From: Acidimicrobiales bacterium
GTDB taxonomy: Bacteria > Actinomycetota > Acidimicrobiia > Acidimicrobiales > JAVJTC01
Assembly (NCBI GenBank): GCA_040219085.1
Contig: JAVJTC010000029.1
Span: 62,001 to 126,000 of the forward strand
Length of the DNA stretch: 64,000 nucleotides
Direction of reading: 5' to 3'
A program made the translations under genes and the position numbers. This document shows positions 1 to 64,000 of this stretch, in pieces (position 1 is the first letter of the stretch; every line of letters begins with the position of its first letter). The notes beneath the pieces are model-generated. The model was not told where the DNA came from and searched no databases. It worked only from the letters and a program-made list of their open reading frames with translations.

Positions 1-2
1 AC

Positions 3-428
3 ATGAGCAACGTCCGCATCATCATCAACCTCTGCATGAGCAACCTCTTCGACCGCCATCCCGGCCTCAAGATCGTCTCGGCTGAGAGCGGGATCGGGTG
101 GGTGCCGTTCATACTCGAGGCGCTCGAATACCAGTACGACGAGATGGTCACGGTGCCCGACGAGCTCTCCCATGCGCAGCGCCGGCCGCGTGAGTACTTC
201 ACCGATCACCTCTACGTCATGTGGTGGTTCGAGCAGTCCGGACCGGCCAAGCTCATCGCCGATATCGGCGTGAACAACGTCCTCGTCGAGACCGACGTCC
301 CGCACCCGACCTGCCTGTACCCGACCGCCCGGGCCCACTTCGCGAAGGTGCTCGCCGACGTCGACGAGCACACGAAACGCCGCGTCCTGCAGGACAACGC
401 GGCCGAGTTGTACCGCATCGAACTCTGA
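3..428 (+). CDS. Amidohydrolase family protein, C-terminal part (cut by window edge)
   Basis: The reading frame is open from the window edge, so only the last ~141 residues are seen. They match the C-terminal part of the amidohydrolase-2 (COG2159) TIM-barrel hydrolases/decarboxylases: a segment on the protein's own peer residues (FDRHPGLKIVSAESG), then VETDVPHPT, whose Asp is the usual last metal or catalytic ligand, and an NAAELYRI ending typical of the family. The substrate cannot be told; relatives act on carboxylated aromatic or metal-dependent hydrolase substrates. The ATG at 3 is probably internal rather than the true start. A 53-nt gap separates it from the next gene on the same strand. 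Confidence 0.75.
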   Translation: MSNVRIIINLCMSNLFDRHPGLKIVSAESGIGWVPFILEALEYQYDEMVTVPDELSHAQRRPREYFTDHLYVMWWFEQSGPAKLIADIGVNNVLVETDVPHPTCLYPTARAHFAKVLADVDEHTKRRVLQDNAAELYRIEL

Positions 429-481
429 CGTCGCGGAGCGTCCGGCCGCCTGGTCGCTGACGAACCAATAGGGTTCCCGAG

Positions 482-1828
482 ATGAATTCCGGAGACCTGC
501 CACTCGACGCCACGTCTGTCGACATGGCTCGCCGTCCCGCAGCGGTGAGCCTGAACGGCTTCGTCCTCGAGGGACTATGTGACGTCGATGCACTGGCCGA
601 CGCGGTCACCGCGATCCAGGACGACCGCCCCGAACTGCGGTCCCGGCTCGTCGATGCCGGCACCCTGGTGTCGAAGGGGTATGCATGGCGGCCGGGGGCG
701 CCCGCCGAACCGCGGATCGTGGACCTGGGGGACCTGGACGACTTCGGCCGGGACTACTCGGCCGTCATCGACCGGATCTTCGATCGACAGTGCACATGGG
801 ACCTGCGAACCCATCGTCCCTTCGAGGTCACGATCGCCCGATTGAGTGGCGAGAAGACCTTCCTCTCCCTGGACCTGCACCATGCGGTCGGCGATGCCGA
901 GACGAACTTCTCGTGCGTGAAGGCGATTCTCGCCGGTTACCACCTGCGCGTGACGGGCACCAACCCCGAGTGGGCGCGCCGCGACAGCCTCGCCAGCACC
1001 GCGGGTACCGCGAGGGCGAAGGCGGCGAGTTTCACCACCGTGGTGAAATACCTCCGCGAGTTCGCGCAGACCTACCCCGCCGACCGACTCACCCGGGCCC
1101 ACGGGACCAGCGGGGCCCAAAGGGAACGGATCGCCGCGCGGGTGACCATCGACGACCCTGAGATCCAACGGACGATCCGCGAGCGCGCACGGGCGCAAGG
1201 TGCGACCATCACCGACCTCACACTCGCTGCGACGATGCGGGCCATCGCCACATGGAACCGCTCCAACGGCGCGGACGTCGACGTGCAGCGCGGGGCGATC
1301 GCCGTCAACCGGCGCAGCGCCGGCGGCCGTGGGAACAACGAGATCAGCATGGTCGTGGCCGCCAGCCTCAGCCGGGACCTCGACGACCGTGATGCGCTCA
1401 TGGGGAACCTGGCTGCACAGCGCATCCACGGTCTCGAGCTCGGTATCGACGGGGGGCTTGCCAACGCGCTGCGCAACGTGACGACGCTCAGCACCCTGCG
1501 ACCCCTGCACGTCATCGCCGAGAGGCGGGCTGCCTCTCGAACCGGTCCTCCCGGAACGGCCATGTTGACCAACGTCGGGGTTCTGTGGCCCGAGATCGTC
1601 GACGGTCGACCGACTGCACGGTCATTCCTGGCTGAGGCCGGTGGGCTACGACTCGTCGACATCGTCGTCGTTCCCAACCTCGACTCCTCGGGCGCGTTGA
1701 TGCTGATCCCGATGACCTTCAACGGCAGGTTCCAGGTAGTGGTCGCAGGGAACACGGCCAGGATCCGACAAGAGGAGCTGAACGCTCTGACCGATCTCGT
1801 GGCCGACGAGATCGTCGCCTACGCCTGA
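482..1828 (+). CDS. Condensation-domain-fold acyltransferase-like protein
   Basis: A 448-residue protein with LDLHHAVGDA at about residues 135-144, the HHxxxD(G) signature of the condensation/acyltransferase superfamily (NRPS C domains, PapA, WS/DGAT-like enzymes); the final Gly of the motif is Ala here. Later blocks (VNRRSAGGRGNNEISM at ~275-290 and a TNVGVLWPE segment) fit the second lobe. It is a stand-alone domain with no carrier protein or adenylation domain nearby, so it probably transfers an acyl group to a small alcohol or amine rather than belonging to an NRPS. The preceding amidohydrolase lies 53 nt upstream on the same strand, so co-transcription is possible. The substrate is unknown. 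Confidence 0.6.
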   Translation: MNSGDLPLDATSVDMARRPAAVSLNGFVLEGLCDVDALADAVTAIQDDRPELRSRLVDAGTLVSKGYAWRPGAPAEPRIVDLGDLDDFGRDYSAVIDRIFDRQCTWDLRTHRPFEVTIARLSGEKTFLSLDLHHAVGDAETNFSCVKAILAGYHLRVTGTNPEWARRDSLASTAGTARAKAASFTTVVKYLREFAQTYPADRLTRAHGTSGAQRERIAARVTIDDPEIQRTIRERARAQGATITDLTLAATMRAIATWNRSNGADVDVQRGAIAVNRRSAGGRGNNEISMVVAASLSRDLDDRDALMGNLAAQRIHGLELGIDGGLANALRNVTTLSTLRPLHVIAERRAASRTGPPGTAMLTNVGVLWPEIVDGRPTARSFLAEAGGLRLVDIVVVPNLDSSGALMLIPMTFNGRFQVVVAGNTARIRQEELNALTDLVADEIVAYA

Positions 1829-2151
1829 CGGAAGCTGCTCACTCTACCCGTCCAGGGTTCGCCGACTCCGACGAGCGGAACGATCCACAACCCTCTGTCT
1901 CTAGTAGAGGTCGATGGTCGCTCCAGAGGGGGTCGCATGCCCTGCCCCGGCCCATCAATTCTGATGATTTTCTGACATCACCTATGGCTACGGAGCGTGG
2001 TCGACGTCATAATGAGACCGTTCGTCGGCCACTCTGCGTGGTGCGGCGGGAGGAAGGCTACGAGCCGTCACCGAAGTTGGTCGCCGATCGGTGGGCGGGG
2101 AGCCAGGGCGAAACCGATCCTCATCCACACCCACGGAAACGGATCACGCTC
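1829..2151 (+). other. 323-bp gene-free stretch upstream of the surface protein
   Basis: No coding sequence is convincing here, although the frame of the next gene stays open back to 1984. Two weak elements are visible: a short hairpin CTCT-AGT-AGAG at 1899-1909, possibly ending the upstream transcript, and an AT-rich patch at 1954-1980 that is unusual for this GC-rich DNA and holds a TGATG/CATCA inverted repeat (1962-1966 and 1976-1980). The patch is a plausible promoter or operator for the surface protein. I see no clear -35/-10 pair. Confidence 0.4.
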
Positions 2152-5100
2152 ATGAGGATCGGCTTCAACTCTCTGGCCCGCACCGCCCGCCTGCTGATGG
2201 CGTTCGCCATGCTCTCTGTCGTCGTGGTCGTTGCGGACACATCGGTTAACGCCTCGACTGCACTCGCCGACGCCACCCAGACGGCGGTCGTCTCTCCCTG
2301 CATCGACGCTGACACCGACGGATGCCGCGTCATCACCGTGCACAAGGTCGGCGACCAGGACGGCGTCGACACTCCGGGCGACATCGCCAACGACGGCATC
2401 GGCGACGCCGGGGTCTTCGACGGAGGCGGTCGTGTCGTCGACGGCTCGGACCTCAGCGGAGCGACCTTCGAGATCACCGGCAACGGCATCACCGATGGCG
2501 ACGACATCCAGTGCACCACCGGCGGGGACGGCGAGTGCCAGTTCATCGTGCCCGACGGAAACGGCTACTCGGTCACCGAGGTCTCCGCACCGACCGGCTT
2601 CAACACGTTCTCGACCTTCGCCTACGGGCAGGGCAGCGGCGATGTCGGCGACGTCGACGCCTACCTCCCCCGCGCCGTCCGTGACGACGACTCCGATCGG
2701 GACCTGTACTTCGTCAACCGGCGCAACAACCCGGCGCTGCCCACTTCGTGCGGGGTGGATGTTGCGCTCGTCTTCGACAGGTCCGGTTCGATCGGCTCGA
2801 GCGGGTTCACCGAGAACTTCAAGACCGCCGGCAAGGACTTCGTCGAGGCGCTGAGCGGGACCAACTCGAACATCGCGCTCATCTCGTTCAGCGCGTCGGC
2901 GACCCTGAACCAGAACTACCTGAACGTCGGCGTCGAGGACGGCGCCAACGAGATCGAACTCAAGAGCGACATCGATGCAATCTATGCGTCCACCGGCGGC
3001 GGAACGAACTGGGACGACGCCTTCGACGTCGTCGCCGGCCTCGCCACCACACCGGACCTCGTCGTCTTCCTCACCGATGGGAATCCCACGGTCTACGCGA
3101 ACGGCTCGGGCAGCTCCAGCACCGTCTCGATCATCGACGTCGAGGAGGCGGCGCAGTCAGCAAACTCGGTGAAGGCGAAGGGGAGCCGAGTCATCGCGTT
3201 CGGGATCCTCCCGAGCAGCGGCGGCTCGACCAACCCGGTCAACCTCGCGACCATCTCCGGGCCCACACAGAACTCCGACTGGTTCACGTCGGCCAACTCG
3301 AGCGCGCTTCAGACCTTCCTGGCCGAACTCGCCGTCGACCTGTGCGCCCCCTCGGTGTCGGCCACCAAGGTGGTCCCCGACGCCCAGGGCAACCTGGTCC
3401 CCGCGGCCGGATGGGACTTCACCGGCTACTTCGACGGGTTCACCACACCGGCCGTCCCTGCGACGGTCGACAGCCCGCCGGGGCTCCAGTCGCCCATCGA
3501 CCAGACGACTGCCGGCTCCGGCATCGTCACCTGGGAGTGGAACCAGGACCTCGGTACGACGGTGGACTTCACGATCACCGAAGACCTCGCGTCCCAGGCC
3601 GGCTACGTCCTCGACGCCATCTCGTGCACCGATCAGAACGGCCCACTCGCAGACAATGACGTGACCGTCGACCTCGACGGAACCTCGGTGACCGTCACCG
3701 TTGCCAACGATGCGATCGTGAACTGCCAGTTCGTCAACCGCCTCACACCCGCAGGAGTGAAGATCGTCAAGACCGCCGGGACCGCAGCCGACGGAGCAGC
3801 GTTCGAGGTGACCGGGCCGTACCCGGCCGACGTGACCTACACATACGTCATCACGAACACCGGCGACACCAACCTCGCCGACATCGTGATCGTCGACGAC
3901 CTCGGGACTCCCGGCGACGGAGGCGATGACGTCACCATCGACTCGTCGAACTGCACCGAGATCGACGACCTCCCGGCAAGTGGCCTGGCGCCGGATGCCA
4001 GCGTGACATGCACCCTGGTCCTCCCGATCTCCGCCGACACGACCAACGTCGCGACGGTCACCGCCAACCCCGTGGACGACCAGGGCGACGATCGCGCTGA
4101 CCTCGACGATGTCACCGACGACGACAGCGCAGTCGTGACCATCTCCGCCTCACCCGACATCGCGATCGACAAGACCGTCTACCCAGGCCACGACTCCGGC
4201 CTCACATGTCAGGGCGAGGACCTGATCACCGTGGACCTCGGGTCCGATGTGACCTACTGCTTCACCGTCGAAAACACCGGCGACACGGACCTCGACGTGG
4301 GCGACATCACCGATACGACGCTCGGAGTCACCATCTCCGTCGATCTCGTGCTGAGCCCCGGCCAGTCGGTCACGAAGTTCGTGGAGACGACCGTCACGAC
4401 GCTCACCGGCGACGACGACGGAAACGACGGGCGCCTCACGAACACGGCATCCGTGTCCGGCAACCCCGTCGACGACCAGGGCAACGACCTCCCCGGCATC
4501 GACGACGTGACTGACGACGACACCGCGGCGGTGGACCCGACCGATCCGGACATCGCGATCGACAAGACCGTCTACCTCGGCCACGACTCCGGCGCCGGTT
4601 GCCCGGGATCGGAGCTCGCCACAGCGGACTCCGGTGAAGCCGTCACCTACTGCTTCACCGTCACCAACACCGGCGGCACCTACCTCGAGGCCGTCACCAT
4701 CGACGACGCCGACCTCGGCATCGACCAGGCCGACATGACCATCCTCGCCGGCGACCTGTTCCTCGCCCCGGGCGAATCGGTCACCCTCTACTACCAGACC
4801 GCCATCGACGGCGACCTCACCAACACCGCCCTCGCCACCGGCAACCCCGTCGACGCAGAGGGGACCGACATCCCCGACGTCGACAACCCGACCGACGATG
4901 ACGACGCGGAAGTCGTCGACCCGGAGCCTGCGCTCGAACTGGCGAAGACCGTCTACGTCGGCCACGACGACGGGGCTTCGTGCTCCGCCGCAGGCGGCGG
5001 TGACGAACTCGTCACCGGTGGCGCCGGGCTTGCCGTGACCTACTGCTTCGTGGTCACGAACACCGGCGACACCCACCTCGCCGACGTGACGGTGGACGAT

Positions 5101-7407
5101 CCCGACGTGCCAGGGCTGATCCTCGTCGCCGACGCGGCCAACGTCGATCCTCTCCCCGTCGGTCAGTCCGCCGTCTTCTACGGCGAGACAACCATCGAGG
5201 GGGACCTGACCAACACCGCGACGGCGAGCGGCGATCCCGTCGATGACGAGGGCACGCCGATACCTGGCGAGGACCCGGTGGGCGACGACGACTCCGCAGA
5301 GGTCGCCGAGGTGTCGGCCGCGATCGATCTCGACAAGCGCGTGTTCGTCGGTCACGACGCAGGGGCGTCGTGTGACAACGCGCTCAAGTCGATCCTGGTG
5401 GGCGACGACGTCGACATCACCTACTGCTTCACCGTCACCAACACGAGCGCCGGAATCGTGCACCTCGACGACATCGTCGTCCAGGACTCGACGTTCGGTT
5501 GGAGCTACGGCGACGGCGGTACCGACGAGCTGACGGCGAGGGCGGACCTCTCGGACACGCCCCCGCTGGCACCCGGTGAGGCGATCGTGCTGTTCATCGA
5601 GACGACCGGTGGAACCGAGGACGTGACCAACGACGCCACGGCGACAGCGAACCCGACCGACTCCGAGGGTACGGACCTGCCCGGGGTCGAGGACCCCTCC
5701 GACGACAGCTCGGCCGAGGTCGACGTGGTCGATCCCGACATCGAGATCACGAAGACCGTCTACTTCGGCACCGAGGATCCGGTTACGGGTTGCCCCGGTA
5801 GCGACTCCGTCGTCGCCCAACTCGGGGACTCCGTCACCTACTGCTTCGTCGTGACCAACACCGGCGACACCCACCTCGCCGACGTCACGGTGGACGATCC
5901 GGACCTCGGGATCAACGAAGCGGACATGACCCCGGTCACCGGAGGCGCTCCGCTCGCGCCGGGCGAATCCCTCACCCTCGCCTACGTCGCGACCGTCGAA
6001 GGCGACCTGGCCAACACGGCGGTCGCCGGTGGAACCCCGACCGATCCCGACGGCGGGGAGATCCCCGGCGCCGAAGATCCCAGTGACGACGACACCGCTG
6101 ACGTCGACGAGGTCTCTCCCTCGATCGAGATCTCGAAAACCGTCGCTGCGGGCCACGCTTCGGACAATTGCCCCGGGGACGAAACCCTGACCGGCGGTTC
6201 CGGCCTCGCGATCACCTATTGCTTCGTCGTGACGAACACGGGCGACACCCACCTCATCGTGTCCGAGGTGATCGACGGCGATCTCGGCGTCACATTGCCG
6301 CTACCGGCTCCGAGCCAGCTCCTCGCTCCGGGTGACTCGGTCACCCTGCGGTACGAGACGCTCCTCGAGGCTGACCTCGTCAACACCGCCGACGTCGTCG
6401 GCAACCCTGTCGACGAGCAGGGCGAGGACCTTCCCGACATCGACGATGTCGACGACGAGGACTTCGCAGCCGTGAACCTTGTGTCGCCGTCGATCAGCCT
6501 CGCGAAGACCGTGTACGCCGGCCACGACGGCGGAGCCGGATGCCCGGGAACCGAACTCGTGACAGGACCGAACGGCACCGAGGTGACGTACTGCTTCGCA
6601 ATCACGAACACGGGCGACGTCGCCCTCTCGCAGTTGGTGCTGCGCGATCTCGACCTCGAGATCATCATCGTCCTACCGGTGACTCTCGCCCCCGGCGACA
6701 CCATTGTCCGTCATGTGACCCGCACGATCGACGGCGACCTGTTGAACACCGCCGTCGTGACCGGTGTGGCCGTCGACGGCAACGGGAACACCATTCCGGG
6801 CACCGACACCGTCCGCGACACCGACACCGCGCGCGTCAACGAGGTCGAAGCCGTCGTCGAGCTGTCCAAGACCGTCTACGCCGGCCACGACGCCGGCGCG
6901 TCCTGCACCGGGTCCGAAGAAATCACGGTGGACGCCGGCACCGACGTCACGTACTGCTTCGAGGTCGTGAACCTCAGCACGGGCGGCCTCCTCCTCGATG
7001 ACATCCGGATCGCCGACGACACGCTTGGCATCACCGAAGCCGACATGACGATCCTCACGGAGCTGTCGGATTCACTCCCGCTTGCTCCCGGCGAACGGGT
7101 CGTCCTGTTCTACGAGACCGTCGCCGACGAGGACCTGGTGAACGTCGCAACTGCGACGGGAACGCCGACCGAGCCCGGCGGTGAACCGCTGACCGGGCCC
7201 GAGCCACCCACCGACACCGACGACGCCACCGTCGCCATCGCAGTCGATGATGTCGAGGTTCTTCCCGAGGTCGTCGACCGTCCGACCGGTCCACTGGCGT
7301 TCACCGGCATGGACAGCATGGCGCTGGCGCTGTTCGGCTCGGCTCTGGCGGCGGCGGGGGCGATCCTCGTCGCAGCGACCCGACGCCGACGGGGTGAAGC
7401 CACCTGA
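2152..7407 (+). CDS. Wall-anchored vWA / DUF11-repeat surface protein with LAFTG sorting signal
   Basis: A secreted 1751-residue protein. The start at 2152 is chosen because it begins a normal signal peptide (MRIGFNSLARTARLLMAF...); the frame is open upstream but that part is hydrophilic. Domain order: a SpaA/Cna-B-like segment (~100-163), a von Willebrand A domain (~203-396) with MIDAS motif DRSGSIG, a linker domain (~400-535), a DUF11-type domain (~536-663), then eight related DUF11-type repeats of ~120-138 residues, each with a paired Cys pattern and an Asp-rich end. The tail LAFTG (1715-1719), a hydrophobic segment and RRRR form a cell-wall sorting signal of the LAXTG kind used by class E sortases. 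The role is probably adhesion or a stalk-like surface structure; the ligand is unknown. No sortase gene is in the window. Confidence 0.85.
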   Translation: MRIGFNSLARTARLLMAFAMLSVVVVVADTSVNASTALADATQTAVVSPCIDADTDGCRVITVHKVGDQDGVDTPGDIANDGIGDAGVFDGGGRVVDGSDLSGATFEITGNGITDGDDIQCTTGGDGECQFIVPDGNGYSVTEVSAPTGFNTFSTFAYGQGSGDVGDVDAYLPRAVRDDDSDRDLYFVNRRNNPALPTSCGVDVALVFDRSGSIGSSGFTENFKTAGKDFVEALSGTNSNIALISFSASATLNQNYLNVGVEDGANEIELKSDIDAIYASTGGGTNWDDAFDVVAGLATTPDLVVFLTDGNPTVYANGSGSSSTVSIIDVEEAAQSANSVKAKGSRVIAFGILPSSGGSTNPVNLATISGPTQNSDWFTSANSSALQTFLAELAVDLCAPSVSATKVVPDAQGNLVPAAGWDFTGYFDGFTTPAVPATVDSPPGLQSPIDQTTAGSGIVTWEWNQDLGTTVDFTITEDLASQAGYVLDAISCTDQNGPLADNDVTVDLDGTSVTVTVANDAIVNCQFVNRLTPAGVKIVKTAGTAADGAAFEVTGPYPADVTYTYVITNTGDTNLADIVIVDDLGTPGDGGDDVTIDSSNCTEIDDLPASGLAPDASVTCTLVLPISADTTNVATVTANPVDDQGDDRADLDDVTDDDSAVVTISASPDIAIDKTVYPGHDSGLTCQGEDLITVDLGSDVTYCFTVENTGDTDLDVGDITDTTLGVTISVDLVLSPGQSVTKFVETTVTTLTGDDDGNDGRLTNTASVSGNPVDDQGNDLPGIDDVTDDDTAAVDPTDPDIAIDKTVYLGHDSGAGCPGSELATADSGEAVTYCFTVTNTGGTYLEAVTIDDADLGIDQADMTILAGDLFLAPGESVTLYYQTAIDGDLTNTALATGNPVDAEGTDIPDVDNPTDDDDAEVVDPEPALELAKTVYVGHDDGASCSAAGGGDELVTGGAGLAVTYCFVVTNTGDTHLADVTVDDPDVPGLILVADAANVDPLPVGQSAVFYGETTIEGDLTNTATASGDPVDDEGTPIPGEDPVGDDDSAEVAEVSAAIDLDKRVFVGHDAGASCDNALKSILVGDDVDITYCFTVTNTSAGIVHLDDIVVQDSTFGWSYGDGGTDELTARADLSDTPPLAPGEAIVLFIETTGGTEDVTNDATATANPTDSEGTDLPGVEDPSDDSSAEVDVVDPDIEITKTVYFGTEDPVTGCPGSDSVVAQLGDSVTYCFVVTNTGDTHLADVTVDDPDLGINEADMTPVTGGAPLAPGESLTLAYVATVEGDLANTAVAGGTPTDPDGGEIPGAEDPSDDDTADVDEVSPSIEISKTVAAGHASDNCPGDETLTGGSGLAITYCFVVTNTGDTHLIVSEVIDGDLGVTLPLPAPSQLLAPGDSVTLRYETLLEADLVNTADVVGNPVDEQGEDLPDIDDVDDEDFAAVNLVSPSISLAKTVYAGHDGGAGCPGTELVTGPNGTEVTYCFAITNTGDVALSQLVLRDLDLEIIIVLPVTLAPGDTIVRHVTRTIDGDLLNTAVVTGVAVDGNGNTIPGTDTVRDTDTARVNEVEAVVELSKTVYAGHDAGASCTGSEEITVDAGTDVTYCFEVVNLSTGGLLLDDIRIADDTLGITEADMTILTELSDSLPLAPGERVVLFYETVADEDLVNVATATGTPTEPGGEPLTGPEPPTDTDDATVAIAVDDVEVLPEVVDRPTGPLAFTGMDSMALALFGSALAAAGAILVAATRRRRGEAT
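4156..7239 (+). repeat. Eight tandem coding repeats (~363-415 bp each) in the surface protein
   Basis: Repeat units begin near 4159, 4549, 4930, 5322, 5737, 6121, 6490 and 6853. Each opens with a variant of (D/S)IxIxKTVYxGHDxGAxC, continues with VTYCFVVTNTGDTHL, LAPGESV and DLxNTAxAxGxPVD, and closes with an Asp-rich strip (DDVTDDDxA) that could bind calcium. Units have diverged in sequence but not in layout, so the array is old rather than a recent slippage product. The KTVYxGHD openings are the best anchors for aligning the units. Confidence 0.85.
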
Positions 7408-7424
7408 CCACCCGTCGAGCGGAC

Positions 7425-9005
7425 CTACGGCGCCCCTCGCACCCACTCGCGCAGGACGAACTTCTGGATCTTGCCGCTGGCGGTCTTGGGGAGTTCGTCG
7501 ACGAGCTCGAGACGCTCGGGGTACTTCTGGCGAGCGATGTGCCGGGTCTCCAGATAGGCGGTGAGGTCCGCCAGCGTCGGTGATTCGCCGGCCATCGGCA
7601 CGACAAAGGCGCACGCACGCTCGGTCATGACCGGGTCCGCCATCGCGACCACCGCCACCTCCTTGACGGCGGGGTGGCCGTACAGGAGGTCCTCGACCTC
7701 CTTCGCGCTGATGTTCTCGCCACCCCGGATGATGATGTCCTTCAGCCGTCCCCGGATCGTGACCGCCCCGTCGGCGTCCATCGACGCGAGATCACCGGTA
7801 CGGAACCAGCCGTCGTCGGTGAAAGCGGCGTCGTTGAGCGAGGGGTCCAGGTAGCCGCCGAACACCTCGGGCCCCCGGGCGAGGAGTTCCCCAACGCCGT
7901 GGCCGTCGGGGTGGTCGATCCGGCACTCGATCGGACCGATCGGTCGCCCGTCCGTCTCGGCGGCTATCCGCTCATCGTCGTCGGGGCGGCCACACGTCAC
8001 CGTCGAGAACTCCGAGGACCCGTAGATCCGCACCACGGCGGCATCGAGGACCCGGCGGGCCTGACGGACGAGATCCGGTGGGACGTCGGCGCCGCCACAC
8101 GCGAACGCGGCGATCGGGCACTCCCCCGGGTCGGTCACGTAGTCGTCCACCAGCCCCTGGAGGAACGGTGTCGCCCCGATCGTGAAACGACACGACTCGG
8201 CGTCCACGAGCTGCCGGCACGCGACGGGGTCCCAGGTATCGAGGAGCACCGCCTTGGCGCCCAGCATCGCGGGTAGGAGCACGGCGTAGAGGAACCCCGA
8301 GACGTGGGTGACGGGCGACATTCCGAGGACCGTCGATGTCTCGTCGAGACCGAAGAGCTCGATGATCGAGCGGTTCTCGTAGTCCAGGTTGCGATGGTCG
8401 TGCAGAACGCCCTTGGGGTCGGCGGTCGTCCCCGATGTGTAGAGGAGCAGCGCGATCCTCTCCGCACTCCCCCGGTCTTCGACGTCCGGCTCGGCTGCCA
8501 GCAGGTCGTCGAATGGGACGAAGCCATCGGGCAAGGGACCCTGCGGACGAACGACGACCACGACTGGCGGGACGTCGATGTCGGCGAGGACATCGCGGAT
8601 CATCGCGACGTGGTCGTGACCACGGAACCAGTGCGGCACGACGAGCGCCCGCGGGCGGGCCTGGTCGACGATGAAGGAGAGCTCGTGCTCCCGGTAGATG
8701 GGGATCACCGGGTTGACGACCGCACCGGCGCGGGCGACCGCGTGGATGACGACGCTCGCCTCCCACCAGTTCGGCAGCTGGAGCAGCGCGACGTCGCCGG
8801 GTTCGACCCCGAGGCGCCGCAGGCCGCCGACCACCCGGGTGACCCTGTCGAACAGGTCGCCGTAGCTGATGCGTTCCCCGGCGTCGACGATCGCCGTCAC
8901 GTCCGCGCATCGAGCTGCGGCGTCGGCGACGTAGGAGCCGATGGTTCTCTCGCTGAACAGATCGGCCCACTGCGACCTGTCGACCTGGTGGGTCGCCTCG
9001 ATCAC
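7425..9005 (-). CDS. AMP-dependent acyl-CoA synthetase/ligase
   Basis: A 526-residue ANL-superfamily enzyme that activates a carboxylic acid as acyl-AMP and then acyl-CoA. The P-loop-like motif LLYTSGTTADPKGVLHDH (~residue 175-192), the YGSSE motif, the hinge TGDLASMD and the catalytic lysine motif KTASGKIQKF near the C-terminus are all present. It resembles the FadD13/cyclohexanecarboxylate-CoA ligase group, but the exact acid is unknown. It is the last gene of a tight minus-strand set (SDR, NTF2-like, acyl-CoA dehydrogenase, this ligase; 6-nt gap to the dehydrogenase), which points to activation then oxidation of a fatty or alicyclic acid. Confidence 0.85.
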   Translation of the reverse strand: MIEATHQVDRSQWADLFSERTIGSYVADAAARCADVTAIVDAGERISYGDLFDRVTRVVGGLRRLGVEPGDVALLQLPNWWEASVVIHAVARAGAVVNPVIPIYREHELSFIVDQARPRALVVPHWFRGHDHVAMIRDVLADIDVPPVVVVVRPQGPLPDGFVPFDDLLAAEPDVEDRGSAERIALLLYTSGTTADPKGVLHDHRNLDYENRSIIELFGLDETSTVLGMSPVTHVSGFLYAVLLPAMLGAKAVLLDTWDPVACRQLVDAESCRFTIGATPFLQGLVDDYVTDPGECPIAAFACGGADVPPDLVRQARRVLDAAVVRIYGSSEFSTVTCGRPDDDERIAAETDGRPIGPIECRIDHPDGHGVGELLARGPEVFGGYLDPSLNDAAFTDDGWFRTGDLASMDADGAVTIRGRLKDIIIRGGENISAKEVEDLLYGHPAVKEVAVVAMADPVMTERACAFVVPMAGESPTLADLTAYLETRHIARQKYPERLELVDELPKTASGKIQKFVLREWVRGAP

Positions 9006-9011
9006 GGCGGC

Positions 9012-10130
9012 TCAGATGCCGATGGCGGTCGCGAAGCTCTCCCGGTGATGGGCCGGGGTCCCGAGAAGCGCCTCGGAGGCCTTCGCCCGTTTGTAGTAGA
9101 GCGACGCGGGGTGTTCCCAGGTGAACCCGATCCCGCCGTGGACCTGGATGTTGTCCCCGGCGACGTCGACGAAAGCCTGCGAACAGAACGCCGCAGCCAG
9201 CGACGCCGTCAGCGCAACGTCGTCGTCCCCGTCGGCGACGGCCCGCGCCGCGTTCCACGACACAGCCCGGGCGGAGTCGACACGCAGCAACATCTCGGCG
9301 CAACGGTGCTTGACCGCCTGGAACGAACCGATCGGTCGGCCGAACTGGTGGCGTTCCTTCGCGTAGTCCACGGCCATCTCGAGGCAGCGTCCCATCGCAC
9401 CGGTCTGTTCGGCCGCGAGCATCACCGCCGCCCGGGGCAGGAGGTGGCCGAGCGCTGCCGCGCCCGAGCCGGGCTCGGCGATCGCGACGGTGGGGCACTC
9501 GGTGAAGGTGACCATGGCCTGCTTGCGCGTGAGATCCATCGCGGAGAGAGGCGTGACGGTCAGCCCGGGGGTGTCGGCGTCGACGACGAACACCCCGACG
9601 CCGGCGTCACTGCGGGCCACCACGACGAGGGACTCGGCGGTGTGTCCGTCGACGACATGTGACGCGGCGCCTTCGAGCAGCCAGCGATCGGCCGGCATGG
9701 ACGCCGCCACAGAGGTCCCCGCCACGTCATGGGCTCCGGTGCCATCGGTCATGACCAGGGTCGCGGTCCGCCCGGCGGCGATCGCCTCCAGCAGGGCCGC
9801 GGCGTCATCAGACGCCTCGACCGACCACAGCATGGTCGTCGCCAGCGCGGTGGCCAGCAGCGGCCCGCCGTAGAGCGCGCGTCCCGCCTCCTCCATCACG
9901 ACGGCGAGTTCGACCCACCCGTACCCCTGACCACCGTGCTCGGCAGGGATCACCAGCGACGGCAGTCCGAGCTGTTCGGTGGCGAGGCGCCACACGTCGG
10001 AGTCGTGGCCACGGTCGGTCTCCATCTGCACCCGGACGGCGCTCTCGTCGCTGTGCCGTTCGAAGAAGCCACGAACGGCGTCACGCAGCTGCTCCTGGTC
10101 GTCGTCGTAGCCGACACGGGTGTCGGTCAT
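9012..10130 (-). CDS. Acyl-CoA dehydrogenase
   Basis: A 372-residue FAD enzyme that introduces the alpha-beta double bond in acyl-CoA. The start at 10130 (MTDTRVGYDDDQEQL) is chosen because its ATG overlaps the TGA of the upstream gene (ATGA) and fits the usual N-terminus, although the frame is open further back. Visible family marks are RHQFGRPIGSFQAVKH (FAD/substrate region), AAEQTGAMGRCLEMA and the C-terminal QVHGGIGFTWEHPASLYYKR. It belongs to the actinobacterial FadE type often used on sterol or alicyclic side chains; a heteromeric partner is not present, so it may be homomeric. Confidence 0.88.
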   Translation of the reverse strand: MTDTRVGYDDDQEQLRDAVRGFFERHSDESAVRVQMETDRGHDSDVWRLATEQLGLPSLVIPAEHGGQGYGWVELAVVMEEAGRALYGGPLLATALATTMLWSVEASDDAAALLEAIAAGRTATLVMTDGTGAHDVAGTSVAASMPADRWLLEGAASHVVDGHTAESLVVVARSDAGVGVFVVDADTPGLTVTPLSAMDLTRKQAMVTFTECPTVAIAEPGSGAAALGHLLPRAAVMLAAEQTGAMGRCLEMAVDYAKERHQFGRPIGSFQAVKHRCAEMLLRVDSARAVSWNAARAVADGDDDVALTASLAAAFCSQAFVDVAGDNIQVHGGIGFTWEHPASLYYKRAKASEALLGTPAHHRESFATAIGI

Positions 10131-10546
10131 CCGAACGCCTTCGCCGTCTTCTGGGAGTCGTAGAACTCGCGGAACAGGGTGAGCAGTCCGTCCCGGAAAC
10201 GGAACAGCGCGATGTAGCGGTTGTCGTAGGTCTGGCCGGTCTCCTTCATCGTCCCGATGCTCGTGTACTCGACGATCCACTCGTCGGGGTCGGCCATCTC
10301 GTGGGTCTCGGTGACCGTGAACGCGAAGTCGACCCGCCCGTAGGAACCGGAGAGCCGTTCATGCAGGTTCTGCTTCCCGGCCGTGCGCGACGGTGTGCCG
10401 GTGTAGGAGAACGGCGCCTCGAAGACGACGTCGTCGGCCCAGTACCGCGCCATCTCGTCGACGTCGCCCTCGCCGACGGCTGCGAAGATCTTCTCGATGA
10501 CGGCCATGTTCGCCCTCCGTCGGGCTGCGGCGTCGTCTCCGCTCAT
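10127..10546 (-). CDS. SnoaL/NTF2-like protein
   Basis: A 139-residue single cone-shaped NTF2-like domain (AAVGEGDVDEMARYWADDVVFEAPFSYTG; FRFRDGLLTLFREFYDS). The fold serves hydratases, isomerases, dehydratases and binding proteins, so no reaction can be assigned. Both of its ends overlap neighbours by the ATGA arrangement (with the SDR upstream at 10543-10546 and the acyl-CoA dehydrogenase at 10127-10130), a strong sign of co-translation and of a role in the same catabolic pathway. An internal Met at residue 14 is an alternative start. Confidence 0.75.
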   Translation of the reverse strand: MSGDDAAARRRANMAVIEKIFAAVGEGDVDEMARYWADDVVFEAPFSYTGTPSRTAGKQNLHERLSGSYGRVDFAFTVTETHEMADPDEWIVEYTSIGTMKETGQTYDNRYIALFRFRDGLLTLFREFYDSQKTAKAFG

Positions 10547-11313
10547 CGGGCGAGGAAGCCACCGTCCACGGGCATGGTGACGCCCGTGACGAAGCTCGAC
10601 ATGTCGCTGGCCAGGAACAGGACGACGTCGCCGATCTCGGTGGGTTGGGCGGGACGTCGCAGCGGAACCGAGGCGTCCAGGAACCCCTGCATGAGATCGC
10701 TGACGTCGGCGCCGGGTTCACGGCCGAAGAACCTGGGCAGCATCGGCGTGTCCACCGGACCGGGGCAGATGACGTTGACGCGGATCTTCGGGGCGAGGTG
10801 CAGCGCCGCAGACTTGGCGAACACGACGACGCCGCCCTTCGTCAGCGAGTAGAGGGGCGCGAACGGCGATCCCACGACCCCGGTGACCGATGCCGTCATG
10901 ATGATCGATCCGCTGGGCGCCTTCTCCATCACCGGGATCGCCCTGGCGACGGAGAAGAACATCGACTTGAGATTGATGTCGAGGGTCCGGTCGAAGTCCT
11001 CCTCGGACACGTCCGCTATCCCCGGAGGGCCGGGGATGCCGGCGTGGGCGAACAGGACGTCGAGGCGACCGTGGTCGCGATCGACCGCGGCGAACAGGTC
11101 CGCGATCTGGGAGACATCGCTGACGTCGACGGCGTGGGCGCTGGCCGACCCCCCGGCGTCGACGGCCATGGCGACCGTCTCGGCCGCTGCGGCCTCGTCG
11201 ATGTCGGCGACGACCACGTGCGCTCCCTCGGCGGTCATCTTCAGCGCACTGGCGCGCCCCATCCCCGATCCCGAGGCGGTGATGACCGCGACCTTGTCGT
11301 CGAGCAGACCCAT
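10543..11313 (-). CDS. SDR family oxidoreductase
   Basis: A 256-residue classical short-chain dehydrogenase: the cofactor-binding loop ASGSGMGRA near the N-terminus, HAG in place of NNAG, catalytic Ser in TASVTG and YSLTK (YxxxK). The Asp-containing VVVADID after beta-2 suggests NAD rather than NADP. It starts the minus-strand operon ending with the acyl-CoA ligase at 7425. Its start lies 76 bp from a shared promoter/operator motif (11389-11404) that it divides with the divergent LLM oxidoreductase. Substrate unknown, probably a hydroxyl intermediate of the same degradation route. Confidence 0.85.
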   Translation of the reverse strand: MGLLDDKVAVITASGSGMGRASALKMTAEGAHVVVADIDEAAAAETVAMAVDAGGSASAHAVDVSDVSQIADLFAAVDRDHGRLDVLFAHAGIPGPPGIADVSEEDFDRTLDINLKSMFFSVARAIPVMEKAPSGSIIMTASVTGVVGSPFAPLYSLTKGGVVVFAKSAALHLAPKIRVNVICPGPVDTPMLPRFFGREPGADVSDLMQGFLDASVPLRRPAQPTEIGDVVLFLASDMSSFVTGVTMPVDGGFLAR

Positions 11314-11388
11314 GGAAGCTCCTCCCCCGACCGCGCGGACCGGCGGTCACGTACCTGTCCGGGAGATGTCCCCGGGACGTGGCGAATG

Positions 11389-11404
11389 ATACGCACTATT
11401 CTCC
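11389..11404 (+). promoter_or_regulatory. Shared 16-bp promoter/operator motif, copy 1
   Basis: ATACGCACTATTCTCC lies just before the LLM oxidoreductase and occurs again with one difference (ATACGTACTATTCTCC, read on the minus strand) at 14525-14540 before the P450. Within it, TATTCT (11397-11402) is a TANNNT -10 box five nt from the ATG at 11408, so the LLM transcript is probably leaderless. The wider site GAAT...ATTC at 11384-11401 is imperfectly palindromic, as expected for a TetR-type operator. The regulator is not in the window as far as I can tell. Confidence 0.55.
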
Positions 11405-11407
11405 CCG

Positions 11408-12577
11408 ATGCTCAACGAGACGAAGTCCGTCGACCACCGCCTGGGAGGGCCCGTGCAGTTCGGAATGATCATCGGTGACGTGCCCCGCGACACGGACCCG
11501 ATCGACCAGCTGGACGGCCTCCTGGCCCAGGTCGAGGCGGGTCAGCGCAACAACCTCAAGCACTTCGTCATCGGCCAGCACTTCCTCTACGGGGATCTCC
11601 GCTGGCTCCAGCCGATACCGACGCTGGCCCGCCTGGCCGCCGAGATCGACGACGACGTCCGCCTCGGAATCACCGTCATGTTGACCCCGCTCTACAACCC
11701 GGTCGTGCTCGCCGAGGAACTCGCGACGCTCGACATCATGACGCGGGGCCGCCTCGACATCGGGCTCGGGCTCGGCTATCGCAGCGAGGAGTTCGATCTC
11801 CTGGGCGTGCCCTTCAAACAGCGTGTCAGCCGCTTCGAAGAGGGCTTCGAGATCATGAAGCTGTGCTGGACGACGAACGAGTTCGACCACCACGGCCAAC
11901 ACTGGGACATCACCGGGGCCACGCCCCACATCCATCCCGTCCAGAGGCCGTACCCGCCCATCTGGATGGGGGCGCACTCGCGCATCGGGGCCCGCCGCGC
12001 CGGCCGGGTCGGCGACCGCTTCATCATCCCGCCCGAGTACGACATCGCAGAGATGCGGGTCCGCCTCGGGATCATGAACCACGAGTTCGCCAAGAGGGGC
12101 AAGACGCTGGGTCATCAGCCGCTGCGCCGCAACATGGTGGTCGGACCGACCACGGAGGCGGCCCAGGAGAAGTTCGTGGACCTCGTCAAGGACCGCTACC
12201 TCACCTATGCCCGCAAGGAGCTCGACATCCTCGACGAGGACGCTCTGGCTGCGAACTTCTTCGACTCCGTGAAGGACTCCGTCGTGGCGGACACGCCCGC
12301 CAACGCCATCGCGAACCTGACCGCGCTGTGCGCCGCCCTTCCGATCGACCCGATCATCGTCAAGCCTCACTGGCCGACGATCTCATCGGAGGCGGCCATC
12401 GAGATCCTCGACGATCTGGGCCGCGAGGTGATCCCCGCTCTGAACGAGATCGAGCCGATGCCCATCGCCGAGATACCCGCCGCGCTCGCTCCCGCCGCGG
12501 ACGAGGTGGCCGCGGAGATCGCCGCCCAGGACGAGAAACAGCGGGCGAAGGCCGCCAACCGGAACCGATCGTCATGA
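11408..12577 (+). CDS. LLM-class flavin-dependent oxidoreductase
   Basis: A 389-residue luciferase-like monooxygenase/F420-dependent reductase family protein: VMLTPLYNPVVLAEELATLD, then RLDIGLGLGYRSEEF and a late YPPIWMGAHS block. It uses FMN or F420; the presence of cofC in the window makes F420 available. The ATG at 11408 follows a -10-like TATTCT at 11397-11402 with no Shine-Dalgarno, consistent with leaderless translation. The last ~40 residues are Ala-rich and low-complexity. It is followed after 19 nt by a SnoaL-like gene and shares a promoter motif with the P450 at 13230-14474, suggesting one oxidative pathway. Confidence 0.82.
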   Translation: MLNETKSVDHRLGGPVQFGMIIGDVPRDTDPIDQLDGLLAQVEAGQRNNLKHFVIGQHFLYGDLRWLQPIPTLARLAAEIDDDVRLGITVMLTPLYNPVVLAEELATLDIMTRGRLDIGLGLGYRSEEFDLLGVPFKQRVSRFEEGFEIMKLCWTTNEFDHHGQHWDITGATPHIHPVQRPYPPIWMGAHSRIGARRAGRVGDRFIIPPEYDIAEMRVRLGIMNHEFAKRGKTLGHQPLRRNMVVGPTTEAAQEKFVDLVKDRYLTYARKELDILDEDALAANFFDSVKDSVVADTPANAIANLTALCAALPIDPIIVKPHWPTISSEAAIEILDDLGREVIPALNEIEPMPIAEIPAALAPAADEVAAEIAAQDEKQRAKAANRNRSS

Positions 12578-12596
12578 CAACGGAGGAACGACACAC

Positions 12597-13142
12597 ATGA
12601 GTGACCTCGAGACGAGGCTGCAGTGGATGGAGGATCGCTTCGCGATTCAGGACCTGATCGTGTCCTATGCGATCGCCATCGACGACCGCGACATGGACAC
12701 CGTGGCGGACCTGTACAGCCCCGATGCCGTCTTCGACAGCGTGCTCGGCCGCAAGGAGGGCCGCGAGGCCGTCGTGGACTACTACGACAACCGCCTGGCC
12801 GAGTTCGGCGCCACGTACCACATCCCCTACATGAACTCCTGTGAGCGGGTCTCGGACACCGAAGCCACAGGAACGGTTCTCGCAGCCGCTGAGCTGGCGA
12901 TCGACGGCAAGGCCTTCGTGACGGCCATCCGCTACCACGACCACTACGTCAAGGGCGACGACGGCAAGTGGCGCTTCCGCGAACGCGGCCTCGAACAGCT
13001 CTACGCGATGAACCTCGAGGACCTCCCCGACGGTCTCGGCAGCGATCTCCGCAAGCGGTGGGCGGGTCAGATGGCCGCGGCGGACATCCCGGAGAACAAG
13101 GCCACCTGGACAGCCCACCGCGCCAAGCACGGGCTGAGCTAG
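12597..13142 (+). CDS. SnoaL-like (NTF2 superfamily) protein
   Basis: A 181-residue NTF2-like domain of the SnoaL_4 type common beside hydroxylases and SDRs in actinobacterial catabolic clusters (QDLIVSYAIAIDDRDMDTVADLYSPDAVFDS; WRFRERGLEQLY). A Shine-Dalgarno GGAGG (12583-12587) precedes the ATG. The C-terminal tail WTAHRAKHGLS is duplicated at the DNA level just behind the stop codon (31-bp direct repeat 13110-13140 and 13157-13187). Reaction unknown; it pairs with the LLM oxidoreductase upstream. Confidence 0.75.
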   Translation: MSDLETRLQWMEDRFAIQDLIVSYAIAIDDRDMDTVADLYSPDAVFDSVLGRKEGREAVVDYYDNRLAEFGATYHIPYMNSCERVSDTEATGTVLAAAELAIDGKAFVTAIRYHDHYVKGDDGKWRFRERGLEQLYAMNLEDLPDGLGSDLRKRWAGQMAAADIPENKATWTAHRAKHGLS

Positions 13143-13187
13143 AGGATCAGGAAACCACAGCCCACCGCGCCAAGCACGGGCTGAGCT
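13110..13187 (+). repeat. 31-bp direct repeat spanning the end of the SnoaL-like gene
   Basis: The bases at 13110-13140 are repeated exactly at 13157-13187 (47-bp offset). The first copy codes the last residues and ends at the stop codon, and the second is untranslated. The shift is not a multiple of three, so a read-through would not simply extend the protein. It looks like a recent segmental duplication or slippage event in the space before the convergent P450 gene. Confidence 0.85.
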
Positions 13188-13229
13188 GGACGGTCGCGTC
13201 GCCCGCGCACCCGTCCGGCACCGACAGGG

Positions 13230-14474
13230 TCAGCTCGGCCAGTTCGTGAAGACGAGCGGGTACGCCTCGTAGCGGCCGGCCTGCGTGTCGGTGCGCCAGC
13301 GGGGAGGATCCGTGGGGTCGGGCTGGGCGCCGCGGGCGAACAACTCGTGGAGCAGGCGGGGCAGCACGCCGACCACCTGGGGCTGGCCCTCAGGGGTCCC
13401 GGGTAGTCCGATCGCGAGCGGGCGCCCGGAGCACAGGTGTGCGCCTGCGCCGAAGCTGAGACCGTGGGCCGCACGCCGACCGACGGTCTCGGCTCGGCGC
13501 GGGTCGAACTGCTCGGCGGTCTCACCGTAGGTGCCCTCGTCGGTGTTGGCCGGTCCGAGCATGCACGCGATGTCCTCGGACTCGCTGACGTGGCGTCCGT
13601 CGACGTCCTGGTCGTGCATCGCCCTGCGCAGCAACGCCGGTACCGGACCGTGCAGGCGCAGACCCTCCTCCACGGCATGACGGAGCATCTCGACGTCGGC
13701 GGTGACGTCCTCGTTGCCGGGGTTGGCCTTCACCCACTCGACGATCTCGTTGAAGACGTGGGGCGTCGCATGGGTGGTGGTGTTCGCGGACGCGACGACG
13801 AAGAACAGTGCCTCGCGCAGCCAGAGATCCTCGTCGAAATCGTCGCCCTCCTCCTTCAGGACGATCGTCAACAGGTCGATCGGCAGCGACTCCTCGGCGA
13901 CCTCACCGGCCCGCCACGCAGCCACGAGCTCGCGCCGTCGGGCGAGGGAGTCCGCGTAGTACTCGGCCAGGAGGTCGTCCTTGGCCTCCATCGCCTCGCT
14001 CATCACCTCGCCGTGATCGCGGGTGGACCATTCGACCGAGGCGCCTTCACCGAGTCGCCGGGAGATGTCCTCGAGGCGCACGACGCGCGCCTCTGTGTCC
14101 ACGCCGTCGAGACCGACGACCGCGGCGGTGATCGGCACGAGCACCATCCGTGTCAACCACAGCAGGTCGACCCGCGGGAGGCCGTCGGCCCGGCGGTCGC
14201 GTTCGGCCTGCTCGAGAGCGACGGCGAGCGATCGTCCCAGGACCTCGTGTTCGTAGTGGGCGAGCGCGCGCCGCTCGAACAGCGGGCGCTGGAGACGACG
14301 GCGGGCGAGGTGCTCCTCGCCGCCGAGGGTGAGAACGCAGCCGTTGAGTAACGGCGCCGAGTCCCGGAAGTGCAGTGCCGGCCTGAACTCCTCGGAACGG
14401 AGGATCTCCTCGACCTCGTCGTGGTCGGTGAAGTGCTGCATCTCCCACGGGCTCACGTGCTGGGTGTCGGTCAT
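13230..14474 (-). CDS. Cytochrome P450
   Basis: A 414-residue bacterial class I P450. Heme ligand motif FGAGAHLCSG near the C-terminus (Cys as thiolate ligand), the K-helix EGLRL (ExxR) at ~residue 275, and an I-helix segment VASANTTTHATP. It needs a ferredoxin; a 3Fe-4S-type ferredoxin is encoded at 52925-53143, not adjacent. The upstream motif at 14525-14540 matches the one before the LLM oxidoreductase, so the two are probably co-regulated. Substrate unknown; neighbours suggest an aliphatic or terpenoid/steroid-like compound. Confidence 0.9.
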   Translation of the reverse strand: MTDTQHVSPWEMQHFTDHDEVEEILRSEEFRPALHFRDSAPLLNGCVLTLGGEEHLARRRLQRPLFERRALAHYEHEVLGRSLAVALEQAERDRRADGLPRVDLLWLTRMVLVPITAAVVGLDGVDTEARVVRLEDISRRLGEGASVEWSTRDHGEVMSEAMEAKDDLLAEYYADSLARRRELVAAWRAGEVAEESLPIDLLTIVLKEEGDDFDEDLWLREALFFVVASANTTTHATPHVFNEIVEWVKANPGNEDVTADVEMLRHAVEEGLRLHGPVPALLRRAMHDQDVDGRHVSESEDIACMLGPANTDEGTYGETAEQFDPRRAETVGRRAAHGLSFGAGAHLCSGRPLAIGLPGTPEGQPQVVGVLPRLLHELFARGAQPDPTDPPRWRTDTQAGRYEAYPLVFTNWPS

Positions 14475-14524
14475 GTCTCCCCCGGACGCCTGTGCCGTTT
14501 CGTCACGGCAATCTTGCGTATTGA

Positions 14525-14540
14525 GGAGAATAGTACGTAT
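14525..14540 (-). promoter_or_regulatory. Shared 16-bp promoter/operator motif, copy 2
   Basis: Read on the minus strand (towards the P450) this is ATACGTACTATTCTCC, 15 of 16 identical to the motif at 11389-11404. Here TATTCT lies ~53 nt before the P450 start, leaving a short leader. The site is in the divergent space between the P450 and the SDR at 14600. Two near-identical sites at two divergent promoters 3 kb apart support one regulator for the block. Confidence 0.55.
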
Positions 14541-14599
14541 GGTTTCTGACCGTCAGGGGCGGCCCTGTGTCGCGTCACATCCAGGGGGACTCGCAAGAG

Positions 14600-15427
14600 A
14601 TGAGTGACGACCGCAGGACCGCCCCAGATCACTCCTCCACGCCGCTGGCAGACCTGCAGCGTCTCGACGGGCGGATCGCCGTCGTCACCGGTGGCGCTCG
14701 GGGCATCGGACTCACGACCGCCATGCGGCTGGCCGAGGCCGGCGCGGATGTCGCCGTGCTCGATCTCGACCAGGACGGCGCTGCCGATGCGGCCGGCGCC
14801 GTGGCGAACGCCCACGGCCGCAGGGCGCTCGGGCTGGCCGTGGACATCACCGACACGGGGTCCCTCGTTGCGGCGTTCGACCGCATCACCGCCGAGCTCG
14901 GCCCCATCGCCATCCTCGTCAACAACGCCGGCGTCTACCCGGCCACGATGCTCTTGGAGATGACCGACGAGCAGTGGGACCACGTGCTCGACATCAACCT
15001 GAAGGCCGTCTTCGTGGCCTCGCGCGAGGCGGGCAACCGCATGGCGGCCAACGGCGGAGGCGTCATCGTGAACATCGCCTCGGTGTCGGGTATCCGTTCC
15101 AGTCGCGGCGGCCGGGGCCACTACGTCGCCTCCAAGCACGGCGTGATCGGCCTCACCAAGGCGTTCGGCACCGAACTCGCTCCCCACGGCATCCGCGTTC
15201 TCGGTGTTGCTCCCACCACCGTCGACACACCCGGGCTCGCCGAGCAGATGTCGTCGGCACCCGGCAACACGGACTGGATCCGCGAGCTCGGTTCGGCACT
15301 GCCCCTGGGACGCGGCTGCGTGCCCGACGACATCGCCCGCGCCGTGCTGTTCTGCGCATCCGACATGGCGGCGATGATGACCAGCAGCACGATCCTGGTC
15401 GACGGTGGCCAGGACTCGGTGATGTGA
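14600..15427 (+). CDS. SDR family oxidoreductase
   Basis: A 275-residue classical SDR with TGGARGIG (cofactor loop), NNAG, catalytic Ser in IASVSG and YVASK. VLDLD after beta-2 favours NAD. ATG 14600 is preferred over an in-frame GTG at 14567 because the family core begins ~30 residues later in both cases and the shorter form suffices; this choice is not certain. It is followed after 13 nt by a thioesterase-like gene and divergent from the P450. It probably oxidises an alcohol made by the P450 or a hydroxyacyl intermediate. Confidence 0.85.
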   Translation: MSDDRRTAPDHSSTPLADLQRLDGRIAVVTGGARGIGLTTAMRLAEAGADVAVLDLDQDGAADAAGAVANAHGRRALGLAVDITDTGSLVAAFDRITAELGPIAILVNNAGVYPATMLLEMTDEQWDHVLDINLKAVFVASREAGNRMAANGGGVIVNIASVSGIRSSRGGRGHYVASKHGVIGLTKAFGTELAPHGIRVLGVAPTTVDTPGLAEQMSSAPGNTDWIRELGSALPLGRGCVPDDIARAVLFCASDMAAMMTSSTILVDGGQDSVM

Positions 15428-15440
15428 CGGCGCCCCTGCG

Positions 15441-16247
15441 ATGACCTCGGAGTTCGATCGCGCCATCGCGCTCACTGACATCTGCGCGAAGCGCTTCGGC
15501 GCCCGGGTCCCGGAGGGTTGGCTCGGTTCCGGACGCGCTCAGGGTGGGCTGCTCGCCGCCCAAGTCCTCGCCGCCATGACGCGGACAGTCGACGACCCGA
15601 CGCGCGCGGTGCGGTCGATCACCGTGCACATGCTGAGCGCGCCAGATGCCGCGGCGCCCTACGAGATCGAGACCACCGTGCAACGCACGGGGCGATCGGT
15701 CGTGAACCTCTCGGCGCGGATCCTCCAGGGCGGCCGCCCGCTCGTGATGGGCCTGGGCCTCTTCTCCACGGACCGACACGGCCCCGACTTCGACGAACTG
15801 CCCATGCCCGAGGTCGCCCCGGCGACGCCTGGGCGCGTTACCGAGACCTACGTACCCGAATTCGCCCACCCGTTCGCAGAGCGGATGGTCCTGCAGCACC
15901 GGACGGGTCCCGAGGCGTTCTCGTCGGCGGAGGGGCCGATGACCACCGGCGGGTGGATCGGGTTCTCCGATCCACGTCCGGTGGACGAACCCGGCCTCCT
16001 CGTAATGGGCGACGCCGGGATCATGCCGTGGTGGGTGCGGCTGCCCGAGATGCGACCGACCGCCACCGTCGACTACACGGTGCACTTCCGGGCGTCGTTT
16101 CCCCGCACCGACCCCGACGAGCTCGTCTACGCCGGGATGCAGACCCGACTCGTGCGGGGCGGCTTCCTCGACTGGGACGCCGTCCTGTGGGCACCGGACG
16201 GGACCGTGCTCTGCCTCGCCCGCCAGCAGCTCGTCACTATCGGCTGA
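15441..16247 (+). CDS. Acyl-CoA thioesterase-like (double hotdog) protein
   Basis: A 268-residue TesB-like double-hotdog protein (GSGRAQGGLLAAQVLAAM; ITVHMLSAPDAAAPYEIETTVQRTGRSV; second domain DYTVHFRASFPRT...LVRGGFLDWDAVLWAPDGTVLCLARQ). Such proteins hydrolyse acyl-CoA esters. It follows the SDR closely on the same strand and its 3' end overlaps the convergent modC by 11 nt. Substrate chain unknown; it could release the acid product of the local pathway. Confidence 0.75.
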   Translation: MTSEFDRAIALTDICAKRFGARVPEGWLGSGRAQGGLLAAQVLAAMTRTVDDPTRAVRSITVHMLSAPDAAAPYEIETTVQRTGRSVVNLSARILQGGRPLVMGLGLFSTDRHGPDFDELPMPEVAPATPGRVTETYVPEFAHPFAERMVLQHRTGPEAFSSAEGPMTTGGWIGFSDPRPVDEPGLLVMGDAGIMPWWVRLPEMRPTATVDYTVHFRASFPRTDPDELVYAGMQTRLVRGGFLDWDAVLWAPDGTVLCLARQQLVTIG

Positions 16248-17385
16248 CGTCTTCCCCGTCGGTGCCGGTACCGGTGCCCGTCGCCGCCTCGCCGGTACCG
16301 GGCTCCCCCCCGGCCGCAGTGAGCGAGAGCTCCGTGGCCTTGATGGACAGCCACACGGTTCGACCCGGCTCGAGGTGCAACTCGGCGGCGGACCCCGGTG
16401 TGATGTCCGCAGTGAGCGGGACGGGCGAGCCGAGGTGAACCCGCACGGTCTCGCCGAGCGGTTCCACCGCGACGATCGTCGCCTCCCAGGTGTTGCGGGG
16501 GCTGCCGTAGGGCTTCGTCGGGTAGAGCGCAATGGCGGCCGGGCTGACGCTCACGAGCACCGGGCCGGAGATCGCGGTGTTCGCCGCGTGGAGCACCCCG
16601 CCGGCATCGACGGTGACCTCGCCACGCCGCGCTCTGCCGGCGATGAGGTTGATGCCGGCCACGTCGGCTACGTACGGCGTCGCCGGGTGTCGTCGGATCT
16701 CGTCGGGTGTGCCGCTCTGGGTGAGTCGCCCGTCCTCGATGATGTGGATCCGATCGGCGAGCAGGAAGGCGTCGGCGGGGTCGTGGGTGATCAGCAGCCG
16801 CGGGCCGCGATACCCCGCCAGGTGGGTTCGCAGCACCCGACGGAGCCGGGCGTGGGTGGTGACGTCGAGTGCGGCCAGCGGTTCGTCGAGGAGCAACAGC
16901 GACGGCTCCGGCGCGAGGGCCCTGGCCAGGGCGACGCGCTGGGCCTGGCCACCGGAGAGCTGCGGTGGATGGCGATCCGCGAAGTCTGCCAGGTCGAGGA
17001 GGTCGAGCCAGTCCCGGGCCCGGCTGCGGGCGGTCACCCGCCGAAGGCCCCGTGCGGCCAACCCGAAGGCGACGTTGTCCAGCACGCACAGGTGGTCGAA
17101 GAGCAGGTAGTCCTGGAACACGACGCCGATGTCACGGTCCTCGGGCGCCACGAAGATGCCCGCTCTGGGTGAATCCAGGGTGCGGCCGCCGAGCACGACC
17201 TCGCCGGCCTCGAGCGCGAGGAGACCCGTCAGTGCGGCGACCGTGGTGGATTTGCCGGATCCGTTCGGCCCGAGCAGTGCCGCCGTCTCGCCAGGTTCGA
17301 TGCGGAGTGCGACGTCGAGGTCGAACCCGCCGCGCGCCGCGACGATGTGGGCTTCGAGCCCCGTGGCGATGTCCGTCGCTGTCAT
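16237..17385 (-). CDS. modC: Molybdate ABC transporter ATP-binding protein
   Basis: A 382-residue ATPase: Walker A GPNGSGKST, Q-loop VVFQDYLLFDHL, signature LSGGQAQRVALARAL, Walker B LLLLDEPLAALD and the H-loop LLITHDPADAF, then a C-terminal regulatory/TOBE-like domain (NTWEATIVAVEPLGETVRV). The start at 17385 overlaps the permease stop by ATGA. It powers uptake of molybdate (or tungstate) with the adjacent permease and binding protein; molybdate is inferred from the gene set rather than from specificity residues. Confidence 0.85.
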   Translation of the reverse strand: MTATDIATGLEAHIVAARGGFDLDVALRIEPGETAALLGPNGSGKSTTVAALTGLLALEAGEVVLGGRTLDSPRAGIFVAPEDRDIGVVFQDYLLFDHLCVLDNVAFGLAARGLRRVTARSRARDWLDLLDLADFADRHPPQLSGGQAQRVALARALAPEPSLLLLDEPLAALDVTTHARLRRVLRTHLAGYRGPRLLITHDPADAFLLADRIHIIEDGRLTQSGTPDEIRRHPATPYVADVAGINLIAGRARRGEVTVDAGGVLHAANTAISGPVLVSVSPAAIALYPTKPYGSPRNTWEATIVAVEPLGETVRVHLGSPVPLTADITPGSAAELHLEPGRTVWLSIKATELSLTAAGGEPGTGEAATGTGTGTDGEDVSR

Positions 17386-18194
17386 CGCCGAGACCACCAA
17401 CGGTCGCGCAGGCCGATGAGAACGGCCAGGGAGACCGCGACGAGGACGAGGCTGACGGCGATCGCCGTGTCACGGTCGGATTCGAGGGCGACGAAGACCG
17501 CCAGCGGCAACGTCTGGGTCCGTCCCTGGAGGTTGCCGGCGAAGGTCACGGTGGCACCGAACTCACCGAGGGCCCGCGCCCAGGCCAGGACCATCCCGGC
17601 GACGAGCGACGGGGCGATCATCGGCAACGTGACTCTCCGGAAGACCGTGAGCCGGGAGGCCCCGAGACTCGCCGCGGCCTGCTCGTAGCGCGTGTCCATC
17701 CCGGTCAGCGCGCCTTCGACCGTCACGACGAGGAAGGGCATCGCGACGAAGGTGTTGGCCACGATGACGCCCCAGGTGGAGAAGGGCAGGAGGAACCCGG
17801 TCGCCTCGTAGAGGGACTCGCCGACCCAGCCGCGCCGACCGAGCGCGAAGAGCAGCGCGGCGCCGCCCACGACCGGCGGGAGGACCATCGGCAAAGTGAC
17901 AAGCGCGCGGACAAGCCTTCGGCCCGGGAACTCGACCCTCGCGAGCAGCCATGCGAGCGGTACGCCGAGGACCGCCGATATCGCTGCGGCCGCGACCGAC
18001 GTGATCAGCGACAGACGCAGCGCATCGCCGACGACATCGGTGGTGAGAAGGTCGGGCAGATCACGCCAGGGAGTGCGGGCGAGGAGGCCGGCGAGTGGGA
18101 CCGCGAAGACGAGGGCTCCGATGAGCCCCAGCAGCCCGAGAACGAGCGGCGGCCGTTGCGGGGGCCGACGGCCCACCTGGCGCGTAGAGGTCAT
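17382..18194 (-). CDS. modB: Molybdate ABC transporter permease
   Basis: A 270-residue membrane protein with about six transmembrane helices and the EAA-type coupling loop (YEQAAASLGASRLTVFRRVTLPMIAPSL). VLPPVVGGAALLFALGRRG is typical of ModB. It overlaps modC (17382-17385) and modA (18191-18194) by ATGA, so the three are one operon in the order modA-modB-modC. Confidence 0.87.
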   Translation of the reverse strand: MTSTRQVGRRPPQRPPLVLGLLGLIGALVFAVPLAGLLARTPWRDLPDLLTTDVVGDALRLSLITSVAAAAISAVLGVPLAWLLARVEFPGRRLVRALVTLPMVLPPVVGGAALLFALGRRGWVGESLYEATGFLLPFSTWGVIVANTFVAMPFLVVTVEGALTGMDTRYEQAAASLGASRLTVFRRVTLPMIAPSLVAGMVLAWARALGEFGATVTFAGNLQGRTQTLPLAVFVALESDRDTAIAVSLVLVAVSLAVLIGLRDRWWSRR

Positions 18195-18946
18195 GCCGGC
18201 AGGAATCCCGCGTCAGCGAGGATCGCCCGGGCGTCGGCGGATACGAGGAACTCGACGAACGCCGCGGCGAGGTCCGGTTGCGGCGCCCCGCTGATGACGG
18301 CGGCGGGATACGGCGCTTCGACGTTGACGTCAGCGGGGATCTCGATGCGCTCGACGTCGGCGCCGGCGACGATCACATCGGTCTCGTACACGATCCCGGC
18401 GTCGAGCTCACCGGCGGCGATCTTCGTGAGCAGCGAGCGGACGTCGGGCTCGTTCGTATCGAGGGATGGTTCGACTCCCGCAGCGGCCAGCACCTGCCGG
18501 GCGAAGTCGCCGCACGGGACGCCTGCCGAGCAGAGACCGATGAGCAGATCGGCATCGGCGAGGTCCGCGAGCGACGCCACCTCGCCGGGGTTGCCGGCAG
18601 GAACAGCGATGGCGAGTCGGTTGCGCGCGAACACGACGATCTCACCGTCGACTGCGCCCGCCTCGACGACCCGGTCCATCGTCTCGGTGTTGGCCGACGC
18701 GAAGACATCGGCCGGCGCCCCCGCCAGGATCTGCTCCCGCAGCGACGAACTCCCGCCGAGGTTGAACTGCACGTCGACCCCCGGTGTGGTGGCCTCGAAC
18801 GCCGTCTCGATCTCGGCGAACACGTCGGTCAACGACGCAGCAGCAAACACCAGCACGGTCTGGTCGTCCCCATCGCTGTCGCCGCACCCGCCACCGAGGA
18901 GGGCGATGACCACGACCATGGCAACTAGTCTCGTTGTGACCAACAT
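18191..18946 (-). CDS. modA: Molybdate ABC transporter substrate-binding lipoprotein
   Basis: A 251-residue periplasmic-type binding protein with a lipoprotein-like signal peptide (VVVIALLGGGC, Cys ~21 as lipid site, though -3 is Gly). VFAAASLTDVFAEI is the classical ModA start of the mature domain; NLGGSSSLREQILAGAPADVFASAN and DAGIVYETDV follow. It captures molybdate/tungstate outside the membrane. The ATG at 18946 lies between the arms of an inverted repeat (18924-18963); a second Met at 18919 lies downstream of the repeat and is an alternative start. Confidence 0.87.
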   Translation of the reverse strand: MLVTTRLVAMVVVIALLGGGCGDSDGDDQTVLVFAAASLTDVFAEIETAFEATTPGVDVQFNLGGSSSLREQILAGAPADVFASANTETMDRVVEAGAVDGEIVVFARNRLAIAVPAGNPGEVASLADLADADLLIGLCSAGVPCGDFARQVLAAAGVEPSLDTNEPDVRSLLTKIAAGELDAGIVYETDVIVAGADVERIEIPADVNVEAPYPAAVISGAPQPDLAAAFVEFLVSADARAILADAGFLPA

Positions 18947-18963
18947 GTCTCGATGAGACTAGT
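18924..18963. promoter_or_regulatory. Inverted repeat between modA and padR (operator candidate)
   Basis: Perfect 9-bp arms ACTAGTCTC (18924-18932) and GAGACTAGT (18955-18963) are separated by 22 bp in the divergent region of modA and the PadR-type regulator. Each arm contains TAGTCT, which also reads as a -10-like TANNNT box. The site is well placed for control of modABC and of the regulator itself, by the PadR protein or by a molybdate sensor. Confidence 0.5.
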
Positions 18964-18987
18964 CCCCTACCTCGAGGTGACGACAGC

Positions 18988-19494
18988 GTGGCCGCACCGG
19001 AAGTCTCCCTCAACGAGTGGGTCGTCCTCGCCCTGCTGGCCGAAGGGCCGTCGCACGGTTTCGCACTGGCGAAGAACCTCGAAGCGGGCACGGACCTCGG
19101 CCGTGTCCTCACGGTGCGGCGGCCACTCGTCTACCGGGCCCTCGGCCGTCTGGTCGACGCACGACTCGCGGAACCCCACCACAGCGAGCCCGGCGTCGCC
19201 GGACCGAACCGCACGGTGCACCGGCTCACCCGCAGCGGGCGGACCGCGGTGCGTGCGTGGCTCCGACGCCCGGTGGAGCACGTCCGGGAACTCCGGATCG
19301 AGTTCCTCGTCAAGCTCCGCCTGGCGCGGCGAGCCGGATCCGACACCACGGAGCTGGTCGCGGCCCAGCGCGAGGCACTGGCGGACACGCTCGCCCGCCT
19401 CGCGGCTCTCGACGACGACGCCGACGAGGTCGACCTCTGGCGACACCACAACGCCGTGGCCGTGCAGGCCTTTCTCGACCACATCGCCGGCTGA
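18988..19494 (+). CDS. PadR-family transcriptional regulator
   Basis: A 168-residue winged-helix protein with GTG start (VAAPEVSLNEWVVLALLAEGPSHGFALAKNL), the PadR N-terminal domain (~5-85), followed by the helical Vir_C-like dimerisation part (ELRIEFLVKLRLARR...). DNA binding as a dimer and release by a small ligand is known for the family; the ligand here is unknown. It is divergent from modABC, with an inverted repeat in between, and the LLM oxidoreductase follows 40 nt after it. Confidence 0.82.
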   Translation: MAAPEVSLNEWVVLALLAEGPSHGFALAKNLEAGTDLGRVLTVRRPLVYRALGRLVDARLAEPHHSEPGVAGPNRTVHRLTRSGRTAVRAWLRRPVEHVRELRIEFLVKLRLARRAGSDTTELVAAQREALADTLARLAALDDDADEVDLWRHHNAVAVQAFLDHIAG

Positions 19495-19534
19495 TCCCAG
19501 GCGCGGCGGGTCCGGGTCCGCGAGGATCGCGGCC

Positions 19535-20551
19535 ATGACAGATCCCCGCGCGACCTCGACGGGTCCCCGCACCGGCGTGATCGTCGGGTCATGGCCACTC
19601 GGTCTCCCGACATCGGGGACCTACTACCGCGACCTCGCCCAACAGAGCGAGTCGCTCGGCTACGACCTGCTCTTCTCGGGTGACCACCTATTCATGTACA
19701 GCCCCAATGTGGAGGCGCTCACGGTCCTCGCCGCCTTCGCGGCGGCGACCGAGACCATCGGGATCGGCACGGCGGTGTTGTTGCCGGCGCTGCGGGAACC
19801 CGCCCTGGCGGCAAAGCAGCTGGCGAGCATCGACTACCTGTCCGGCGGCCGTCTGACGGTCGGGGTCGGTGTCGGCGGCGAGATCGAACAGGAGTGGCGG
19901 GCCATGGAGGTGCCCATTCCCGAACGCGGCCGACGAACCGACGAGTACCTCGAGCTGATGGCGGCGCTGTGGTCGGGCGGGCAGGTCGACTTCGACGGCG
20001 AGTTCCGCTCGGTGCACGGTGTATCCGGATCCCCGCACCCGGTTCGACCCGATGGCATCCCGATATGGGTCGGCGGCCGCAGCGATGCCGCCCTGAGGCG
20101 CGCAGCACGCCACGAGGGATGGTGCGCCTACGCCTGTTCGCCCCGTCGCATCCGCGAGAGCGTCGCCCGTCTCGACGAGCTCATGGGCGACCGTCCACCC
20201 GGATACCGGATCTCGATGGTGCTGTTCACCGTGGTGAACGACGACGGGGACCGGGCACGGTCTACAGCCACCGAGGTCCTGAACGCCCGCTACCGCCAGG
20301 ACTGGGACCGGTTTCTCGACACGATGTGCGCCGTCGGCGATCCCCACCACGTCGCCAGCCGTGTCGCCGAGTTCCGCGCCGCAGGTGTGGACGACGTGAT
20401 CCTGTGCCCGCAGGTCCCCGCCGAGGCGCTGCCCGACCAGCTCACCCGTCTGGCTGAGATCTGCCCAGGTCGCGCATCCGCCCGTGCGATGAAGGGCTCC
20501 GGCTGGGAGGGCGATCTCGATGAGATACGCGCCAGTCAGACACGGTGGTGA
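19535..20551 (+). CDS. LLM-class F420-dependent oxidoreductase
   Basis: A 338-residue TIM-barrel flavin/F420 enzyme: GYDLLFSGDHLFMYSPNVEALTVLAAFAAATETIGIGTAVLLPALREP at the N-terminal half and GGRLTVGVGVGGEIEQEW, PIWVGGRSDAALRRAARH later. The start at 19535 is preceded by GAGG (19521-19524); the frame is open far upstream but that part belongs to another reading frame's gene. F420-type binding is inferred from family. Adjacent to a PadR regulator on the same strand and possibly controlled by it. Confidence 0.83.
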   Translation: MTDPRATSTGPRTGVIVGSWPLGLPTSGTYYRDLAQQSESLGYDLLFSGDHLFMYSPNVEALTVLAAFAAATETIGIGTAVLLPALREPALAAKQLASIDYLSGGRLTVGVGVGGEIEQEWRAMEVPIPERGRRTDEYLELMAALWSGGQVDFDGEFRSVHGVSGSPHPVRPDGIPIWVGGRSDAALRRAARHEGWCAYACSPRRIRESVARLDELMGDRPPGYRISMVLFTVVNDDGDRARSTATEVLNARYRQDWDRFLDTMCAVGDPHHVASRVAEFRAAGVDDVILCPQVPAEALPDQLTRLAEICPGRASARAMKGSGWEGDLDEIRASQTRW

Positions 20552-20629
20552 TGCCGCCGCCTGACGGGTGGCCGGCCCGACGATCCGGCGCCTGTTGTCA
20601 CACCTCGGGGCCTACCGTGCGGCGATGGA

Positions 20630-20651
20630 CGTAGTACATCCGTAGTACAAT
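20630..20651 (+). promoter_or_regulatory. Promoter and repeat operator of the RHH-PIN toxin-antitoxin pair
   Basis: CGTAGTACA occurs twice in tandem (20630-20638 and 20641-20649), 11 bp apart, the spacing of one helical turn expected for ribbon-helix-helix dimers binding side by side. The second copy overlaps a -10-like TACAAT (20646-20651) that ends 8 nt before the ATG at 20660, so binding would block a near-leaderless promoter: classical autoregulation. Confidence 0.55.
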
Positions 20652-20659
20652 CCTGTGCC

Positions 20660-20887
20660 ATGGCGACGATCACGGTCCGTCTCGACAACGACGACGAGAA
20701 GCTCCTCGACGAGATCACGGCCATCTACGGCAGCCGGTCCACAGCGATCCGAGAAGCCATCCGCGCGCTGTCCGGCCAGGTGGAGCGTGACCGCGCGATC
20801 GACGAAGCCCTGGCTGCGTGGGAGGCGGAGGCAGGTCCTGTCGACGAGAACGAGGTGGCCGCGATGATCGAGCGCTACGACCTGTGA
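20660..20887 (+). CDS. Ribbon-helix-helix antitoxin (CopG/VapB-like)
   Basis: A 75-residue protein: ribbon strand ATITVRLDNDDEKLLDEI then helices with SRSTAIREAIRAL, the RHH DNA-binding fold, followed by an acidic C-terminal tail (EAEAGPVDENEVAAMIERYDL) that would bind the toxin. It overlaps the following PIN gene by GTGA (20884-20887). Expected to neutralise the PIN nuclease and repress its own promoter through the tandem repeats just upstream. Confidence 0.82.
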   Translation: MATITVRLDNDDEKLLDEITAIYGSRSTAIREAIRALSGQVERDRAIDEALAAWEAEAGPVDENEVAAMIERYDL

Positions 20888-21255
20888 TCCTCGACGCCGG
20901 CTATCTCGTCGCATTCGATCGAGGCGAAGAACGTGCCCGCTCCTTTGCAACAGCACTGCGCCGCCGAGGTGGCCGGTTCCACACCAGCCATCCCGTTCTC
21001 GCCCAGGTCTGGCGCTCAGGTGACAGACAGGCCCGGCTCGCCGCTGTTTCTCGCGGCTTCGTTGCACATCCGCTGGACGACGGCCGAGCGGTCGGCCACC
21101 TCCTCGGACTGACCGGATCAGCCGACGTCGTCGATGCACACCTCGTTCTCCTCGGAGCGCAGCTCGACGAGCCGATCCTCACGAGCGACCCGGAAGATCT
21201 CCGTCGTCTCGCAGAAGCCCTCGGCCCGGCCGCGCCGCGGATCGAGGCCTGGTAG
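20884..21255 (+). CDS. PIN-domain protein (VapC-like toxin)
   Basis: A 123-residue PIN domain with GTG start overlapping the antitoxin stop. Acidic positions: Asp in ILDAGYLVAFDRGEE, Asp in DVVDAHLV and Asp in TSDPEDLRRL. The conserved Glu expected in the second motif is Gln here (PVLAQVWR), so catalysis may be weakened or the toxin partly inactivated. VapC toxins cleave RNA (often tRNA). Ends 13 nt from the convergent dnaE2 stop. Confidence 0.75.
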   Translation: MILDAGYLVAFDRGEERARSFATALRRRGGRFHTSHPVLAQVWRSGDRQARLAAVSRGFVAHPLDDGRAVGHLLGLTGSADVVDAHLVLLGAQLDEPILTSDPEDLRRLAEALGPAAPRIEAW

Positions 21256-21268
21256 CGGAGCTGAGCCC

Positions 21269-24200
21269 TCAGCGGAAATCACGGCTGGCGGGAGAGCCGG
21301 TGACGGCAAGGGGTTCGAGCCGTTCGGCGATCACGTTGACCACACCCTCATTCCGTTCCAGGCGGCCCCGCACCACCAGCGCCGGGCAACCCAGCGCGAT
21401 GCGGCGGTGACGGGCCCAGCATCCCTTCGACACGACGACGTTGATGAGCCCGGTCTCGTCCTCGAGGTTCAAGAACGTGGTCCCACCCGCGGTCGCCGGA
21501 CGCTGACGGTGCGTCACCACCCCCGCCACGACCACCTTGGAGCCACGGTGGTCGGGCAGATCGACGGACACCGTCACCCCCATCTCATCGAGCTTCTCCC
21601 GCAGGAACCGGGTGGGGTGACCGTCGACGGCCACCCCGGTCACCGACAGGTCCGCCAGGGCCAACTCCTCGGGGGACATCCCCGGCAGGGTCGGCGCCTC
21701 GGCCCCCGTGACGATCCCCTCCAGGCGGTCCTCCCCCGTCTGTGCCACCGCCCCCGCACTCCACAGCGCCTCACGCCTCTCCAGGCCGAAGCACCCGAAC
21801 GCCCCCGCCGATGCCAGCGACTCCAGAACCGGCAGGCCCACCCCCACTCGCCGCCGCAGGTCCTCCATCGAGGCATAGGGCCGACCGGCGGCGATGCGTT
21901 CGGCCAGTTCGTCGCCGACGCTGCGCACCGACGCGACCCCGAGGCGCACCGCCACTCCCCCGGCCGATCCGGGCGCCGGTTCCAGGGTGGCCACGTCCGC
22001 GGACGCGTTGACACACGGTGGGAGAACCTCCACCCCGTGACGACGGGCGTCGGCCATCAGCGTGTGGGGCGAATAGAACCCCATGGGCTGGGCGTTCAAA
22101 AGCGCCGCGCAGAACGCCGCCGGGTAGTGGTGCTTGATCCACGATGACGCGTAGACGAGGTAGGCGAAGCTGACCGAGTGGCTCTCGGGGAACCCGAAGT
22201 TGGCGAACGCCGCCAGCTTCTCCCAGATCTGGTGGGCCACGTCGCCGGTGATCCCCCGCTCAGCCATCCCCTTGTAGAGCCGGCCCCGTAGCCGCTCCAT
22301 CCGGGCCTGGCTGCGCTTGGACCCCATGGCCTGACGTAGCTGGTCGGCCTCGGCCGCGCTGAACCCGGCGACGTCGATCGCCATCTGCATCAGCTGCTCC
22401 TGGAACAGCGGCACCCCCAGCGTCTTGGCAAGCGCCCCCTCCAGCAGCGGATGGAGATAGGTGACCGGTTCCCTGCCGTTGCGGCGGCGGATGTAGGGGT
22501 GCACCGACCCGCCCTGGATGGGGCCCGGACGGATGAGGGCGACCTCCACGACGAGGTCGTAGAAACACCGGGGCTTCAGCCGCGGAAGCGTGGCCATCTG
22601 GGCCCGGGACTCGACCTGGAAGACGCCGATCGAGTCCGCCCGGCACAACATGTCGTAGACCACGTCCTCCTGGGGCAGCGTGGCGATGTCGACCCGGCGG
22701 CCGTGGTGCTCGCCGATCAGGTCGATCGCGTAATGCAGCGCCGAGAGCATCCCGAGGCCGAGAAGGTCGAACTTCACGAGCCCGACGGCGGCGCAGTCGT
22801 CCTTGTCCCACTGCAACACGGAACGGTCCGCCATCCGCGCCCACTCCACCGGGCACACCTCGATGACGGGCCGGTCACAGATCACCATGCCACCCGAGTG
22901 GATGCCGAGGTGACGGGGCCCGTTCTCGAACTCCGCCGCGAGCGCCATGACCTCGTCGGGAACGGCCCTCTCCGCCGGTGTCGTGTCGGCCGCGGCTCCG
23001 CGCCCGTCGGTGGTCGACGCATGGGAGGCCAGGCCTGTCCAGCGGTCCAGGTTCTTCGCGAACGCATCCTGTTGACCGGGCGCGTAGCCGAGAGCCCTGG
23101 CCGCGTCACGCACCGCGGACCGGGCCCGGTAGGTGATGACGTTGGCGACCTGGGCGGTGTGGTGACGGCCGTAGCGCTCGTAGACGTACTGGATGACCTC
23201 CTCGCGGCGGTCGGACTCGATGTCGATGTCGATGTCGGGTGGCCCGTCACGGGCCGGCGACAGGAACCGTTCGAACAGCAGCCCGAGCGACACGGCGTCG
23301 GCCGCGGTCACCCCGAGCGCGTAGCAGACGGCCGAGTTGGCGGCCGATCCCCTGCCCTGGCACAGGATGTCGTTGCGGCGGCAGAACTCGACGATGTCCC
23401 ACACCACGAGGAAGTACCCGGGGAATCCGAGCTGGGCGATCACCGTGAGCTCGTGGTCGATCTGGCGCCATGCCCCGTCGGCGCGGGGGTCGCTACGGGG
23501 GCCGTAGCGGCGGGTGCCACCGGCTTCGGTGAGCGCCCGCAGGTAGGCCATCTCGTCGAGGCCGGCGGGGCACGGGTACGGCGGCAGCTTCGGCGCGACG
23601 AGCGACAGGTCGAAGGCCAGGTCCCGGCCGATCTGAGCGGCACGTTCCACGACCCCCGGGTAGCGGGCGAAGCGACGCGCCTGTTCGTCACCGGAGCGCA
23701 GGTGCGCGCCCGACGCCGCCGGTAGCCAACCGTCGATCTCCGCGAGGCTCCGGCGGGCCCTCACCGCCGCCATCGCCGTGGCGAGCCGACGCCGTACCGG
23801 GGCGTGGTAATGGACGTTGTTCGTGGCGACGACCTCCACCCCCGCCGCGGCGGCGATCTGCACCAGCGCGTCATTACGGGGACCGTCGAGGGGATGGCCG
23901 TGGTCCCACAACTCGACGACGACGTTGTGCCGCCCGAACGCGGCGACCAGTTCGTCGAGGGCGCGACGCGCCGCCGACGGGCCGGCCTCGGCCAGGGCCG
24001 CCGGAACGGTCCCCTTGCGGCACCCGGTCAGCACCATCCACGGGTCGCCGTCGGCCAGGTCAGCCAGCGCGTCGAGCGCCACCCTCGGTGCCCCTTTCTC
24101 CCCCTCGAGTTGGGCCAGGCTCACCGCCCGCGCCAGCCGGGCATAGCCCGCCGGCCCGCGGGCCAACACGAGGAGATGGTGTCCCACAGGGTCCGGGCGC

Positions 24201-24610
24201 CCCATCTGCGGCTCGGTCATGCCGAGGCTCAACTCGGCTCCGAACACGGTGGGCAGACCGTGGGTGCGGGCTGCCTCGGCGAACCGTACGACCCCGTAGA
24301 GCCCGTCGTGGTCGGTCAACGCCAGCGCCTCCAGACCGAGCCGCACGGCCTCCTCGGCCAACTCCTCGGGGTCCGACGCCCCGTCCAGGAACGAGAAGTT
24401 CGAGTGGCAGTGCAACTCGGCGTAGGGGGTGGCGCTGGTCCCGCGCACCAACGCGGGAGGGGCGTCGTAGGGCAGACGTACCCTCGACCACGCCGGGCTG
24501 TCACCACCGTCGGCGACGACCCCGGAATCGGGGTCCGGCACCGGGCGCGGCCGACCGGACAGACGTCGTTCGAGCTCGGACCACGGCACCGGTGGGTTAC
24601 GCCAACCCAT
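21269..24610 (-). CDS. dnaE2: Error-prone DNA polymerase III alpha subunit DnaE2
   Basis: An 1113-residue C-family polymerase of the DnaE2 (ImuC) type. The PHP domain begins at ~63 (YAELHCHSNFSFLDGAS); the palm contains PDIDIDIESDRREEVIQY at ~455-470 with catalytic Asp residues; helix-hairpin-helix and a C-terminal OB fold (GVVTHRQRPATAGGTTFLNLEDETG) follow. It makes mutagenic translesion synthesis with ImuA' and ImuB under SOS. The start at 24610 has no SD; TAACGT (24618-24623) and an SOS box (24627-24638) lie immediately upstream, so the mRNA is probably leaderless and LexA-controlled. imuB and imuA' are 5-12 kb away. Confidence 0.95.
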   Translation of the reverse strand: MGWRNPPVPWSELERRLSGRPRPVPDPDSGVVADGGDSPAWSRVRLPYDAPPALVRGTSATPYAELHCHSNFSFLDGASDPEELAEEAVRLGLEALALTDHDGLYGVVRFAEAARTHGLPTVFGAELSLGMTEPQMGRPDPVGHHLLVLARGPAGYARLARAVSLAQLEGEKGAPRVALDALADLADGDPWMVLTGCRKGTVPAALAEAGPSAARRALDELVAAFGRHNVVVELWDHGHPLDGPRNDALVQIAAAAGVEVVATNNVHYHAPVRRRLATAMAAVRARRSLAEIDGWLPAASGAHLRSGDEQARRFARYPGVVERAAQIGRDLAFDLSLVAPKLPPYPCPAGLDEMAYLRALTEAGGTRRYGPRSDPRADGAWRQIDHELTVIAQLGFPGYFLVVWDIVEFCRRNDILCQGRGSAANSAVCYALGVTAADAVSLGLLFERFLSPARDGPPDIDIDIESDRREEVIQYVYERYGRHHTAQVANVITYRARSAVRDAARALGYAPGQQDAFAKNLDRWTGLASHASTTDGRGAAADTTPAERAVPDEVMALAAEFENGPRHLGIHSGGMVICDRPVIEVCPVEWARMADRSVLQWDKDDCAAVGLVKFDLLGLGMLSALHYAIDLIGEHHGRRVDIATLPQEDVVYDMLCRADSIGVFQVESRAQMATLPRLKPRCFYDLVVEVALIRPGPIQGGSVHPYIRRRNGREPVTYLHPLLEGALAKTLGVPLFQEQLMQMAIDVAGFSAAEADQLRQAMGSKRSQARMERLRGRLYKGMAERGITGDVAHQIWEKLAAFANFGFPESHSVSFAYLVYASSWIKHHYPAAFCAALLNAQPMGFYSPHTLMADARRHGVEVLPPCVNASADVATLEPAPGSAGGVAVRLGVASVRSVGDELAERIAAGRPYASMEDLRRRVGVGLPVLESLASAGAFGCFGLERREALWSAGAVAQTGEDRLEGIVTGAEAPTLPGMSPEELALADLSVTGVAVDGHPTRFLREKLDEMGVTVSVDLPDHRGSKVVVAGVVTHRQRPATAGGTTFLNLEDETGLINVVVSKGCWARHRRIALGCPALVVRGRLERNEGVVNVIAERLEPLAVTGSPASRDFR

Positions 24611-24617
24611 GAGCCGG

Positions 24618-24638
24618 ACGTTAATCGAACATGTGTTC
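24618..24638 (-). promoter_or_regulatory. SOS box and -10 element of dnaE2
   Basis: GAACATGTGTTC (24627-24638, perfect GAAC-N4-GTTC) is the actinobacterial LexA box, flanked by TCG and GC. On the minus strand TAACGT (24623-24618) follows as a TANNNT -10 box and the ATG comes 7 nt later, so LexA binding would cover the promoter. The same box lies before imuB and imuA'. Confidence 0.88.
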
Positions 24639-24655
24639 GCTCACCAGTCGCGGAC

Positions 24656-25057
24656 TCAGACTCCCACCACGGCCATGTCGAGACTGCGCGCCACGTGCGC
24701 CTGGCGGATGTCGAACGTCAGCACCGTCGTTCCCGAGCCGGCTCTCATGGCAGCAGCGAGATGCAGCGAATCGAGCGACCGGCACAGCGTCTGCTCGGCT
24801 ATCCGGGCGGCCCCGTTGCACGTGACGGCGTCCAGTCCGACGAGGGCGAAAGTGTCGAAATCAGCCGAGAGTCGACGCCGCGCCTCGATCAGGTCCTCGC
24901 CGTGGAGCAACCGGGCGAGGTTGCGGCGCACCTCGACCTCGGTCAGCCGCGACGTGACGAGTACATGGTCGAGGGACATGAGTTCGACGGCGACATCGGA
25001 ATCGCGCTCGTCGATGTAGCGCTTCAGAAGCGCGCTGGAGTCGACGTAGAGGGTCAC
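24656..25057 (-). CDS. VapC-type PIN toxin
   Basis: A 133-residue PIN nuclease with all four expected acidic positions: Asp in YVDSSALLKRYIDE, Glu in LTEVEVRRNLAR, Asp in SLDSLHLAAAM and Asp in TFDIRQAHVA. The GTG start (25057) overlaps the antitoxin stop (GTGA, 25054-25057). It is predicted to be an RNA endonuclease held inactive by the Phd/YefM-type antitoxin upstream. It ends 17 nt from the dnaE2 SOS box, on the same strand as dnaE2. Confidence 0.85.
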   Translation of the reverse strand: MTLYVDSSALLKRYIDERDSDVAVELMSLDHVLVTSRLTEVEVRRNLARLLHGEDLIEARRRLSADFDTFALVGLDAVTCNGAARIAEQTLCRSLDSLHLAAAMRAGSGTTVLTFDIRQAHVARSLDMAVVGV

Positions 25058-25311
25058 CCCCGGTCCTCGTCGAGGACGTCGATGATGGTCCTCGACGAGT
25101 GGAAACGCGGACCCGACGCGAACTGCGTACGTCGTGCCGGCTCGATCCACCCTTCCTCGACACCCCGTCGAACGGCGGACGAGCCGGTGTCATAGGACAC
25201 GATCCTCGCCACCGGGCGTCCCCGATCCGTCACCACCACCGACTCGCCATCGCCGGCACGGCGCAGGTACTCGGACAACTTCGCCTTGAGCTCACGGACT
25301 CCGACTTCCAT
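25054..25311 (-). CDS. Phd/YefM-family antitoxin
   Basis: An 85-residue protein with the Phd/YefM N-terminal DNA-binding domain (MEVGVRELKAKLSEYLRRAGDGESVVVTDRGRPVARI) and a variable toxin-binding tail. Start chosen at ATG 25311: TAGAGT (25318-25323 on the minus strand) precedes it by 6 nt, a leaderless arrangement. Pairs with the PIN toxin that overlaps its stop. Expected to repress its own operon by binding TGTAGTCAC repeats at the start. Confidence 0.85.
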   Translation of the reverse strand: MEVGVRELKAKLSEYLRRAGDGESVVVTDRGRPVARIVSYDTGSSAVRRGVEEGWIEPARRTQFASGPRFHSSRTIIDVLDEDRG

Positions 25312-25341
25312 GTAGTCACTCTAGGACATTGTTGTAGTCAC
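25311..25341 (-). promoter_or_regulatory. Promoter and direct-repeat operator of the Phd-VapC pair
   Basis: TGTAGTCAC occurs at 25311-25319 and again at 25333-25341 (22-bp spacing, two helical turns). Between them the minus strand reads TAGAGT (25323-25318), six nt before the ATG. The repeats bracket the -10 box, as expected of an autoregulated antitoxin operator. Confidence 0.5.
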
Positions 25342-25350
25342 GTCGATGGA

Positions 25351-26502
25351 TCAACGCCCGGAAGCGAGATGCGCCGCCCGCACCGCGAGCGCCTGTCGCA
25401 TCTCCGTCGTGACGTCCGCGAAGAACTCCTCGCGGTAACTCTCGTCGGTCAGCGAACTGACCGCGAACTGAAGCGCCGAGAACGCCGCGATGAACCCGGC
25501 CACGGCGAGGTGCTCCCATGTGACCACCACCTCCGAGGAGAAAAGGAAGAACGTGCCTATCGACTCGGGCTCCTCGGTGGTCGTCCACTGGGCGATCGTC
25601 TCACCCCGCACGGTCAACAGGCCGAAACCGACGTAGAACACACCGATCCCCACCGCGACGGTGAGGATCCGGAAGGCCTGGGCGACGAACAGCAACAGCG
25701 CCACGTTGAAGCGTTCCGTCGCCCGGAGGGGCTCGTGGTCCATCGCGGTCGCCGCCCCGGGGACGGCGACGGGTGCGTCGTCGCAGAGCGCGTCCACCTC
25801 GGCCCACGACCCGAACCGGGCGAGCCCGTCGGTCTCCCGGGGGATCCGCAGCGCCACGAACGCCAGGCCCACCCCGACGAGCGACCCGACGACGATGCCG
25901 TAGAACGCGGGCGGGAAGTCGTGCGCCACCTGCCACATCTCGGCATTCAGGAAGAGGAAGGCGGAGAACAGCAGGAGGATCGGCAGGCTCCGGGCCACCA
26001 GGCGTGCGACGTCGCCGATCTGGCTGACCATCAGCTGGCCGGCTCGCACGATCATCGGACCCAGCGCGTAGCCGAACACGACGAAACCCACACCGAGAAT
26101 CACGATGTTCGCGGAGACGACGGCCAGTGCCCGGACCCAGTCGCCGACGATCAGGGCGAAGGCGCCGGGAGCGAAGATGAAAGCGGCCAACTCGAGTGGG
26201 CCGACGTCGTCGGGCAGCGCGAGCGCCCGCCGTCCCCGCAGGCGGTTGACGCCCACCGCGACGGCTGCGAGGAAGGCGAGACCGGCGAGCACGATTCCGG
26301 CCTGCGACCAGCCGGAGAACTCGTCGCCGAAGGTCACGAACACCTCGACGAAGAAGACGAGGACGAGGACCGGAGCGAGTCGGGTGAAAATGCCGGTCGT
26401 CGCGCGGTACTCGGCGTAGAGGTACGGCAGCCCGCGGCGACGGAACCAGCGTTCCAGTTCCCGGTTCTCGGGGTGGCCGCCGTGCGGTGTGAGCGTTGCC
26501 AT
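25351..26502 (-). CDS. Conserved multi-pass membrane protein, unknown function
   Basis: About 383 residues with a hydrophilic N-terminus (HPENRELERWFRRRGLPYLYAEYRATTG) followed by roughly nine hydrophobic segments (e.g. LAPVLVLVFFVEVFVTF, VVSANIVILGVGFVVFGYA, LPILLLFSAFLFLNAEMW). I do not recognise a family; no transporter signature, catalytic motif or binding site stands out. ATG 26502 or 26511 are equally possible starts. It is divergent from the MFS gene at 26564. Confidence 0.65.
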   Translation of the reverse strand: MATLTPHGGHPENRELERWFRRRGLPYLYAEYRATTGIFTRLAPVLVLVFFVEVFVTFGDEFSGWSQAGIVLAGLAFLAAVAVGVNRLRGRRALALPDDVGPLELAAFIFAPGAFALIVGDWVRALAVVSANIVILGVGFVVFGYALGPMIVRAGQLMVSQIGDVARLVARSLPILLLFSAFLFLNAEMWQVAHDFPPAFYGIVVGSLVGVGLAFVALRIPRETDGLARFGSWAEVDALCDDAPVAVPGAATAMDHEPLRATERFNVALLLFVAQAFRILTVAVGIGVFYVGFGLLTVRGETIAQWTTTEEPESIGTFFLFSSEVVVTWEHLAVAGFIAAFSALQFAVSSLTDESYREEFFADVTTEMRQALAVRAAHLASGR

Positions 26503-26563
26503 CGATGCCATCGTTGCACCGGATGGGGGCCCGAGCGCGCGACCTCTGCGAGAATCGTCGTTC

Positions 26564-27733
26564 GTGACGGGACAGAGGCTGACACTCACTGCGGCGATCA
26601 CGTCCACGACGACCGCAGCATTTCCTGCATTCCTGGCCGGAGCCGTGGGCGTCCAGTTGCGCGAGGACCTCGATTTCAGCGAGGGCCGACTGGGTGGCGC
26701 GATCGCCATCTACTTCTTCACCGCGGCGATCACGTCCACGAAACTCGGGAAGCTCGCCCAGCGACTCGGTCCGACCAACGCGCTGCGCATCGGTTGCGTG
26801 ATGTCGGCGACCGCGATGATCTGCATCGCGACCATGGCGGATTCGTGGCCGACGCTCTACGCATTCCTCGCCCTGGCGGGCCTGTCCAACTCGCTCGTCC
26901 AGCCGTCGACGAACCTCCTGCTGTCGGACCGCTTCGACGACGGCAACCTCGGCTTCGCGATGGGGCTCAAACAGTCCGGCATGCCACTGGCCACGCTGTT
27001 GGGCGGCGCTGCGGTTCCCGTGTTCGCGCTGACCGTCGGTTGGCGCTGGGCCTACGTGGCGGCGGTCGCGGTGCCGGCGATCGCATTCACACTCCTGAGT
27101 CGGGTGCACGCCGACATGCACGTGGCACCGAAACGCCACGGGCGTGTCCAGACTCCGATGGGGCCGTTGCTGTTGCTGGCCGTCGCGATGGTCTTCGGCG
27201 GCGCTGCGGTCACCGCACTCGGCGGATTCCTCGTCTCGTCCGCGGTCGACTCGGGCGTCCCCGACGGGCTCGCCGGCTGGATGCTCACCATCGGCAGCGT
27301 GTGCGGCATCTCCGTGCGACTCATCGCCGGCGCCCGAGCGGATCGCGGCACCATCGAACCGCTCGCCGCGTCGACGGTGATGCTGGCACTGGGTGCGATC
27401 GCATTCGCCGGACTCGCCATCCAGGACGCCTGGGCGATCTACGCGTTCACACCGCTCGCGTTCGGTGCGGGCTGGGCGTGGCCGGGGCTCTACCACCTCG
27501 CCGTGGTACGCCGTAACCGGGAGGCGGCCGCTGCGGCCACCGGCATCACCCAGGCCGGCGCCTACATCGGCGCGGGCGGCGGACCGTTGCTGTTCGGGGT
27601 CATCGTCGAAGCGTCCTCGTACCGCGTGGCCTGGCTCGTCTCTGCGGCCTACGCGCTGATCGGCGCGGCGGCGCTGGTCGGAGGCCAGATCTGGCTGAGG
27701 CGCCTGGTTCCGACCGACACGGTGGTGCGCTAG
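26564..27733 (+). CDS. MFS transporter
   Basis: A 389-residue 12-helix major facilitator with GTG start (VTGQRLTLTAAITSTTTAAFPAFLAGAVG). RLGP after helix 2-3 and a second-half GARADRG loop are degenerate A-motif positions. Helix-rich throughout (YAFLALAGLSNSLVQPSTNLL; ITQAGAYIGAGGGPLLFGVI). The last codons overlap the convergent oxidoreductase by 4 nt. Exporter or uptake of a small organic molecule; substrate not predictable. Confidence 0.8.
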   Translation: MTGQRLTLTAAITSTTTAAFPAFLAGAVGVQLREDLDFSEGRLGGAIAIYFFTAAITSTKLGKLAQRLGPTNALRIGCVMSATAMICIATMADSWPTLYAFLALAGLSNSLVQPSTNLLLSDRFDDGNLGFAMGLKQSGMPLATLLGGAAVPVFALTVGWRWAYVAAVAVPAIAFTLLSRVHADMHVAPKRHGRVQTPMGPLLLLAVAMVFGGAAVTALGGFLVSSAVDSGVPDGLAGWMLTIGSVCGISVRLIAGARADRGTIEPLAASTVMLALGAIAFAGLAIQDAWAIYAFTPLAFGAGWAWPGLYHLAVVRRNREAAAAATGITQAGAYIGAGGGPLLFGVIVEASSYRVAWLVSAAYALIGAAALVGGQIWLRRLVPTDTVVR

Positions 27734-29688
27734 CCGCCGACGGCAGCACCGACGTCGGCACCTTCGCGAAACGCGTGCATGGCCGTGCGCGGCGCCACGG
27801 CGTCCCCCGCGAGGTGAACGTGCGCACCGGTGGCCTCCGCCGACGCCCGAAGAGCCGTGTTCGCCCGGGCGTGGACACCGGCGACGACGGCGTCGAAAGG
27901 GCGCGTCGAACGCTGCTTCGAATAGACGTGACGGGTGGTCACCGCGCCATTGGCGATGTCCACGAAACCGGTCGAGGACTCCACTGTCGAGCCCTCGACA
28001 TGGAGGGCCTCCATCAAGGCCCGCAGGTGGGTGAATCCGACGGCCCACATCGGTGAAGGCCCCGGCGTGATGAACGTGACCTGAGCCCCGCGGGCGACGA
28101 GGGACTCCGCGGCCAGGGCCACCTCGTTGGTGCCGAGGTGGTCGACGACGAGGATCCCCGCACCGGAGACGTCGAACGGTTGACCGTCGAGACGCCCCCA
28201 CGCGGCGTCGTCGGTCGACAACACCGGCACGGAACCGTCCCCCACCCCGAGTGAGGCGGGATCCGGTGATGCTCCCGTCGCCAGGACGACCGCCCCGTAC
28301 CCGGCAGGGACGTCGTCGAGGTGTTCGCCGAGGCGCATCTCGACCCCGAGGTCTTTGCAGCGGTCGACGAGGTGTCGCACCGAATCCAGGAGCTCTGCGG
28401 CCGGCCCGCACCGTTCGAGCGCGAGCAGCCGCCCGCCCGGGCGGGACGCGGCGTCGACGACGGTGACCCGGTGGCCGCGCACGGCCGCGGCCTCGGCCGC
28501 CTTGAGCCCGGCCGGTCCGGCCCCGACGACGAGGACCTTCGCAGACCCGTTACGCCGCACCGGCGCCAGTCGGTGTTCACGGCCGACGTCGGGGTTGTGG
28601 AAACAGGTGATCGGCAGGGCCCCGACCATGCGGTCCACGCAACCCTGGTTCGCTCCCACGCACGGGCGGATCTCCGCGGTGCGACGGCTCGAGTACTTGG
28701 TGATCACATCCGGGTCCGCGATGTGAGCCCGGGTCATCGCGACCATGTCACACACACCCGCGGCCAGCGCCGCCTCGGCGTCATCAGGGGTGTGGAGCTT
28801 GCCGACCCCGATGACGGGGACCGCCGCGTCGATGGCCTGGCGAAGTCCCCCGGTGAGAGGCAGCCATTCTCCGTGGGGATGGCGGTAGTTGCCGATCGAG
28901 CGGGCGTAGTGGGAGGACTTCGCCCCTTCGGAGTGATTCAGGTAGTCGAGGCCCCCGTCGGCGACGAGCGCAGCCGCCACGTCCTGGAGCCCCTCGGCGC
29001 CGAGGCCGCCCTGGTCGGGACGAACCCAGTCATCGGCGGAGATCCGCAGACCAACGACGTGCTCTGCGCCGAGCGCGGCGCGGACCCGGGCGATGAGCTC
29101 GCGGGCGAAGCGCAGCGGCTCACCCCACTCGTCGTCGCGGTCGTTGCCCCACGGGCTGAACGACTGCTGGAGGAGGTAGCCGTGGGTGGCGTGCAACTCG
29201 ACCCCGTCGAGGCCGGACTCGACCGCCAGGACGGCGGTGCGGACGTAGCCGTCGAGGACTTCTTCGATCTCTACGCCGGTCATACGGTGCGAGCCCTCCC
29301 CCTCGGGCGAAGGCTGACCGTCGAAGGACCACAGGGGTTGCAGGTCCTCGCGGCCGTCGGAGGTGAACTGGGCGCCGAAGTGGAACAACTGGACCAGCGC
29401 GGTCGTGTCGTGACGGTGCAGACGGTCGGCGACATGGGCCCACTTGGGAGCCAGGTCGTCGCGGTCGTAGACGTGATGACCGAGGGCGTGGCTGGAGGGG
29501 TGGACGTGGACAGGTTGGAGGATGATGAGGCCGGCACCGCCGCGCGCCCGGGCCTCGAGGTAGCCCGCGTAGCGGTCGGCGGATTCCCCCGGGCGGTAGA
29601 AGTCGAGGAAGGCACCGTGGGCCGTCACCACGGCGCGGTTGCGAACCGTGACAGCGCCGACGTCGATGGGTTCGAGCAGGGTCGCCAT
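27730..29688 (-). CDS. FadH/OYE-family NADH:flavin oxidoreductase
   Basis: A 652-residue fusion as in 2,4-dienoyl-CoA reductase: an N-terminal FMN TIM barrel of the Old Yellow Enzyme type (~1-340, with HATHGYLLQQSFSPWGNDRDDEWG), a 4Fe-4S-like Cys cluster (CVGANQGCVDRMVG...C), then FAD/NAD(P) binding with VLVVGAGPAGLKAAEAAAVRG (~385). It reduces activated C=C bonds. Two subfamilies of this type are recorded near mycofactocin genes in other Actinobacteria; whether this one belongs to them is open, as the mft locus is 28 kb away. Promoter TAGTGT (29695-29700) 6 nt before ATG suggests a leaderless mRNA. Confidence 0.85.
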   Translation of the reverse strand: MATLLEPIDVGAVTVRNRAVVTAHGAFLDFYRPGESADRYAGYLEARARGGAGLIILQPVHVHPSSHALGHHVYDRDDLAPKWAHVADRLHRHDTTALVQLFHFGAQFTSDGREDLQPLWSFDGQPSPEGEGSHRMTGVEIEEVLDGYVRTAVLAVESGLDGVELHATHGYLLQQSFSPWGNDRDDEWGEPLRFARELIARVRAALGAEHVVGLRISADDWVRPDQGGLGAEGLQDVAAALVADGGLDYLNHSEGAKSSHYARSIGNYRHPHGEWLPLTGGLRQAIDAAVPVIGVGKLHTPDDAEAALAAGVCDMVAMTRAHIADPDVITKYSSRRTAEIRPCVGANQGCVDRMVGALPITCFHNPDVGREHRLAPVRRNGSAKVLVVGAGPAGLKAAEAAAVRGHRVTVVDAASRPGGRLLALERCGPAAELLDSVRHLVDRCKDLGVEMRLGEHLDDVPAGYGAVVLATGASPDPASLGVGDGSVPVLSTDDAAWGRLDGQPFDVSGAGILVVDHLGTNEVALAAESLVARGAQVTFITPGPSPMWAVGFTHLRALMEALHVEGSTVESSTGFVDIANGAVTTRHVYSKQRSTRPFDAVVAGVHARANTALRASAEATGAHVHLAGDAVAPRTAMHAFREGADVGAAVGG

Positions 29689-29694
29689 GGGGCG

Positions 29695-29700
29695 ACACTA
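29695..29700 (-). promoter_or_regulatory. -10 box TAGTGT of the OYE-family gene
   Basis: On the minus strand TAGTGT is followed by six nt and the ATG at 29688. There is no Shine-Dalgarno, so transcription probably starts at the start codon. Confidence 0.45.
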
Positions 29701-29716
29701 GGCGAGCCCCGACCCC

Positions 29717-31369
29717 TCAGTCGTAGCTCGCCGCGAGGTACCACTCACCACCCTCGAGGACGACGAGCATGGCGGCCCCGTCGTCGAGGATCATCTGGAA
29801 ACGGGCCCGGCGACGCTGCGACCGGGGATCCCACCACCGCTCCTCGACCGGCCAGGGGCCGGCCCACGATGCGATCGAACGTGGCGGTCCCCTCTCGGGG
29901 ACGATCGTCGCCGGCTCATCGGACAACAGACCCCGTCCACTGACCGCCACCGGCTCTCCCGCCTCGTCGAGGACCCGCACGGGCACCGGCGCCGGGTGGA
30001 CGACCGCCGGCGAAGGTGGCGGCAACGCACCGGGCCATGGCGGCGTGTCGGGCGGCCGGACAGGTGACGGGGCGGACCCGAGCACGGAGGATTCGACCGC
30101 TCGCCGTTCACGTTCGACGAGGTCCACCGCCTCGGCCGCCACCCTCACGATCATCTCGGCCGGGTCACGTCCACCACGTCGTTCGGGAACCGACACCGTG
30201 CCGACCCCGGCGATCCCCTGGACGCGGGCGACGGCACGCGTCACCCGTTCGACGACGGCGGTCTGTGACCCCCAGAAACCGAGCTGACGACCGACCGCCG
30301 GTCCGACTTCGAGCGCGGTGAGGCCGAGGCGGGCCAGGCCGCCCGTGGGTCGCACGGCAGGGGGCCCGGTGAGCCAACCGTCGAGTTGCCACCGCACGCG
30401 ATCAGCGATCGCCGCGGGGCCGAGTGACCCCTCGCCGCGCCACAACCGGACGAGGGTCTCCCCGTGTTCGGTCTCGGCGGCGATCTCGACGAGCCCACAG
30501 CCCGACCCGTGGGAGCCGAGCCGGGTCGAGAGTTCGTCGGCGAGGGTCCGGGCGACGAACGCCGCCGCCTCGATGCGTTCGAGCGGCGGGTCGAGATCCA
30601 TGGTGACGGTCATGTCCGCCGGGGGGTCACGCAGATCCGGTGGGCGGCGGTCGAGGCCCCGGGCCAGACGGTGAGCCGTTGCTCCGACCTCGCCGAAACG
30701 ACCGAGCACGTCGGTTGCCGGCAGTGCGGCCAGGTCCCCCAGGGTGCGCACGCCGAGGCGCTTCCAGACTTCGACGGGCGCGTCACCGGTGCCGCCGTCG
30801 CCGACGGACACGATGTCGTCGACAGGGCGGGAGGCGAGGAACGCCCTGCTCCGCCCTGCGGCGACGACAGCGACCGGGCGGGCGGACCGGGCGGCGAGGC
30901 GGGCGGCGAAGACCCCGTCGGCGATGCCCACGTATACCGGCGGTGTCACGTTGCCGGGACCCACGGTCACATCGGCGAGCAGTTCGTGGACCCTGCGGGC
31001 CAGCACCTCGTCACCACCGAAGTAGCGCGACGGCCCCCGGGTGGGGAAGGCACACACACCGGGGCGGAGGATCTCCACGCGGGGACAGATGTCGTCGAGG
31101 ACGGTCAGGACGGGTTCGTGGTGACGGACCTCCGCCGCGGGGTCACGTTCGACCACGACGAGGTCCGCACAGCGCGACTGGGCTTCACGACGGCTGAGGC
31201 CCCGGTGCACCGTCGCCCGTCGGGCGGCCGGCGAACAGGCGACCACCCGGTTGGCGACCACCACCGCGACCGGCTCGTCGAGAGGTAGGCCGAGCGCGAC
31301 GACGGGCCAGTCGCCCTGGGCGACGACGAGCATGCGAACGGGGACGTCCCGACCATGGGCGGAGACCAC
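29717..31369 (-). CDS. imuB: ImuB, non-catalytic Y-family polymerase-like mutasome subunit
   Basis: A ~550-residue Y-family (DinB-like) protein lacking the catalytic acidic motifs: the first motif reads MLVVAQGDWPVVALG, and the SIDE-type motif is replaced by PSRYFGGDE. It should act as the beta-clamp-binding hub linking ImuA' and DnaE2. GTG 31369 is chosen as start because it lies six nt after GATACT, exactly as in imuA' (36253); Met 31333 is an alternative. LexA box at 31382-31393. The B2-like peptidase gene ends 42 nt upstream on the same strand, so some read-through from the RiPP cassette is possible. Confidence 0.88.
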   Translation of the reverse strand: MVSAHGRDVPVRMLVVAQGDWPVVALGLPLDEPVAVVVANRVVACSPAARRATVHRGLSRREAQSRCADLVVVERDPAAEVRHHEPVLTVLDDICPRVEILRPGVCAFPTRGPSRYFGGDEVLARRVHELLADVTVGPGNVTPPVYVGIADGVFAARLAARSARPVAVVAAGRSRAFLASRPVDDIVSVGDGGTGDAPVEVWKRLGVRTLGDLAALPATDVLGRFGEVGATAHRLARGLDRRPPDLRDPPADMTVTMDLDPPLERIEAAAFVARTLADELSTRLGSHGSGCGLVEIAAETEHGETLVRLWRGEGSLGPAAIADRVRWQLDGWLTGPPAVRPTGGLARLGLTALEVGPAVGRQLGFWGSQTAVVERVTRAVARVQGIAGVGTVSVPERRGGRDPAEMIVRVAAEAVDLVERERRAVESSVLGSAPSPVRPPDTPPWPGALPPPSPAVVHPAPVPVRVLDEAGEPVAVSGRGLLSDEPATIVPERGPPRSIASWAGPWPVEERWWDPRSQRRRARFQMILDDGAAMLVVLEGGEWYLAASYD

Positions 31370-31375
31370 CGCGCG

Positions 31376-31393
31376 AGTATCGAACACATGTTC
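31376..31393 (-). promoter_or_regulatory. SOS box and promoter of imuB
   Basis: GAACACATGTTC (31382-31393) is a perfect GAAC-N4-GTTC LexA box. On the minus strand GATACT (31381-31376), CGCGCG and the GTG start follow. The segment GATACT-CGCGCG-GTG is identical to that of imuA' (36251-36265), pointing to a common origin of the two promoters. Confidence 0.88.
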
Positions 31394-31411
31394 GTCTGCG
31401 GCAAGCCGTGG

Positions 31412-31804
31412 TCAGCGGGCCGGCGCGAGGGCCGTGTAGTCCTCCTCGACGGCTCCGTGGACGACGTTGCCGTCCATGTCCTCCACCCAGGCGTGGGCGC
31501 TGAACCCCCTCGGGCCTGCCGTGGCCACGCCGAAGCGCACCTCACAGTCGTGGCCGCGTGAACGCATGAGCCGGCGCATCGCATACGCCTGCGGGAGACA
31601 CGTGTAACCCGGGATCACGCGCGCCGACGTGGACACGGCACTCGAGAGGCGTACCGGGTCCGCTCGCCGCCGACCGAGGGCGCCGGCCGACTCGTTGAGC
31701 GTGGCGGTCGGACGGAACCTGAAGGCGATGCGGTAGCGGGTTCCTACGACGACGGCCACCATCACGAGCCAGGCCATCGTCATGCGACGGGCGAGTGCGT
31801 TCAT
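31412..31804 (-). CDS. Lasso-peptide B2-type cysteine peptidase (transglutaminase-like)
   Basis: A 130-residue protein of the Transglut_core3 / lasso biosynthesis B2 type. The ATG at 31804 shares one base with the stop of the PqqD-like gene (TGATG). The catalytic Cys is in PGYTCLPQAYAMRRLM, His follows 35 residues later in FSAHAWVE and Asp seven residues after that (DMDG), matching the McjB Cys-His-Asp triad layout. A hydrophobic N-terminal stretch (MTMAWLVMVAVVVG) may anchor it to the membrane. In lasso systems B2 cuts the leader off the precursor once B1 delivers it. The expected cyclase is absent here, so it may act as a simple leader peptidase. Confidence 0.83.
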   Translation of the reverse strand: MNALARRMTMAWLVMVAVVVGTRYRIAFRFRPTATLNESAGALGRRRADPVRLSSAVSTSARVIPGYTCLPQAYAMRRLMRSRGHDCEVRFGVATAGPRGFSAHAWVEDMDGNVVHGAVEEDYTALAPAR

Positions 31805-32079
31805 CACGGGTCGGTGACGGCGAGGTTCCGTTCGACGAGGTCGACCAGCAGAGCCTCGAGGTCGGTGCGGGCCCGCCCCTCGTCGACATCGAACTCCGAA
31901 ACCACCAGGGCAGTCAGTTCGTCCAGCGACCTCGGCTCCTGTATCCATGACCACACCGAGGCCGCCACAGGGTTGAGCCCGTGGTACTGGCCGGTGCCCA
32001 GGTTCAACACGACCGTCTCTCCGTCGATCTCGTTGGCGACCAGCGACGTGCCGACGACGTACGTGGGTCCGGTTTCCAT
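31804..32079 (-). CDS. PqqD-like RiPP recognition element (lasso B1-type)
   Basis: A 91-residue PqqD-fold protein: VANEIDGETVVLNLGTGQYHGLNPVAASVWSWIQ, then a winged-helix end (DELTALVVSEFDVDEGRARTDLEALLVDLVERNLAV). This is the leader-binding RRE found as B1 in lasso clusters and in kinase-linked peptide systems. A strong SD GGAGGAA lies ~6 nt before the ATG. It sits between the kinase (22-nt gap) and the B2 peptidase (1-nt overlap), so all three are probably translated from one transcript. It likely binds the YxxP leader of the peptide at 33116. Confidence 0.87.
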   Translation of the reverse strand: METGPTYVVGTSLVANEIDGETVVLNLGTGQYHGLNPVAASVWSWIQEPRSLDELTALVVSEFDVDEGRARTDLEALLVDLVERNLAVTDP

Positions 32080-32101
32080 CGCGATTCCTCCGCTGCAGAG
32101 C

Positions 32102-33040
32102 CTAGGCCCGCACCAGGTCCAGGATCTCCTCGACGTGCTCGTCGAGTCGGGTCAGATCCCGGGGGACCGACAGAAGCGAACAGGGGACGGCGCCGACGAG
32201 ACGGCCCGCCGCGGCGAAGGACCGGTCGAGTTCGGTCGGGTCGGTGTGATCGAGCAGGAACTGGCACCTGATGATGGCCTGCAGAAGCGCTGCCCCCTGC
32301 AGTGGTGAGACCTCCAGGCGCATCGTGGTCGCCGGGGCGAGGAGAAACACCCGATCCAACGGCAACGCCGACGCGGCGAAAGGAACCGCTCCGGCATTCC
32401 CGTACCTCGACTTGCCCGACGCGAGTCTCACCGTGTCGTTGCGTTCGGACTCCGGCAGGAGCGTGTCGAGCGAGTCACCCCACAGACGAACCCCCGGATA
32501 CGAAGGTCGGACCCGGGCAACAGTGCCGTCATCGTCGAGCACGAGGCAGTCGTCGCTCACCACCGGATGGCCACGCCGGCCGAAGTGCGCCGCCAGAGTC
32601 GACTTTCCTCGTCCCGACACACCGAGGAAGGCCGCGGCCACCCCGTCGAACTCGACGGCGCTTCCGTGGAACACGGCGGCACCGCGGTGCGAGAGCGCGA
32701 GGGGCACCACCTGGTCGAGGAGGGCGCCGACGACGACTCCCCTCGAGCTCGCCGGCGTGGCTCGACACCGGATCGTCGCTGCATCGGATGCGATCTCGTA
32801 CTCGACCTCCTCTCCGACCCGCAGGACGTACCCGCCGGCCCCGTTGCGTGCCGCCCGCAGGCGGGGAGTCCCCGATGCGTCGTCCCAGGAGCGGAACCAC
32901 TCACGCTCTGCGGGGTGCGGTCGGGAAACCTCCTCCCAGATGACCTCGAGATCCACCGACGCGGTCCGCTCAACCGCGGGGAGCTCGCCGAGGGGACGAT
33001 TGGACCTGATGGTGAGCCCGTAGGCGATGTGGTGGTGCAT
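32102..33040 (-). CDS. HPr-kinase-like peptide kinase (lasso tailoring type)
   Basis: A 312-residue protein related to the HPr kinase/phosphorylase C-terminal domain. The N-terminus MHHHIAYGLTIRSNRPLGEL matches the start of RiPP-linked HprK relatives and fixes the start at 33040. HGSAVEF (~125) precedes Walker A GVSGRGKST (140-148), then PVVSDDCLVL with the paired Asp (163-164). There is no HPr protein nearby. Characterised relatives (paeninodin-type PadeK/ThcoK) phosphorylate the C-terminal Ser of a lasso precursor; the local peptide ends in Ser-Ser. The same kinase type also occurs with PqqD proteins in the 'HPr-rel' peptide systems. Substrate assignment is inference. Confidence 0.82.
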   Translation of the reverse strand: MHHHIAYGLTIRSNRPLGELPAVERTASVDLEVIWEEVSRPHPAEREWFRSWDDASGTPRLRAARNGAGGYVLRVGEEVEYEIASDAATIRCRATPASSRGVVVGALLDQVVPLALSHRGAAVFHGSAVEFDGVAAAFLGVSGRGKSTLAAHFGRRGHPVVSDDCLVLDDDGTVARVRPSYPGVRLWGDSLDTLLPESERNDTVRLASGKSRYGNAGAVPFAASALPLDRVFLLAPATTMRLEVSPLQGAALLQAIIRCQFLLDHTDPTELDRSFAAAGRLVGAVPCSLLSVPRDLTRLDEHVEEILDLVRA

Positions 33041-33079
33041 GTCGTCGCCCGGGATCAGTGGTGGTGGAGGCGGGTGTCG

Positions 33080-33109
33080 TTGACCGGGCCAGAGTGCCAC
33101 GGATACGGT
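33080..33109 (+). promoter_or_regulatory. Promoter of the RiPP precursor gene
   Basis: TTGACC (33080-33085) and TACGGT (33104-33109) are separated by 18 bp, a good -35/-10 pair for the housekeeping sigma factor. Six nt then lead to the ATG at 33116, so the transcript is probably leaderless. It lies in the 75-bp divergent space to the kinase gene, allowing joint control of both arms of the cassette. Confidence 0.65.
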
Positions 33110-33115
33110 CGCAGG

Positions 33116-33250
33116 ATGAACACCGATACAGACCCCCGCAGTCCCCAGCCCAAGGCCCGGCGCGCCTACGAGGTTCCCGCGGTCACCGACTTCGGTTCAG
33201 CCGAGGTCCTCACCCAACAGATCTCGAATCCCGACTACGTGAGCTCGTGA
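33116..33250 (+). CDS. Putative RiPP precursor peptide with lasso-type leader (44 aa)
   Basis: The peptide is charged at the N-terminus and carries YEVPAVTDFG (residues 18-27), the YxxPx(L/V) element bound by lasso B1 proteins, then SAEVLTQ, the usual end of lasso leaders with Thr at -2. Cleavage after Gln34 would leave the ten-residue core QISNPDYVSS. It ends in Ser-Ser, a fitting target for the divergent kinase. Asp40 would be core position 6, not the 7-9 needed for a lasso macrolactam, and no cyclase gene is present. Start ATG 33116 follows a clear promoter. Too short for most gene finders, so easily missed. Function of the product unknown. Confidence 0.72.
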   Translation: MNTDTDPRSPQPKARRAYEVPAVTDFGSAEVLTQQISNPDYVSS

Positions 33251-33257
33251 CTCCGGA

Positions 33258-33290
33258 GGTCGGGGTCGGGACTACGTCCCGATCCCGACC
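33258..33290 (+). terminator. Strong hairpin between precursor and HEXXH gene (attenuator-like)
   Basis: GGTCGGGGTCGGGAC (33258-33272), loop TAC, GTCCCGATCCCGACC (33276-33290): 15 bp with a single G-U pair. No T-run follows (TTGG), so full intrinsic termination is doubtful. It more likely lowers expression of the downstream enzyme relative to the peptide or protects the peptide mRNA 3' end, a common layout in RiPP operons. A GGAGG (33255-33259) overlaps its foot. Confidence 0.7.
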
Positions 33291-33299
33291 TTGGCTCTG

Positions 33300-34274
33300 A
33301 TGATTGACGAACGCTCTCCCCTTGCAACCCTGCTGTGGGTGGACGAGCAATACCACTGCGACGAGAGCCTTCCCGATTGCTTCGGTGACAGCTACCTCGT
33401 AGCTCTGAACCCTGTGTTCCGTGGCGTGCGTCTCACGGCCCGGGAGATGGGTGTCCGCTTCGTCGATCGGCCCGATGCTCTGGGGCATCGCTACCGGTCC
33501 GCGCCACTGACCGCTCTCGCTGCGATCCTCGCGTCCGGGACGGTCCCCTACGCGGGAGACGTGGCGACACTGCGTGAGATCGCCGCCTCCGGCGTTCCCG
33601 TCGCCGCAGACGCGAACGAGCTGCGACTGTTCTTCTCGGGTCACGTGGTGATGCACGAGTCCGCCCACCTGGTGGCCGACCGGATCTTCTCTGAGGTCCT
33701 CCGCACCGGGCCCGACATCGCGCCGGTGGAGGCGACCATCGCCGCACTCCTGGGCGAGGCCGTCGCCAACACGACCGAGACGCTCGGCGGCCTCCACGCG
33801 ACCCACGGCACCCACCAGCTCCTGTACTCCTGGAACTCGCTCAGCTCCGGGAAGGAATCCACACGCGCCGCCCTGCGGGCACTCGTCGCGCGCCACGGAA
33901 TGAAGATCGTGTTCGGCATCGCCATGTGGATCTACTTCCATCAGAACCTCATCGCCCACACGAACGCGTGCCCACCCACCTACATGGCCGCGTGCGGGCG
34001 GTCGGTCTTCGACGGGACCGACGTGCCGGCCGCGGATCGCCAGGTCGCGGTGACGACGTGCGCCGCGATGCTCGAGTTGAACCCCGGAGCGCGCGAGACG
34101 ACCACCCCCGCCTACTTCCGCCTCTCGGGCACCGAGGAGGACTTCCGGACGGCGGCATCCCTCGACCTCGGTGACCGCGACGTCATCGATGCGCTGGGCA
34201 TCGCTGCGGCCATCACCGAACTCACCGCGCGGGTGAGCGAGTGGCTGGTCGATCCCGCCGACATGGCGAGTTGA
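33300..34274 (+). CDS. HEXXH-motif protein next to RiPP precursor (unknown function)
   Basis: A 324-residue soluble protein with HVVMHESAHLVAD, a HEXXH metal motif at 119-123, and a possible third ligand Glu153 in LLGEAVAN. Five Cys (20, 27, 224, 232, 254) but no CxxC pairs. I do not recognise the family. HEXXH proteins near RiPP genes include peptidases and a group of peptide-modifying enzymes (the mod_HExxH type, some known as 2-oxoglutarate-dependent peptide beta-hydroxylases), which is one idea for this gene. ATG 33300 is preferred; TTG 33291 at the hairpin foot is in frame. It follows the precursor by 49 nt and probably shares its promoter. Confidence 0.65.
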   Translation: MIDERSPLATLLWVDEQYHCDESLPDCFGDSYLVALNPVFRGVRLTAREMGVRFVDRPDALGHRYRSAPLTALAAILASGTVPYAGDVATLREIAASGVPVAADANELRLFFSGHVVMHESAHLVADRIFSEVLRTGPDIAPVEATIAALLGEAVANTTETLGGLHATHGTHQLLYSWNSLSSGKESTRAALRALVARHGMKIVFGIAMWIYFHQNLIAHTNACPPTYMAACGRSVFDGTDVPAADRQVAVTTCAAMLELNPGARETTTPAYFRLSGTEEDFRTAASLDLGDRDVIDALGIAAAITELTARVSEWLVDPADMAS

Positions 34275-34277
34275 CTG

Positions 34278-35555
34278 TCACCGGAGCGCAGCGGCCCGGA
34301 CCACCCGCCGGTTGGTGACGGCGCGGGCGATGGCGACGGCCAGCATCGCCGAGCTGAGACCCATGCCGATATGACTCAGGTGGTGGTAGCCGATCGTGTC
34401 GACAGCGAAACCGGCCGCCACGGCGGCGATGGCGCCACTCGCCGACATCGCGACATCAGACAGCCCCTGGGCCGAGACCCGGACCTCGACGGATACCGAC
34501 TCGGTCAGCAGTGCACTTCCCGCCACCAGCGCGAGGCTCCACCCGAAACCCAGGGCGAAGAGTGCCAGCAGCATCATCACGGACTCCGAGCCGTGGGAGT
34601 GGCCGGCCGTGTCGGTCGCCAGCACCAGGACGGCGGCACCGAGTGCGAGCGTCGGCACCCTGCCGATCCTGTCCGCCAGCCGACCCGCCACCGGAGAGAA
34701 GGCGTACATCCCCGCGATGTGGGTGCTGATCACGAAACCGATGAACGCCTTCGACTGTCCACCGTCGTCGAGATGGATCGCCGTCATCGACATGACCCCG
34801 ACCATGGTCGCGTGGGCGACGACGACGGAGGCCAGTGACACGGCTGCGTCGAGGTTCGTGCGGATGGCCGTGATGGCGGGACGCAGGGGACGACGCCCCA
34901 CTCCCGGCGCGTCGAGGCCGCCCGCTTCGACGAGAGGGTCGGGCCGGAGTCGCTTCGCGACGAACAGGGCGGCGCAGAATGCGAGGACCACTCCCACGAT
35001 GGGCAGACCCGCCAGTTCCTCCAGACCGAGTGAGTCGGCCACCCGAGAGGACGGGCCGAGCAGGTTCGGCGCAGCGACGGATCCGACCGTCATCGCCCAC
35101 ACGACCGTGCCGATGGCACCGGCGCGTCCGGCGTCATCGGCCAGGTCGGCCGCGGCGAACCGGGCCTGGAGTCCGGCCGCCTGGCCGATTCCCACGGCGG
35201 CCATCCCGACGAGCAGAAGCGGATAGGAGCCGATGGCTGCTGCCAGACCCACTGCGAGCGCACCGACGCCACCGACGGCGAACCCGCCGGCCAGAACGGG
35301 TCGCCGGCCCACCTTCGAGGCATGACGGGCGAGCGGTAGGGCGGCGAGCGCGGTTCCCAGGGTGAGAGCCGCCGTTGCGGTGCCCGCGAGCGAGTCGGTG
35401 TCGGTGATCTCCTTGGCCAGCAGCGAGCCGATCGTGACGACGGCTGCGGTGGTCCCACCCGCGAGGACCTGGGACCACACGAGGGTCCGCACCGTACGGC
35501 GCTGCAGTTCTGCACGGGAGACGGCCTCTCCGATGCCGGGCCCGGTCGCGGTCAC
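34278..35555 (-). CDS. MFS transporter, translationally coupled to imuA'
   Basis: A 425-residue 12-TM major facilitator: LARHASKVGRRPVLAGGFAVGG (motif A loop) in the first half, GRLADRIGRVPTLALG in the second, and FALGFGWSLALVAGSALL. The GTG start (35555) overlaps the imuA' stop by GTGA (35552-35555), so it should be expressed with the SOS-controlled imuA'. It resembles drug/metabolite efflux families. It ends 3 nt from the convergent HEXXH gene. A role in exporting the neighbouring peptide is possible by location, but its promoter belongs to imuA'. Confidence 0.8.
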   Translation of the reverse strand: MTATGPGIGEAVSRAELQRRTVRTLVWSQVLAGGTTAAVVTIGSLLAKEITDTDSLAGTATAALTLGTALAALPLARHASKVGRRPVLAGGFAVGGVGALAVGLAAAIGSYPLLLVGMAAVGIGQAAGLQARFAAADLADDAGRAGAIGTVVWAMTVGSVAAPNLLGPSSRVADSLGLEELAGLPIVGVVLAFCAALFVAKRLRPDPLVEAGGLDAPGVGRRPLRPAITAIRTNLDAAVSLASVVVAHATMVGVMSMTAIHLDDGGQSKAFIGFVISTHIAGMYAFSPVAGRLADRIGRVPTLALGAAVLVLATDTAGHSHGSESVMMLLALFALGFGWSLALVAGSALLTESVSVEVRVSAQGLSDVAMSASGAIAAVAAGFAVDTIGYHHLSHIGMGLSSAMLAVAIARAVTNRRVVRAAALR

Positions 35556-36253
35556 CCGGCGAGTGTAAGAGCGCGACCACCCCCATGTGGAACCGTTTCG
35601 GTCTCCTCGGCCACGCGGACGACGCCATCGGCATCGGGAAGCCAGATTCGACCACGACGGATACCGCCCTGGCGGCGGCCGGAGACGGCGAGTTCCACCC
35701 GGCGGGCGCGTAGGACTCCATGGCCGCGACCGAGCCCGGTCCACACCGACCCGGTGACGGCGACCGTGACGTCGGGGGCGTCGGGCCAGTCGGTTCCGCC
35801 GACCCGCATCAGCACTCCGCCGCGCTCTCGGTTGCGGCTCACGAGCTTGCGGGTCCGGGAGGCCGAGAGCCGCGGCTGGTCGACGACAAGGGTCAACTCG
35901 AACGCGTCGACCAGCGCGGCGGTGACCGCCGGAACGAGCCGGGACTCGGGGTCGTCGACGAGGACGAGACGTTCCAGGGGAAGGCCGAGTTCATCGGCGG
36001 CGGCCAGTCCGAGACGACGCGACCCCACCACCGCGACCCATGAACCCGCCGATGCCGCCTCGACACACAGGGCCAGGGCGACCGACACCGCCGCACCCTC
36101 CCCGGTCACGGCCAGGGTGGACCCCCGGACGAGTCCACCCCGTCCGATCAGCGAGGCGAAGGCGCCGGCGACGGGCAGAGTCTGTTCGAGCGCGAGGCTG
36201 ACGGGCCGGAGATGTTCGGCGACGGCGGCGAGTTCAGGACGGGGGGAAGCCAC
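35552..36253 (-). CDS. imuA': ImuA'-type RecA-like mutasome protein
   Basis: A 233-residue RecA-like protein of the actinobacterial ImuA' type (LALEQTLPVAGAFASLIGRGGLVRGSTLAVTGEGAAVSVALALCVEAASAGSWVAVVG), which binds ImuB and supports DnaE2-dependent mutagenesis. The Walker A loop is degenerate (TGEGAAVS lacks the GKT/S), as in ImuA' proteins that have lost ATP binding. GTG 36253 is preferred because it lies six nt after GATACT; an ATG at 36271 would fall within the LexA box. The MFS gene follows by GTGA overlap. imuB is 4.2 kb away, beyond the RiPP cassette. Confidence 0.85.
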   Translation of the reverse strand: MASPRPELAAVAEHLRPVSLALEQTLPVAGAFASLIGRGGLVRGSTLAVTGEGAAVSVALALCVEAASAGSWVAVVGSRRLGLAAADELGLPLERLVLVDDPESRLVPAVTAALVDAFELTLVVDQPRLSASRTRKLVSRNRERGGVLMRVGGTDWPDAPDVTVAVTGSVWTGLGRGHGVLRARRVELAVSGRRQGGIRRGRIWLPDADGVVRVAEETETVPHGGGRALTLAG

Positions 36254-36259
36254 CGCGCG

Positions 36260-36277
36260 AGTATCGAACATGTGTTC
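36260..36277 (-). promoter_or_regulatory. SOS box and promoter of imuA'
   Basis: GAACATGTGTTC (36266-36277) is a perfect LexA box; on the minus strand GATACT (36265-36260) and CGCGCG follow, with GTG at 36253. The same -10, spacer and start occur at imuB. LexA binding next to the -10 would repress both until DNA damage. Confidence 0.88.
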
Positions 36278-36300
36278 GGGGAGTTCAACCCCTCGCCGGT

Positions 36301-36633
36301 CTACTCTGCGGCGTCGTCGCCCATGTCGAAGCTGGGCACCTCGACGCCGGGGCGGTAGTACGTGAAGAGATCCTCGAGGATCTCCTTGATCCCCTCGGCC
36401 GAGCCACCCTTCGCGATGTCGACCGTGACGACGTTGGAGTTGACGTGGACGCCGTCGACACCGCCGTGTTCGAACAGGCGGCGGGCGAGACGGTCAGGCG
36501 GACGATCCCGGACGACGTCTTCGATGGAGCTGTAGTGGAGATGCCCCATCCCGGTGATCGACCGGTTGATCTCGAAGCGCACGGCGTGCGTGGCGCTCGA
36601 CGGCTTTTCTACGACGGTGACGGGCTGACCCAT
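36301..36633 (-). CDS. Nfu N-terminal-domain protein (NifU/Scaffold-like)
   Basis: A 110-residue protein with the Nfu_N scaffold-type domain (THAVRFEINRSITGMGHLHYSSIEDVVRDRPPDRLARRLFEHGGVDGVHVNSNVVTVDIAKGG). The CxxC iron-sulfur domain of full Nfu proteins is absent, so it probably does not carry a cluster itself. TACGAT eight nt before the ATG suggests a near-leaderless mRNA. Divergent starts and short length make neighbours uninformative; it lies just upstream of imuA' on the same strand with an SOS box in between. Confidence 0.72.
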   Translation of the reverse strand: MGQPVTVVEKPSSATHAVRFEINRSITGMGHLHYSSIEDVVRDRPPDRLARRLFEHGGVDGVHVNSNVVTVDIAKGGSAEGIKEILEDLFTYYRPGVEVPSFDMGDDAAE

Positions 36634-36674
36634 GGCGGCGCATCGTAGCCGTGAGGACCCCCACCGGGGCCAGA

Positions 36675-37103
36675 TCAGGCGGCGGAGCCCACGGGGGTCC
36701 GGGTGCCCGTCCGCCCCCGCAGCGCGAGCGCGGCCAACCCGATGGAGAACACTGCGAGCACCGTGTGGATCGCCTTGAACCCCGCGTCGTGGTTGCCGTC
36801 GAGAAGAATCCCGCCTCCCCGCACCACCCAGAACGCCACGGTCCAGGACGCGAAGACCGCCAGGAGCCGGGCGGCACCGGCACCGAGGCCGTCCCTGCGT
36901 GAGCGCCACAGAGCGACACCCATGGCGACGGAGAAGCCGATGAACACGACGGCCACGCCGGTACGCCACGTCCGGTCGAAGGCGTCGAGACCGTCGTCGC
37001 TGAAGACGTTGCGGATCCGCGACGTCCACACGAAAAAGGTCCACACCACGAGCGGTCCGATCGTCTTCAACGAACGCCTGTCCATCGATGTCACCACGCT
37101 CAT
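36675..37103 (-). CDS. Small membrane protein, four predicted TM segments
   Basis: A 142-residue protein with hydrophobic helices around IGPLVVWTFFVW, VAVVFIGFSVAMGVALW, LLAVFASWTVAFWVV and AIHTVLAVFSIGLAALAL. I do not recognise a family. Its ATG overlaps the stop of the gene at 37100-37507 by ATGA, so the two are co-translated. Confidence 0.62.
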   Translation of the reverse strand: MSVVTSMDRRSLKTIGPLVVWTFFVWTSRIRNVFSDDGLDAFDRTWRTGVAVVFIGFSVAMGVALWRSRRDGLGAGAARLLAVFASWTVAFWVVRGGGILLDGNHDAGFKAIHTVLAVFSIGLAALALRGRTGTRTPVGSAA

Positions 37104-37507
37104 GCCTCTCGGTCTTCAGAGAGCCGACCCCGGACCTCGAAGACCCGAAGTGCCTCACCGGCCGTCTTGCGGAGAGACTCCCACTCCTTCAGGCGCTGGA
37201 CCTCTGCGAGATCGGGAAAGCCGCCGGGAAGGACAACTGCCGCTGCATTCACGGCCTCAGCGTAGGCACCCATCGTCTCGACCTCGGCATCGGAGAACAC
37301 GTCGGGCAGGTCAGCCCGAGTCGGCGGATCCGTTCGCACCCAGTCACCCCACTGGTTGACGACATCGATGGCCACGTTCACTCGGGGCACCGCTCGCTGA
37401 CAGGCGGCCTGAGCCTCGAAGGACGCAGCCAACTCCAGGTACTCGATGATCCGATTCCTGATCCGCTGTTCGACCACACGCTGCGGCACCTCACCGTGGT
37501 CACGCAT
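37100..37507 (-). CDS. Conserved-looking protein of unknown function
   Basis: A 135-residue, mostly helical soluble protein (RVVEQRIRNRIIEYLELAASFEAQAAC; VNVAIDVVNQWGDWV; EALRVFEVRGRL). No motif recognised. Start ATG 37507. It overlaps the downstream membrane protein gene by 4 nt. The 247 nt between it and rnhB (37508-37754) hold no gene that I can support. Confidence 0.55.
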   Translation of the reverse strand: MRDHGEVPQRVVEQRIRNRIIEYLELAASFEAQAACQRAVPRVNVAIDVVNQWGDWVRTDPPTRADLPDVFSDAEVETMGAYAEAVNAAAVVLPGGFPDLAEVQRLKEWESLRKTAGEALRVFEVRGRLSEDREA

Positions 37508-37754
37508 AGATCCGACCGTAGCGTCGGCCCTCCCTGAGAAGAGAGCAGTAAGGCTGCACGCGACAACGTCGTAGCGAAAGTGGCGGGCGACTTACGCTCC
37601 GTGGTCTTCCCGAATGCCGCAACCCATGGGAGCCGGGGCCGTTTTCGCTCCAACGTTGGCACCAACCAGCAACCGCCGCCCATGGCTGTGCAAGAGACCC
37701 CGACGCGTACGACCGAGAGGCGTCAGCGCAGGCCGGTCCGGGCCGCCGAGCCGA

Positions 37755-38450
37755 TCAGGCCACCTCGAAGAGGGACCCCTGGCCGTCGTCGCGCACGAAC
37801 CGTGGACCCGCCGAGAACGCCAGGGTGTCCATGAACGCCCAGCTGCGCCGGTGGATCGTGGTCGGACCCCACGCCTGCAACGCCGCCCGATGGCGATGAC
37901 ACGGGTACCCCTTGTTCTGGGCGAACCACCACGCCGGGTAGTGCTCGGCCTCCGCGATCATCAGCCGGTCCCGGGTCACCTTCGCGAGGATCGACGCCGC
38001 CGCGATCGACAGGCACACGGCATCACCCTTGACGATCCGGCGTGCCCCTCCGACGAAGTCCCACTTCCCGTCGAGGACGACGGCATCGGGTTCCACATCG
38101 AGCGCAGCAAGGGCACGTCGGGCGGCGAGGCGCTGGGCCTCGGACATGCCCAACTCGTCACACTCGGAATGAGATGCGTGGCCGACACCCCACGACACGC
38201 ACCATCCGGCGATCCGCTCGAACAGCGCCTCGCGCTCCGCTGAAGTGAGCATCTTCGAGTCCCGCACCTTGTAGATGCGACGGTCCCGGGGAACCACCGC
38301 GGCACCCACGGTGAGCGGACCGGCCCATGCACCCTTGCCCACCTCGTCGAGGCCGACGACGAAGTCGTGACCACTCCCCCACAGTTCGCGCTCGACGGCG
38401 AGGCTCGGCGAGGTGGAACGGTTCGCCTTCCGCAGGCGCGGCACGGGCAT
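37755..38450 (-). CDS. rnhB: Ribonuclease HII
   Basis: A 231-residue RNase HII that cleaves RNA in RNA/DNA hybrids and starts ribonucleotide excision. GLDEVGKGAWAGP (family GxDEVGRGxxAGP) gives the first two catalytic acids, VLDGKWDF the third region and the late AAASILAKVTRD motif the family core. ATG 38450 is used. Last gene of a minus-strand set gpsA, hypothetical, rpiB, rnhB. Confidence 0.92.
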   Translation of the reverse strand: MPVPRLRKANRSTSPSLAVERELWGSGHDFVVGLDEVGKGAWAGPLTVGAAVVPRDRRIYKVRDSKMLTSAEREALFERIAGWCVSWGVGHASHSECDELGMSEAQRLAARRALAALDVEPDAVVLDGKWDFVGGARRIVKGDAVCLSIAAASILAKVTRDRLMIAEAEHYPAWWFAQNKGYPCHRHRAALQAWGPTTIHRRSWAFMDTLAFSAGPRFVRDDGQGSLFEVA

Positions 38451-38487
38451 CGTCAGACCCGCTCCCCTGCGCCGGGCCGGGTCGCCA

Positions 38488-38904
38488 TCAGGCCCGTTCC
38501 AACTTCGCGATCTCGGCGACCTCGTCGGGGTCGACGACGCCGGCCAGAAAAGCGTCGATGATCTCGACCGCCAGGGGCGCCGAGGTGAGACGGATACCCA
38601 TCGCAAGGACGTTCGCATCGTTCCACCGACGCGCACCGGTGGCGGTCTCGGCGTCGGTGCACAGCGCCGCACGGATCCCCGGCACCTTGTTCGCGGCGAT
38701 CGACACGCCCGTCCCGGTCCAACAGCACACGACACCCAACTGCGCGTCGCCCGTGGCGACCGCCACACCCACGGCGCGACCGACGTCGGGCCACGGTTCG
38801 TCCTCGGCCACGGTCACCACCGTGTGTCCGGCCTCGCCGAGATGCGAGACCATCGCCGCGGTGAGCGGCGTCGACATGTCTGTTCCGAACGCCACTCTGG
38901 CCAT
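38488..38904 (-). CDS. rpiB: RpiB/LacAB-family sugar-phosphate isomerase
   Basis: A 138-residue RpiB fold: FGTDMSTPLTAAMV, CCWTGTGVSIAANKVPGIRAALC (phosphate loop and catalytic Cys region) and ARRWNDANVLAMGIRLT. Interconverts ribose-5-phosphate and ribulose-5-phosphate; the family also includes ribose/allose/erythritol phosphate isomerases, and some first-motif positions differ here (GTDMS for SDHAG), so the exact sugar is unsure. TAGTCT six nt before the ATG (38911-38916) suggests a leaderless transcript. Confidence 0.8.
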   Translation of the reverse strand: MARVAFGTDMSTPLTAAMVSHLGEAGHTVVTVAEDEPWPDVGRAVGVAVATGDAQLGVVCCWTGTGVSIAANKVPGIRAALCTDAETATGARRWNDANVLAMGIRLTSAPLAVEIIDAFLAGVVDPDEVAEIAKLERA

Positions 38905-38910
38905 GGGCCG

Positions 38911-38916
38911 AGACTA
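38911..38916 (-). promoter_or_regulatory. -10 box TAGTCT of rpiB
   Basis: On the minus strand TAGTCT, six nt and then the ATG at 38904: a leaderless promoter inside the last codons of the upstream gene, so rpiB can be transcribed apart from gpsA. Confidence 0.45.
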
Positions 38917-40290
38917 TTCGCTCCGGTCACCAGCAACGGCCGCCGTGCTGAGAAGCGTCTCGCCCCGGGTCTCCTCGCTGCGCCAGCCCGCAGCGAGCCC
39001 ACAGGTGAGCTCCGTCGGCCCGCTCGCCTCGAGGTCCCACAGCAGCGCGGGTCTCTCCCCGTGCCAGCGGGTACCGAACGAGAGCAGTCCGGACGTCGTA
39101 CGCAGGTCGTGGACCTCGACGGCGACCCCGACCGCACCGAGCGCGGCATCGGGAACGACCTCGATCGACCCGGGCTCATCGCGGACCAGCCTGGCCACCG
39201 TCGAGAGGACCACCTCCGCCGCGGCCCCGACAGGGTGACCAGTGGGTTCATGGCGCGCTTCGGCCTCACCGCCCCGGCCTCCCACCCGACGGTCGAGGTG
39301 GTCGGCGGCCTCGTGCATGCCTCGTCGGCGGAGTGCCGCGAGGGCGACCGTGGCGGCGACCGCCCCGTGAGGTTCGGATCCACCGGCGCGGTCCACCGCC
39401 CGGGCGACCACCTCGGCGTGGTCGTCGAACCAGTCGCCGGGGTCGTCCGCGATGAGGGCGACGCGCGCCGCGGCCCATGCGATGGTGGCGCGGTCGCCGG
39501 GCCCGTCCACGAGCGGAAACCCTCCGTTGCGACGCTGACGGTGGAGCACGCCGTCGAGGAGCGCCATCGCCTGCGCACCGAGGCCAACCGTCGCCAGCGC
39601 CACGGCGACGGTGCCCACGTCGGTGCCCGTGCGCAGCGGCGCGACACCGTCGAACGGGCCGTCGGCGGCGAGAACCAGCACCCGCACGGCGTCGGCCCAC
39701 CCGTCGATCTCGGGACCTCCTGCGATGTGGACCCGTGCCAGCGCGTCGAGGTGCGTGGCCCATCCGGAGGCCACCGAGGACGCGTCCGCCAGGCCGTCCA
39801 CCTGCTCCGCCGTGACACCACCCGACGGTCCCGCCACCACGACCCGGAGGCGCGTCCGGTGCGGTAGCGGCCACATGGTCGCGTCGGGCGGGGCTCCGTC
39901 GACGTCGGCCACCGTCACCGACGACGGCTCTCGCCGCGCGACGAACGGGACGTCCCCACCGGTCACCGCGAGGGCGACGGGAACGGGGCTCGCGTTCTCG
40001 AACTCGATCACGAGCACGGGGCGACCCGCGTCGACCGTGGTCCACATCCGCTGGATGGCGTCGCCGCCCGGAATCCGCATACGGGTCTCGACGATCGCAC
40101 CGCCGGCTTCGACGACCTGACGCACGGCCGCCTCGGCCGCTGCGTGATGCCAACGATCCTCGGCACCGATGGACCAGCCGAGTCGGCCCGCTGTGGTCGT
40201 GATCACCCCGCGCTCGTCCACAGCCACGAAGGGTCCGTGGCCCGGGACGCCCAGCAGGTGGGTGACTGTGGTCGGCGCGGCGTGTTTCAC
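38914..40290 (-). CDS. Protein of unknown function, helical-barrel glycosidase-like C-terminal half
   Basis: A 458-residue protein. The N-terminal half is beta-rich (VFLVIEFENASPVP-like strands), and the second half has repeated helices with NGGFPLVDGPGDRATIAWAAARVALIADDPGDWFDDH, which recalls six-hairpin glycosidases; I would not assign an activity. The ATG overlaps the gpsA stop by ATGA (40287-40290), linking it to central metabolism genes. Not recognised in any named family. Confidence 0.6.
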   Translation of the reverse strand: MKHAAPTTVTHLLGVPGHGPFVAVDERGVITTTAGRLGWSIGAEDRWHHAAAEAAVRQVVEAGGAIVETRMRIPGGDAIQRMWTTVDAGRPVLVIEFENASPVPVALAVTGGDVPFVARREPSSVTVADVDGAPPDATMWPLPHRTRLRVVVAGPSGGVTAEQVDGLADASSVASGWATHLDALARVHIAGGPEIDGWADAVRVLVLAADGPFDGVAPLRTGTDVGTVAVALATVGLGAQAMALLDGVLHRQRRNGGFPLVDGPGDRATIAWAAARVALIADDPGDWFDDHAEVVARAVDRAGGSEPHGAVAATVALAALRRRGMHEAADHLDRRVGGRGGEAEARHEPTGHPVGAAAEVVLSTVARLVRDEPGSIEVVPDAALGAVGVAVEVHDLRTTSGLLSFGTRWHGERPALLWDLEASGPTELTCGLAAGWRSEETRGETLLSTAAVAGDRSE

Positions 40291-41294
40291 CAGTTCTCCG
40301 GATCGGACTCGTGACCCCGGGCGGGCCGCAGCAGCCCACGGTAGGCCTCCGCAGCGCTCATCTCGCCGCTGATCACCGCGCTGACCATGGCCGCGATGGG
40401 AACCGCCACGTCGTGAGCTGCGGCGAGCCTCACGACGACCTCGGCCGTCTCGACGCCTTCGGCCACCTGGTTCATCGCGTCAACGACCTCGCTGACGGAT
40501 CGGCCCCTCCCGAGCTCTTCGCCGACGTGACGGTTCCGGCTCTGGGAACTCGTGCACGTCGCGATGAGGTCGCCCAGCCCCGCGAGCCCGGCGAAGGTCG
40601 CCGGCTCACCACCCATGGCCACGCCGAGGCGGGTGAGCTCAGCGAGGCTCCGGGTGATCACGGCGGCCCGGGTGTTGTCGCCCGTACCCAGGCCGTCGGC
40701 CATTCCCGACGCGATCGCGTAGACGTTCTTGAGGGCACCACCGAGTTCACAGCCGACGACATCGTGGTTCGTGTACACCTTGAAACGGGGCGAGGCGAAC
40801 ACCTGCTGCACGACCGCCGCAACCGCGTCGTCCGACATCGCGATCACCGAGGCGGCCGCGTCGCCGGCGAGGATCTCCTTGGCGAGGTTCGGTCCCGTCA
40901 ACGCTCCGGCGAGGTGGCCCGGCACGACATCGGCGACGACCTCGGTCATCCGCATCCCGGTCCCGCGTTCGAGGCCCTTGGCGACGCTCACAACGTGCGC
41001 CCCTGCGCCCACGAGCGGCGCCACGGCCTCGAGAATCTCCCGGAAGGCGTGCGACGGCACGGCCATCACCACGATGTCGGCGTCCGACACCGCCTCGCCG
41101 AGTTCGGGAGTCGCGACCAACGTCGAGGGGAGGGTGAAGCCTTCCAGGTAGACGGGGTTCATGTGATCACGGGTGATCGCTGCGGCGAGGTCCGCCTCGC
41201 GACACCACAGGCGGGTGGACGCGTTCCGACTCGCCAGGGCTGCGACCGTTGTGCCCCACGAGCCCGCGCCGACCACCGCGACCTGGACGTCCAT
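40287..41294 (-). CDS. gpsA: NAD(P)H-dependent glycerol-3-phosphate dehydrogenase
   Basis: A 335-residue GpsA: VAVVGAGSWGTTVA at the N-terminus (Rossmann), GPNLAKEI, CELGGALKNVYAIASGMADGLG with the catalytic Lys, and GLAGLGDLIATCTSSQSRNRHVG. Reduces dihydroxyacetone phosphate to sn-glycerol-3-phosphate for phospholipids in the cytosol. First of a minus-strand operon with a hypothetical gene, rpiB and rnhB; divergent from cofC. Confidence 0.95.
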   Translation of the reverse strand: MDVQVAVVGAGSWGTTVAALASRNASTRLWCREADLAAAITRDHMNPVYLEGFTLPSTLVATPELGEAVSDADIVVMAVPSHAFREILEAVAPLVGAGAHVVSVAKGLERGTGMRMTEVVADVVPGHLAGALTGPNLAKEILAGDAAASVIAMSDDAVAAVVQQVFASPRFKVYTNHDVVGCELGGALKNVYAIASGMADGLGTGDNTRAAVITRSLAELTRLGVAMGGEPATFAGLAGLGDLIATCTSSQSRNRHVGEELGRGRSVSEVVDAMNQVAEGVETAEVVVRLAAAHDVAVPIAAMVSAVISGEMSAAEAYRGLLRPARGHESDPENW

Positions 41295-41324
41295 GATCGG
41301 AGAACCCTAGCGGCGACACCTCCA

Positions 41325-41330
41325 TAGACT
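41325..41330 (+). promoter_or_regulatory. -10 box TAGACT of cofC
   Basis: TAGACT lies seven nt before the ATG at 41338 with no SD, consistent with a leaderless mRNA. It is in the 43-bp divergent space with gpsA. Confidence 0.45.
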
Positions 41331-41337
41331 CCGGTGC

Positions 41338-41907
41338 ATGACCCCGGCGCAGTGGCTGCTCGTCCCCGTGAAGAGCTTCGCCGCGGCTAAGGGACGCCTC
41401 GCTGAGGAACTCGGTGCCGATGCGCGCGCGGATCTGGCGCGGTCCATGGCGACCCATGTCCTCGACTGCGCGGGTGACCTACCGGTCGCCGTGGCATGCG
41501 ATGACGACGCGGTCCGCGCCTGGGCTCTCGGCCACGGCGCGACGATCGTGTGGTGCCCGGGAACCGACCTGAATGGTGCGGTCACCGCCGGCGTGAGCGA
41601 ACTCGCCGACCGGGGGGCGCGCCGTGTCGTCGTCGCACACAGCGATCTCCCCCTCGCCAACAGCTTCGAGGAGCTCCTCACCACCGACGGGGTGGTCCTC
41701 GTCCCCGACCGCCACCTCGCAGGAACCAACGTTCTCGTGGTCCCCACCGGCCCGGGGTTCACCTTCTCCTACGGGCCCGGTTCTTTTCGCCGCCATATCG
41801 ACGAAGCGCACCGGCTCGCACACAGCGTCCGAATCGTGCGGGACGAGTCGCTCGGATGGGATGTCGACGAGCCCGCCGACCTCACAGTTCTGGAGCACGC
41901 GAGATGA
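41338..41907 (+). CDS. cofC: 2-phospho-L-lactate guanylyltransferase (CofC/FbiD)
   Basis: A 189-residue nucleotidyltransferase: LLVPVKSFAAAKGRLAEELGADARADLARSMATHVL, VAHSDLPLAN and GPGSFRRHIDEAHRLAHSVRIV, all characteristic of CofC/FbiD. It activates 2-phospholactate (or phosphoenolpyruvate) with GTP in coenzyme F420 synthesis, which fits the LLM-class enzymes in this window. Overlaps the following deacetylase gene by ATGA (41904-41907). Confidence 0.87.
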   Translation: MTPAQWLLVPVKSFAAAKGRLAEELGADARADLARSMATHVLDCAGDLPVAVACDDDAVRAWALGHGATIVWCPGTDLNGAVTAGVSELADRGARRVVVAHSDLPLANSFEELLTTDGVVLVPDRHLAGTNVLVVPTGPGFTFSYGPGSFRRHIDEAHRLAHSVRIVRDESLGWDVDEPADLTVLEHAR

Positions 41908-42653
41908 CGACGTTCACCCACGACCTCGAGACCCCGGGCCGGGCGCTGTCGATCTCCGCGCACCCCGACGACACGGAGTTCGGCTGCGGGGGCACACTCG
42001 CCAAGTGGGCCGCCGCAGGATGTGAGGTCTCACTTCTCGTGTGCACCGACGGGTCGAAAGGGACCTGGGACCACACCGCCGATCCCGCCGTGCTGGTGGC
42101 CGCACGCCACGAGGAACAACGCGAGGCCGCCCGCAGGCTGGGCGCCATCGGCGAGGTCGTCTTCCTCGACATCACCGACGGCGAACTCGAGGCGGACCTC
42201 GTCACCCGGGGCATCGTCGCATCCTGGATCCGCCGCCTGAAGCCCGACGTCCTCCTCGGCCACGACCCGTGGAAGCGCTACCGCCTCCATCCCGACCACC
42301 GCAACGCAGGACTCCTGGCCGTCGAAGGTCTGGTCGCCGCCCGCGATCCCCACTTCTTCCCGGAGCAGGACCTCGATCCCCACCGCCCCACGGAACTGCT
42401 GCTGTTCGAGGCCGACGAACCCAACCACGTCGAGGGGATCTCCCGATACCTCGACACGAAGGTCACGGCGCTCGAGGCCCATGTGAGCCAGTTCGAGACG
42501 ACGATGGGCATCGCCGACGACGTCGACGGATCCCAGACGGCGGCCTTCCGGGAGAGGATCCGGCGCGAAGCGAGTGCTGCCGCAGCGCTCGACGTCGACG
42601 ACGCCTTCAGCCATGCCGAGGCTTTCGCCCGCATCGACGCCCACTACCTCTGA
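41904..42653 (+). CDS. PIG-L family deacetylase
   Basis: A 249-residue LmbE/PIG-L protein. The AHPDDTEFGCGG zinc motif is near residue 20, HPDH gives the later His ligand, and the segment RHEEQREAARRLGA is typical. The family removes acetyl from GlcNAc-type amines, e.g. in mycothiol synthesis (MshB) or conjugate hydrolysis (Mca), but specificity cannot be read from the sequence. Start overlaps cofC. Confidence 0.87.
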   Translation: MTTFTHDLETPGRALSISAHPDDTEFGCGGTLAKWAAAGCEVSLLVCTDGSKGTWDHTADPAVLVAARHEEQREAARRLGAIGEVVFLDITDGELEADLVTRGIVASWIRRLKPDVLLGHDPWKRYRLHPDHRNAGLLAVEGLVAARDPHFFPEQDLDPHRPTELLLFEADEPNHVEGISRYLDTKVTALEAHVSQFETTMGIADDVDGSQTAAFRERIRREASAAAALDVDDAFSHAEAFARIDAHYL

Positions 42654-42680
42654 GCGCCGCCTCGAAGACCGGACGTGCTG

Positions 42681-43514
42681 TCAGCGCGCCGAACGGGCAC
42701 CGGTACGGCTCCGACGACCGGACCGGGCTTTGCCCACCGTCGGTTGCCACCGGAAGGACCTCACTGCCACGACCGCGCCCAGCACGCCCCAGACCGCAAC
42801 GACCGCCAGGTCACCCCACTCGAACCCCGAGCCCGTGCTGGTGGGGTCGAACGGCGCGAGGAAGGCCTCGACGAAGTGCTTGAGCGGGAAGATGTCACCG
42901 ACGGTGTCGAGCCACGCCGGCGGGTCCTCGAGCGGGATGAAGACGTTGGAGATGAAGCTCAGCGGGAGGATCGTGGCGTTGGCCATCGCCGGCGCAGCTC
43001 CACCCGAGGGCGCCAACGAAGCGAGCGCCACGCCGAGGGCGGCGAACGCGAAGACCCCGAACCCGAACGCCACGGCGGCGGCGGGGATCCGGTCGGCCGG
43101 AAGCGAGACGTCGAAGCCGACAACCGCGATTCCGATCATGATCGCGTTGGCGATGGCGGCTATCCACACACCCGACCCGATGGCCCCGGCGATGTAGACC
43201 CACGGCGGCAACGGTGTGGACCGGAACCGTTTCAGCACCCCGTCCTCACGGTAGATCGCCAACCCGGTTCCGAGGTTCGTGTAGGTGGCCGACGCCGCTG
43301 CGAACGCCGCGAGAGCAGGCGTGTAGAACTGGGTGATCGAGACCGGGCCCCGTCCGCCTATCTCGACGTCGCCGTCGAAGATGGCGTCGAACAGGACGAG
43401 CATGATCAGCGGCAGGGCGATGGTGAAGAACGCGCCGATCGGTGCCCTCCAGAAGAGCCGGTTCTGGTAACGGATGTGGTGGGCGACCAGACGTGCCACG
43501 CTCGGCTCAGTCAC
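42681..43514 (-). CDS. ABC-2 type transporter permease
   Basis: A 277-residue membrane protein with six hydrophobic segments (IGAFFTIALPLIMLVLFDAIF, TYTNLGTGLAIYREDGVLKRFRSTPLP, ATILPLSFISNVFIPLEDPPAWL). The signature RFRSTPLP region is typical of DrrB/NodJ-type exporters. GTG 43514 overlaps the ATPase stop by 8 nt; another in-frame start lies at 43538. Forms an exporter with the ATPase upstream; cargo unknown. Confidence 0.84.
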   Translation of the reverse strand: MTEPSVARLVAHHIRYQNRLFWRAPIGAFFTIALPLIMLVLFDAIFDGDVEIGGRGPVSITQFYTPALAAFAAASATYTNLGTGLAIYREDGVLKRFRSTPLPPWVYIAGAIGSGVWIAAIANAIMIGIAVVGFDVSLPADRIPAAAVAFGFGVFAFAALGVALASLAPSGGAAPAMANATILPLSFISNVFIPLEDPPAWLDTVGDIFPLKHFVEAFLAPFDPTSTGSGFEWGDLAVVAVWGVLGAVVAVRSFRWQPTVGKARSGRRSRTGARSAR

Positions 43515-44436
43515 GGGCACCGCTCTCCTCGGCGGCACCGGCCTCGGCGCCGGGCTCCGTGAGCTCCAGGTACACGTCTTCGAGCGTCGGGCGGGTGACG
43601 GTGAGCCCCTCTAGCTCGAGACCGAGACCGGTCGCCCAGGCACAGATGTCACCGACGAAGGCGGTCGGGCGTGCGCTGCGGGCCGAGAACCTGTTGCCGG
43701 TGACCCGACCCTGGGCGAGTAGTTCCTCGGGGACCACGACACCGGCGGGCACGACGAACCCGACGACCGTCTCGCTCGGGCCTCCGAGATCACCCGGTCG
43801 GCCCGTGGCCACGATCTCACCTCGTGCGATGACGGCGACGCGGTCGGCGAGATGCTGCGCCTCGTCCATGTAGTGCGTCGTCAACAGGATGGTCCGGCCC
43901 TCGCCGCGCAGCCTGTCGACGAGCTCCCAGGCACGACGCCGCGCCGACGGGTCGAACCCCGTCGTCGGCTCGTCGAGGAAGATCAGGTCAGGAGAACCGA
44001 CGAGACCGAGCGCGAGGTCGACGCGCCGCTGCTGGCCACCGGAGAGACTCCCGATGCGGTCATCGGCCTTCTCTGTGAGCCCGACCGTATCCAGCACCTC
44101 ATCGGTGGGGAGACGCCGGGAGTACGCGGCCCCGTAGACGTCCACCACCTCGCGTGGGGTCAGGAGGCTCTCCGAACCCGACGTCTGCAGGACGACGCCG
44201 ATGCGGTCCCGCAGCGCCAGCCCACCCGTGGCGGGGTTCATGCCGAGAACCTCGACGGTGCCGGCCGACGCCTCGCGATGCCCCTCGAGGATCTCGACGG
44301 TCGTCGACTTACCCGCGCCGTTGGGACCGAGCAGGGCGAAGACCTCACCCTCTTCGACGGCGAAGGACACACCCCGAAGGGCATGGTTCGTGCCGTACCA
44401 CTTCTCGAGATCGACGACCTCGATCGCGAGGGTCAT
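43507..44436 (-). CDS. ABC transporter ATP-binding protein (DrrA-like)
   Basis: A 309-residue ATPase: Walker A GPNGAGKST, Q-loop VVLQTSG, signature SLSGGQQRRVDLALGLV, Walker B DLIFLDEPTTGFDP and H-loop LLTTHYMDEAQ. A C-terminal extension after ~215 is typical of DrrA-type exporters for drugs, lipids or antibiotics. Works with the ABC-2 permease downstream. Confidence 0.87.
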   Translation of the reverse strand: MTLAIEVVDLEKWYGTNHALRGVSFAVEEGEVFALLGPNGAGKSTTVEILEGHREASAGTVEVLGMNPATGGLALRDRIGVVLQTSGSESLLTPREVVDVYGAAYSRRLPTDEVLDTVGLTEKADDRIGSLSGGQQRRVDLALGLVGSPDLIFLDEPTTGFDPSARRRAWELVDRLRGEGRTILLTTHYMDEAQHLADRVAVIARGEIVATGRPGDLGGPSETVVGFVVPAGVVVPEELLAQGRVTGNRFSARSARPTAFVGDICAWATGLGLELEGLTVTRPTLEDVYLELTEPGAEAGAAEESGARD

Positions 44437-44455
44437 GGGAAGACGGGGGCCACGA

Positions 44456-45019
44456 TCAGTTGAGGCTCGTGGACTGGACGATCCAGCCGTCGCCGCCTTC
44501 AGCGACGACGATCGTCGCCTCGATCAGATCAGGGGCCTGTCCGATCGCGTAGGAGTTCCCGTCCTTCACCGAGCAATAGGTCCCGGTCTCGTAGTCCGCC
44601 GGATCGAGGTTGCGACAGTCCCCGACATAGGCGACCCCGAGGTCGGTGACGACATAGAGGAAGACAGCATCCTCCGAGGTCGGTTGCCCCACCTCGAGCG
44701 CGGGCTCGGGAAGTGGGTCCGGCAGGGTGGACGCAGTGGCCGGGGTGGGCGTCGGGTCGGCCGATCCGTCCGAAGCACCGTCGCCCGATCCGTCGTCGAG
44801 AGCGACACCACCGCCCGATCCGTCGTCCGTGGTGGACCCGTCGGCGGAGTCACCGCCCGCGGCGTCTCCTCCGGAACCGTCGTCGGTCGCGGCACCGTCG
44901 CCGGATCCCTCGTCGGCGAACTCCGGATCGTCGCCGCCGCAGGCCGCCCCGAGCAGCGCGAGGACGACGAGAAAGGTGACGGGCAGGAGAACCCGGATGA
45001 ACTTGGGTGACTTCGTCAT
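44456..45019 (-). CDS. Lipoprotein with low-complexity Asp/Gly/Ser linker
   Basis: A 187-residue secreted protein; ATG 45019 begins a signal peptide (VTFLVVLALLGAAC) with lipid-site Cys. A ~70-residue Asp/Gly/Ser/Thr-rich linker follows, then a small globular C-terminal domain with two Cys (VAYVGDCRNL, GTYCSVKDG) likely disulfide-bonded. Not recognised. Its position beside an ABC exporter is suggestive only. Confidence 0.7.
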   Translation of the reverse strand: MTKSPKFIRVLLPVTFLVVLALLGAACGGDDPEFADEGSGDGAATDDGSGGDAAGGDSADGSTTDDGSGGGVALDDGSGDGASDGSADPTPTPATASTLPDPLPEPALEVGQPTSEDAVFLYVVTDLGVAYVGDCRNLDPADYETGTYCSVKDGNSYAIGQAPDLIEATIVVAEGGDGWIVQSTSLN

Positions 45020-45169
45020 TTGGTGGCCTCTGTGAGGAGTCGTGGTCGGCGGACCGGTCGCAGATCGTACACGGGGGCACCCCCACGTCGGTGCCGCCCT
45101 GCGGCGCGTCAAAGCCCGGTGCCGCCCCGCTCTCGCGCACCGAAGGTCAACAGCGGCGACGCCGCTGCG

Positions 45170-45418
45170 CTACTCCTTGAGGTCGTCGGCCGCGTCCTCG
45201 ACGGCGTCCTCAGCAGTCTCCACGGCGTCCGCGGCCGCGTCAGCGACCTCGTCACCGTCGTGGTCGAAGCGATCCTCGACCTTCTCCTTGACGTCACCTG
45301 CCAGGTCCTTCGCCTTGTGGGCGACGTCTCCAGCCACGTCCTTGGCCTTGTGGGCCACCTCTCCAGCGGTGTCCTTGCTCTTGGAGAACAAGTTCTTGAC
45401 CGTGTCCATGAACGACAT
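45170..45418 (-). CDS. Small LEA-like/amphipathic helix protein (stress protein candidate)
   Basis: An 82-residue charged, Cys-free protein built from 11-residue repeats (DTAGEVAHKAKDVAGDVAHK, then DLAGDVKEKVEDRF) and an acidic Ala-rich tail, resembling group 3 LEA or CsbD/YjbJ-like stress proteins. A strong SD AAAGGAGA precedes the ATG, and a TACAAT -10 with a perfect inverted repeat in the 5' leader suggests tight regulation. Presumed desiccation or membrane stress role. Confidence 0.68.
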   Translation of the reverse strand: MSFMDTVKNLFSKSKDTAGEVAHKAKDVAGDVAHKAKDLAGDVKEKVEDRFDHDGDEVADAAADAVETAEDAVEDAADDLKE

Positions 45419-45438
45419 CGGGTCTCCTTTCGTCGGGG

Positions 45439-45480
45439 CTCAGAACGGTCGGTGTCGTTCTGAGGTGATCTTTCATTGTA
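45439..45480 (-). promoter_or_regulatory. Promoter and leader hairpin of the LEA-like gene
   Basis: On the minus strand TACAAT (45480-45475) serves as -10. The leader then contains CTCAGAACG (45439-45447) and CGTTCTGAG (45456-45464), a perfect 9-bp inverted repeat with an 8-nt loop, just before the AAAGGAGA ribosome site. It could be an operator or an RNA hairpin controlling access to the ribosome site. Confidence 0.6.
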
Positions 45481-45516
45481 GGCCGTGGACCGTCCGGCCC
45501 CCGGGGAGACCTTCGC

Positions 45517-45522
45517 TAGGGT
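45517..45522 (+). promoter_or_regulatory. -10 box TAGGGT of the BrkB-like gene
   Basis: TAGGGT, six nt, then ATG at 45529, with no SD: a leaderless arrangement. Confidence 0.45.
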
Positions 45523-45528
45523 CGTTCC

Positions 45529-46356
45529 ATGGCCCCCACCCTCGCCAGGTACCGCCCCCTCGTCGCCGAGCTCGTGAAGCGGATCCGCGACCACAACCTC
45601 ACCGTCCAGGCGGCGGGCATCGCCTTCTACGCGCTGTTGGCGATCCCCGCCGTCGCCGTCGCCCTCTTGTCGCTCTACGGCCTCGTGGCCGATCCCCGGG
45701 ACATCCGCAACCAGATCGAGAGCAACCTCTCGGGCCTCTCCGAGAGCAGCCGCTCGGTGATCATCGAGCAACTGGAGGGGATCACATCGTCGTCATCGGG
45801 TGGCCTGGCCACCGGACTGGTCGTCGGGGTCGCACTTGCGCTGTGGACGGCGTCAGGGGCGATGGTGAAGATCTTCAACACGCTCAACACCGTCTATGAA
45901 CTGAGCGAGCGGCGGAAGTTCGTCGCGCTCCGACTCCGGGCGCTCGTATTGACCTTCGGGGCGATCGCCTTCATCGCCACAGCGGCGTTCCTGCTCGCCG
46001 CGCTTCCGGCCGTGGTCGCCGACACCGGTCTCGGCGGACCCGTGCGCTGGCTCGTGAACACGCTGCGTTTCCCGGCACTGCTGGTGGCGATGACCTACGG
46101 CCTGGCGATCCTGTACCGGCTCGGCCCGGACCGGCGCACCGAGCGCCACCGCCTGCGGCTACGCGGGCCGGTCGCGGCCACGGTGCTGTGGCTCGTCGCA
46201 TCCGGACTCTTCAGCGTCTACACGGCGAACTTCGGCTCGTACAACGAGACGTACGGCACCCTGGGCGGGGTCGTCCTCGTACTGCTGTGGCTGTGGTTGA
46301 CGGCGCTCATGGTGCTCGTCGGAGCCGAGATCGACGACCTCGTCGAGAAGCGCTGA
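45529..46356 (+). CDS. YihY/BrkB family inner membrane protein
   Basis: A 275-residue membrane protein with about six helices (AAGIAFYALLAIPAVAVALLSLYGLV; LATGLVVGVALALWTASGAMVKIFNTLNTVYE; TYGTLGGVVLVLLWLWLTALMVLVGAEIDDLVEKR). The last block is highly typical of the family. Function is uncertain; once misnamed RNase BN. Convergent with the DUF3159 gene. Confidence 0.87.
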   Translation: MAPTLARYRPLVAELVKRIRDHNLTVQAAGIAFYALLAIPAVAVALLSLYGLVADPRDIRNQIESNLSGLSESSRSVIIEQLEGITSSSSGGLATGLVVGVALALWTASGAMVKIFNTLNTVYELSERRKFVALRLRALVLTFGAIAFIATAAFLLAALPAVVADTGLGGPVRWLVNTLRFPALLVAMTYGLAILYRLGPDRRTERHRLRLRGPVAATVLWLVASGLFSVYTANFGSYNETYGTLGGVVLVLLWLWLTALMVLVGAEIDDLVEKR

Positions 46357-46365
46357 GAGCTGCGC

Positions 46366-47154
46366 TCAGGCGTCGGTCCCGTCGGAGTTCCTGCCCTTGC
46401 GACGCTGCTCCATCACTGCCACCTGAGCATCGACCTGACGCTCGAAGAGCGCGAACATGCCGGGGAATCCGTCGATCTTGCGCATCCGCATCTCGGCGTA
46501 TACGAGACCACCGCCGAACAGGATGATCCCCGCCGGCCAGTTGATCAGCGTCCGCACGATCACGAACTCGTTCGCGCTCGAATTGGCGAGCAGCCATGTC
46601 TCGTAGCCGCTCGAGATGATGTACCAGATGCCCGTCGCCACCGAGAGGTGCGCCGTCACGGACCGGTAGATCGAGTGGGCCCTGGTGGCCTCGTCGAAAC
46701 CGATGATGTAAGGGGCGGCCATCCCGACGATGTTGCGGCCGATGATCGCGGACCCGATGAGAACGAGTCCGATGGCCACCTTGAGGCCGATCCCGATCCC
46801 GAAGTAGACGTCTTCGCTGTCGGTCAGGATCCCCACGATGCCGCGGGCGACGATGAACCCCAGGACGAGCGGCAGGAACTTGCCGATGGGAAGGTCGGCA
46901 CGGCGGCGCCGGACGGCTGCGAACAAGCCCCAGGCGGTGGCGCCGATGATCCCCGCCGTCAGCCCCCAGATGCGGTTGAGCACCACGAAGCCGACGATCG
47001 GAACGATCGAGTCCACCCCGGCCCAGGGGTCCGCCGCCGTCGCCGGAAGGTTGTACGGCGCCTCGGCTTCGGGCGCGTCGCCAGCCACATCGGATTCGGC
47101 GGACGCGCCGGCGTCGTCGGCGGCCGCTGCGGCGTCGCCGCGGGGGTCGGTCAC
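46366..47154 (-). CDS. DUF3159 family membrane protein
   Basis: A 262-residue actinobacterial membrane protein: an acidic, Ala-rich N-terminal tail (~1-55), then helices VPIVGFVVLNRIWGLTAGIIGATAWGLFAAVRRRR and the conserved LPLVLGFIVARGIVGILTDSEDVYFGIGIGLK, as in DUF3159. GTG 47154 follows a G-rich ribosome site; no function is known for the family. Confidence 0.78.
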   Translation of the reverse strand: MTDPRGDAAAAADDAGASAESDVAGDAPEAEAPYNLPATAADPWAGVDSIVPIVGFVVLNRIWGLTAGIIGATAWGLFAAVRRRRADLPIGKFLPLVLGFIVARGIVGILTDSEDVYFGIGIGLKVAIGLVLIGSAIIGRNIVGMAAPYIIGFDEATRAHSIYRSVTAHLSVATGIWYIISSGYETWLLANSSANEFVIVRTLINWPAGIILFGGGLVYAEMRMRKIDGFPGMFALFERQVDAQVAVMEQRRKGRNSDGTDA

Positions 47155-47214
47155 GCCCCCCAGTGTGGAGGACGACCGGGCTGTCCGCACGCGCGGTCGT
47201 GGCACAATCACGAC

Positions 47215-47622
47215 GTGGACTTCTCGATCGACGACACGACCATCCGGATCTTCCTGCATCTTCTCGGGGTGACGGTCTGGGTCGGTGGCCAGATCGTGCT
47301 CGGGGCGCTGATCCCCGTGATCCGACGACTCGGTGAGGACGCACCCCGCAAAGCCGCACGCCAGTTCAACCGTGTCGCCTGGCCGTTCTTCGGACTCGCC
47401 GTCGTCACCGGAATCTGGAACACCGCCGAGGTCGACTTCGACGCCACGACCACGGGCTGGAAAGCCGCACTGTTCGTGAAACTCATCCTCGTGGCGGTAT
47501 CGGGTGTCACCGCCTGGATGCACACCAGGGCCCGCAACGCTGCCGCCCGCGGCGCGTTCGCCGCGGCGACGCTGCTCGCCTCACTCGGCGCCCTTCTCCT
47601 CGGCACGGGCCTCGTGACCTGA
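47215..47622 (+). CDS. Small CopD-like membrane protein
   Basis: A 135-residue protein with four hydrophobic helices (RIFLHLLGVTVWVGGQIVLGALIPVIRR; AWPFFGLAVVTGIWNTAEV; AALFVKLILVAVSGVTAWMHTRARN; AATLLASLGALLLGTGLV). The HLLGVTVWVGG start and HTRARN are like the CopD/DUF2269-type membrane domain, function unclear. GTG start with CACAAT about 6 nt upstream; the 3' end overlaps the convergent methyltransferase by ~42 nt. Confidence 0.65.
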   Translation: MDFSIDDTTIRIFLHLLGVTVWVGGQIVLGALIPVIRRLGEDAPRKAARQFNRVAWPFFGLAVVTGIWNTAEVDFDATTTGWKAALFVKLILVAVSGVTAWMHTRARNAAARGAFAAATLLASLGALLLGTGLVT

Positions 47623-48249
47623 TCCCACGCCGGAGTCCGGGCCGTGTCGGCGCAGCCAGGCCCACATCGCGATCCCGGATGCGACGCCGGCGTTGACCGA
47701 CCGGGTCGAGCCGTACTGGGTGATCGCACACACGACGCTCGCAGCACCGAGCGCCTCAGCGGACAGTCCCGGTCCCTCCTGACCGAACACCAGGGCGCAG
47801 CGTCGCGGTAATGGCGTCGTCTCCAGCGGTACCGATCCCTCGACGTTGTCGATGCCGACGAGCGGACAGTCCTCACCCCGTGCCCACCGGGCGAACGCCG
47901 CGATGTCGGGGTGGTGGACCACGTCGAGATAGCGGTCGGTGACCATCGCGCCGCGTCGGTTCCAGCGGCGGCGACCGACGATGTGCACCGCGGCGGCGCC
48001 GAACGCGTTGGCATTACGGACGACCGCGCCGATGTTGCGATCGTGTTCCCAGTTCTCGACGGCGACGTGGTAGTCGAAGCGGTGGGCGGCGAGGTCGGCG
48101 ACGATCGCCTCGTGGCGCCAGTACCGGTACCGGTCGACCACGTTGCGGTGATCGCCCGCGGCGAGCAACTCGGGGTCGAACCTCGGATCCTCGGGCCACG
48201 GCTCGGGGTGGGGGCCGACTCCGGGACCTTCGACCAGCGGCGGCGTCAC
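47581..48249 (-). CDS. SpoU/TrmH-family RNA 2'-O-methyltransferase
   Basis: A 222-residue SPOUT methyltransferase: NWEHDRNIGAVVRNANAFGAAAVHIVGRRR (motif 1), LVFGQEGPGLSAEAL (motif 2) and STRSVNAGVASGIAMWAWLRRH (motif 3, trefoil knot). Uses AdoMet on tRNA or rRNA ribose; target not predictable. GTG 48249 overlaps the hemolysin III-like gene by GTGA. Confidence 0.83.
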   Translation of the reverse strand: MTPPLVEGPGVGPHPEPWPEDPRFDPELLAAGDHRNVVDRYRYWRHEAIVADLAAHRFDYHVAVENWEHDRNIGAVVRNANAFGAAAVHIVGRRRWNRRGAMVTDRYLDVVHHPDIAAFARWARGEDCPLVGIDNVEGSVPLETTPLPRRCALVFGQEGPGLSAEALGAASVVCAITQYGSTRSVNAGVASGIAMWAWLRRHGPDSGVGSGHEARAEEKGAE

Positions 48250-48941
48250 AGGTCGGCGACGACGGTGGCGATCGCGACGAACTGAAGAGCCGCGGCGATC
48301 GTCACGTTCACGTGCCAGACCTCGTGGTAGCCGAAGTGACGCTGCGACGGGTTGGGGCGACGTACCCCCAACAGCAGTGCACCGACGGTGTAGAAGAGCC
48401 CACCGACCCAGATGAGGATGGCGCCGGTCGGGCCGATCTGGGTCCAGATGGCCGGCATCGCGATCACCGACGCCCAGCCCAGCGCGAGGAACAACGTGTT
48501 CATCATTCCGAATGGCGGCTTGAAGGGCAGCCACCGTAGAAGGACGCCGACGCCGGCGCCCACCCACGCTGCCACCAGCAGGAAGACACGAACCCAGCCG
48601 TCGAGGCCGAGCCCGGCGATCGCCGTGTAGGAACCCGCGATGAACAGGTAGATCGCCGTGTGGTCCAGTTGCCGCATCCGCCACCAACCCACGTCGCCCC
48701 AACGCCGACGGTGGAACAGCGCGCTCGTGGCGAACATGTTCACGAGGGTGAGGCCGTAGACGGCGGCTGCGATCCGATCGCCGACGCCGGGCGTCGCCGC
48801 GACGAGCACCGCTGCTGCGACGAGCGCGACCGGGACCATGAACATGTGCATGCGCCCACGCCACGACGGCGGATCCAGCGACGCGATCCGGTACGGGTCG
48901 GTCGAGAGGTCGAGGTCGGCGGGGAGGTCCAGGCGCGGCAT
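48246..48941 (-). CDS. Hemolysin III / PAQR-family membrane protein
   Basis: A 231-residue seven-helix protein of the PAQR/hemolysin III type: TSALFHRRRWGDVGWWRMRQLDHTAIYLFIAGSYTA, and HEVWHVNVTIAAALQFVAI. The conserved Ser, His and Asp of the presumed zinc hydrolase site are present (SALFH, DHTAI, FGYHEVWH). Substrate uncertain. Followed by the methyltransferase in the same operon. Confidence 0.85.
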   Translation of the reverse strand: MPRLDLPADLDLSTDPYRIASLDPPSWRGRMHMFMVPVALVAAAVLVAATPGVGDRIAAAVYGLTLVNMFATSALFHRRRWGDVGWWRMRQLDHTAIYLFIAGSYTAIAGLGLDGWVRVFLLVAAWVGAGVGVLLRWLPFKPPFGMMNTLFLALGWASVIAMPAIWTQIGPTGAILIWVGGLFYTVGALLLGVRRPNPSQRHFGYHEVWHVNVTIAAALQFVAIATVVADL

Positions 48942-49093
48942 CAGTGGGGTCCCGCCGTGCTCATCACACACGAGACTAGCCACGACGCGGAGCCGGTCCC
49001 GAAAATCGCGCCCGTGGCAGCGGTCACCGACGAATTCGTGGCGAACCGGACGAATCACTACACCGGCGCGGTGGTGCCGCCGATAAGACATCC

Positions 49094-51268
49094 ATGAGGG
49101 CACGGCTCGGGGCACCCTGGAAGAAAGTGCGCGATCAGATGTCGGCCGAGATGGCCGCGCTCGTCCGCGACCCCGTATTCGTTCTCGACCGTGCCGGTGA
49201 CTCCTTCGAGCTCGCGTACGCTGACGATGAACTGGCCGCGGGTGGCGACGCCCGCCACCTCATCGGAGCACGGCTCTCCGAATTCCTCGACCCGCGCGAC
49301 CTCGGCCCGTTCGTCCAGTGGGCCGAGCTCGTCCTCGCCGGTCGCGAGACGCGCAAGGACGTCATCCAGTTCCCCCGCCCCTTCAACGACCACGAGTACG
49401 AGGTGTCCGCGCGTCGGACGTCGGGCCCGGGAGGGCGACGGAGTCGGATCCTCGTCCTGTGCCGCGACGTCAGCGACCAGCGTGCCGCCGAGGCGTCCCA
49501 GGACCAGGCGAACCGACGGTTCGGCAAGCTCGTGGACCACGTCCCCGGCCTGATCTGGCTCCTCGACCGCAACGGCAAGGTGACGGGCGTGTCCTCGGGC
49601 GTCCAGCGACTACTCGGCCTCGACGTCGACGAGGTGGTAGGTCTCGCCTTCGCCGACCTCGTGACCGCCGGCGACCGCGAACGCACCCGCGAGCTCATCA
49701 GCCGGTCGGTGCATCAACCCGACGACCAACTCCTTCTCGCCGACACGGAGCTCATCGGCCGCGACGGACGTCGTGTCTGGGTGGAGAGCATCGTCACGAA
49801 TCTCCTGAAGGACCCGGACATCAATGCGCTCTGCGTGAACTCCCACGACGTCTCCGATCGACGTCGCGCCGAGGAGATCCTCGCGCGTCGGGCGAGCTAT
49901 CACCCCCTGACCGACCTGCCCAACCGGATGCACCTCGCCGCCCACCTCGACAAGCTCGCAGAAGGAGGCACGTGGCCCAACGTCGGGCTCGTGACCCTGA
50001 ACCTCGACGAGTTCACCATCGTCAACGACTCCCTCGGCCATACGACGGCGGATCGGGTACTCCAACTCGTCGCCGCCCGTCTCGAAGGCCACCGCAGCAC
50101 CGACTACGTCGCCCACCTCGCGGGCGACGAGTTCGCGGCGGTGTTCGAGGGTGTCCGCGACCCCGACCGCCTCGTCGGGCGCGCCGAGGGGATCGCGGCA
50201 CACCTCGCGGAACCGATCACCCTCGACGGCCGCGAGATCTTCGTCACGGTGTCCGCCGGTGTCGCCATCGCCGGCGAGTCCGTCGGGCCGGACCGTCTCG
50301 TGCAGAACGCCGACACCGCCCTGCAGGAGGCCAAGGCGATGGGCCGCAACCAGGTCGTCTTCTTCTCCAACGAACTGGAGGCGAAGGCCCGCAGCCGCGT
50401 CGAGATCATGTCAGCCCTTCCGAAGGCGATCCGCGACGACGAACTCGAGGTCCACTACCAGCCGATCGTGACCTTCGACGGCGCATTGCACGCCGTCGAG
50501 GCCCTACTGCGGTGGCGCCGCGGCGACACCTGGGTCAACACCGGCTCGCTCATCGAGTTGGCCGAGCACTCCGGTCAGATCGTCCCGCTCGGCGAGTGGG
50601 TCCTCAACCGTGCACTGCGCGACCGGGCGGAGTTGCTCGCACGGGCACCGGACTGTCGCAGTGTGCGGATGTCGATCAACGTGTCGGCCCGCCAACTGCT
50701 CGAGGCGGGTTTCGATCGACTCGTCGAGCGGGCACTCGTCGAGACCGGCACGAACCCCGCGCTCATCACGATCGAGGTGACCGAATCGATGACGATGCAC
50801 GACCCGGCTGCGGCGATCCGGGCCCTGCTACGCCTGCGCGAACTCGGTCTGTCCGTTGCGATCGACGACTTCGGCACCGGCCAGTCCTCGCTCGCATACC
50901 TCGAGCGGCTGCCGGCCTCGACGCTCAAGATCGACCGCGCCTTCCTCGTGGACCTCGACGGCGCCGAGAGAATCGCCAAGGTTCTGCCGTCGATCATCAC
51001 GCTCGCGCACCGCTTGGACATGGCGGTCGTCGCCGAGGGTGTCGAGACCCCCGAGCAGCGCGACTTCCTCGCCGACAACTACTGCGACTACGCCCAGGGC
51101 TGGCTGTTCGCCAAGGCGATGCCGCTGCCGGACCTCGTCGAGGCGGTCACGACCGGTCGCCTTCCCATCGAGGGCGCCGACGCACCGGCGCCGGAGCACG
51201 GTGTCGACGTGACCGACGACGCCGACGCGGCGATCGCGCTCGACGAGTTCAGCTTCCAGGGTCCGTGA
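49094..51268 (+). CDS. PAS-PAS-GGDEF-EAL cyclic-di-GMP protein
   Basis: A 724-residue soluble signalling protein. Two PAS domains (~20-125 and ~140-260; DVSDQRAAEA and NSHDVSDRRRAEE mark their ends), a GGDEF domain (~265-425) whose motif reads AGDEF (a form still seen in active cyclases) and an EAL domain (~440-695) with VEALLRWR, SINVSARQL, EVTESMTM, DDFGTGQSSLAYL, KIDRAF and AEGVET, so phosphodiesterase activity is likely. No transmembrane segment. Controls cyclic-di-GMP in response to a ligand or redox signal read by PAS. Confidence 0.9.
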   Translation: MRARLGAPWKKVRDQMSAEMAALVRDPVFVLDRAGDSFELAYADDELAAGGDARHLIGARLSEFLDPRDLGPFVQWAELVLAGRETRKDVIQFPRPFNDHEYEVSARRTSGPGGRRSRILVLCRDVSDQRAAEASQDQANRRFGKLVDHVPGLIWLLDRNGKVTGVSSGVQRLLGLDVDEVVGLAFADLVTAGDRERTRELISRSVHQPDDQLLLADTELIGRDGRRVWVESIVTNLLKDPDINALCVNSHDVSDRRRAEEILARRASYHPLTDLPNRMHLAAHLDKLAEGGTWPNVGLVTLNLDEFTIVNDSLGHTTADRVLQLVAARLEGHRSTDYVAHLAGDEFAAVFEGVRDPDRLVGRAEGIAAHLAEPITLDGREIFVTVSAGVAIAGESVGPDRLVQNADTALQEAKAMGRNQVVFFSNELEAKARSRVEIMSALPKAIRDDELEVHYQPIVTFDGALHAVEALLRWRRGDTWVNTGSLIELAEHSGQIVPLGEWVLNRALRDRAELLARAPDCRSVRMSINVSARQLLEAGFDRLVERALVETGTNPALITIEVTESMTMHDPAAAIRALLRLRELGLSVAIDDFGTGQSSLAYLERLPASTLKIDRAFLVDLDGAERIAKVLPSIITLAHRLDMAVVAEGVETPEQRDFLADNYCDYAQGWLFAKAMPLPDLVEAVTTGRLPIEGADAPAPEHGVDVTDDADAAIALDEFSFQGP

Positions 51269-52013
51269 GACCCCGGCGCGCCAGTTCGTAGAGAAGCACC
51301 GAAGCCGCTGCCGCGACATTGAGCGACTCGACCCCCGGCGCCATCTTCAAGGCGACCGTGACCGCGGCGCCCACGCGCACGACCCGCGAGATCCCCACGG
51401 ACTCGTTACCGACCACGTAGGCGGCCCTTCGGGGCAGTTCCGCAGTGAAGAGATCGTCGCCGCCGGCATCGAACGCGACGATCTCCACGGCATGACGCTG
51501 GAGGCACTCGACCACGTCGTCGATGGTCGTCGCCCGCAACACGGGCGCCGTCAGGGCCACTCCGGCCGATGCCTTGAGCGTGGCGGACCCCAGCCCCGCC
51601 GTGCCCACGTCGGGGACGACGACGCCATCGACCCCGACAGCGACCGCCGTGCGCAAGACGATGCCGAGGTTGGCCGGCGTCGTCACACCGTCGATGACGA
51701 GCAGGGCGACCGGCCGACCGCGCCTGTCGGCGAGCCACCCGTCGAGCCCTGCGGGCAGGGGCAGCGTGGCCGTCGCGACGACGCCCTGATGCTCGCCACC
51801 GCCTCCGGCCAGGGAGTCCAGGCGACGGTCGTTCACAACTTCGACGGTCACCGCAGCAGCCTCCGCCGCGGCGATCAGGGCATCGAGCCCGCCGCCGCGC
51901 GCCGATGCCGCCACGTGCACCCGGTGGACCATCGCCGGAGCGAGTGCCAGGAGCTCCGCGACCGGGTGACGCCCCACCACCGTCACGGTTTCCGATCCGT
52001 TCACCGATGTCAT
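51249..52013 (-). CDS. TrmH-family RNA methyltransferase (RlmB-like)
   Basis: A 254-residue SPOUT methyltransferase with an N-terminal RNA-binding domain (VVGRHPVAELLALAPAMVHRVHVAASARG) and the catalytic domain VTTPANLGIVLRTAVAVGVDGVVVPD, YVVGNESVGISRVV, MAPGVESLNVAAAASVLLYEL. RlmB-type enzymes methylate 23S rRNA G2251. ATG 52013 is chosen; 52022 and 52025 are alternatives. The 3' end overlaps the c-di-GMP gene by 20 nt (convergent). Confidence 0.82.
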   Translation of the reverse strand: MTSVNGSETVTVVGRHPVAELLALAPAMVHRVHVAASARGGGLDALIAAAEAAAVTVEVVNDRRLDSLAGGGGEHQGVVATATLPLPAGLDGWLADRRGRPVALLVIDGVTTPANLGIVLRTAVAVGVDGVVVPDVGTAGLGSATLKASAGVALTAPVLRATTIDDVVECLQRHAVEIVAFDAGGDDLFTAELPRRAAYVVGNESVGISRVVRVGAAVTVALKMAPGVESLNVAAAASVLLYELARRGLTDPGS

Positions 52014-52023
52014 GTCGCCCATC

Positions 52024-52087
52024 ATCCCGCCATGGCGCGACCTCCCGGCAATCCGGGCGCCCGGAGACCTAGGATCCCGCCATGGCG
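52024..52087. repeat. 14-bp duplicated sequence around a divergent promoter
   Basis: ATCCCGCCATGGCG occurs at 52024-52037 and 52074-52087, 50 bp apart; the second includes the start codon of the gene at 52082. The core CGCCATGGCG is palindromic. The copies may be protein-binding sites for coordinate control or a remnant of a short duplication. Confidence 0.55.
52070..52075 (+). promoter_or_regulatory. -10 box TAGGAT of the MDMPI-domain gene
   Basis: TAGGAT, six nt, then ATG at 52082 and no SD: a leaderless arrangement. Confidence 0.45.
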
Positions 52088-52891
52088 AACGTCGACAGGA
52101 CCACAACGACCCGGGCCCTCGAGGACGCGTGGACTTCACTTCTCGCCATCACGGCGGAACTCGATGAGGAGGACTGGTCCACACCGACGGCATGCCCCGG
52201 GTGGACGGTCGCGGATGTCGTCGCGCATGTGATCGGTACCGAGCACATGCTCGCGGGCGAACAGGTCCCCGACGTCGAGATCGGCGAGGTCCCCCACGTC
52301 CGCAACGCGATCGGGGAGTTCAACGAGCGCTGGATCGTCTCGCTACGCGGCACCCCACCCGCCGAGTTGTGGGAGGAACTCGAGAGCGTCGTCGGTTCCC
52401 GCCTCGCTCTTCTCGGCGCGATGGAGGACCACGAGTGGGATGCGGAGGCGTGGACGCCGGCGGGGCCCGACACGTACGGGCGTTTCATGCGGATCCGGGT
52501 TTTCGACACGTGGATGCACGAGCAGGACATCCGCCACGCCACCGGCCGGCCCGAGACGTGTACCGGCGCGGCGTTCGAGGCGTCGTTGGACGAGATCGCC
52601 TCGGTGATGCCCTACGTCGTGGGGAAGCTCGGCGGGGCGCCGGACGGGACCCGACTCGAGCTGCGCCTCGAGGGACCTTCCCCCCGCACCATCGCGATCG
52701 TGGTCGACGGTCGCGCCCGTCTCGTCGAGGATTTCGACGGAGCCGAGCCGACGGTGACCATCCAGCTCTCCGTCGCCGACTTCCGCCGGCTGATCGGCTC
52801 GAGGGTCGACCCCTCCGAGGCGAAGGTCACCGTCACCGGCGACGTCGCGGTGGGCGAGGAGATCGTCGCCAACCTGGGCTACGTCATCTGA
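52082..52891 (+). CDS. Maleylpyruvate isomerase N-terminal (DinB-like) domain protein
   Basis: A 269-residue protein of the actinobacterial MDMPI/TIGR03083 type: a DinB-like helical bundle (~5-170) with PTACPGWTVADVVAHVIGTEHM and RVFDTWMHEQDIRHATGRPE, which supply the His residues for a metal and thiol cofactor, then an SCP2-like C-terminal domain (~180-265). Relatives are mycothiol-dependent enzymes. Reaction unknown. Confidence 0.8.
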   Translation: MANVDRTTTTRALEDAWTSLLAITAELDEEDWSTPTACPGWTVADVVAHVIGTEHMLAGEQVPDVEIGEVPHVRNAIGEFNERWIVSLRGTPPAELWEELESVVGSRLALLGAMEDHEWDAEAWTPAGPDTYGRFMRIRVFDTWMHEQDIRHATGRPETCTGAAFEASLDEIASVMPYVVGKLGGAPDGTRLELRLEGPSPRTIAIVVDGRARLVEDFDGAEPTVTIQLSVADFRRLIGSRVDPSEAKVTVTGDVAVGEEIVANLGYVI

Positions 52892-52924
52892 GGTAGCGGG
52901 GACGTCCGGCCCCGGACCGGCGGC

Positions 52925-53143
52925 TCAGGTCGCGATCTCCGCGCCGTCGGCATCGAACAGGTGGATGGCACGCGCCGGGCAGTTGCGGGCCGCCCGCAAC
53001 AACTGGTCATCGCTGAGCGACGAGACGCCGGGTGCGACGACGGCGAGGTCGTCGTCGTCGAAGTCGAAACCTTCGGGATAGTCGGCGACGCACTTGCCCG
53101 AGCTCAGGCATTCATCGGTGTCGACGGTCACGGTGTAGGCCAT
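52925..53143 (-). CDS. 3Fe-4S-type ferredoxin
   Basis: A 72-residue single-cluster ferredoxin: DECLSSGKCVADYPEGF and ARNCPARAIHLF supply three Cys ligands with a non-Cys in the slot of the fourth, typical of [3Fe-4S] ferredoxins that feed P450s. SD AGGGGGA before the ATG. No P450 is adjacent; the one at 13230-14474 is the only candidate seen in this window. Confidence 0.87.
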   Translation of the reverse strand: MAYTVTVDTDECLSSGKCVADYPEGFDFDDDDLAVVAPGVSSLSDDQLLRAARNCPARAIHLFDADGAEIAT

Positions 53144-53169
53144 TGCTTCCCCCTGATCGAGTAGTGCAC

Positions 53170-53463
53170 TCAGAGCTGATACTGGACGGCCGCTCGTCCC
53201 GACGCGATGGGCCGGAGCAGCTCCGTCACGACGCGGACGTGGTCCGGGTGGTCGCGGTAGGTGATGTACCCGGCCTCGTCGTCGAAGTCGGCCACCACGC
53301 AGGCGTCGAAGTTGCCCTCGGCCAGGCCGGCGTCGGTGCCGACCGAGAACGAGCGGATCGAGGCGACCATGTCGGGCAGGCCGCCCACGGCTTCGAGCGC
53401 GGCCTGCTTCGCCTCGTCGGTGGCATCCTCGGTCCAGCTGAACATCACGACATGTCGGAACAC
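53170..53463 (-). CDS. Dabb-family (stress-responsive A/B barrel) protein
   Basis: A 97-residue dimeric alpha/beta barrel domain: FRHVVMFSWTEDATDEAKQAALEAVGGLPDMV, FDACVVADFDDEAGYITYRDHPDHVRVV. Such domains include monooxygenase-, cyclase- and isomerase-like proteins. On the minus strand with the ferredoxin 26 nt downstream, hinting at a shared redox pathway. Confidence 0.82.
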   Translation of the reverse strand: MFRHVVMFSWTEDATDEAKQAALEAVGGLPDMVASIRSFSVGTDAGLAEGNFDACVVADFDDEAGYITYRDHPDHVRVVTELLRPIASGRAAVQYQL

Positions 53464-53526
53464 GGACTCACTCCTCTGCGGTCGTCACGGCAATGATGGC
53501 CCAGCCGGCCACCCGTTCACACGACG

Positions 53527-54270
53527 TCACTGGAGACCCCGGTGGGAACCGCCGTCGACCGGCACCGCCGTACCCGTGATGAACCGGGCCGACTCGGAGC
53601 ACAGGAATGCGGCCACGCGCCCGAAGTCCGCCGGATCGCCGAGGAAGCCCGCAGGGATCCGGCCCGTCTGTTCCGCGAGCGTGTCGCCGTACACCTCGAC
53701 GAGTCGGTCCGTCTCGTGGAGTCCCGGCTGGATCGAGTTCACCGTCACCCCCTGTGACGCGACTTCGAGGGCGAGGGTCTTGAGGAAGCCGGTCGCCCCG
53801 GCGCGCGCGGTGTTGGACAGGATCAGGTTCGCTATGGGCTCGCGCACCGAGATCGAGGTGATCGCGAGCACGCGCCCCCATCCCCGTTCGCACATCGCCG
53901 GAACGGCCGCCCTGCACATCGCCACGACCGACAGGAGGTTGAGGGCCAGCGCGTCGGGGTAGGCCTTCACGTCGGTCGTCGCGAACGTGCCCGCGGGCGG
54001 GCCACCTGCGTTGGTCACGAGGATGTCGACGCGGCCGAGTGCCGACACCGCCTCGTCGACGAGTCCCGCTGCGCCGTCGGGCGTCGAGACGTCGGCCACG
54101 ACCGGGATCGCCCCGGGGATCCGGCCGGTGGCCTCCTCGAGTCGACCTGCGCTGCGACCGGAGACGACGACCCGACATCCCTCCGCGGCGAGGGCTGCCG
54201 CCGTGGCGAATCCCAGTCCCGCGGACGAAGCCGCGACGAGTGCCGTGCGATCATGAAGTCCGAGTTCCAC
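53527..54270 (-). CDS. Atypical SDR lacking the YxxxK pair
   Basis: A 247-residue SDR (VAASSAGLGFATAAAL cofactor loop; VTNAGGPPAGTF; C-terminal GTAVPVDGG). At the active-site position where YxxxK is expected the sequence is SNTARAGATGFLKTL, so Tyr and Lys are replaced by Asn and Arg. The Ser in AITSISV is kept. This belongs to an SDR subgroup with the same change, whose chemistry is unclear. Divergent from the amidohydrolase at 54361. Confidence 0.78.
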   Translation of the reverse strand: MELGLHDRTALVAASSAGLGFATAAALAAEGCRVVVSGRSAGRLEEATGRIPGAIPVVADVSTPDGAAGLVDEAVSALGRVDILVTNAGGPPAGTFATTDVKAYPDALALNLLSVVAMCRAAVPAMCERGWGRVLAITSISVREPIANLILSNTARAGATGFLKTLALEVASQGVTVNSIQPGLHETDRLVEVYGDTLAEQTGRIPAGFLGDPADFGRVAAFLCSESARFITGTAVPVDGGSHRGLQ

Positions 54271-54360
54271 GGACGGGACTGTAACCCGACCGGTGGGTAC
54301 GATCGGACTGGTCCAGGGGGCGTCGCAGCGTTGCGGCGGACACGACGAACGGAGACCGAC

Positions 54361-55677
54361 ATGGAGTTGCTCATCACCGGCGGGACGCTGATCGACGGGA
54401 CCGGGGCCGACGCCGTCCCCAATCCGGGCGTGCGCATCGACGGTGATGCGATCGTGGCGGTCGGCGCCGACGCCGAGGCCGAGGCTTCACCCGATGCCGA
54501 ACGCATCGACGCCACCGGCCGGACGGTGCTGCCCGGCCTCATCGACGCCCATTGCCACTCGACCTTCGACGACGTGCAGTCCAACGACGAGTTGTTCTTC
54601 CATCGGGATCACACGCTGCACGCCCTCGTGACCGGCCAGAACCTGACGAAGATCCGCCGCGCGGGGGTGACCTCGATCGTCGACCCCGACTCGATCTTCT
54701 CGATGGGACCTTCGCTACGTCAGGCCGTCGACGCCGGGGTGGTCGAGGGTCCCCGCATGGCCGCAGGGGTCCAGGCCCTCATGACCGCGGTCGGCGGCAC
54801 CGCCGGGCGTCTCGTGCCGGACGAAGGCCAGGTCGGCTACGCCCAGGTCGTCAACTCCGTGGACGAGGTCATCATGTGGACTCGTCGCCACATCAAGCAG
54901 GGCGCGGACTGGATCAAGATCCACGCGACCGGGCTGATCCCGGGCCGGCCCGGCGAGTTGCTCGTCTGGAGCTACGACGAGTTGAAGGCCGCCTGTGACG
55001 CCGCCCATGAACTCGGCATCCCGGTCATGGCCCACTGCCGCACCGCCCACTCGACCACGGTCGCGGCGAAGGCGGGCTGCGACATGATCCTGCACGCCTC
55101 GTTCATGGACGACGAGGCACTCGAGGCGGTCGTCGAAGCGGGCGCGTCGCTGTGCCCCACCTTCACGTTCCTCGCCAACCTCGCCGACTTCGGCCACAAG
55201 GTCGGGACCCGTCCGGGCATGGAGGACATCTTCCGCAACGAGATCGAGGCCACCGGCAAGATGATGCGGACCGCCTACGACGCCGGTGTGCCACTCATCT
55301 GCGGGTCGGAGTCGGGCTTCTCGCTCACCCCCTACGGCCACTGGCACGGCCGCGAGATGGAGGTGTTCACCCAGGCCCTCGGACTGTCACCGCTCGAGGC
55401 GATCACCTGCGCCACGCGCAACGGCGCCATCGCCATGCGGATGGAAGGCGAGATCGGCACGATCGAGAAGGGCATGAAGGCCGACGTCATCGTCGTCGAC
55501 GGTGACCCCCTCGCCGACATCCGCGTGCTCAACGACCGCCACCGCATGGCAGAGGTGATCTGCCGGGGCGAGCGCACCGACCTTTCGGGCCCGTGGCCGA
55601 CACACGGCCCGCTGCGGGGCGAGAAGGTCGGCAACTGGTCCGAGCAGGTCCTCACCACCGAGATCGCCTACTCGTAG
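54361..55677 (+). CDS. Amidohydrolase (metal-dependent, imidazolonepropionase/prolidase-like)
   Basis: A 438-residue TIM-barrel amidohydrolase: PGLIDAHCHSTFDD (HxH metal site), DWIKIHATG with the Lys usually carbamylated, VMAHCRTAH and ILHASFMDDE for the later His ligands. The last metal/catalytic position normally in GTDSG reads CGSESGFSLTPYG here, Glu or Ser in place of Asp, so hydrolysis may be altered. C-terminal cap MKADVIVVDGDPLADI. Substrate unknown; perhaps a cyclic amide, lactone or dipeptide. Confidence 0.8.
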   Translation: MELLITGGTLIDGTGADAVPNPGVRIDGDAIVAVGADAEAEASPDAERIDATGRTVLPGLIDAHCHSTFDDVQSNDELFFHRDHTLHALVTGQNLTKIRRAGVTSIVDPDSIFSMGPSLRQAVDAGVVEGPRMAAGVQALMTAVGGTAGRLVPDEGQVGYAQVVNSVDEVIMWTRRHIKQGADWIKIHATGLIPGRPGELLVWSYDELKAACDAAHELGIPVMAHCRTAHSTTVAAKAGCDMILHASFMDDEALEAVVEAGASLCPTFTFLANLADFGHKVGTRPGMEDIFRNEIEATGKMMRTAYDAGVPLICGSESGFSLTPYGHWHGREMEVFTQALGLSPLEAITCATRNGAIAMRMEGEIGTIEKGMKADVIVVDGDPLADIRVLNDRHRMAEVICRGERTDLSGPWPTHGPLRGEKVGNWSEQVLTTEIAYS

Positions 55678-55719
55678 GCCGCTCCCCCGGTGGCCCCGGC
55701 AGGGCTTCCGCTGGACCCG

Positions 55720-56424
55720 TCAGCCGGAGAACGCCGCGTCGGCAGCACCCTCGGCGCCGCCGGAGTACTCGACGAGCCTGTCGTAGTTCTCGCCGTACTC
55801 GACCTTCAACGCGGCGAAGATCTCCGGGTAGGGCACATCGGCGAAGACGCCGTGGTACCGCTCGTAGGTCATGTGCCGACGCCCGGACGTGTCGAACTCG
55901 TGGAACAGGGCGTCGTGCGTCCCGTCCCACTCGGCGGGGTGGACTCCGAACTTCTCGCAGAGACCCTTGTTGAACGTGGGCGTCACCCGGACCCACCGGC
56001 CCCCGACGTGAGCCTCCGCATAGCCGTGGTAGTGGAACATCTCGGTCCCGAGCGCTTCGAGAAGCTTGGGGCTGGCGAGGTGATTGCGAACGTCGGCGAG
56101 TCCGACCCGGGCGGGAACGCCCGCCGCCCGACAGCCTGCGACGAACAGAGTGGCCTTCGGGACGCACCACGTGCCGCTGCGCGTGACCAGCGCGGAGGCC
56201 CGGTAGGTCTCGAAGTCTGTGGACACCGTCCACGGGTCGTAGCGGACGCGGTCCCGCACGTCGTAGTAGACACGCACCGCGGCCTCGGTCCCGACGGCAC
56301 CGTCGACGGTCTCCTCCACCCAGCGACGCACCGCCGGGTTCTCATGATCGACGAAGTCTCCGGCGGCAAGGAACGCCGCGGGATCATCCGTGTCGATCGC
56401 CACGTCGGCCGGAGCTGTGGTCAC
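55720..56424 (-). CDS. Transglutaminase-like cysteine protein
   Basis: A 234-residue transglutaminase-core protein with catalytic Cys in SGTWCVPKATLFVAGCRAAG, His in MFHYHGYAEAHVGGRWVRVTP and a following Asp/Thr region. The start GTG 56424 is tentative. The gene lies 10 nt behind mftF on the same strand, so it is probably transcribed with it. Family members are peptidases or amidases; a role in handling mycofactocin glycans or peptide debris is speculative. Confidence 0.68.
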   Translation of the reverse strand: MTTAPADVAIDTDDPAAFLAAGDFVDHENPAVRRWVEETVDGAVGTEAAVRVYYDVRDRVRYDPWTVSTDFETYRASALVTRSGTWCVPKATLFVAGCRAAGVPARVGLADVRNHLASPKLLEALGTEMFHYHGYAEAHVGGRWVRVTPTFNKGLCEKFGVHPAEWDGTHDALFHEFDTSGRRHMTYERYHGVFADVPYPEIFAALKVEYGENYDRLVEYSGGAEGAADAAFSG

Positions 56425-56434
56425 GCCCCAGACC

Positions 56435-57838
56435 CTACCGACTGCGTCTGTGCGCCGCCGGTTCACGCTCGCCCGCCCTGAGGCGGGGGAGCAGGGCCCG
56501 CACGGAGCGCTCGCGCACACATCCGCGCCAGGCACCCAGCGCATAGGCGCCGTCGTCGAGCGCGCACGCCACCGTCCACCGCAGCGGATCGAGGCGCGGC
56601 CGCCGACGGAACCAGGAGGCGAGTGGCGGCGCCAACACGATCGCGACGGTCAACCTCCGCACCCGACGCGACAGCGGCGCCGCCACGAAGAGAACGGGCC
56701 ACCAGGCTCGACGCGCCGCCTCGGCGATCCAGCGACCTGCGGCGAGGTTCCCCAGCCCCGCTATCCGCACGGAGACGGCGAGCGGGTCCGGGACATGACC
56801 GCGCAGGCGCCGGGCCAGCGCGGTCGTCGACCCGAGCGCCACGAGGACGCCGCCCAGCGCGCCCCTCCGTCCACCGACGAGCGCGCCACCCCAGGCCAGC
56901 GCCGACCAGCGATTGATGACCAGCGGTGAGGCGGCACCACGATGGCGACTCTCCAGCGGGGCCGCGGCACGTCCGTAGGACGCCCGCTGACGGGCGAGAT
57001 CCCACCAGGATCCGCGGTTCCGGTGGCCGACCACGACGTCAGGCCTGTACCGCACTGTGCCGAGTGCAGTGAGGCGCCAGACGAGATCAACGTCCTCGCC
57101 GTAGCGGAGTGCCTCGTCGAAGCCGCCGACGGCCTCGAGGGCGTCCCGTCGCACGACGAGAGCAGCCGCCGGCACGTAGGGGACGGGCGATCCGGGACGG
57201 ACGACGGCGGGGGCGGTCCCCATGTCGAGAGGCGAGCGGTGCTCCTCATAGCGATCCAGGGCCCTGCTCCCGGGGGCTGCACGGACCCGCGGCGCGACGG
57301 CCACGACATCGTCGTCGGTGAAACTGGCGAGGAGTTCCTCGATCCACCGACCCGACACAGAGACATCCGCGTCGACGAACACGACGAACGGTGCCACCGT
57401 CGCCCTCCATCCCCGATTGCGGGCGGCGGCGGGTCCCAGTGCGGTCTGGTTGCGCAGCGTCCGGGCCGCGACACGCGGCGCGCGCCCCGCTGTGGACCCG
57501 TCGTCGACCACGACGACCTCGGCGCTGCCGACGATCCCGTCGCCAGCGAGGAGCGAGCCGACGCCACCCGGGTCGTCATGGACCGGGATCACGACGGCAA
57601 CCGTCTCGCGCCCGATGCCCGACGGCACCGGGACGGGGTGAGCGAGTCCCGCGGCGCACAACCGCTTCGAGAGGGAGCGCGCGGCTCCGGGATCCGGGGA
57701 GGGACGTCCCGTGAGTTCGGCCTCGAGGATCGGCAGACCCCGCGCTCCCAGGCGCATGACGCGAATCGGCGATCCACCGATGAGCGTCGTGCCGGACCAC
57801 CGCGTCCGGGCGTCGAGGATCAGCCTCGGTGCGTCCAC
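56435..57838 (-). CDS. mftF: Mycofactocin glycosyltransferase MftF
   Basis: A 467-residue GT2-family enzyme: VAVVIPVHDDPGGVG, VVVDDGST, NRGWRATVAPFVVFVDADVSVSGRW (DXD-like), GGFDEALRYGEDVDLVWRL, then C-terminal hydrophobic segments. Matches MftF, which adds beta-1,4-glucose chains to the reduced mycofactocin core. GTG 57838 start. Unlike the mycobacterial order it is divergent from mftA rather than last in the operon. Confidence 0.88.
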   Translation of the reverse strand: MDAPRLILDARTRWSGTTLIGGSPIRVMRLGARGLPILEAELTGRPSPDPGAARSLSKRLCAAGLAHPVPVPSGIGRETVAVVIPVHDDPGGVGSLLAGDGIVGSAEVVVVDDGSTAGRAPRVAARTLRNQTALGPAAARNRGWRATVAPFVVFVDADVSVSGRWIEELLASFTDDDVVAVAPRVRAAPGSRALDRYEEHRSPLDMGTAPAVVRPGSPVPYVPAAALVVRRDALEAVGGFDEALRYGEDVDLVWRLTALGTVRYRPDVVVGHRNRGSWWDLARQRASYGRAAAPLESRHRGAASPLVINRWSALAWGGALVGGRRGALGGVLVALGSTTALARRLRGHVPDPLAVSVRIAGLGNLAAGRWIAEAARRAWWPVLFVAAPLSRRVRRLTVAIVLAPPLASWFRRRPRLDPLRWTVACALDDGAYALGAWRGCVRERSVRALLPRLRAGEREPAAHRRSR

Positions 57839-57945
57839 GGTCGCTCACCATGGCACAGCGGGTCGGGCGGACCCCACCGGTGATTTCCCGCGGTCGCACA
57901 CCGCCGGTATCGTCGTGCAACCACGCGACCCGAGGGGACCACACG
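57839..57945. promoter_or_regulatory. Divergent promoter region of mftF and mftA
   Basis: 107 bp separate the two starts. TATCGT (57908-57913) is a weak -10 box for mftA, and GAGGGG (57932-57937) is its Shine-Dalgarno, 8 nt before the ATG. I see no clear -35 or operator. No mftR-type regulator is in the window. Confidence 0.4.
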
Positions 57946-58086
57946 ATGGAGCCGACCGAAACCGTCGAGGCCAACACCGTCGAGACCGAAACGACGACCG
58001 ACGAGACGGTCGTGGCCGCCGACGAGCTCGCCACTGACGTCCTGGTCGAGGAGATCTCCATCGACGGGATGTGCGGGGTCTACTAG
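57946..58086 (+). CDS. mftA: Mycofactocin precursor peptide MftA
   Basis: A 46-residue precursor ending in VEEISIDGMCGVY; the C-terminal Val-Tyr pair is decarboxylated and crosslinked to give the cofactor's AHDP core. The leader is Thr/Glu/Val-rich and acidic, and the peptide is longer than the ~31-residue mycobacterial MftA. The ATG at 57946 is chosen by its GAGGGG ribosome site; upstream in-frame codons are not convincing. Confidence 0.95.
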   Translation: MEPTETVEANTVETETTTDETVVAADELATDVLVEEISIDGMCGVY

Positions 58087-58096
58087 GCCAGCGCCC

Positions 58097-58399
58097 ATGT
58101 CCGCGCCGACCGACACGTTCGATCCGACCCGGCCGCACCGGCTCAGCCCCGAGGTGGCGTTGCGGCCCGAGGCGTTCGGCGCGCTGGCGTACCACTACGG
58201 CAACCGGCGCCTCGTCTTCTTGAAGTCGCAGGGACTCGTGGACCTCGTGCGCTCTCTCGAGACCCACCCGTCGCCGGCCGCCGCGATCGACCAGACCGTG
58301 GACCCCGCGTCCGATCCCGAATCCGCCGAGCGGGAGCGTCGCTCGCTCACCGCCGCACTGTCGTCTCTCGCCGCCGCCGAGGTCATCTGTGAACTCTGA
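58097..58399 (+). CDS. mftB: Mycofactocin RRE chaperone MftB
   Basis: A 100-residue PqqD-like peptide chaperone (LSPEVALRPEAFGALAYHYGNRRLVFLKSQGLVDLVRSL), typical of MftB. It binds MftA and delivers it to MftC. It begins 10 nt after mftA and overlaps mftC by 11 nt (58389-58399). Confidence 0.93.
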   Translation: MSAPTDTFDPTRPHRLSPEVALRPEAFGALAYHYGNRRLVFLKSQGLVDLVRSLETHPSPAAAIDQTVDPASDPESAERERRSLTAALSSLAAAEVICEL

Positions 58400-59537
58400 G
58401 AACCGCTCTGGAAAGCCGCCGCTCGTCGAGACCCTCAAGGAGGGCCTCGACGCCCCCATCTGTCTCACCTGGGAACTGACCTACGCATGCAATCTCGCGT
58501 GCGTGCACTGCCTGTCGTCGTCGGGGCGACGGGACCCGAACGAGTTGTCGACCGCCGAGGCGCTGCGCGTCGTCGACGAGTTCGCCGCCATGGACGTCTT
58601 CTACGTCAACATCGGCGGCGGTGAGCCCCTCGTCCGCCGTGACTTCTGGACCATCCTGGACCACGCCGTGGAGCGCAAGGTCGGCGTGAAGTTCTCCACG
58701 AACGGGACGAGGCTCGGCGCGCCCGAGGCCCGCCGCCTGGCGGGCACCGACTACGTCGACGTCCAGATCAGCCTCGACGGCGTCGACGCCGCCACAAACG
58801 ACGCGCTGCGCGGCGAGGGCACCTGGGTGGCCGCCCGCGACGCCATGGCGGCGCTGACCGAGGCCGGCTTCGAGGGGTTCAAGATCTCCGTCGTCACCAC
58901 CCGCCACAACGCCGACCAGATGGACGACCTCCTCGCGATCGCCGACGAGCACGGCGCCCAGCTACGCGTCACCCGGCTGCGCCCGTCGGGTCGAGGCGCC
59001 GACGTCTACCTCGACCTGCGCCCCACCCAGGACCAGCAACGCCGGCTCTACACCTGGCTCCTCGATCATCCCCAGGTCCTCACCGGCGACTCCTTCTTCC
59101 ATCTCTCGGCTCTGGGTGAGTCGCTCCCCGGGCTCAACCTCTGCGGCGCCGGGCGCGTCGTCTGCCTCATCGACCCCGTCGGCGACGTCTACGCGTGCCC
59201 CTTCGTCATCCACGACGAGTTCCTCGCCGGCAACGTCCGCGACCCCGGCGGATTCACCCGCGTGTGGCGTGAGTCGGAGCTGTTCACCGAACTGCGAGAG
59301 CCCGGCTCGGCCGGCGCATGCGCGAGCTGCGGCTCCTACGACGCCTGCCAGGGCGGGTGCATGGCCGCCAAGTTCTTCACCGGCATCCCCCTCGACGGAC
59401 CCGACCCCGACTGCGTGTTCGGACACGGCGACGAAGCCATCGCCGGGATCGACGCAACCGCCACACCGCGACCGTCCCAGGACCACAGCCGCCCCGGCGC
59501 ACTCGTCCCCGTCGCACTCTCCCGAAAGCCGGGCTGA
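58389..59537 (+). CDS. mftC: Mycofactocin radical SAM maturase MftC
   Basis: A 382-residue radical SAM/SPASM enzyme. GTG start at 58389 within the end of mftB. YACNLACVHC carries the CxxxCxxC cluster ligands; the SPASM region has Cys in NLCGAGRVVC, DVYACPF, GACASCGSYDACQGGC and DGPDPDC. MftC oxidatively decarboxylates the C-terminal Tyr of MftA and then forms the C-C crosslink to Val. Confidence 0.95.
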   Translation: MNSENRSGKPPLVETLKEGLDAPICLTWELTYACNLACVHCLSSSGRRDPNELSTAEALRVVDEFAAMDVFYVNIGGGEPLVRRDFWTILDHAVERKVGVKFSTNGTRLGAPEARRLAGTDYVDVQISLDGVDAATNDALRGEGTWVAARDAMAALTEAGFEGFKISVVTTRHNADQMDDLLAIADEHGAQLRVTRLRPSGRGADVYLDLRPTQDQQRRLYTWLLDHPQVLTGDSFFHLSALGESLPGLNLCGAGRVVCLIDPVGDVYACPFVIHDEFLAGNVRDPGGFTRVWRESELFTELREPGSAGACASCGSYDACQGGCMAAKFFTGIPLDGPDPDCVFGHGDEAIAGIDATATPRPSQDHSRPGALVPVALSRKPG

Positions 59538-59544
59538 GCCGCAG

Positions 59545-60267
59545 TTGGACCTCGCCCGGCTCTCGTGGCCCGAAGCCGCCCGGTACGCCGGGGCGGTGGC
59601 GGTCGTCCCGCTCGGTTCGCTCGAACAACACGGTCCACATCTCCCACTCGACACCGACGCCACGATCGCAACGGCCGTCGCAGCACGGGCGACACGCAAC
59701 GCGAACGCCACCGGCACGCCGGCGGTCCTGTTGCCGACGCTCCCCTACGGCGCCTCGGGTGAACATGCCGGATTCGCCGGCACCGTCTCCATCGGCACGG
59801 ACGCGCTGACCGCAGTCCTGGTGGAACTCGGCCGGTCGCTGGCGGGGCCCTGCTCGGCGGTCGTGTTCGCATCCGGACACGGTGGGAACGCCGACGCTCT
59901 CGCGGGAGCCGCATCGCTCCTCGCTGCCGAAGGCCGTTCCGTGATGACCTGGGCACCCGCGGTTCCGGGCGGCGACGCTCATGCCGGGCGCACGGAGACG
60001 TCGGTCATGTTGGCGCTCGAGCCGGGCCTCGTCCACCACTACGGAGACGTCGTCGGTGAGGAGCGTCCTCTCACCGAGCTGATCGGCGAGCTCCGCCGGG
60101 CCGGAGTGAGGTCCGTCTCCGCGAGCGGCGTCCTCGGTGACCCCTCCGGGGCCACCGCGGCCGAGGGTCGTGACATCCTCGAAGGGCTCGTAGCGGACCT
60201 CACCGCCGTGATCGTCGCAGCTGCTGGACCCGCTCCGGGAGGCGGCCACGGGCACGGGGATGGTTGA
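59545..60267 (+). CDS. mftE: Mycofactocin creatininase-family peptidase MftE
   Basis: A 240-residue creatininase-fold amidohydrolase: PLGSLEQHGPHLPLDTDA (metal ligands Glu, His and Asp), FASGHGGNADAL and GRTETSVMLALEPGLV. MftE cuts the modified peptide to release AHDP. No ATG/GTG fits in frame after the mftC stop, so TTG 59545 is used. It follows mftC by 7 nt with no mftD between, unlike the mycobacterial operon. Confidence 0.9.
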   Translation: MDLARLSWPEAARYAGAVAVVPLGSLEQHGPHLPLDTDATIATAVAARATRNANATGTPAVLLPTLPYGASGEHAGFAGTVSIGTDALTAVLVELGRSLAGPCSAVVFASGHGGNADALAGAASLLAAEGRSVMTWAPAVPGGDAHAGRTETSVMLALEPGLVHHYGDVVGEERPLTELIGELRRAGVRSVSASGVLGDPSGATAAEGRDILEGLVADLTAVIVAAAGPAPGGGHGHGDG

Positions 60268-61415
60268 CTGAGCCCGTGAAGACACGAGCTGCGGTGGTCT
60301 GGGAAGAGGGTCAGAACTGGGACGTCGTCGAGATAGAACTCGACGACCCCCATCCCGGTGAGGTGCTGATCCGGATGCGCTACGCCGGGCTGTGCCACTC
60401 CGACGAGCACCTGCGGGTGGGCGACCTGTCGATGCCAACAGAGTGGGGTCTGCCCCCGTTCCTGCCGGCCATCGGCGGTCACGAGGGTGCCGGCGTCGTC
60501 GAGGCCGTGGGCGAGGGGGTGACCAGCCTCGCCGTCGGCGATCACGTCGCGATGTCGTTCGTGCCGGCGTGTGGTCGGTGCCCGTCGTGTTCCACCGGCC
60601 ATCAGAATCTCTGTGACCTGGCAGCGGAGCTGTTCGCCGGGGACGGGATGATCGCCGACCACACGTGGCGCCACCACCACGGCGACCGGGACCTGAACCT
60701 GATGTGCCAGCTCGGGACGTTCTCGGAGATGATCGTGGCGAACGAGTCCTCCGTCGTGAAGGTGGAACCCCACCACGACCTCGCGCGGGTCGCTCTCGTG
60801 AGCTGCGGTGTCGCCACCGGTTGGGGCTCCGCGGTCAACACCGGCGAGGTCGCGCCCGGTGACACCGTCGTCGTCGTCGGCGTCGGTGGGGTCGGCATCA
60901 ACGCCGTCCAGGGCGCCCGCCACGCGGGGGCGGTGACCATCGTCGCGGTGGATCCGGTGGAGATGAAGCGGGAGGCGGCCCTGTCACTGGGCGCCACGCA
61001 CGCCGTCGCGTCGATCCCGGAGGCGGGCGGTCCCGTCAGCGAGGCCACACGGGGAGCGAACGCCGACGTCGTCATCCTCTCCCCCGGCAACGTCTCCGGC
61101 GAGATGATCGCCCCGGCGATGGCGCTGCTCGGAAAACGCGGCCGCCTCGTCGTGACGGGCCTAGCGCCGCTCGTCCAGAACGAAGCACAGCTCGGGCTGC
61201 TGGATCTCACGCTGTTCGAGAAGCAGATCCGCGGCACCGTGTTCGGCTCGTGCAACCCACGAGTGGACATCCCCCGGCTGCTGCGTCTCGCCGAGCAGGG
61301 CGCCATCGAACTCGACTCGCTCGTCTCGAAGACATACCCACTCGACGCCATCAACGAGGGGTACGCCGACCTGCTCGCTGGCCGCATCGTCCGCGGTCTC
61401 GTCGAGTTCGCCTGA
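60264..61415 (+). CDS. NDMA-dependent (mycofactocin-associated) alcohol dehydrogenase
   Basis: A 383-residue zinc MDR enzyme: catalytic-site LCHSDEHL and GHEGAGVVEA, structural zinc CGRCPSCSTGHQNLC, Rossmann GVGGVGINAVQGARHAGA. It matches the group with tightly bound NAD(H), assayed with N,N-dimethyl-4-nitrosoaniline, that hands electrons to mycofactocin. TTG 60264 overlaps mftE (TTGA); GTG 60276 is the alternative. Its position directly behind mftE supports this role. Confidence 0.87.
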   Translation: MTEPVKTRAAVVWEEGQNWDVVEIELDDPHPGEVLIRMRYAGLCHSDEHLRVGDLSMPTEWGLPPFLPAIGGHEGAGVVEAVGEGVTSLAVGDHVAMSFVPACGRCPSCSTGHQNLCDLAAELFAGDGMIADHTWRHHHGDRDLNLMCQLGTFSEMIVANESSVVKVEPHHDLARVALVSCGVATGWGSAVNTGEVAPGDTVVVVGVGGVGINAVQGARHAGAVTIVAVDPVEMKREAALSLGATHAVASIPEAGGPVSEATRGANADVVILSPGNVSGEMIAPAMALLGKRGRLVVTGLAPLVQNEAQLGLLDLTLFEKQIRGTVFGSCNPRVDIPRLLRLAEQGAIELDSLVSKTYPLDAINEGYADLLAGRIVRGLVEFA

Positions 61416-61416
61416 C

Positions 61417-62169
61417 ATGGCCATCTCACTGGACGGTGCGGTGGCCGTCGTCACCGGTGGCGCGGGCGGCATCGGCTCGGCGATCTGTCGCCGCCTCGCC
61501 GGGGAGGGAGCGACCGTCGTCGCCACGTACCGCGCGTCGTCGGGGCCGGCCGCGCAGCTCATCGCGGATCTGGGCGGAGCGCCGCATCTCGCCGTGCAGG
61601 CGTCGGTGACCGATCCCGACGCCCTCGAGGAACTGGCACGCCTGGTGGAGGCGACCTTCGGTCGGCTGGACGTGATCGTCAACAACGCCGGCATCACAAG
61701 TCCGGTCGCCCACGACGACCTCGCAGGCCTCGACGACGACCTGATCGACTCGATCTTCGCCACCAACTGGCGCGGCGCGTTCGCCACGGTGCGGGCGCTA
61801 CGCCCGCTGCTCCAGCGCGACGGGGGCGGCACGGTGGTCAACATCTCCTCGGTCGCCGCCGTGACGGGCATGGGCTCCAACGTCGCCTACTGCGCGTCCA
61901 AGGCGGCGATGGACTCGATGACGCGCTCGCTCGGTCGGGCCCTGGCCCCTGACATCCGGGTCATCTCGGTCTCGCCTGGTTTCGTCCTCGGCGACTACGC
62001 CGCGACGATGCCCGAGGGACTACTCGACGCCCAGACGGAGGCCACCCCGTTGAAGAAGCTCGCCACCGCCGACGACGTGGCCGACGCCGTTCTCGCCGCC
62101 TGTACGGCCCTCACCCACACGACCGGCGCGATCATCGCCGTCGACGGCGGAAGGCCCCTCGGCCCATGA
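61417..62169 (+). CDS. SDR family oxidoreductase in the mycofactocin operon
   Basis: A 250-residue classical SDR with TGGAGGIG, NNAG, Ser in ISSVAAV and YCASK. Asn-free beta-2 end (ATYRASSG) suggests NADP. One nt separates it from the dehydrogenase stop; its own stop overlaps the next SDR by ATGA (62166-62169). It lacks the long insertion of mycofactocin-coupled SDRs, so it may use free cofactor. Confidence 0.85.
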   Translation: MAISLDGAVAVVTGGAGGIGSAICRRLAGEGATVVATYRASSGPAAQLIADLGGAPHLAVQASVTDPDALEELARLVEATFGRLDVIVNNAGITSPVAHDDLAGLDDDLIDSIFATNWRGAFATVRALRPLLQRDGGGTVVNISSVAAVTGMGSNVAYCASKAAMDSMTRSLGRALAPDIRVISVSPGFVLGDYAATMPEGLLDAQTEATPLKKLATADDVADAVLAACTALTHTTGAIIAVDGGRPLGP

Positions 62170-62972
62170 ACGACACCGCGGCCCCGGCGCCCGTCGCGCT
62201 CCTGACCGGGGCCGCACGCGGGATCGGCGCGGCCACGGCCCGGCGCCTGGCCGCCGACGGCTGGAACCTCGTCCTCGTCGACCGGTGCGCGGATGACCCT
62301 GCGCTGCGCTACGCGCTCGCCACCGAGGAGGACCTCCGGGCCACCGCGGCCGCCGCGGGAGGCTCAGACCGGACAGCCACTCTCGTCGGTGATGTGCGCG
62401 ACCGCGACGCAATGGCCGCCGCCGTCGAGTTGGCGCGGGCACGCTTCGGCGGTCTCGACGCCGCGGTCGGCTTCGCAGGCGTGATCGAGGGCGGCGTGCC
62501 GCTGTGGCAGATGCCCGACGACCAGTGGGACGCCGTCGTCGACGTCAGCCTGACGGGCACACGCAACCTCGCCGCAGCTGCGATCCCCGCCATGTTGGAG
62601 AGACCCGAGCCACGCCGCGGCCGCTTCGTCGGCATCGCCTCGGCGGCCGCGCTCGGTGGGTACGAGGGCATCACGGCGTACAGCGCTGCGAAGGCCGGGA
62701 TCATCGCGCTCATCAAGGGACTCGCCGCGGACCTGGGCGACACCGGCATCACAGCCAACGCCGTCTGCCCGGGCTCGACGGACACCGACATCCTCGTCGC
62801 GAGCGCGGCGCTGTACGGGATCGTCGACGTGGCCGCGTTCGCGACGAACCACACGGACAAGCGGATCCTTCGTCCCGAGGAGCTCGCCGCGGCGATCGCG
62901 TGGGTGCTGTCGGCGGACGCATCGGCGGTGACGGGCGCGACCATCCCGGTCGACGGCGGAATGAGCGTCTGA
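62166..62972 (+). CDS. Mycofactocin-coupled SDR oxidoreductase
   Basis: A 268-residue SDR with TGAARGIG, catalytic IASAAALG and YSAAK. After beta-2 it has an inserted loop, VDRCADDPALRYALATEEDLRATAAAAGG, of the kind that in carveol-dehydrogenase-like SDRs shields a non-exchangeable NAD and is linked with mycofactocin dependence. Overlap with the upstream gene and location within the mft operon agree. Confidence 0.85.
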   Translation: MNDTAAPAPVALLTGAARGIGAATARRLAADGWNLVLVDRCADDPALRYALATEEDLRATAAAAGGSDRTATLVGDVRDRDAMAAAVELARARFGGLDAAVGFAGVIEGGVPLWQMPDDQWDAVVDVSLTGTRNLAAAAIPAMLERPEPRRGRFVGIASAAALGGYEGITAYSAAKAGIIALIKGLAADLGDTGITANAVCPGSTDTDILVASAALYGIVDVAAFATNHTDKRILRPEELAAAIAWVLSADASAVTGATIPVDGGMSV

Positions 62973-63066
62973 GTTCACGCCCGATGTCGGCAACCCGCTT
63001 CGGACGACCCCCCGCGCGTGTGGCAGAATCGGCGCCGCACGTCACCGACACAGGGGGATTCCCGAC

Positions 63067-63909
63067 ATGGCGATCGAGCTCCGCGGACTCGAAGGCAAGA
63101 AGGTTCTGATCACCGGCGGCTGGAAGGGACAGGGTTTCAACCACGCCAAGGCCTTCGCCGAGGGCGGCTGCGACGTCGCCCTGCTCGACATCGACCACGA
63201 CATCGACGACATCTACTCGCTCGCCACCCCCGACATGGGGGCGTCCGCGGTCGCGGCCATCGAGGAGCGGGGCCAGCGGGCAGTCGCCATCGAGTGCGAC
63301 ATCCGCCATGAGGACGAGGTGAAGGCCGCCGTCGACAAGGCGCTCGAGTTCTTCGACGGCGAGATCAACGTCATCGTGAACAACGCCGGGATCGCAGCGC
63401 TCGACGTCATCCACAAGATGCGTCCGTCGACGATGAACGCCATCATCGACACCAACCTCAAGGGCGCCTTCCACGTCACCAAGTACGCCGCCGACAACAT
63501 GATCGGGCGCCGCGAGGGCAAGATCATCAACATCGGATCCGGCGTCGTCGGCTCGGGTCACTCGCTGCTCAGCCACTACGTGGCGTCGAAGTGGGGCATC
63601 TGTGGCGCCACCACCGCATGGGCCACCGAGATGGCTGAGTTCAACATCAACGTCAACGCCATCCTCCCAGCCACCATCAAGCCGGGCGAGGGCCAGGGCT
63701 CGGGCATGGTCCAGGGCCTCTCCAAGGAGATGGACATGACGCCCGAGGCGGCGTTCGAGGAGTTCTCAGCCGCCGGTCAGATGGTCGGTTCGAAGTGGCG
63801 CTGTGAGATGCACAACATCACCGACATGGTCGTGTTCCTGGCATCGGACAACGCCGACATGATCACAGGCGCCATCATCCCCGTGGACTGTGGGATGACC
63901 GCGCTGTAG
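63067..63909 (+). CDS. SDR with mycofactocin-type insertion
   Basis: A 280-residue SDR with a slightly altered glycine loop (TGGWKGQGFNHA), NNAG, Ser in IGSGVVGS and YVASK. The DIDHDIDDIYSLATPDMGASAVAAIEERG loop after beta-2 matches the insertion of mycofactocin-coupled SDRs (xxLATxxD). A 94-nt gap with CAGAAT (63024-63029) and an AGGGGGA ribosome site suggests its own promoter. Terminator follows at 63934. Confidence 0.84.
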   Translation: MAIELRGLEGKKVLITGGWKGQGFNHAKAFAEGGCDVALLDIDHDIDDIYSLATPDMGASAVAAIEERGQRAVAIECDIRHEDEVKAAVDKALEFFDGEINVIVNNAGIAALDVIHKMRPSTMNAIIDTNLKGAFHVTKYAADNMIGRREGKIINIGSGVVGSGHSLLSHYVASKWGICGATTAWATEMAEFNINVNAILPATIKPGEGQGSGMVQGLSKEMDMTPEAAFEEFSAAGQMVGSKWRCEMHNITDMVVFLASDNADMITGAIIPVDCGMTAL

Positions 63910-63933
63910 CTCTCGCACTGCTGGAAGCGACGG

Positions 63934-63959
63934 ACGCCGCGCCCTGAGGGGTGCGGCGT
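63934..63959 (+). terminator. Hairpin terminator after the last SDR
   Basis: ACGCCGCGCCC (63934-63944), loop TGAG, GGGTGCGGCGT (63949-63959): 11 bp with one G-U pair, followed by a short T-containing run (TCGTCGTTTTC). Good candidate for ending the mft/SDR transcripts. Confidence 0.7.
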
Positions 63960-64000
63960 TCGTCGTTTTCGGGCCCCGTCGTTCAGGTGCCGCGGCGGGC

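Follow-up and report, generated by a model that had tools for sequence, protein, structure and literature searches.

The window, as we call the whole 64,000-nucleotide stretch of Acidimicrobiales DNA analysed here, is part of C29, a contig of 279,663 bases, in a 3.77 Mb genome of 45 contigs. An earlier note on this DNA had described five genes, all of which are present as placed: a tightly packed reverse-strand run encoding a B2-type leader peptidase with a transglutaminase-like fold (31412–31804), a PqqD-like leader-binding protein (B1, or RRE; 31804–32079) and an HprK-type peptide kinase (32102–33040), and, divergent from these on the forward strand, a 44-residue YxxP/LTQ precursor peptide (33116–33250) and an orphan HEXXH protein, a probable metalloenzyme (33300–34274). 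An RNA hairpin (33258–33290, forward strand) is predicted between the latter two genes. The probable B2 start is the ATG at 31804, overlapping the PqqD stop (the listed open reading frame began at GTG 31954), the kinase probably starts at ATG 33040, and the HEXXH gene probably starts at 33300, its listed frame having begun at 33291. A reverse-strand MFS transporter gene (34278–35603, start uncertain; PF07690, 96 bits) is convergent with the HEXXH side of the cassette. PADLOC returned no matches.

These genes are flanked by an ImuB-like gene (29720–31387) and an ImuA' gene (35555–36271; NF058630). The two are adjacent in all twelve relatives that have both on the fetched stretch (L126–L128, L130–L138), whose imu loci are also missing the MFS gene, and because the same pair is parted by ~4.2 kb in the window, the cassette and MFS gene look, from their position, like one acquired insert; the MFS protein is therefore a candidate exporter. 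Both imu gene starts carry a 38-nt direct repeat with a LexA/SOS box, at 31357–31394 (imuB) and 36241–36278 (imuA'), the copies being 87% identical. A third perfect LexA box, CGAACATGTGTTCG, is present at 24626–24639, before a DnaE2-like polymerase gene (21269–24610; family named from sequence). A FadH/OYE-type oxidoreductase at 27733–29688 comes near a mycofactocin-system model, yet scores 430 bits against a cut-off of 793.

The precursor consists of the leader MNTDTDPRSPQPKARRAYEVPAVTDFGSAEVLTQ followed, after the predicted cut, by QISNPDYVSS. In published lasso leaders, YxxPxL spans positions -17 to -12 and position -2 is Thr (PMC10368454). Counted from Gln(-1), the window precursor has Tyr at -17, Pro at -14 and Thr at -2 in this register, with Val replacing Leu at -12. 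A strict search pattern for this leader has a single match in the window, at the precursor gene, where 0.017 matches would be expected per 64 kb of shuffled sequence, and the precursor scores 15.4 bits with the lasso leader model NF033521, slightly below its cut-off of 19. Its ribosome site is weak. The core predicted by the Thr(-2) rule is ten residues long, with serines at positions 3, 9 and 10, and the resulting Ser-Ser C-terminus corresponds to the C-terminal Ser of paeninodin-type substrates. In lasso peptides the ring is closed onto an Asp or Glu of core position 7–9 (PMC10368454) and comprises 7–9 residues (PMC8498205). Since the only acidic residue of this core is Asp6, with four residues beyond it, a canonical lasso would be excluded by the sequence if the cut falls at the predicted site.

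The kinase matches HPr_kinase_C and HprK_rel models partially, around a GVSGRGKST P-loop and below the family cut-offs, and contains a His-Lys-Asp-Asp quartet (H127, K148, D165, D166) that is invariant in the alignment and common to cyclase-linked kinases; it was equated by motif, not by PadeK alignment, with the published quartet that is essential in paeninodin-type kinases, which phosphorylate the linear precursor on its C-terminal Ser (PMC9266682). BsfK phosphorylates Ser3, aided by B1 (PMC10368454). The two B proteins are split, as in lasso systems: B1 matches PF05402 (4e-17, 62.7 bits) and scores 41–46 bits with the lasso_PqqD models, under their cut-offs, and B2 matches PF13471 (9e-19) and NF033537 (73.5 bits, cut-off 33). 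B2 had been described as a Cys-His-Asp peptidase, which holds for Cys and His only, because the usual Asp column of the triad reads HG instead of ND; that Asp column is also missing from most of the cyclase-bearing B2s in the window's branch of the B2 tree. The window thus shares with the paeninodin-type (PadeK/ThcoK) and BsfK systems a YxxPx(L/V) leader, Thr(-2) (Ile in Bsf), split B1/B2, an HprK-type kinase and core Ser targets, and with the paeninodin-type kinases the quartet; unlike them, it has no cyclase gene, a ten-residue core without Asp/Glu at 7–9, and an extra HEXXH gene.

The note's observation that the window lacks a cyclase extends to the whole of contig C29, where Asn_synthase (PF00733) has no match. 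We think it about an even chance (probability roughly 0.5) that the cassette makes a linear peptide that is trimmed of its leader and tailored by the kinase, and is no lasso peptide. The genome itself is not cyclase-free, and in this respect the idea that lasso parts have been reused for a non-lasso peptide needs qualifying, while the leader, cleavage and kinase parts without a cyclase, the unfit core and the recurrence described below are in its favor. A strong Asn_synthase match on another contig (C20:51036–52148) has as neighbours genes for a nucleotidyltransferase (NTP_transf_5), PqqD, B2, HprK-like proteins and sulfotransferases; its best NCBIfam matches are albusnodin/ikarugamycin and lasso-type macrolactam cyclases, below their cut-offs. 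The candidate precursors of this cluster combine a WxxP leader with a core that begins NGATTGSD (acceptor at 8) or AEDPVTDD (acceptors at 7/8). Because C20 holds a cyclase, B1, B2, HprK-like genes and acceptor-bearing candidate precursors, the genome has a separate lasso-type pathway of its own. This cyclase could act in trans on the window precursor, which counts against a linear product, and might then close a ring from Gln1 to Asp6, unusual in having six residues, or form a different macrolactam. We regard such action as unlikely, and a product of this kind as quite improbable: the resemblance of the C20 protein to lasso-type cyclases and its full company of B1, B2, HprK-like and nucleotidyltransferase genes speak for it, whereas C20 has its own B1/B2 and precursors with a different leader and Asp7/8 acceptors, and the window core has none at 7–9 and would be left with a tail of four residues. 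Thirteen PqqD-type matches are present in this genome, on C4, C6, C20, C33, C34 and C39 (L048–L056), and several of these loci adjoin HprK-like genes without B2 or cyclase.

Cyclase-less sets of this kind are recurrent in the class. Among 395 genomes of the class, 23 have matches to NF033537, at 24 B2 places in all, and the surroundings of these places were scanned with profiles built from the window and C20 proteins, over ~6–10 kb either side of B2, the span to which the absence of a cyclase applies. An Asn-synthetase gene is present at 13 of these loci (L098, labelled in the trees, among them), and B1, B2 and HprK occur without one in the window and at five other loci (L070, L103, L105, L106 and L108); L107 has PqqD and B2 without cyclase or HprK, on a contig of only 6 kb, and L099 and L102 have B2 alone. 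Precursors with lasso-type leaders lie beside most of the loci. Of 8 loci with a cyclase, 7 have an acceptor at core position 7–9; of 6 without a cyclase, 1 does (Fisher p=0.026). This is a small sample, its cut sites come from prediction, and its precursors were chosen by eye from pattern lists. The five loci resemble the window in leader type, B1, B2, HprK and the missing Asn-synthetase gene (~6–10 kb), and differ from it in that most have a nucleotidyltransferase (NTP_transf_5), none has an HEXXH gene, and their kinases and B2s belong to other clades. A contig scan with a two-sequence HprK profile (a six-sequence alignment being too diverse for this use) recovered no more than two loci, each of them a cyclase-bearing lasso-type cluster. 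The kinase and B2 trees scatter the cyclase-less loci, so these are not a single group, and the window stands as a separate case.

The same trees bear on whether the cassette is still in use. The window kinase pairs, with modest support (81/83), with that of L057, a cyclase-bearing lasso operon, and falls outside the clade of L103, L105 and L106 (support 100/100); the window B2 groups with B2s that are all from cyclase-bearing clusters (support 84/84). Since its nearest kinase and B2 branch belong to cyclase-bearing clusters, recent loss of a cyclase and decay at the window are possible, and the altered B2 Asp column would fit a paeninodin-type lasso cluster whose core has degenerated and that has no present product. 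Set against this are the open frames of all the genes, with high GC3 of 0.80–0.86 in the kinase, precursor and HEXXH genes (0.80 in the precursor, 0.855 in the HEXXH gene), intact catalytic residues in the kinase, the exact leader register and the close packing of the genes, and we consider a decaying remnant unlikely. The unconserved Asp column and the weak ribosome site of the precursor nonetheless also count against an active linear-peptide pathway, as does the placing of the HEXXH protein by position.

Of all parts of the cassette, the HEXXH protein is least well explained. HESAH is at residues 122–126 (counted from 33291) and GEAVAN ~30 residues past the second His, a spacing that we take to be peptidase-like and to resemble that of gluzincin peptidases. 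The protein has no match in Pfam, NCBIfam or PDB, and its fold predicted from the single sequence has a pLDDT of 38, too low for use. No convincing relatives were found in 59 genomes of the same order, 395 of the class and 326 of the phylum (overlapping sets), in genome-contig and viral pattern searches, or in plasmids and phages; the weak matches that were checked (L077, L078, L080 and L111) lacked the motif or vanished on re-search. A conserved class defined by PqqD, B2, HprK and HEXXH together is therefore not supported, there being no detectable HEXXH relative near any other cassette: the genome search proposed in the earlier note recovers PqqD, B2 and HprK without Asn synthetase at five loci, which HEXXH never joins.

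Some HEXXH proteins of RiPP clusters are hydroxylases of the 2-oxoglutarate type (PMC12636437), and members of TIGR04267/IPR026337 (ChlH, BpmH, PflC, PosC) are likewise HEXXH proteins beside a precursor. In contrast to these, the window protein has no match to the TIGR04267 profile even at E 1, and hhalign with one fetched family member gives a probability of 0.3%, the sequence past HEXXH being different; the model also has no match in the window's own genome. As the HEXXH gene is unique, its membership in the cassette is suggested by its position, 49 bp downstream of the precursor on the same strand and behind the hairpin (17 bp, -38.5 kcal/mol, z -5.7), which is unique in the window and equalled in stability by 0 of 200 shuffles. 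A hairpin downstream of a lasso precursor gene has been reported, and hairpin removal is a known step in astexin-1 refactoring (PMC7549694). It is somewhat short of an even chance that the gene is unrelated cargo or encodes a protective or processing metallopeptidase instead of a tailoring enzyme, which would be compatible with a linear product; the missing relatives, the unmatched hydroxylase model and the HESAH–GEAVAN spacing point this way, and the same-strand location with its lasso-like hairpin points the other.

For a linear, kinase-tailored peptide, the steps would be as follows. B1 would bind the YxxPxV leader, the kinase would phosphorylate Ser of the bound precursor (in the C-terminal Ser-Ser or at core Ser3), and B2 would cleave after Thr-Gln, freeing the ten-residue QISNPDYVSS, whose N-terminal Gln could cyclise to pyroglutamate enzyme-free; no macrolactam would form. 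The HEXXH protein is probably translated from the mRNA of the precursor, below the stabilising hairpin, and may work as a metalloenzyme with the peptide as its substrate, and the MFS protein may export the peptide. We do not claim the cassette as a proven new class, and it is doubtful that cyclase-free use of B1, B2 and kinase constitutes a separate RiPP class of phosphorylated linear mini-peptides (3–20 residues), with the HEXXH protein founding a new family of peptide-modifying metalloenzymes.

Nothing relevant on lasso-type clusters without a cyclase was found in the open-access library searched; lasso clusters are usually identified by their B and C genes jointly, so cyclase-less sets are easily overlooked. 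Such cassettes are a natural test of cyclase dependence in B1, B2 and the kinase. If the leader can be bound and trimmed and the peptide phosphorylated with no ring being closed, the machinery of lasso biosynthesis would be a more general route to small phosphopeptides, with cores of 3–10 residues being very small RiPP products. Three of the cyclase-less loci (L103, L105 and L106, with PqqD, B2, HprK and a nucleotidyltransferase) have precursors that end shortly past the lasso-type cut (L103 9978–10058 and 5664–5738, L106 10456–10530 and L105 6019–6132): the ends are LGLLRKLTR followed after the cut by FSF (twice); FSVV; and the longer STQSFTPPRWGLPS. At L106 there is a perfect AGGAGG site. 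Sets of this type are rare, with strong matches only in G146 and G180 among 58 genomes of that order. Precursors are multiple at two other surveyed loci: L108 has three with MSYEAPxVRSLGSVAE (11012–12803), one with Asp8, beside PqqD, B2 and two kinases and without a cyclase, and at L100, next to genes for PqqD, B2, a kinase and a cyclase, seven short ones stand in tandem (6912–7661), most of them having a core of the DGS type.
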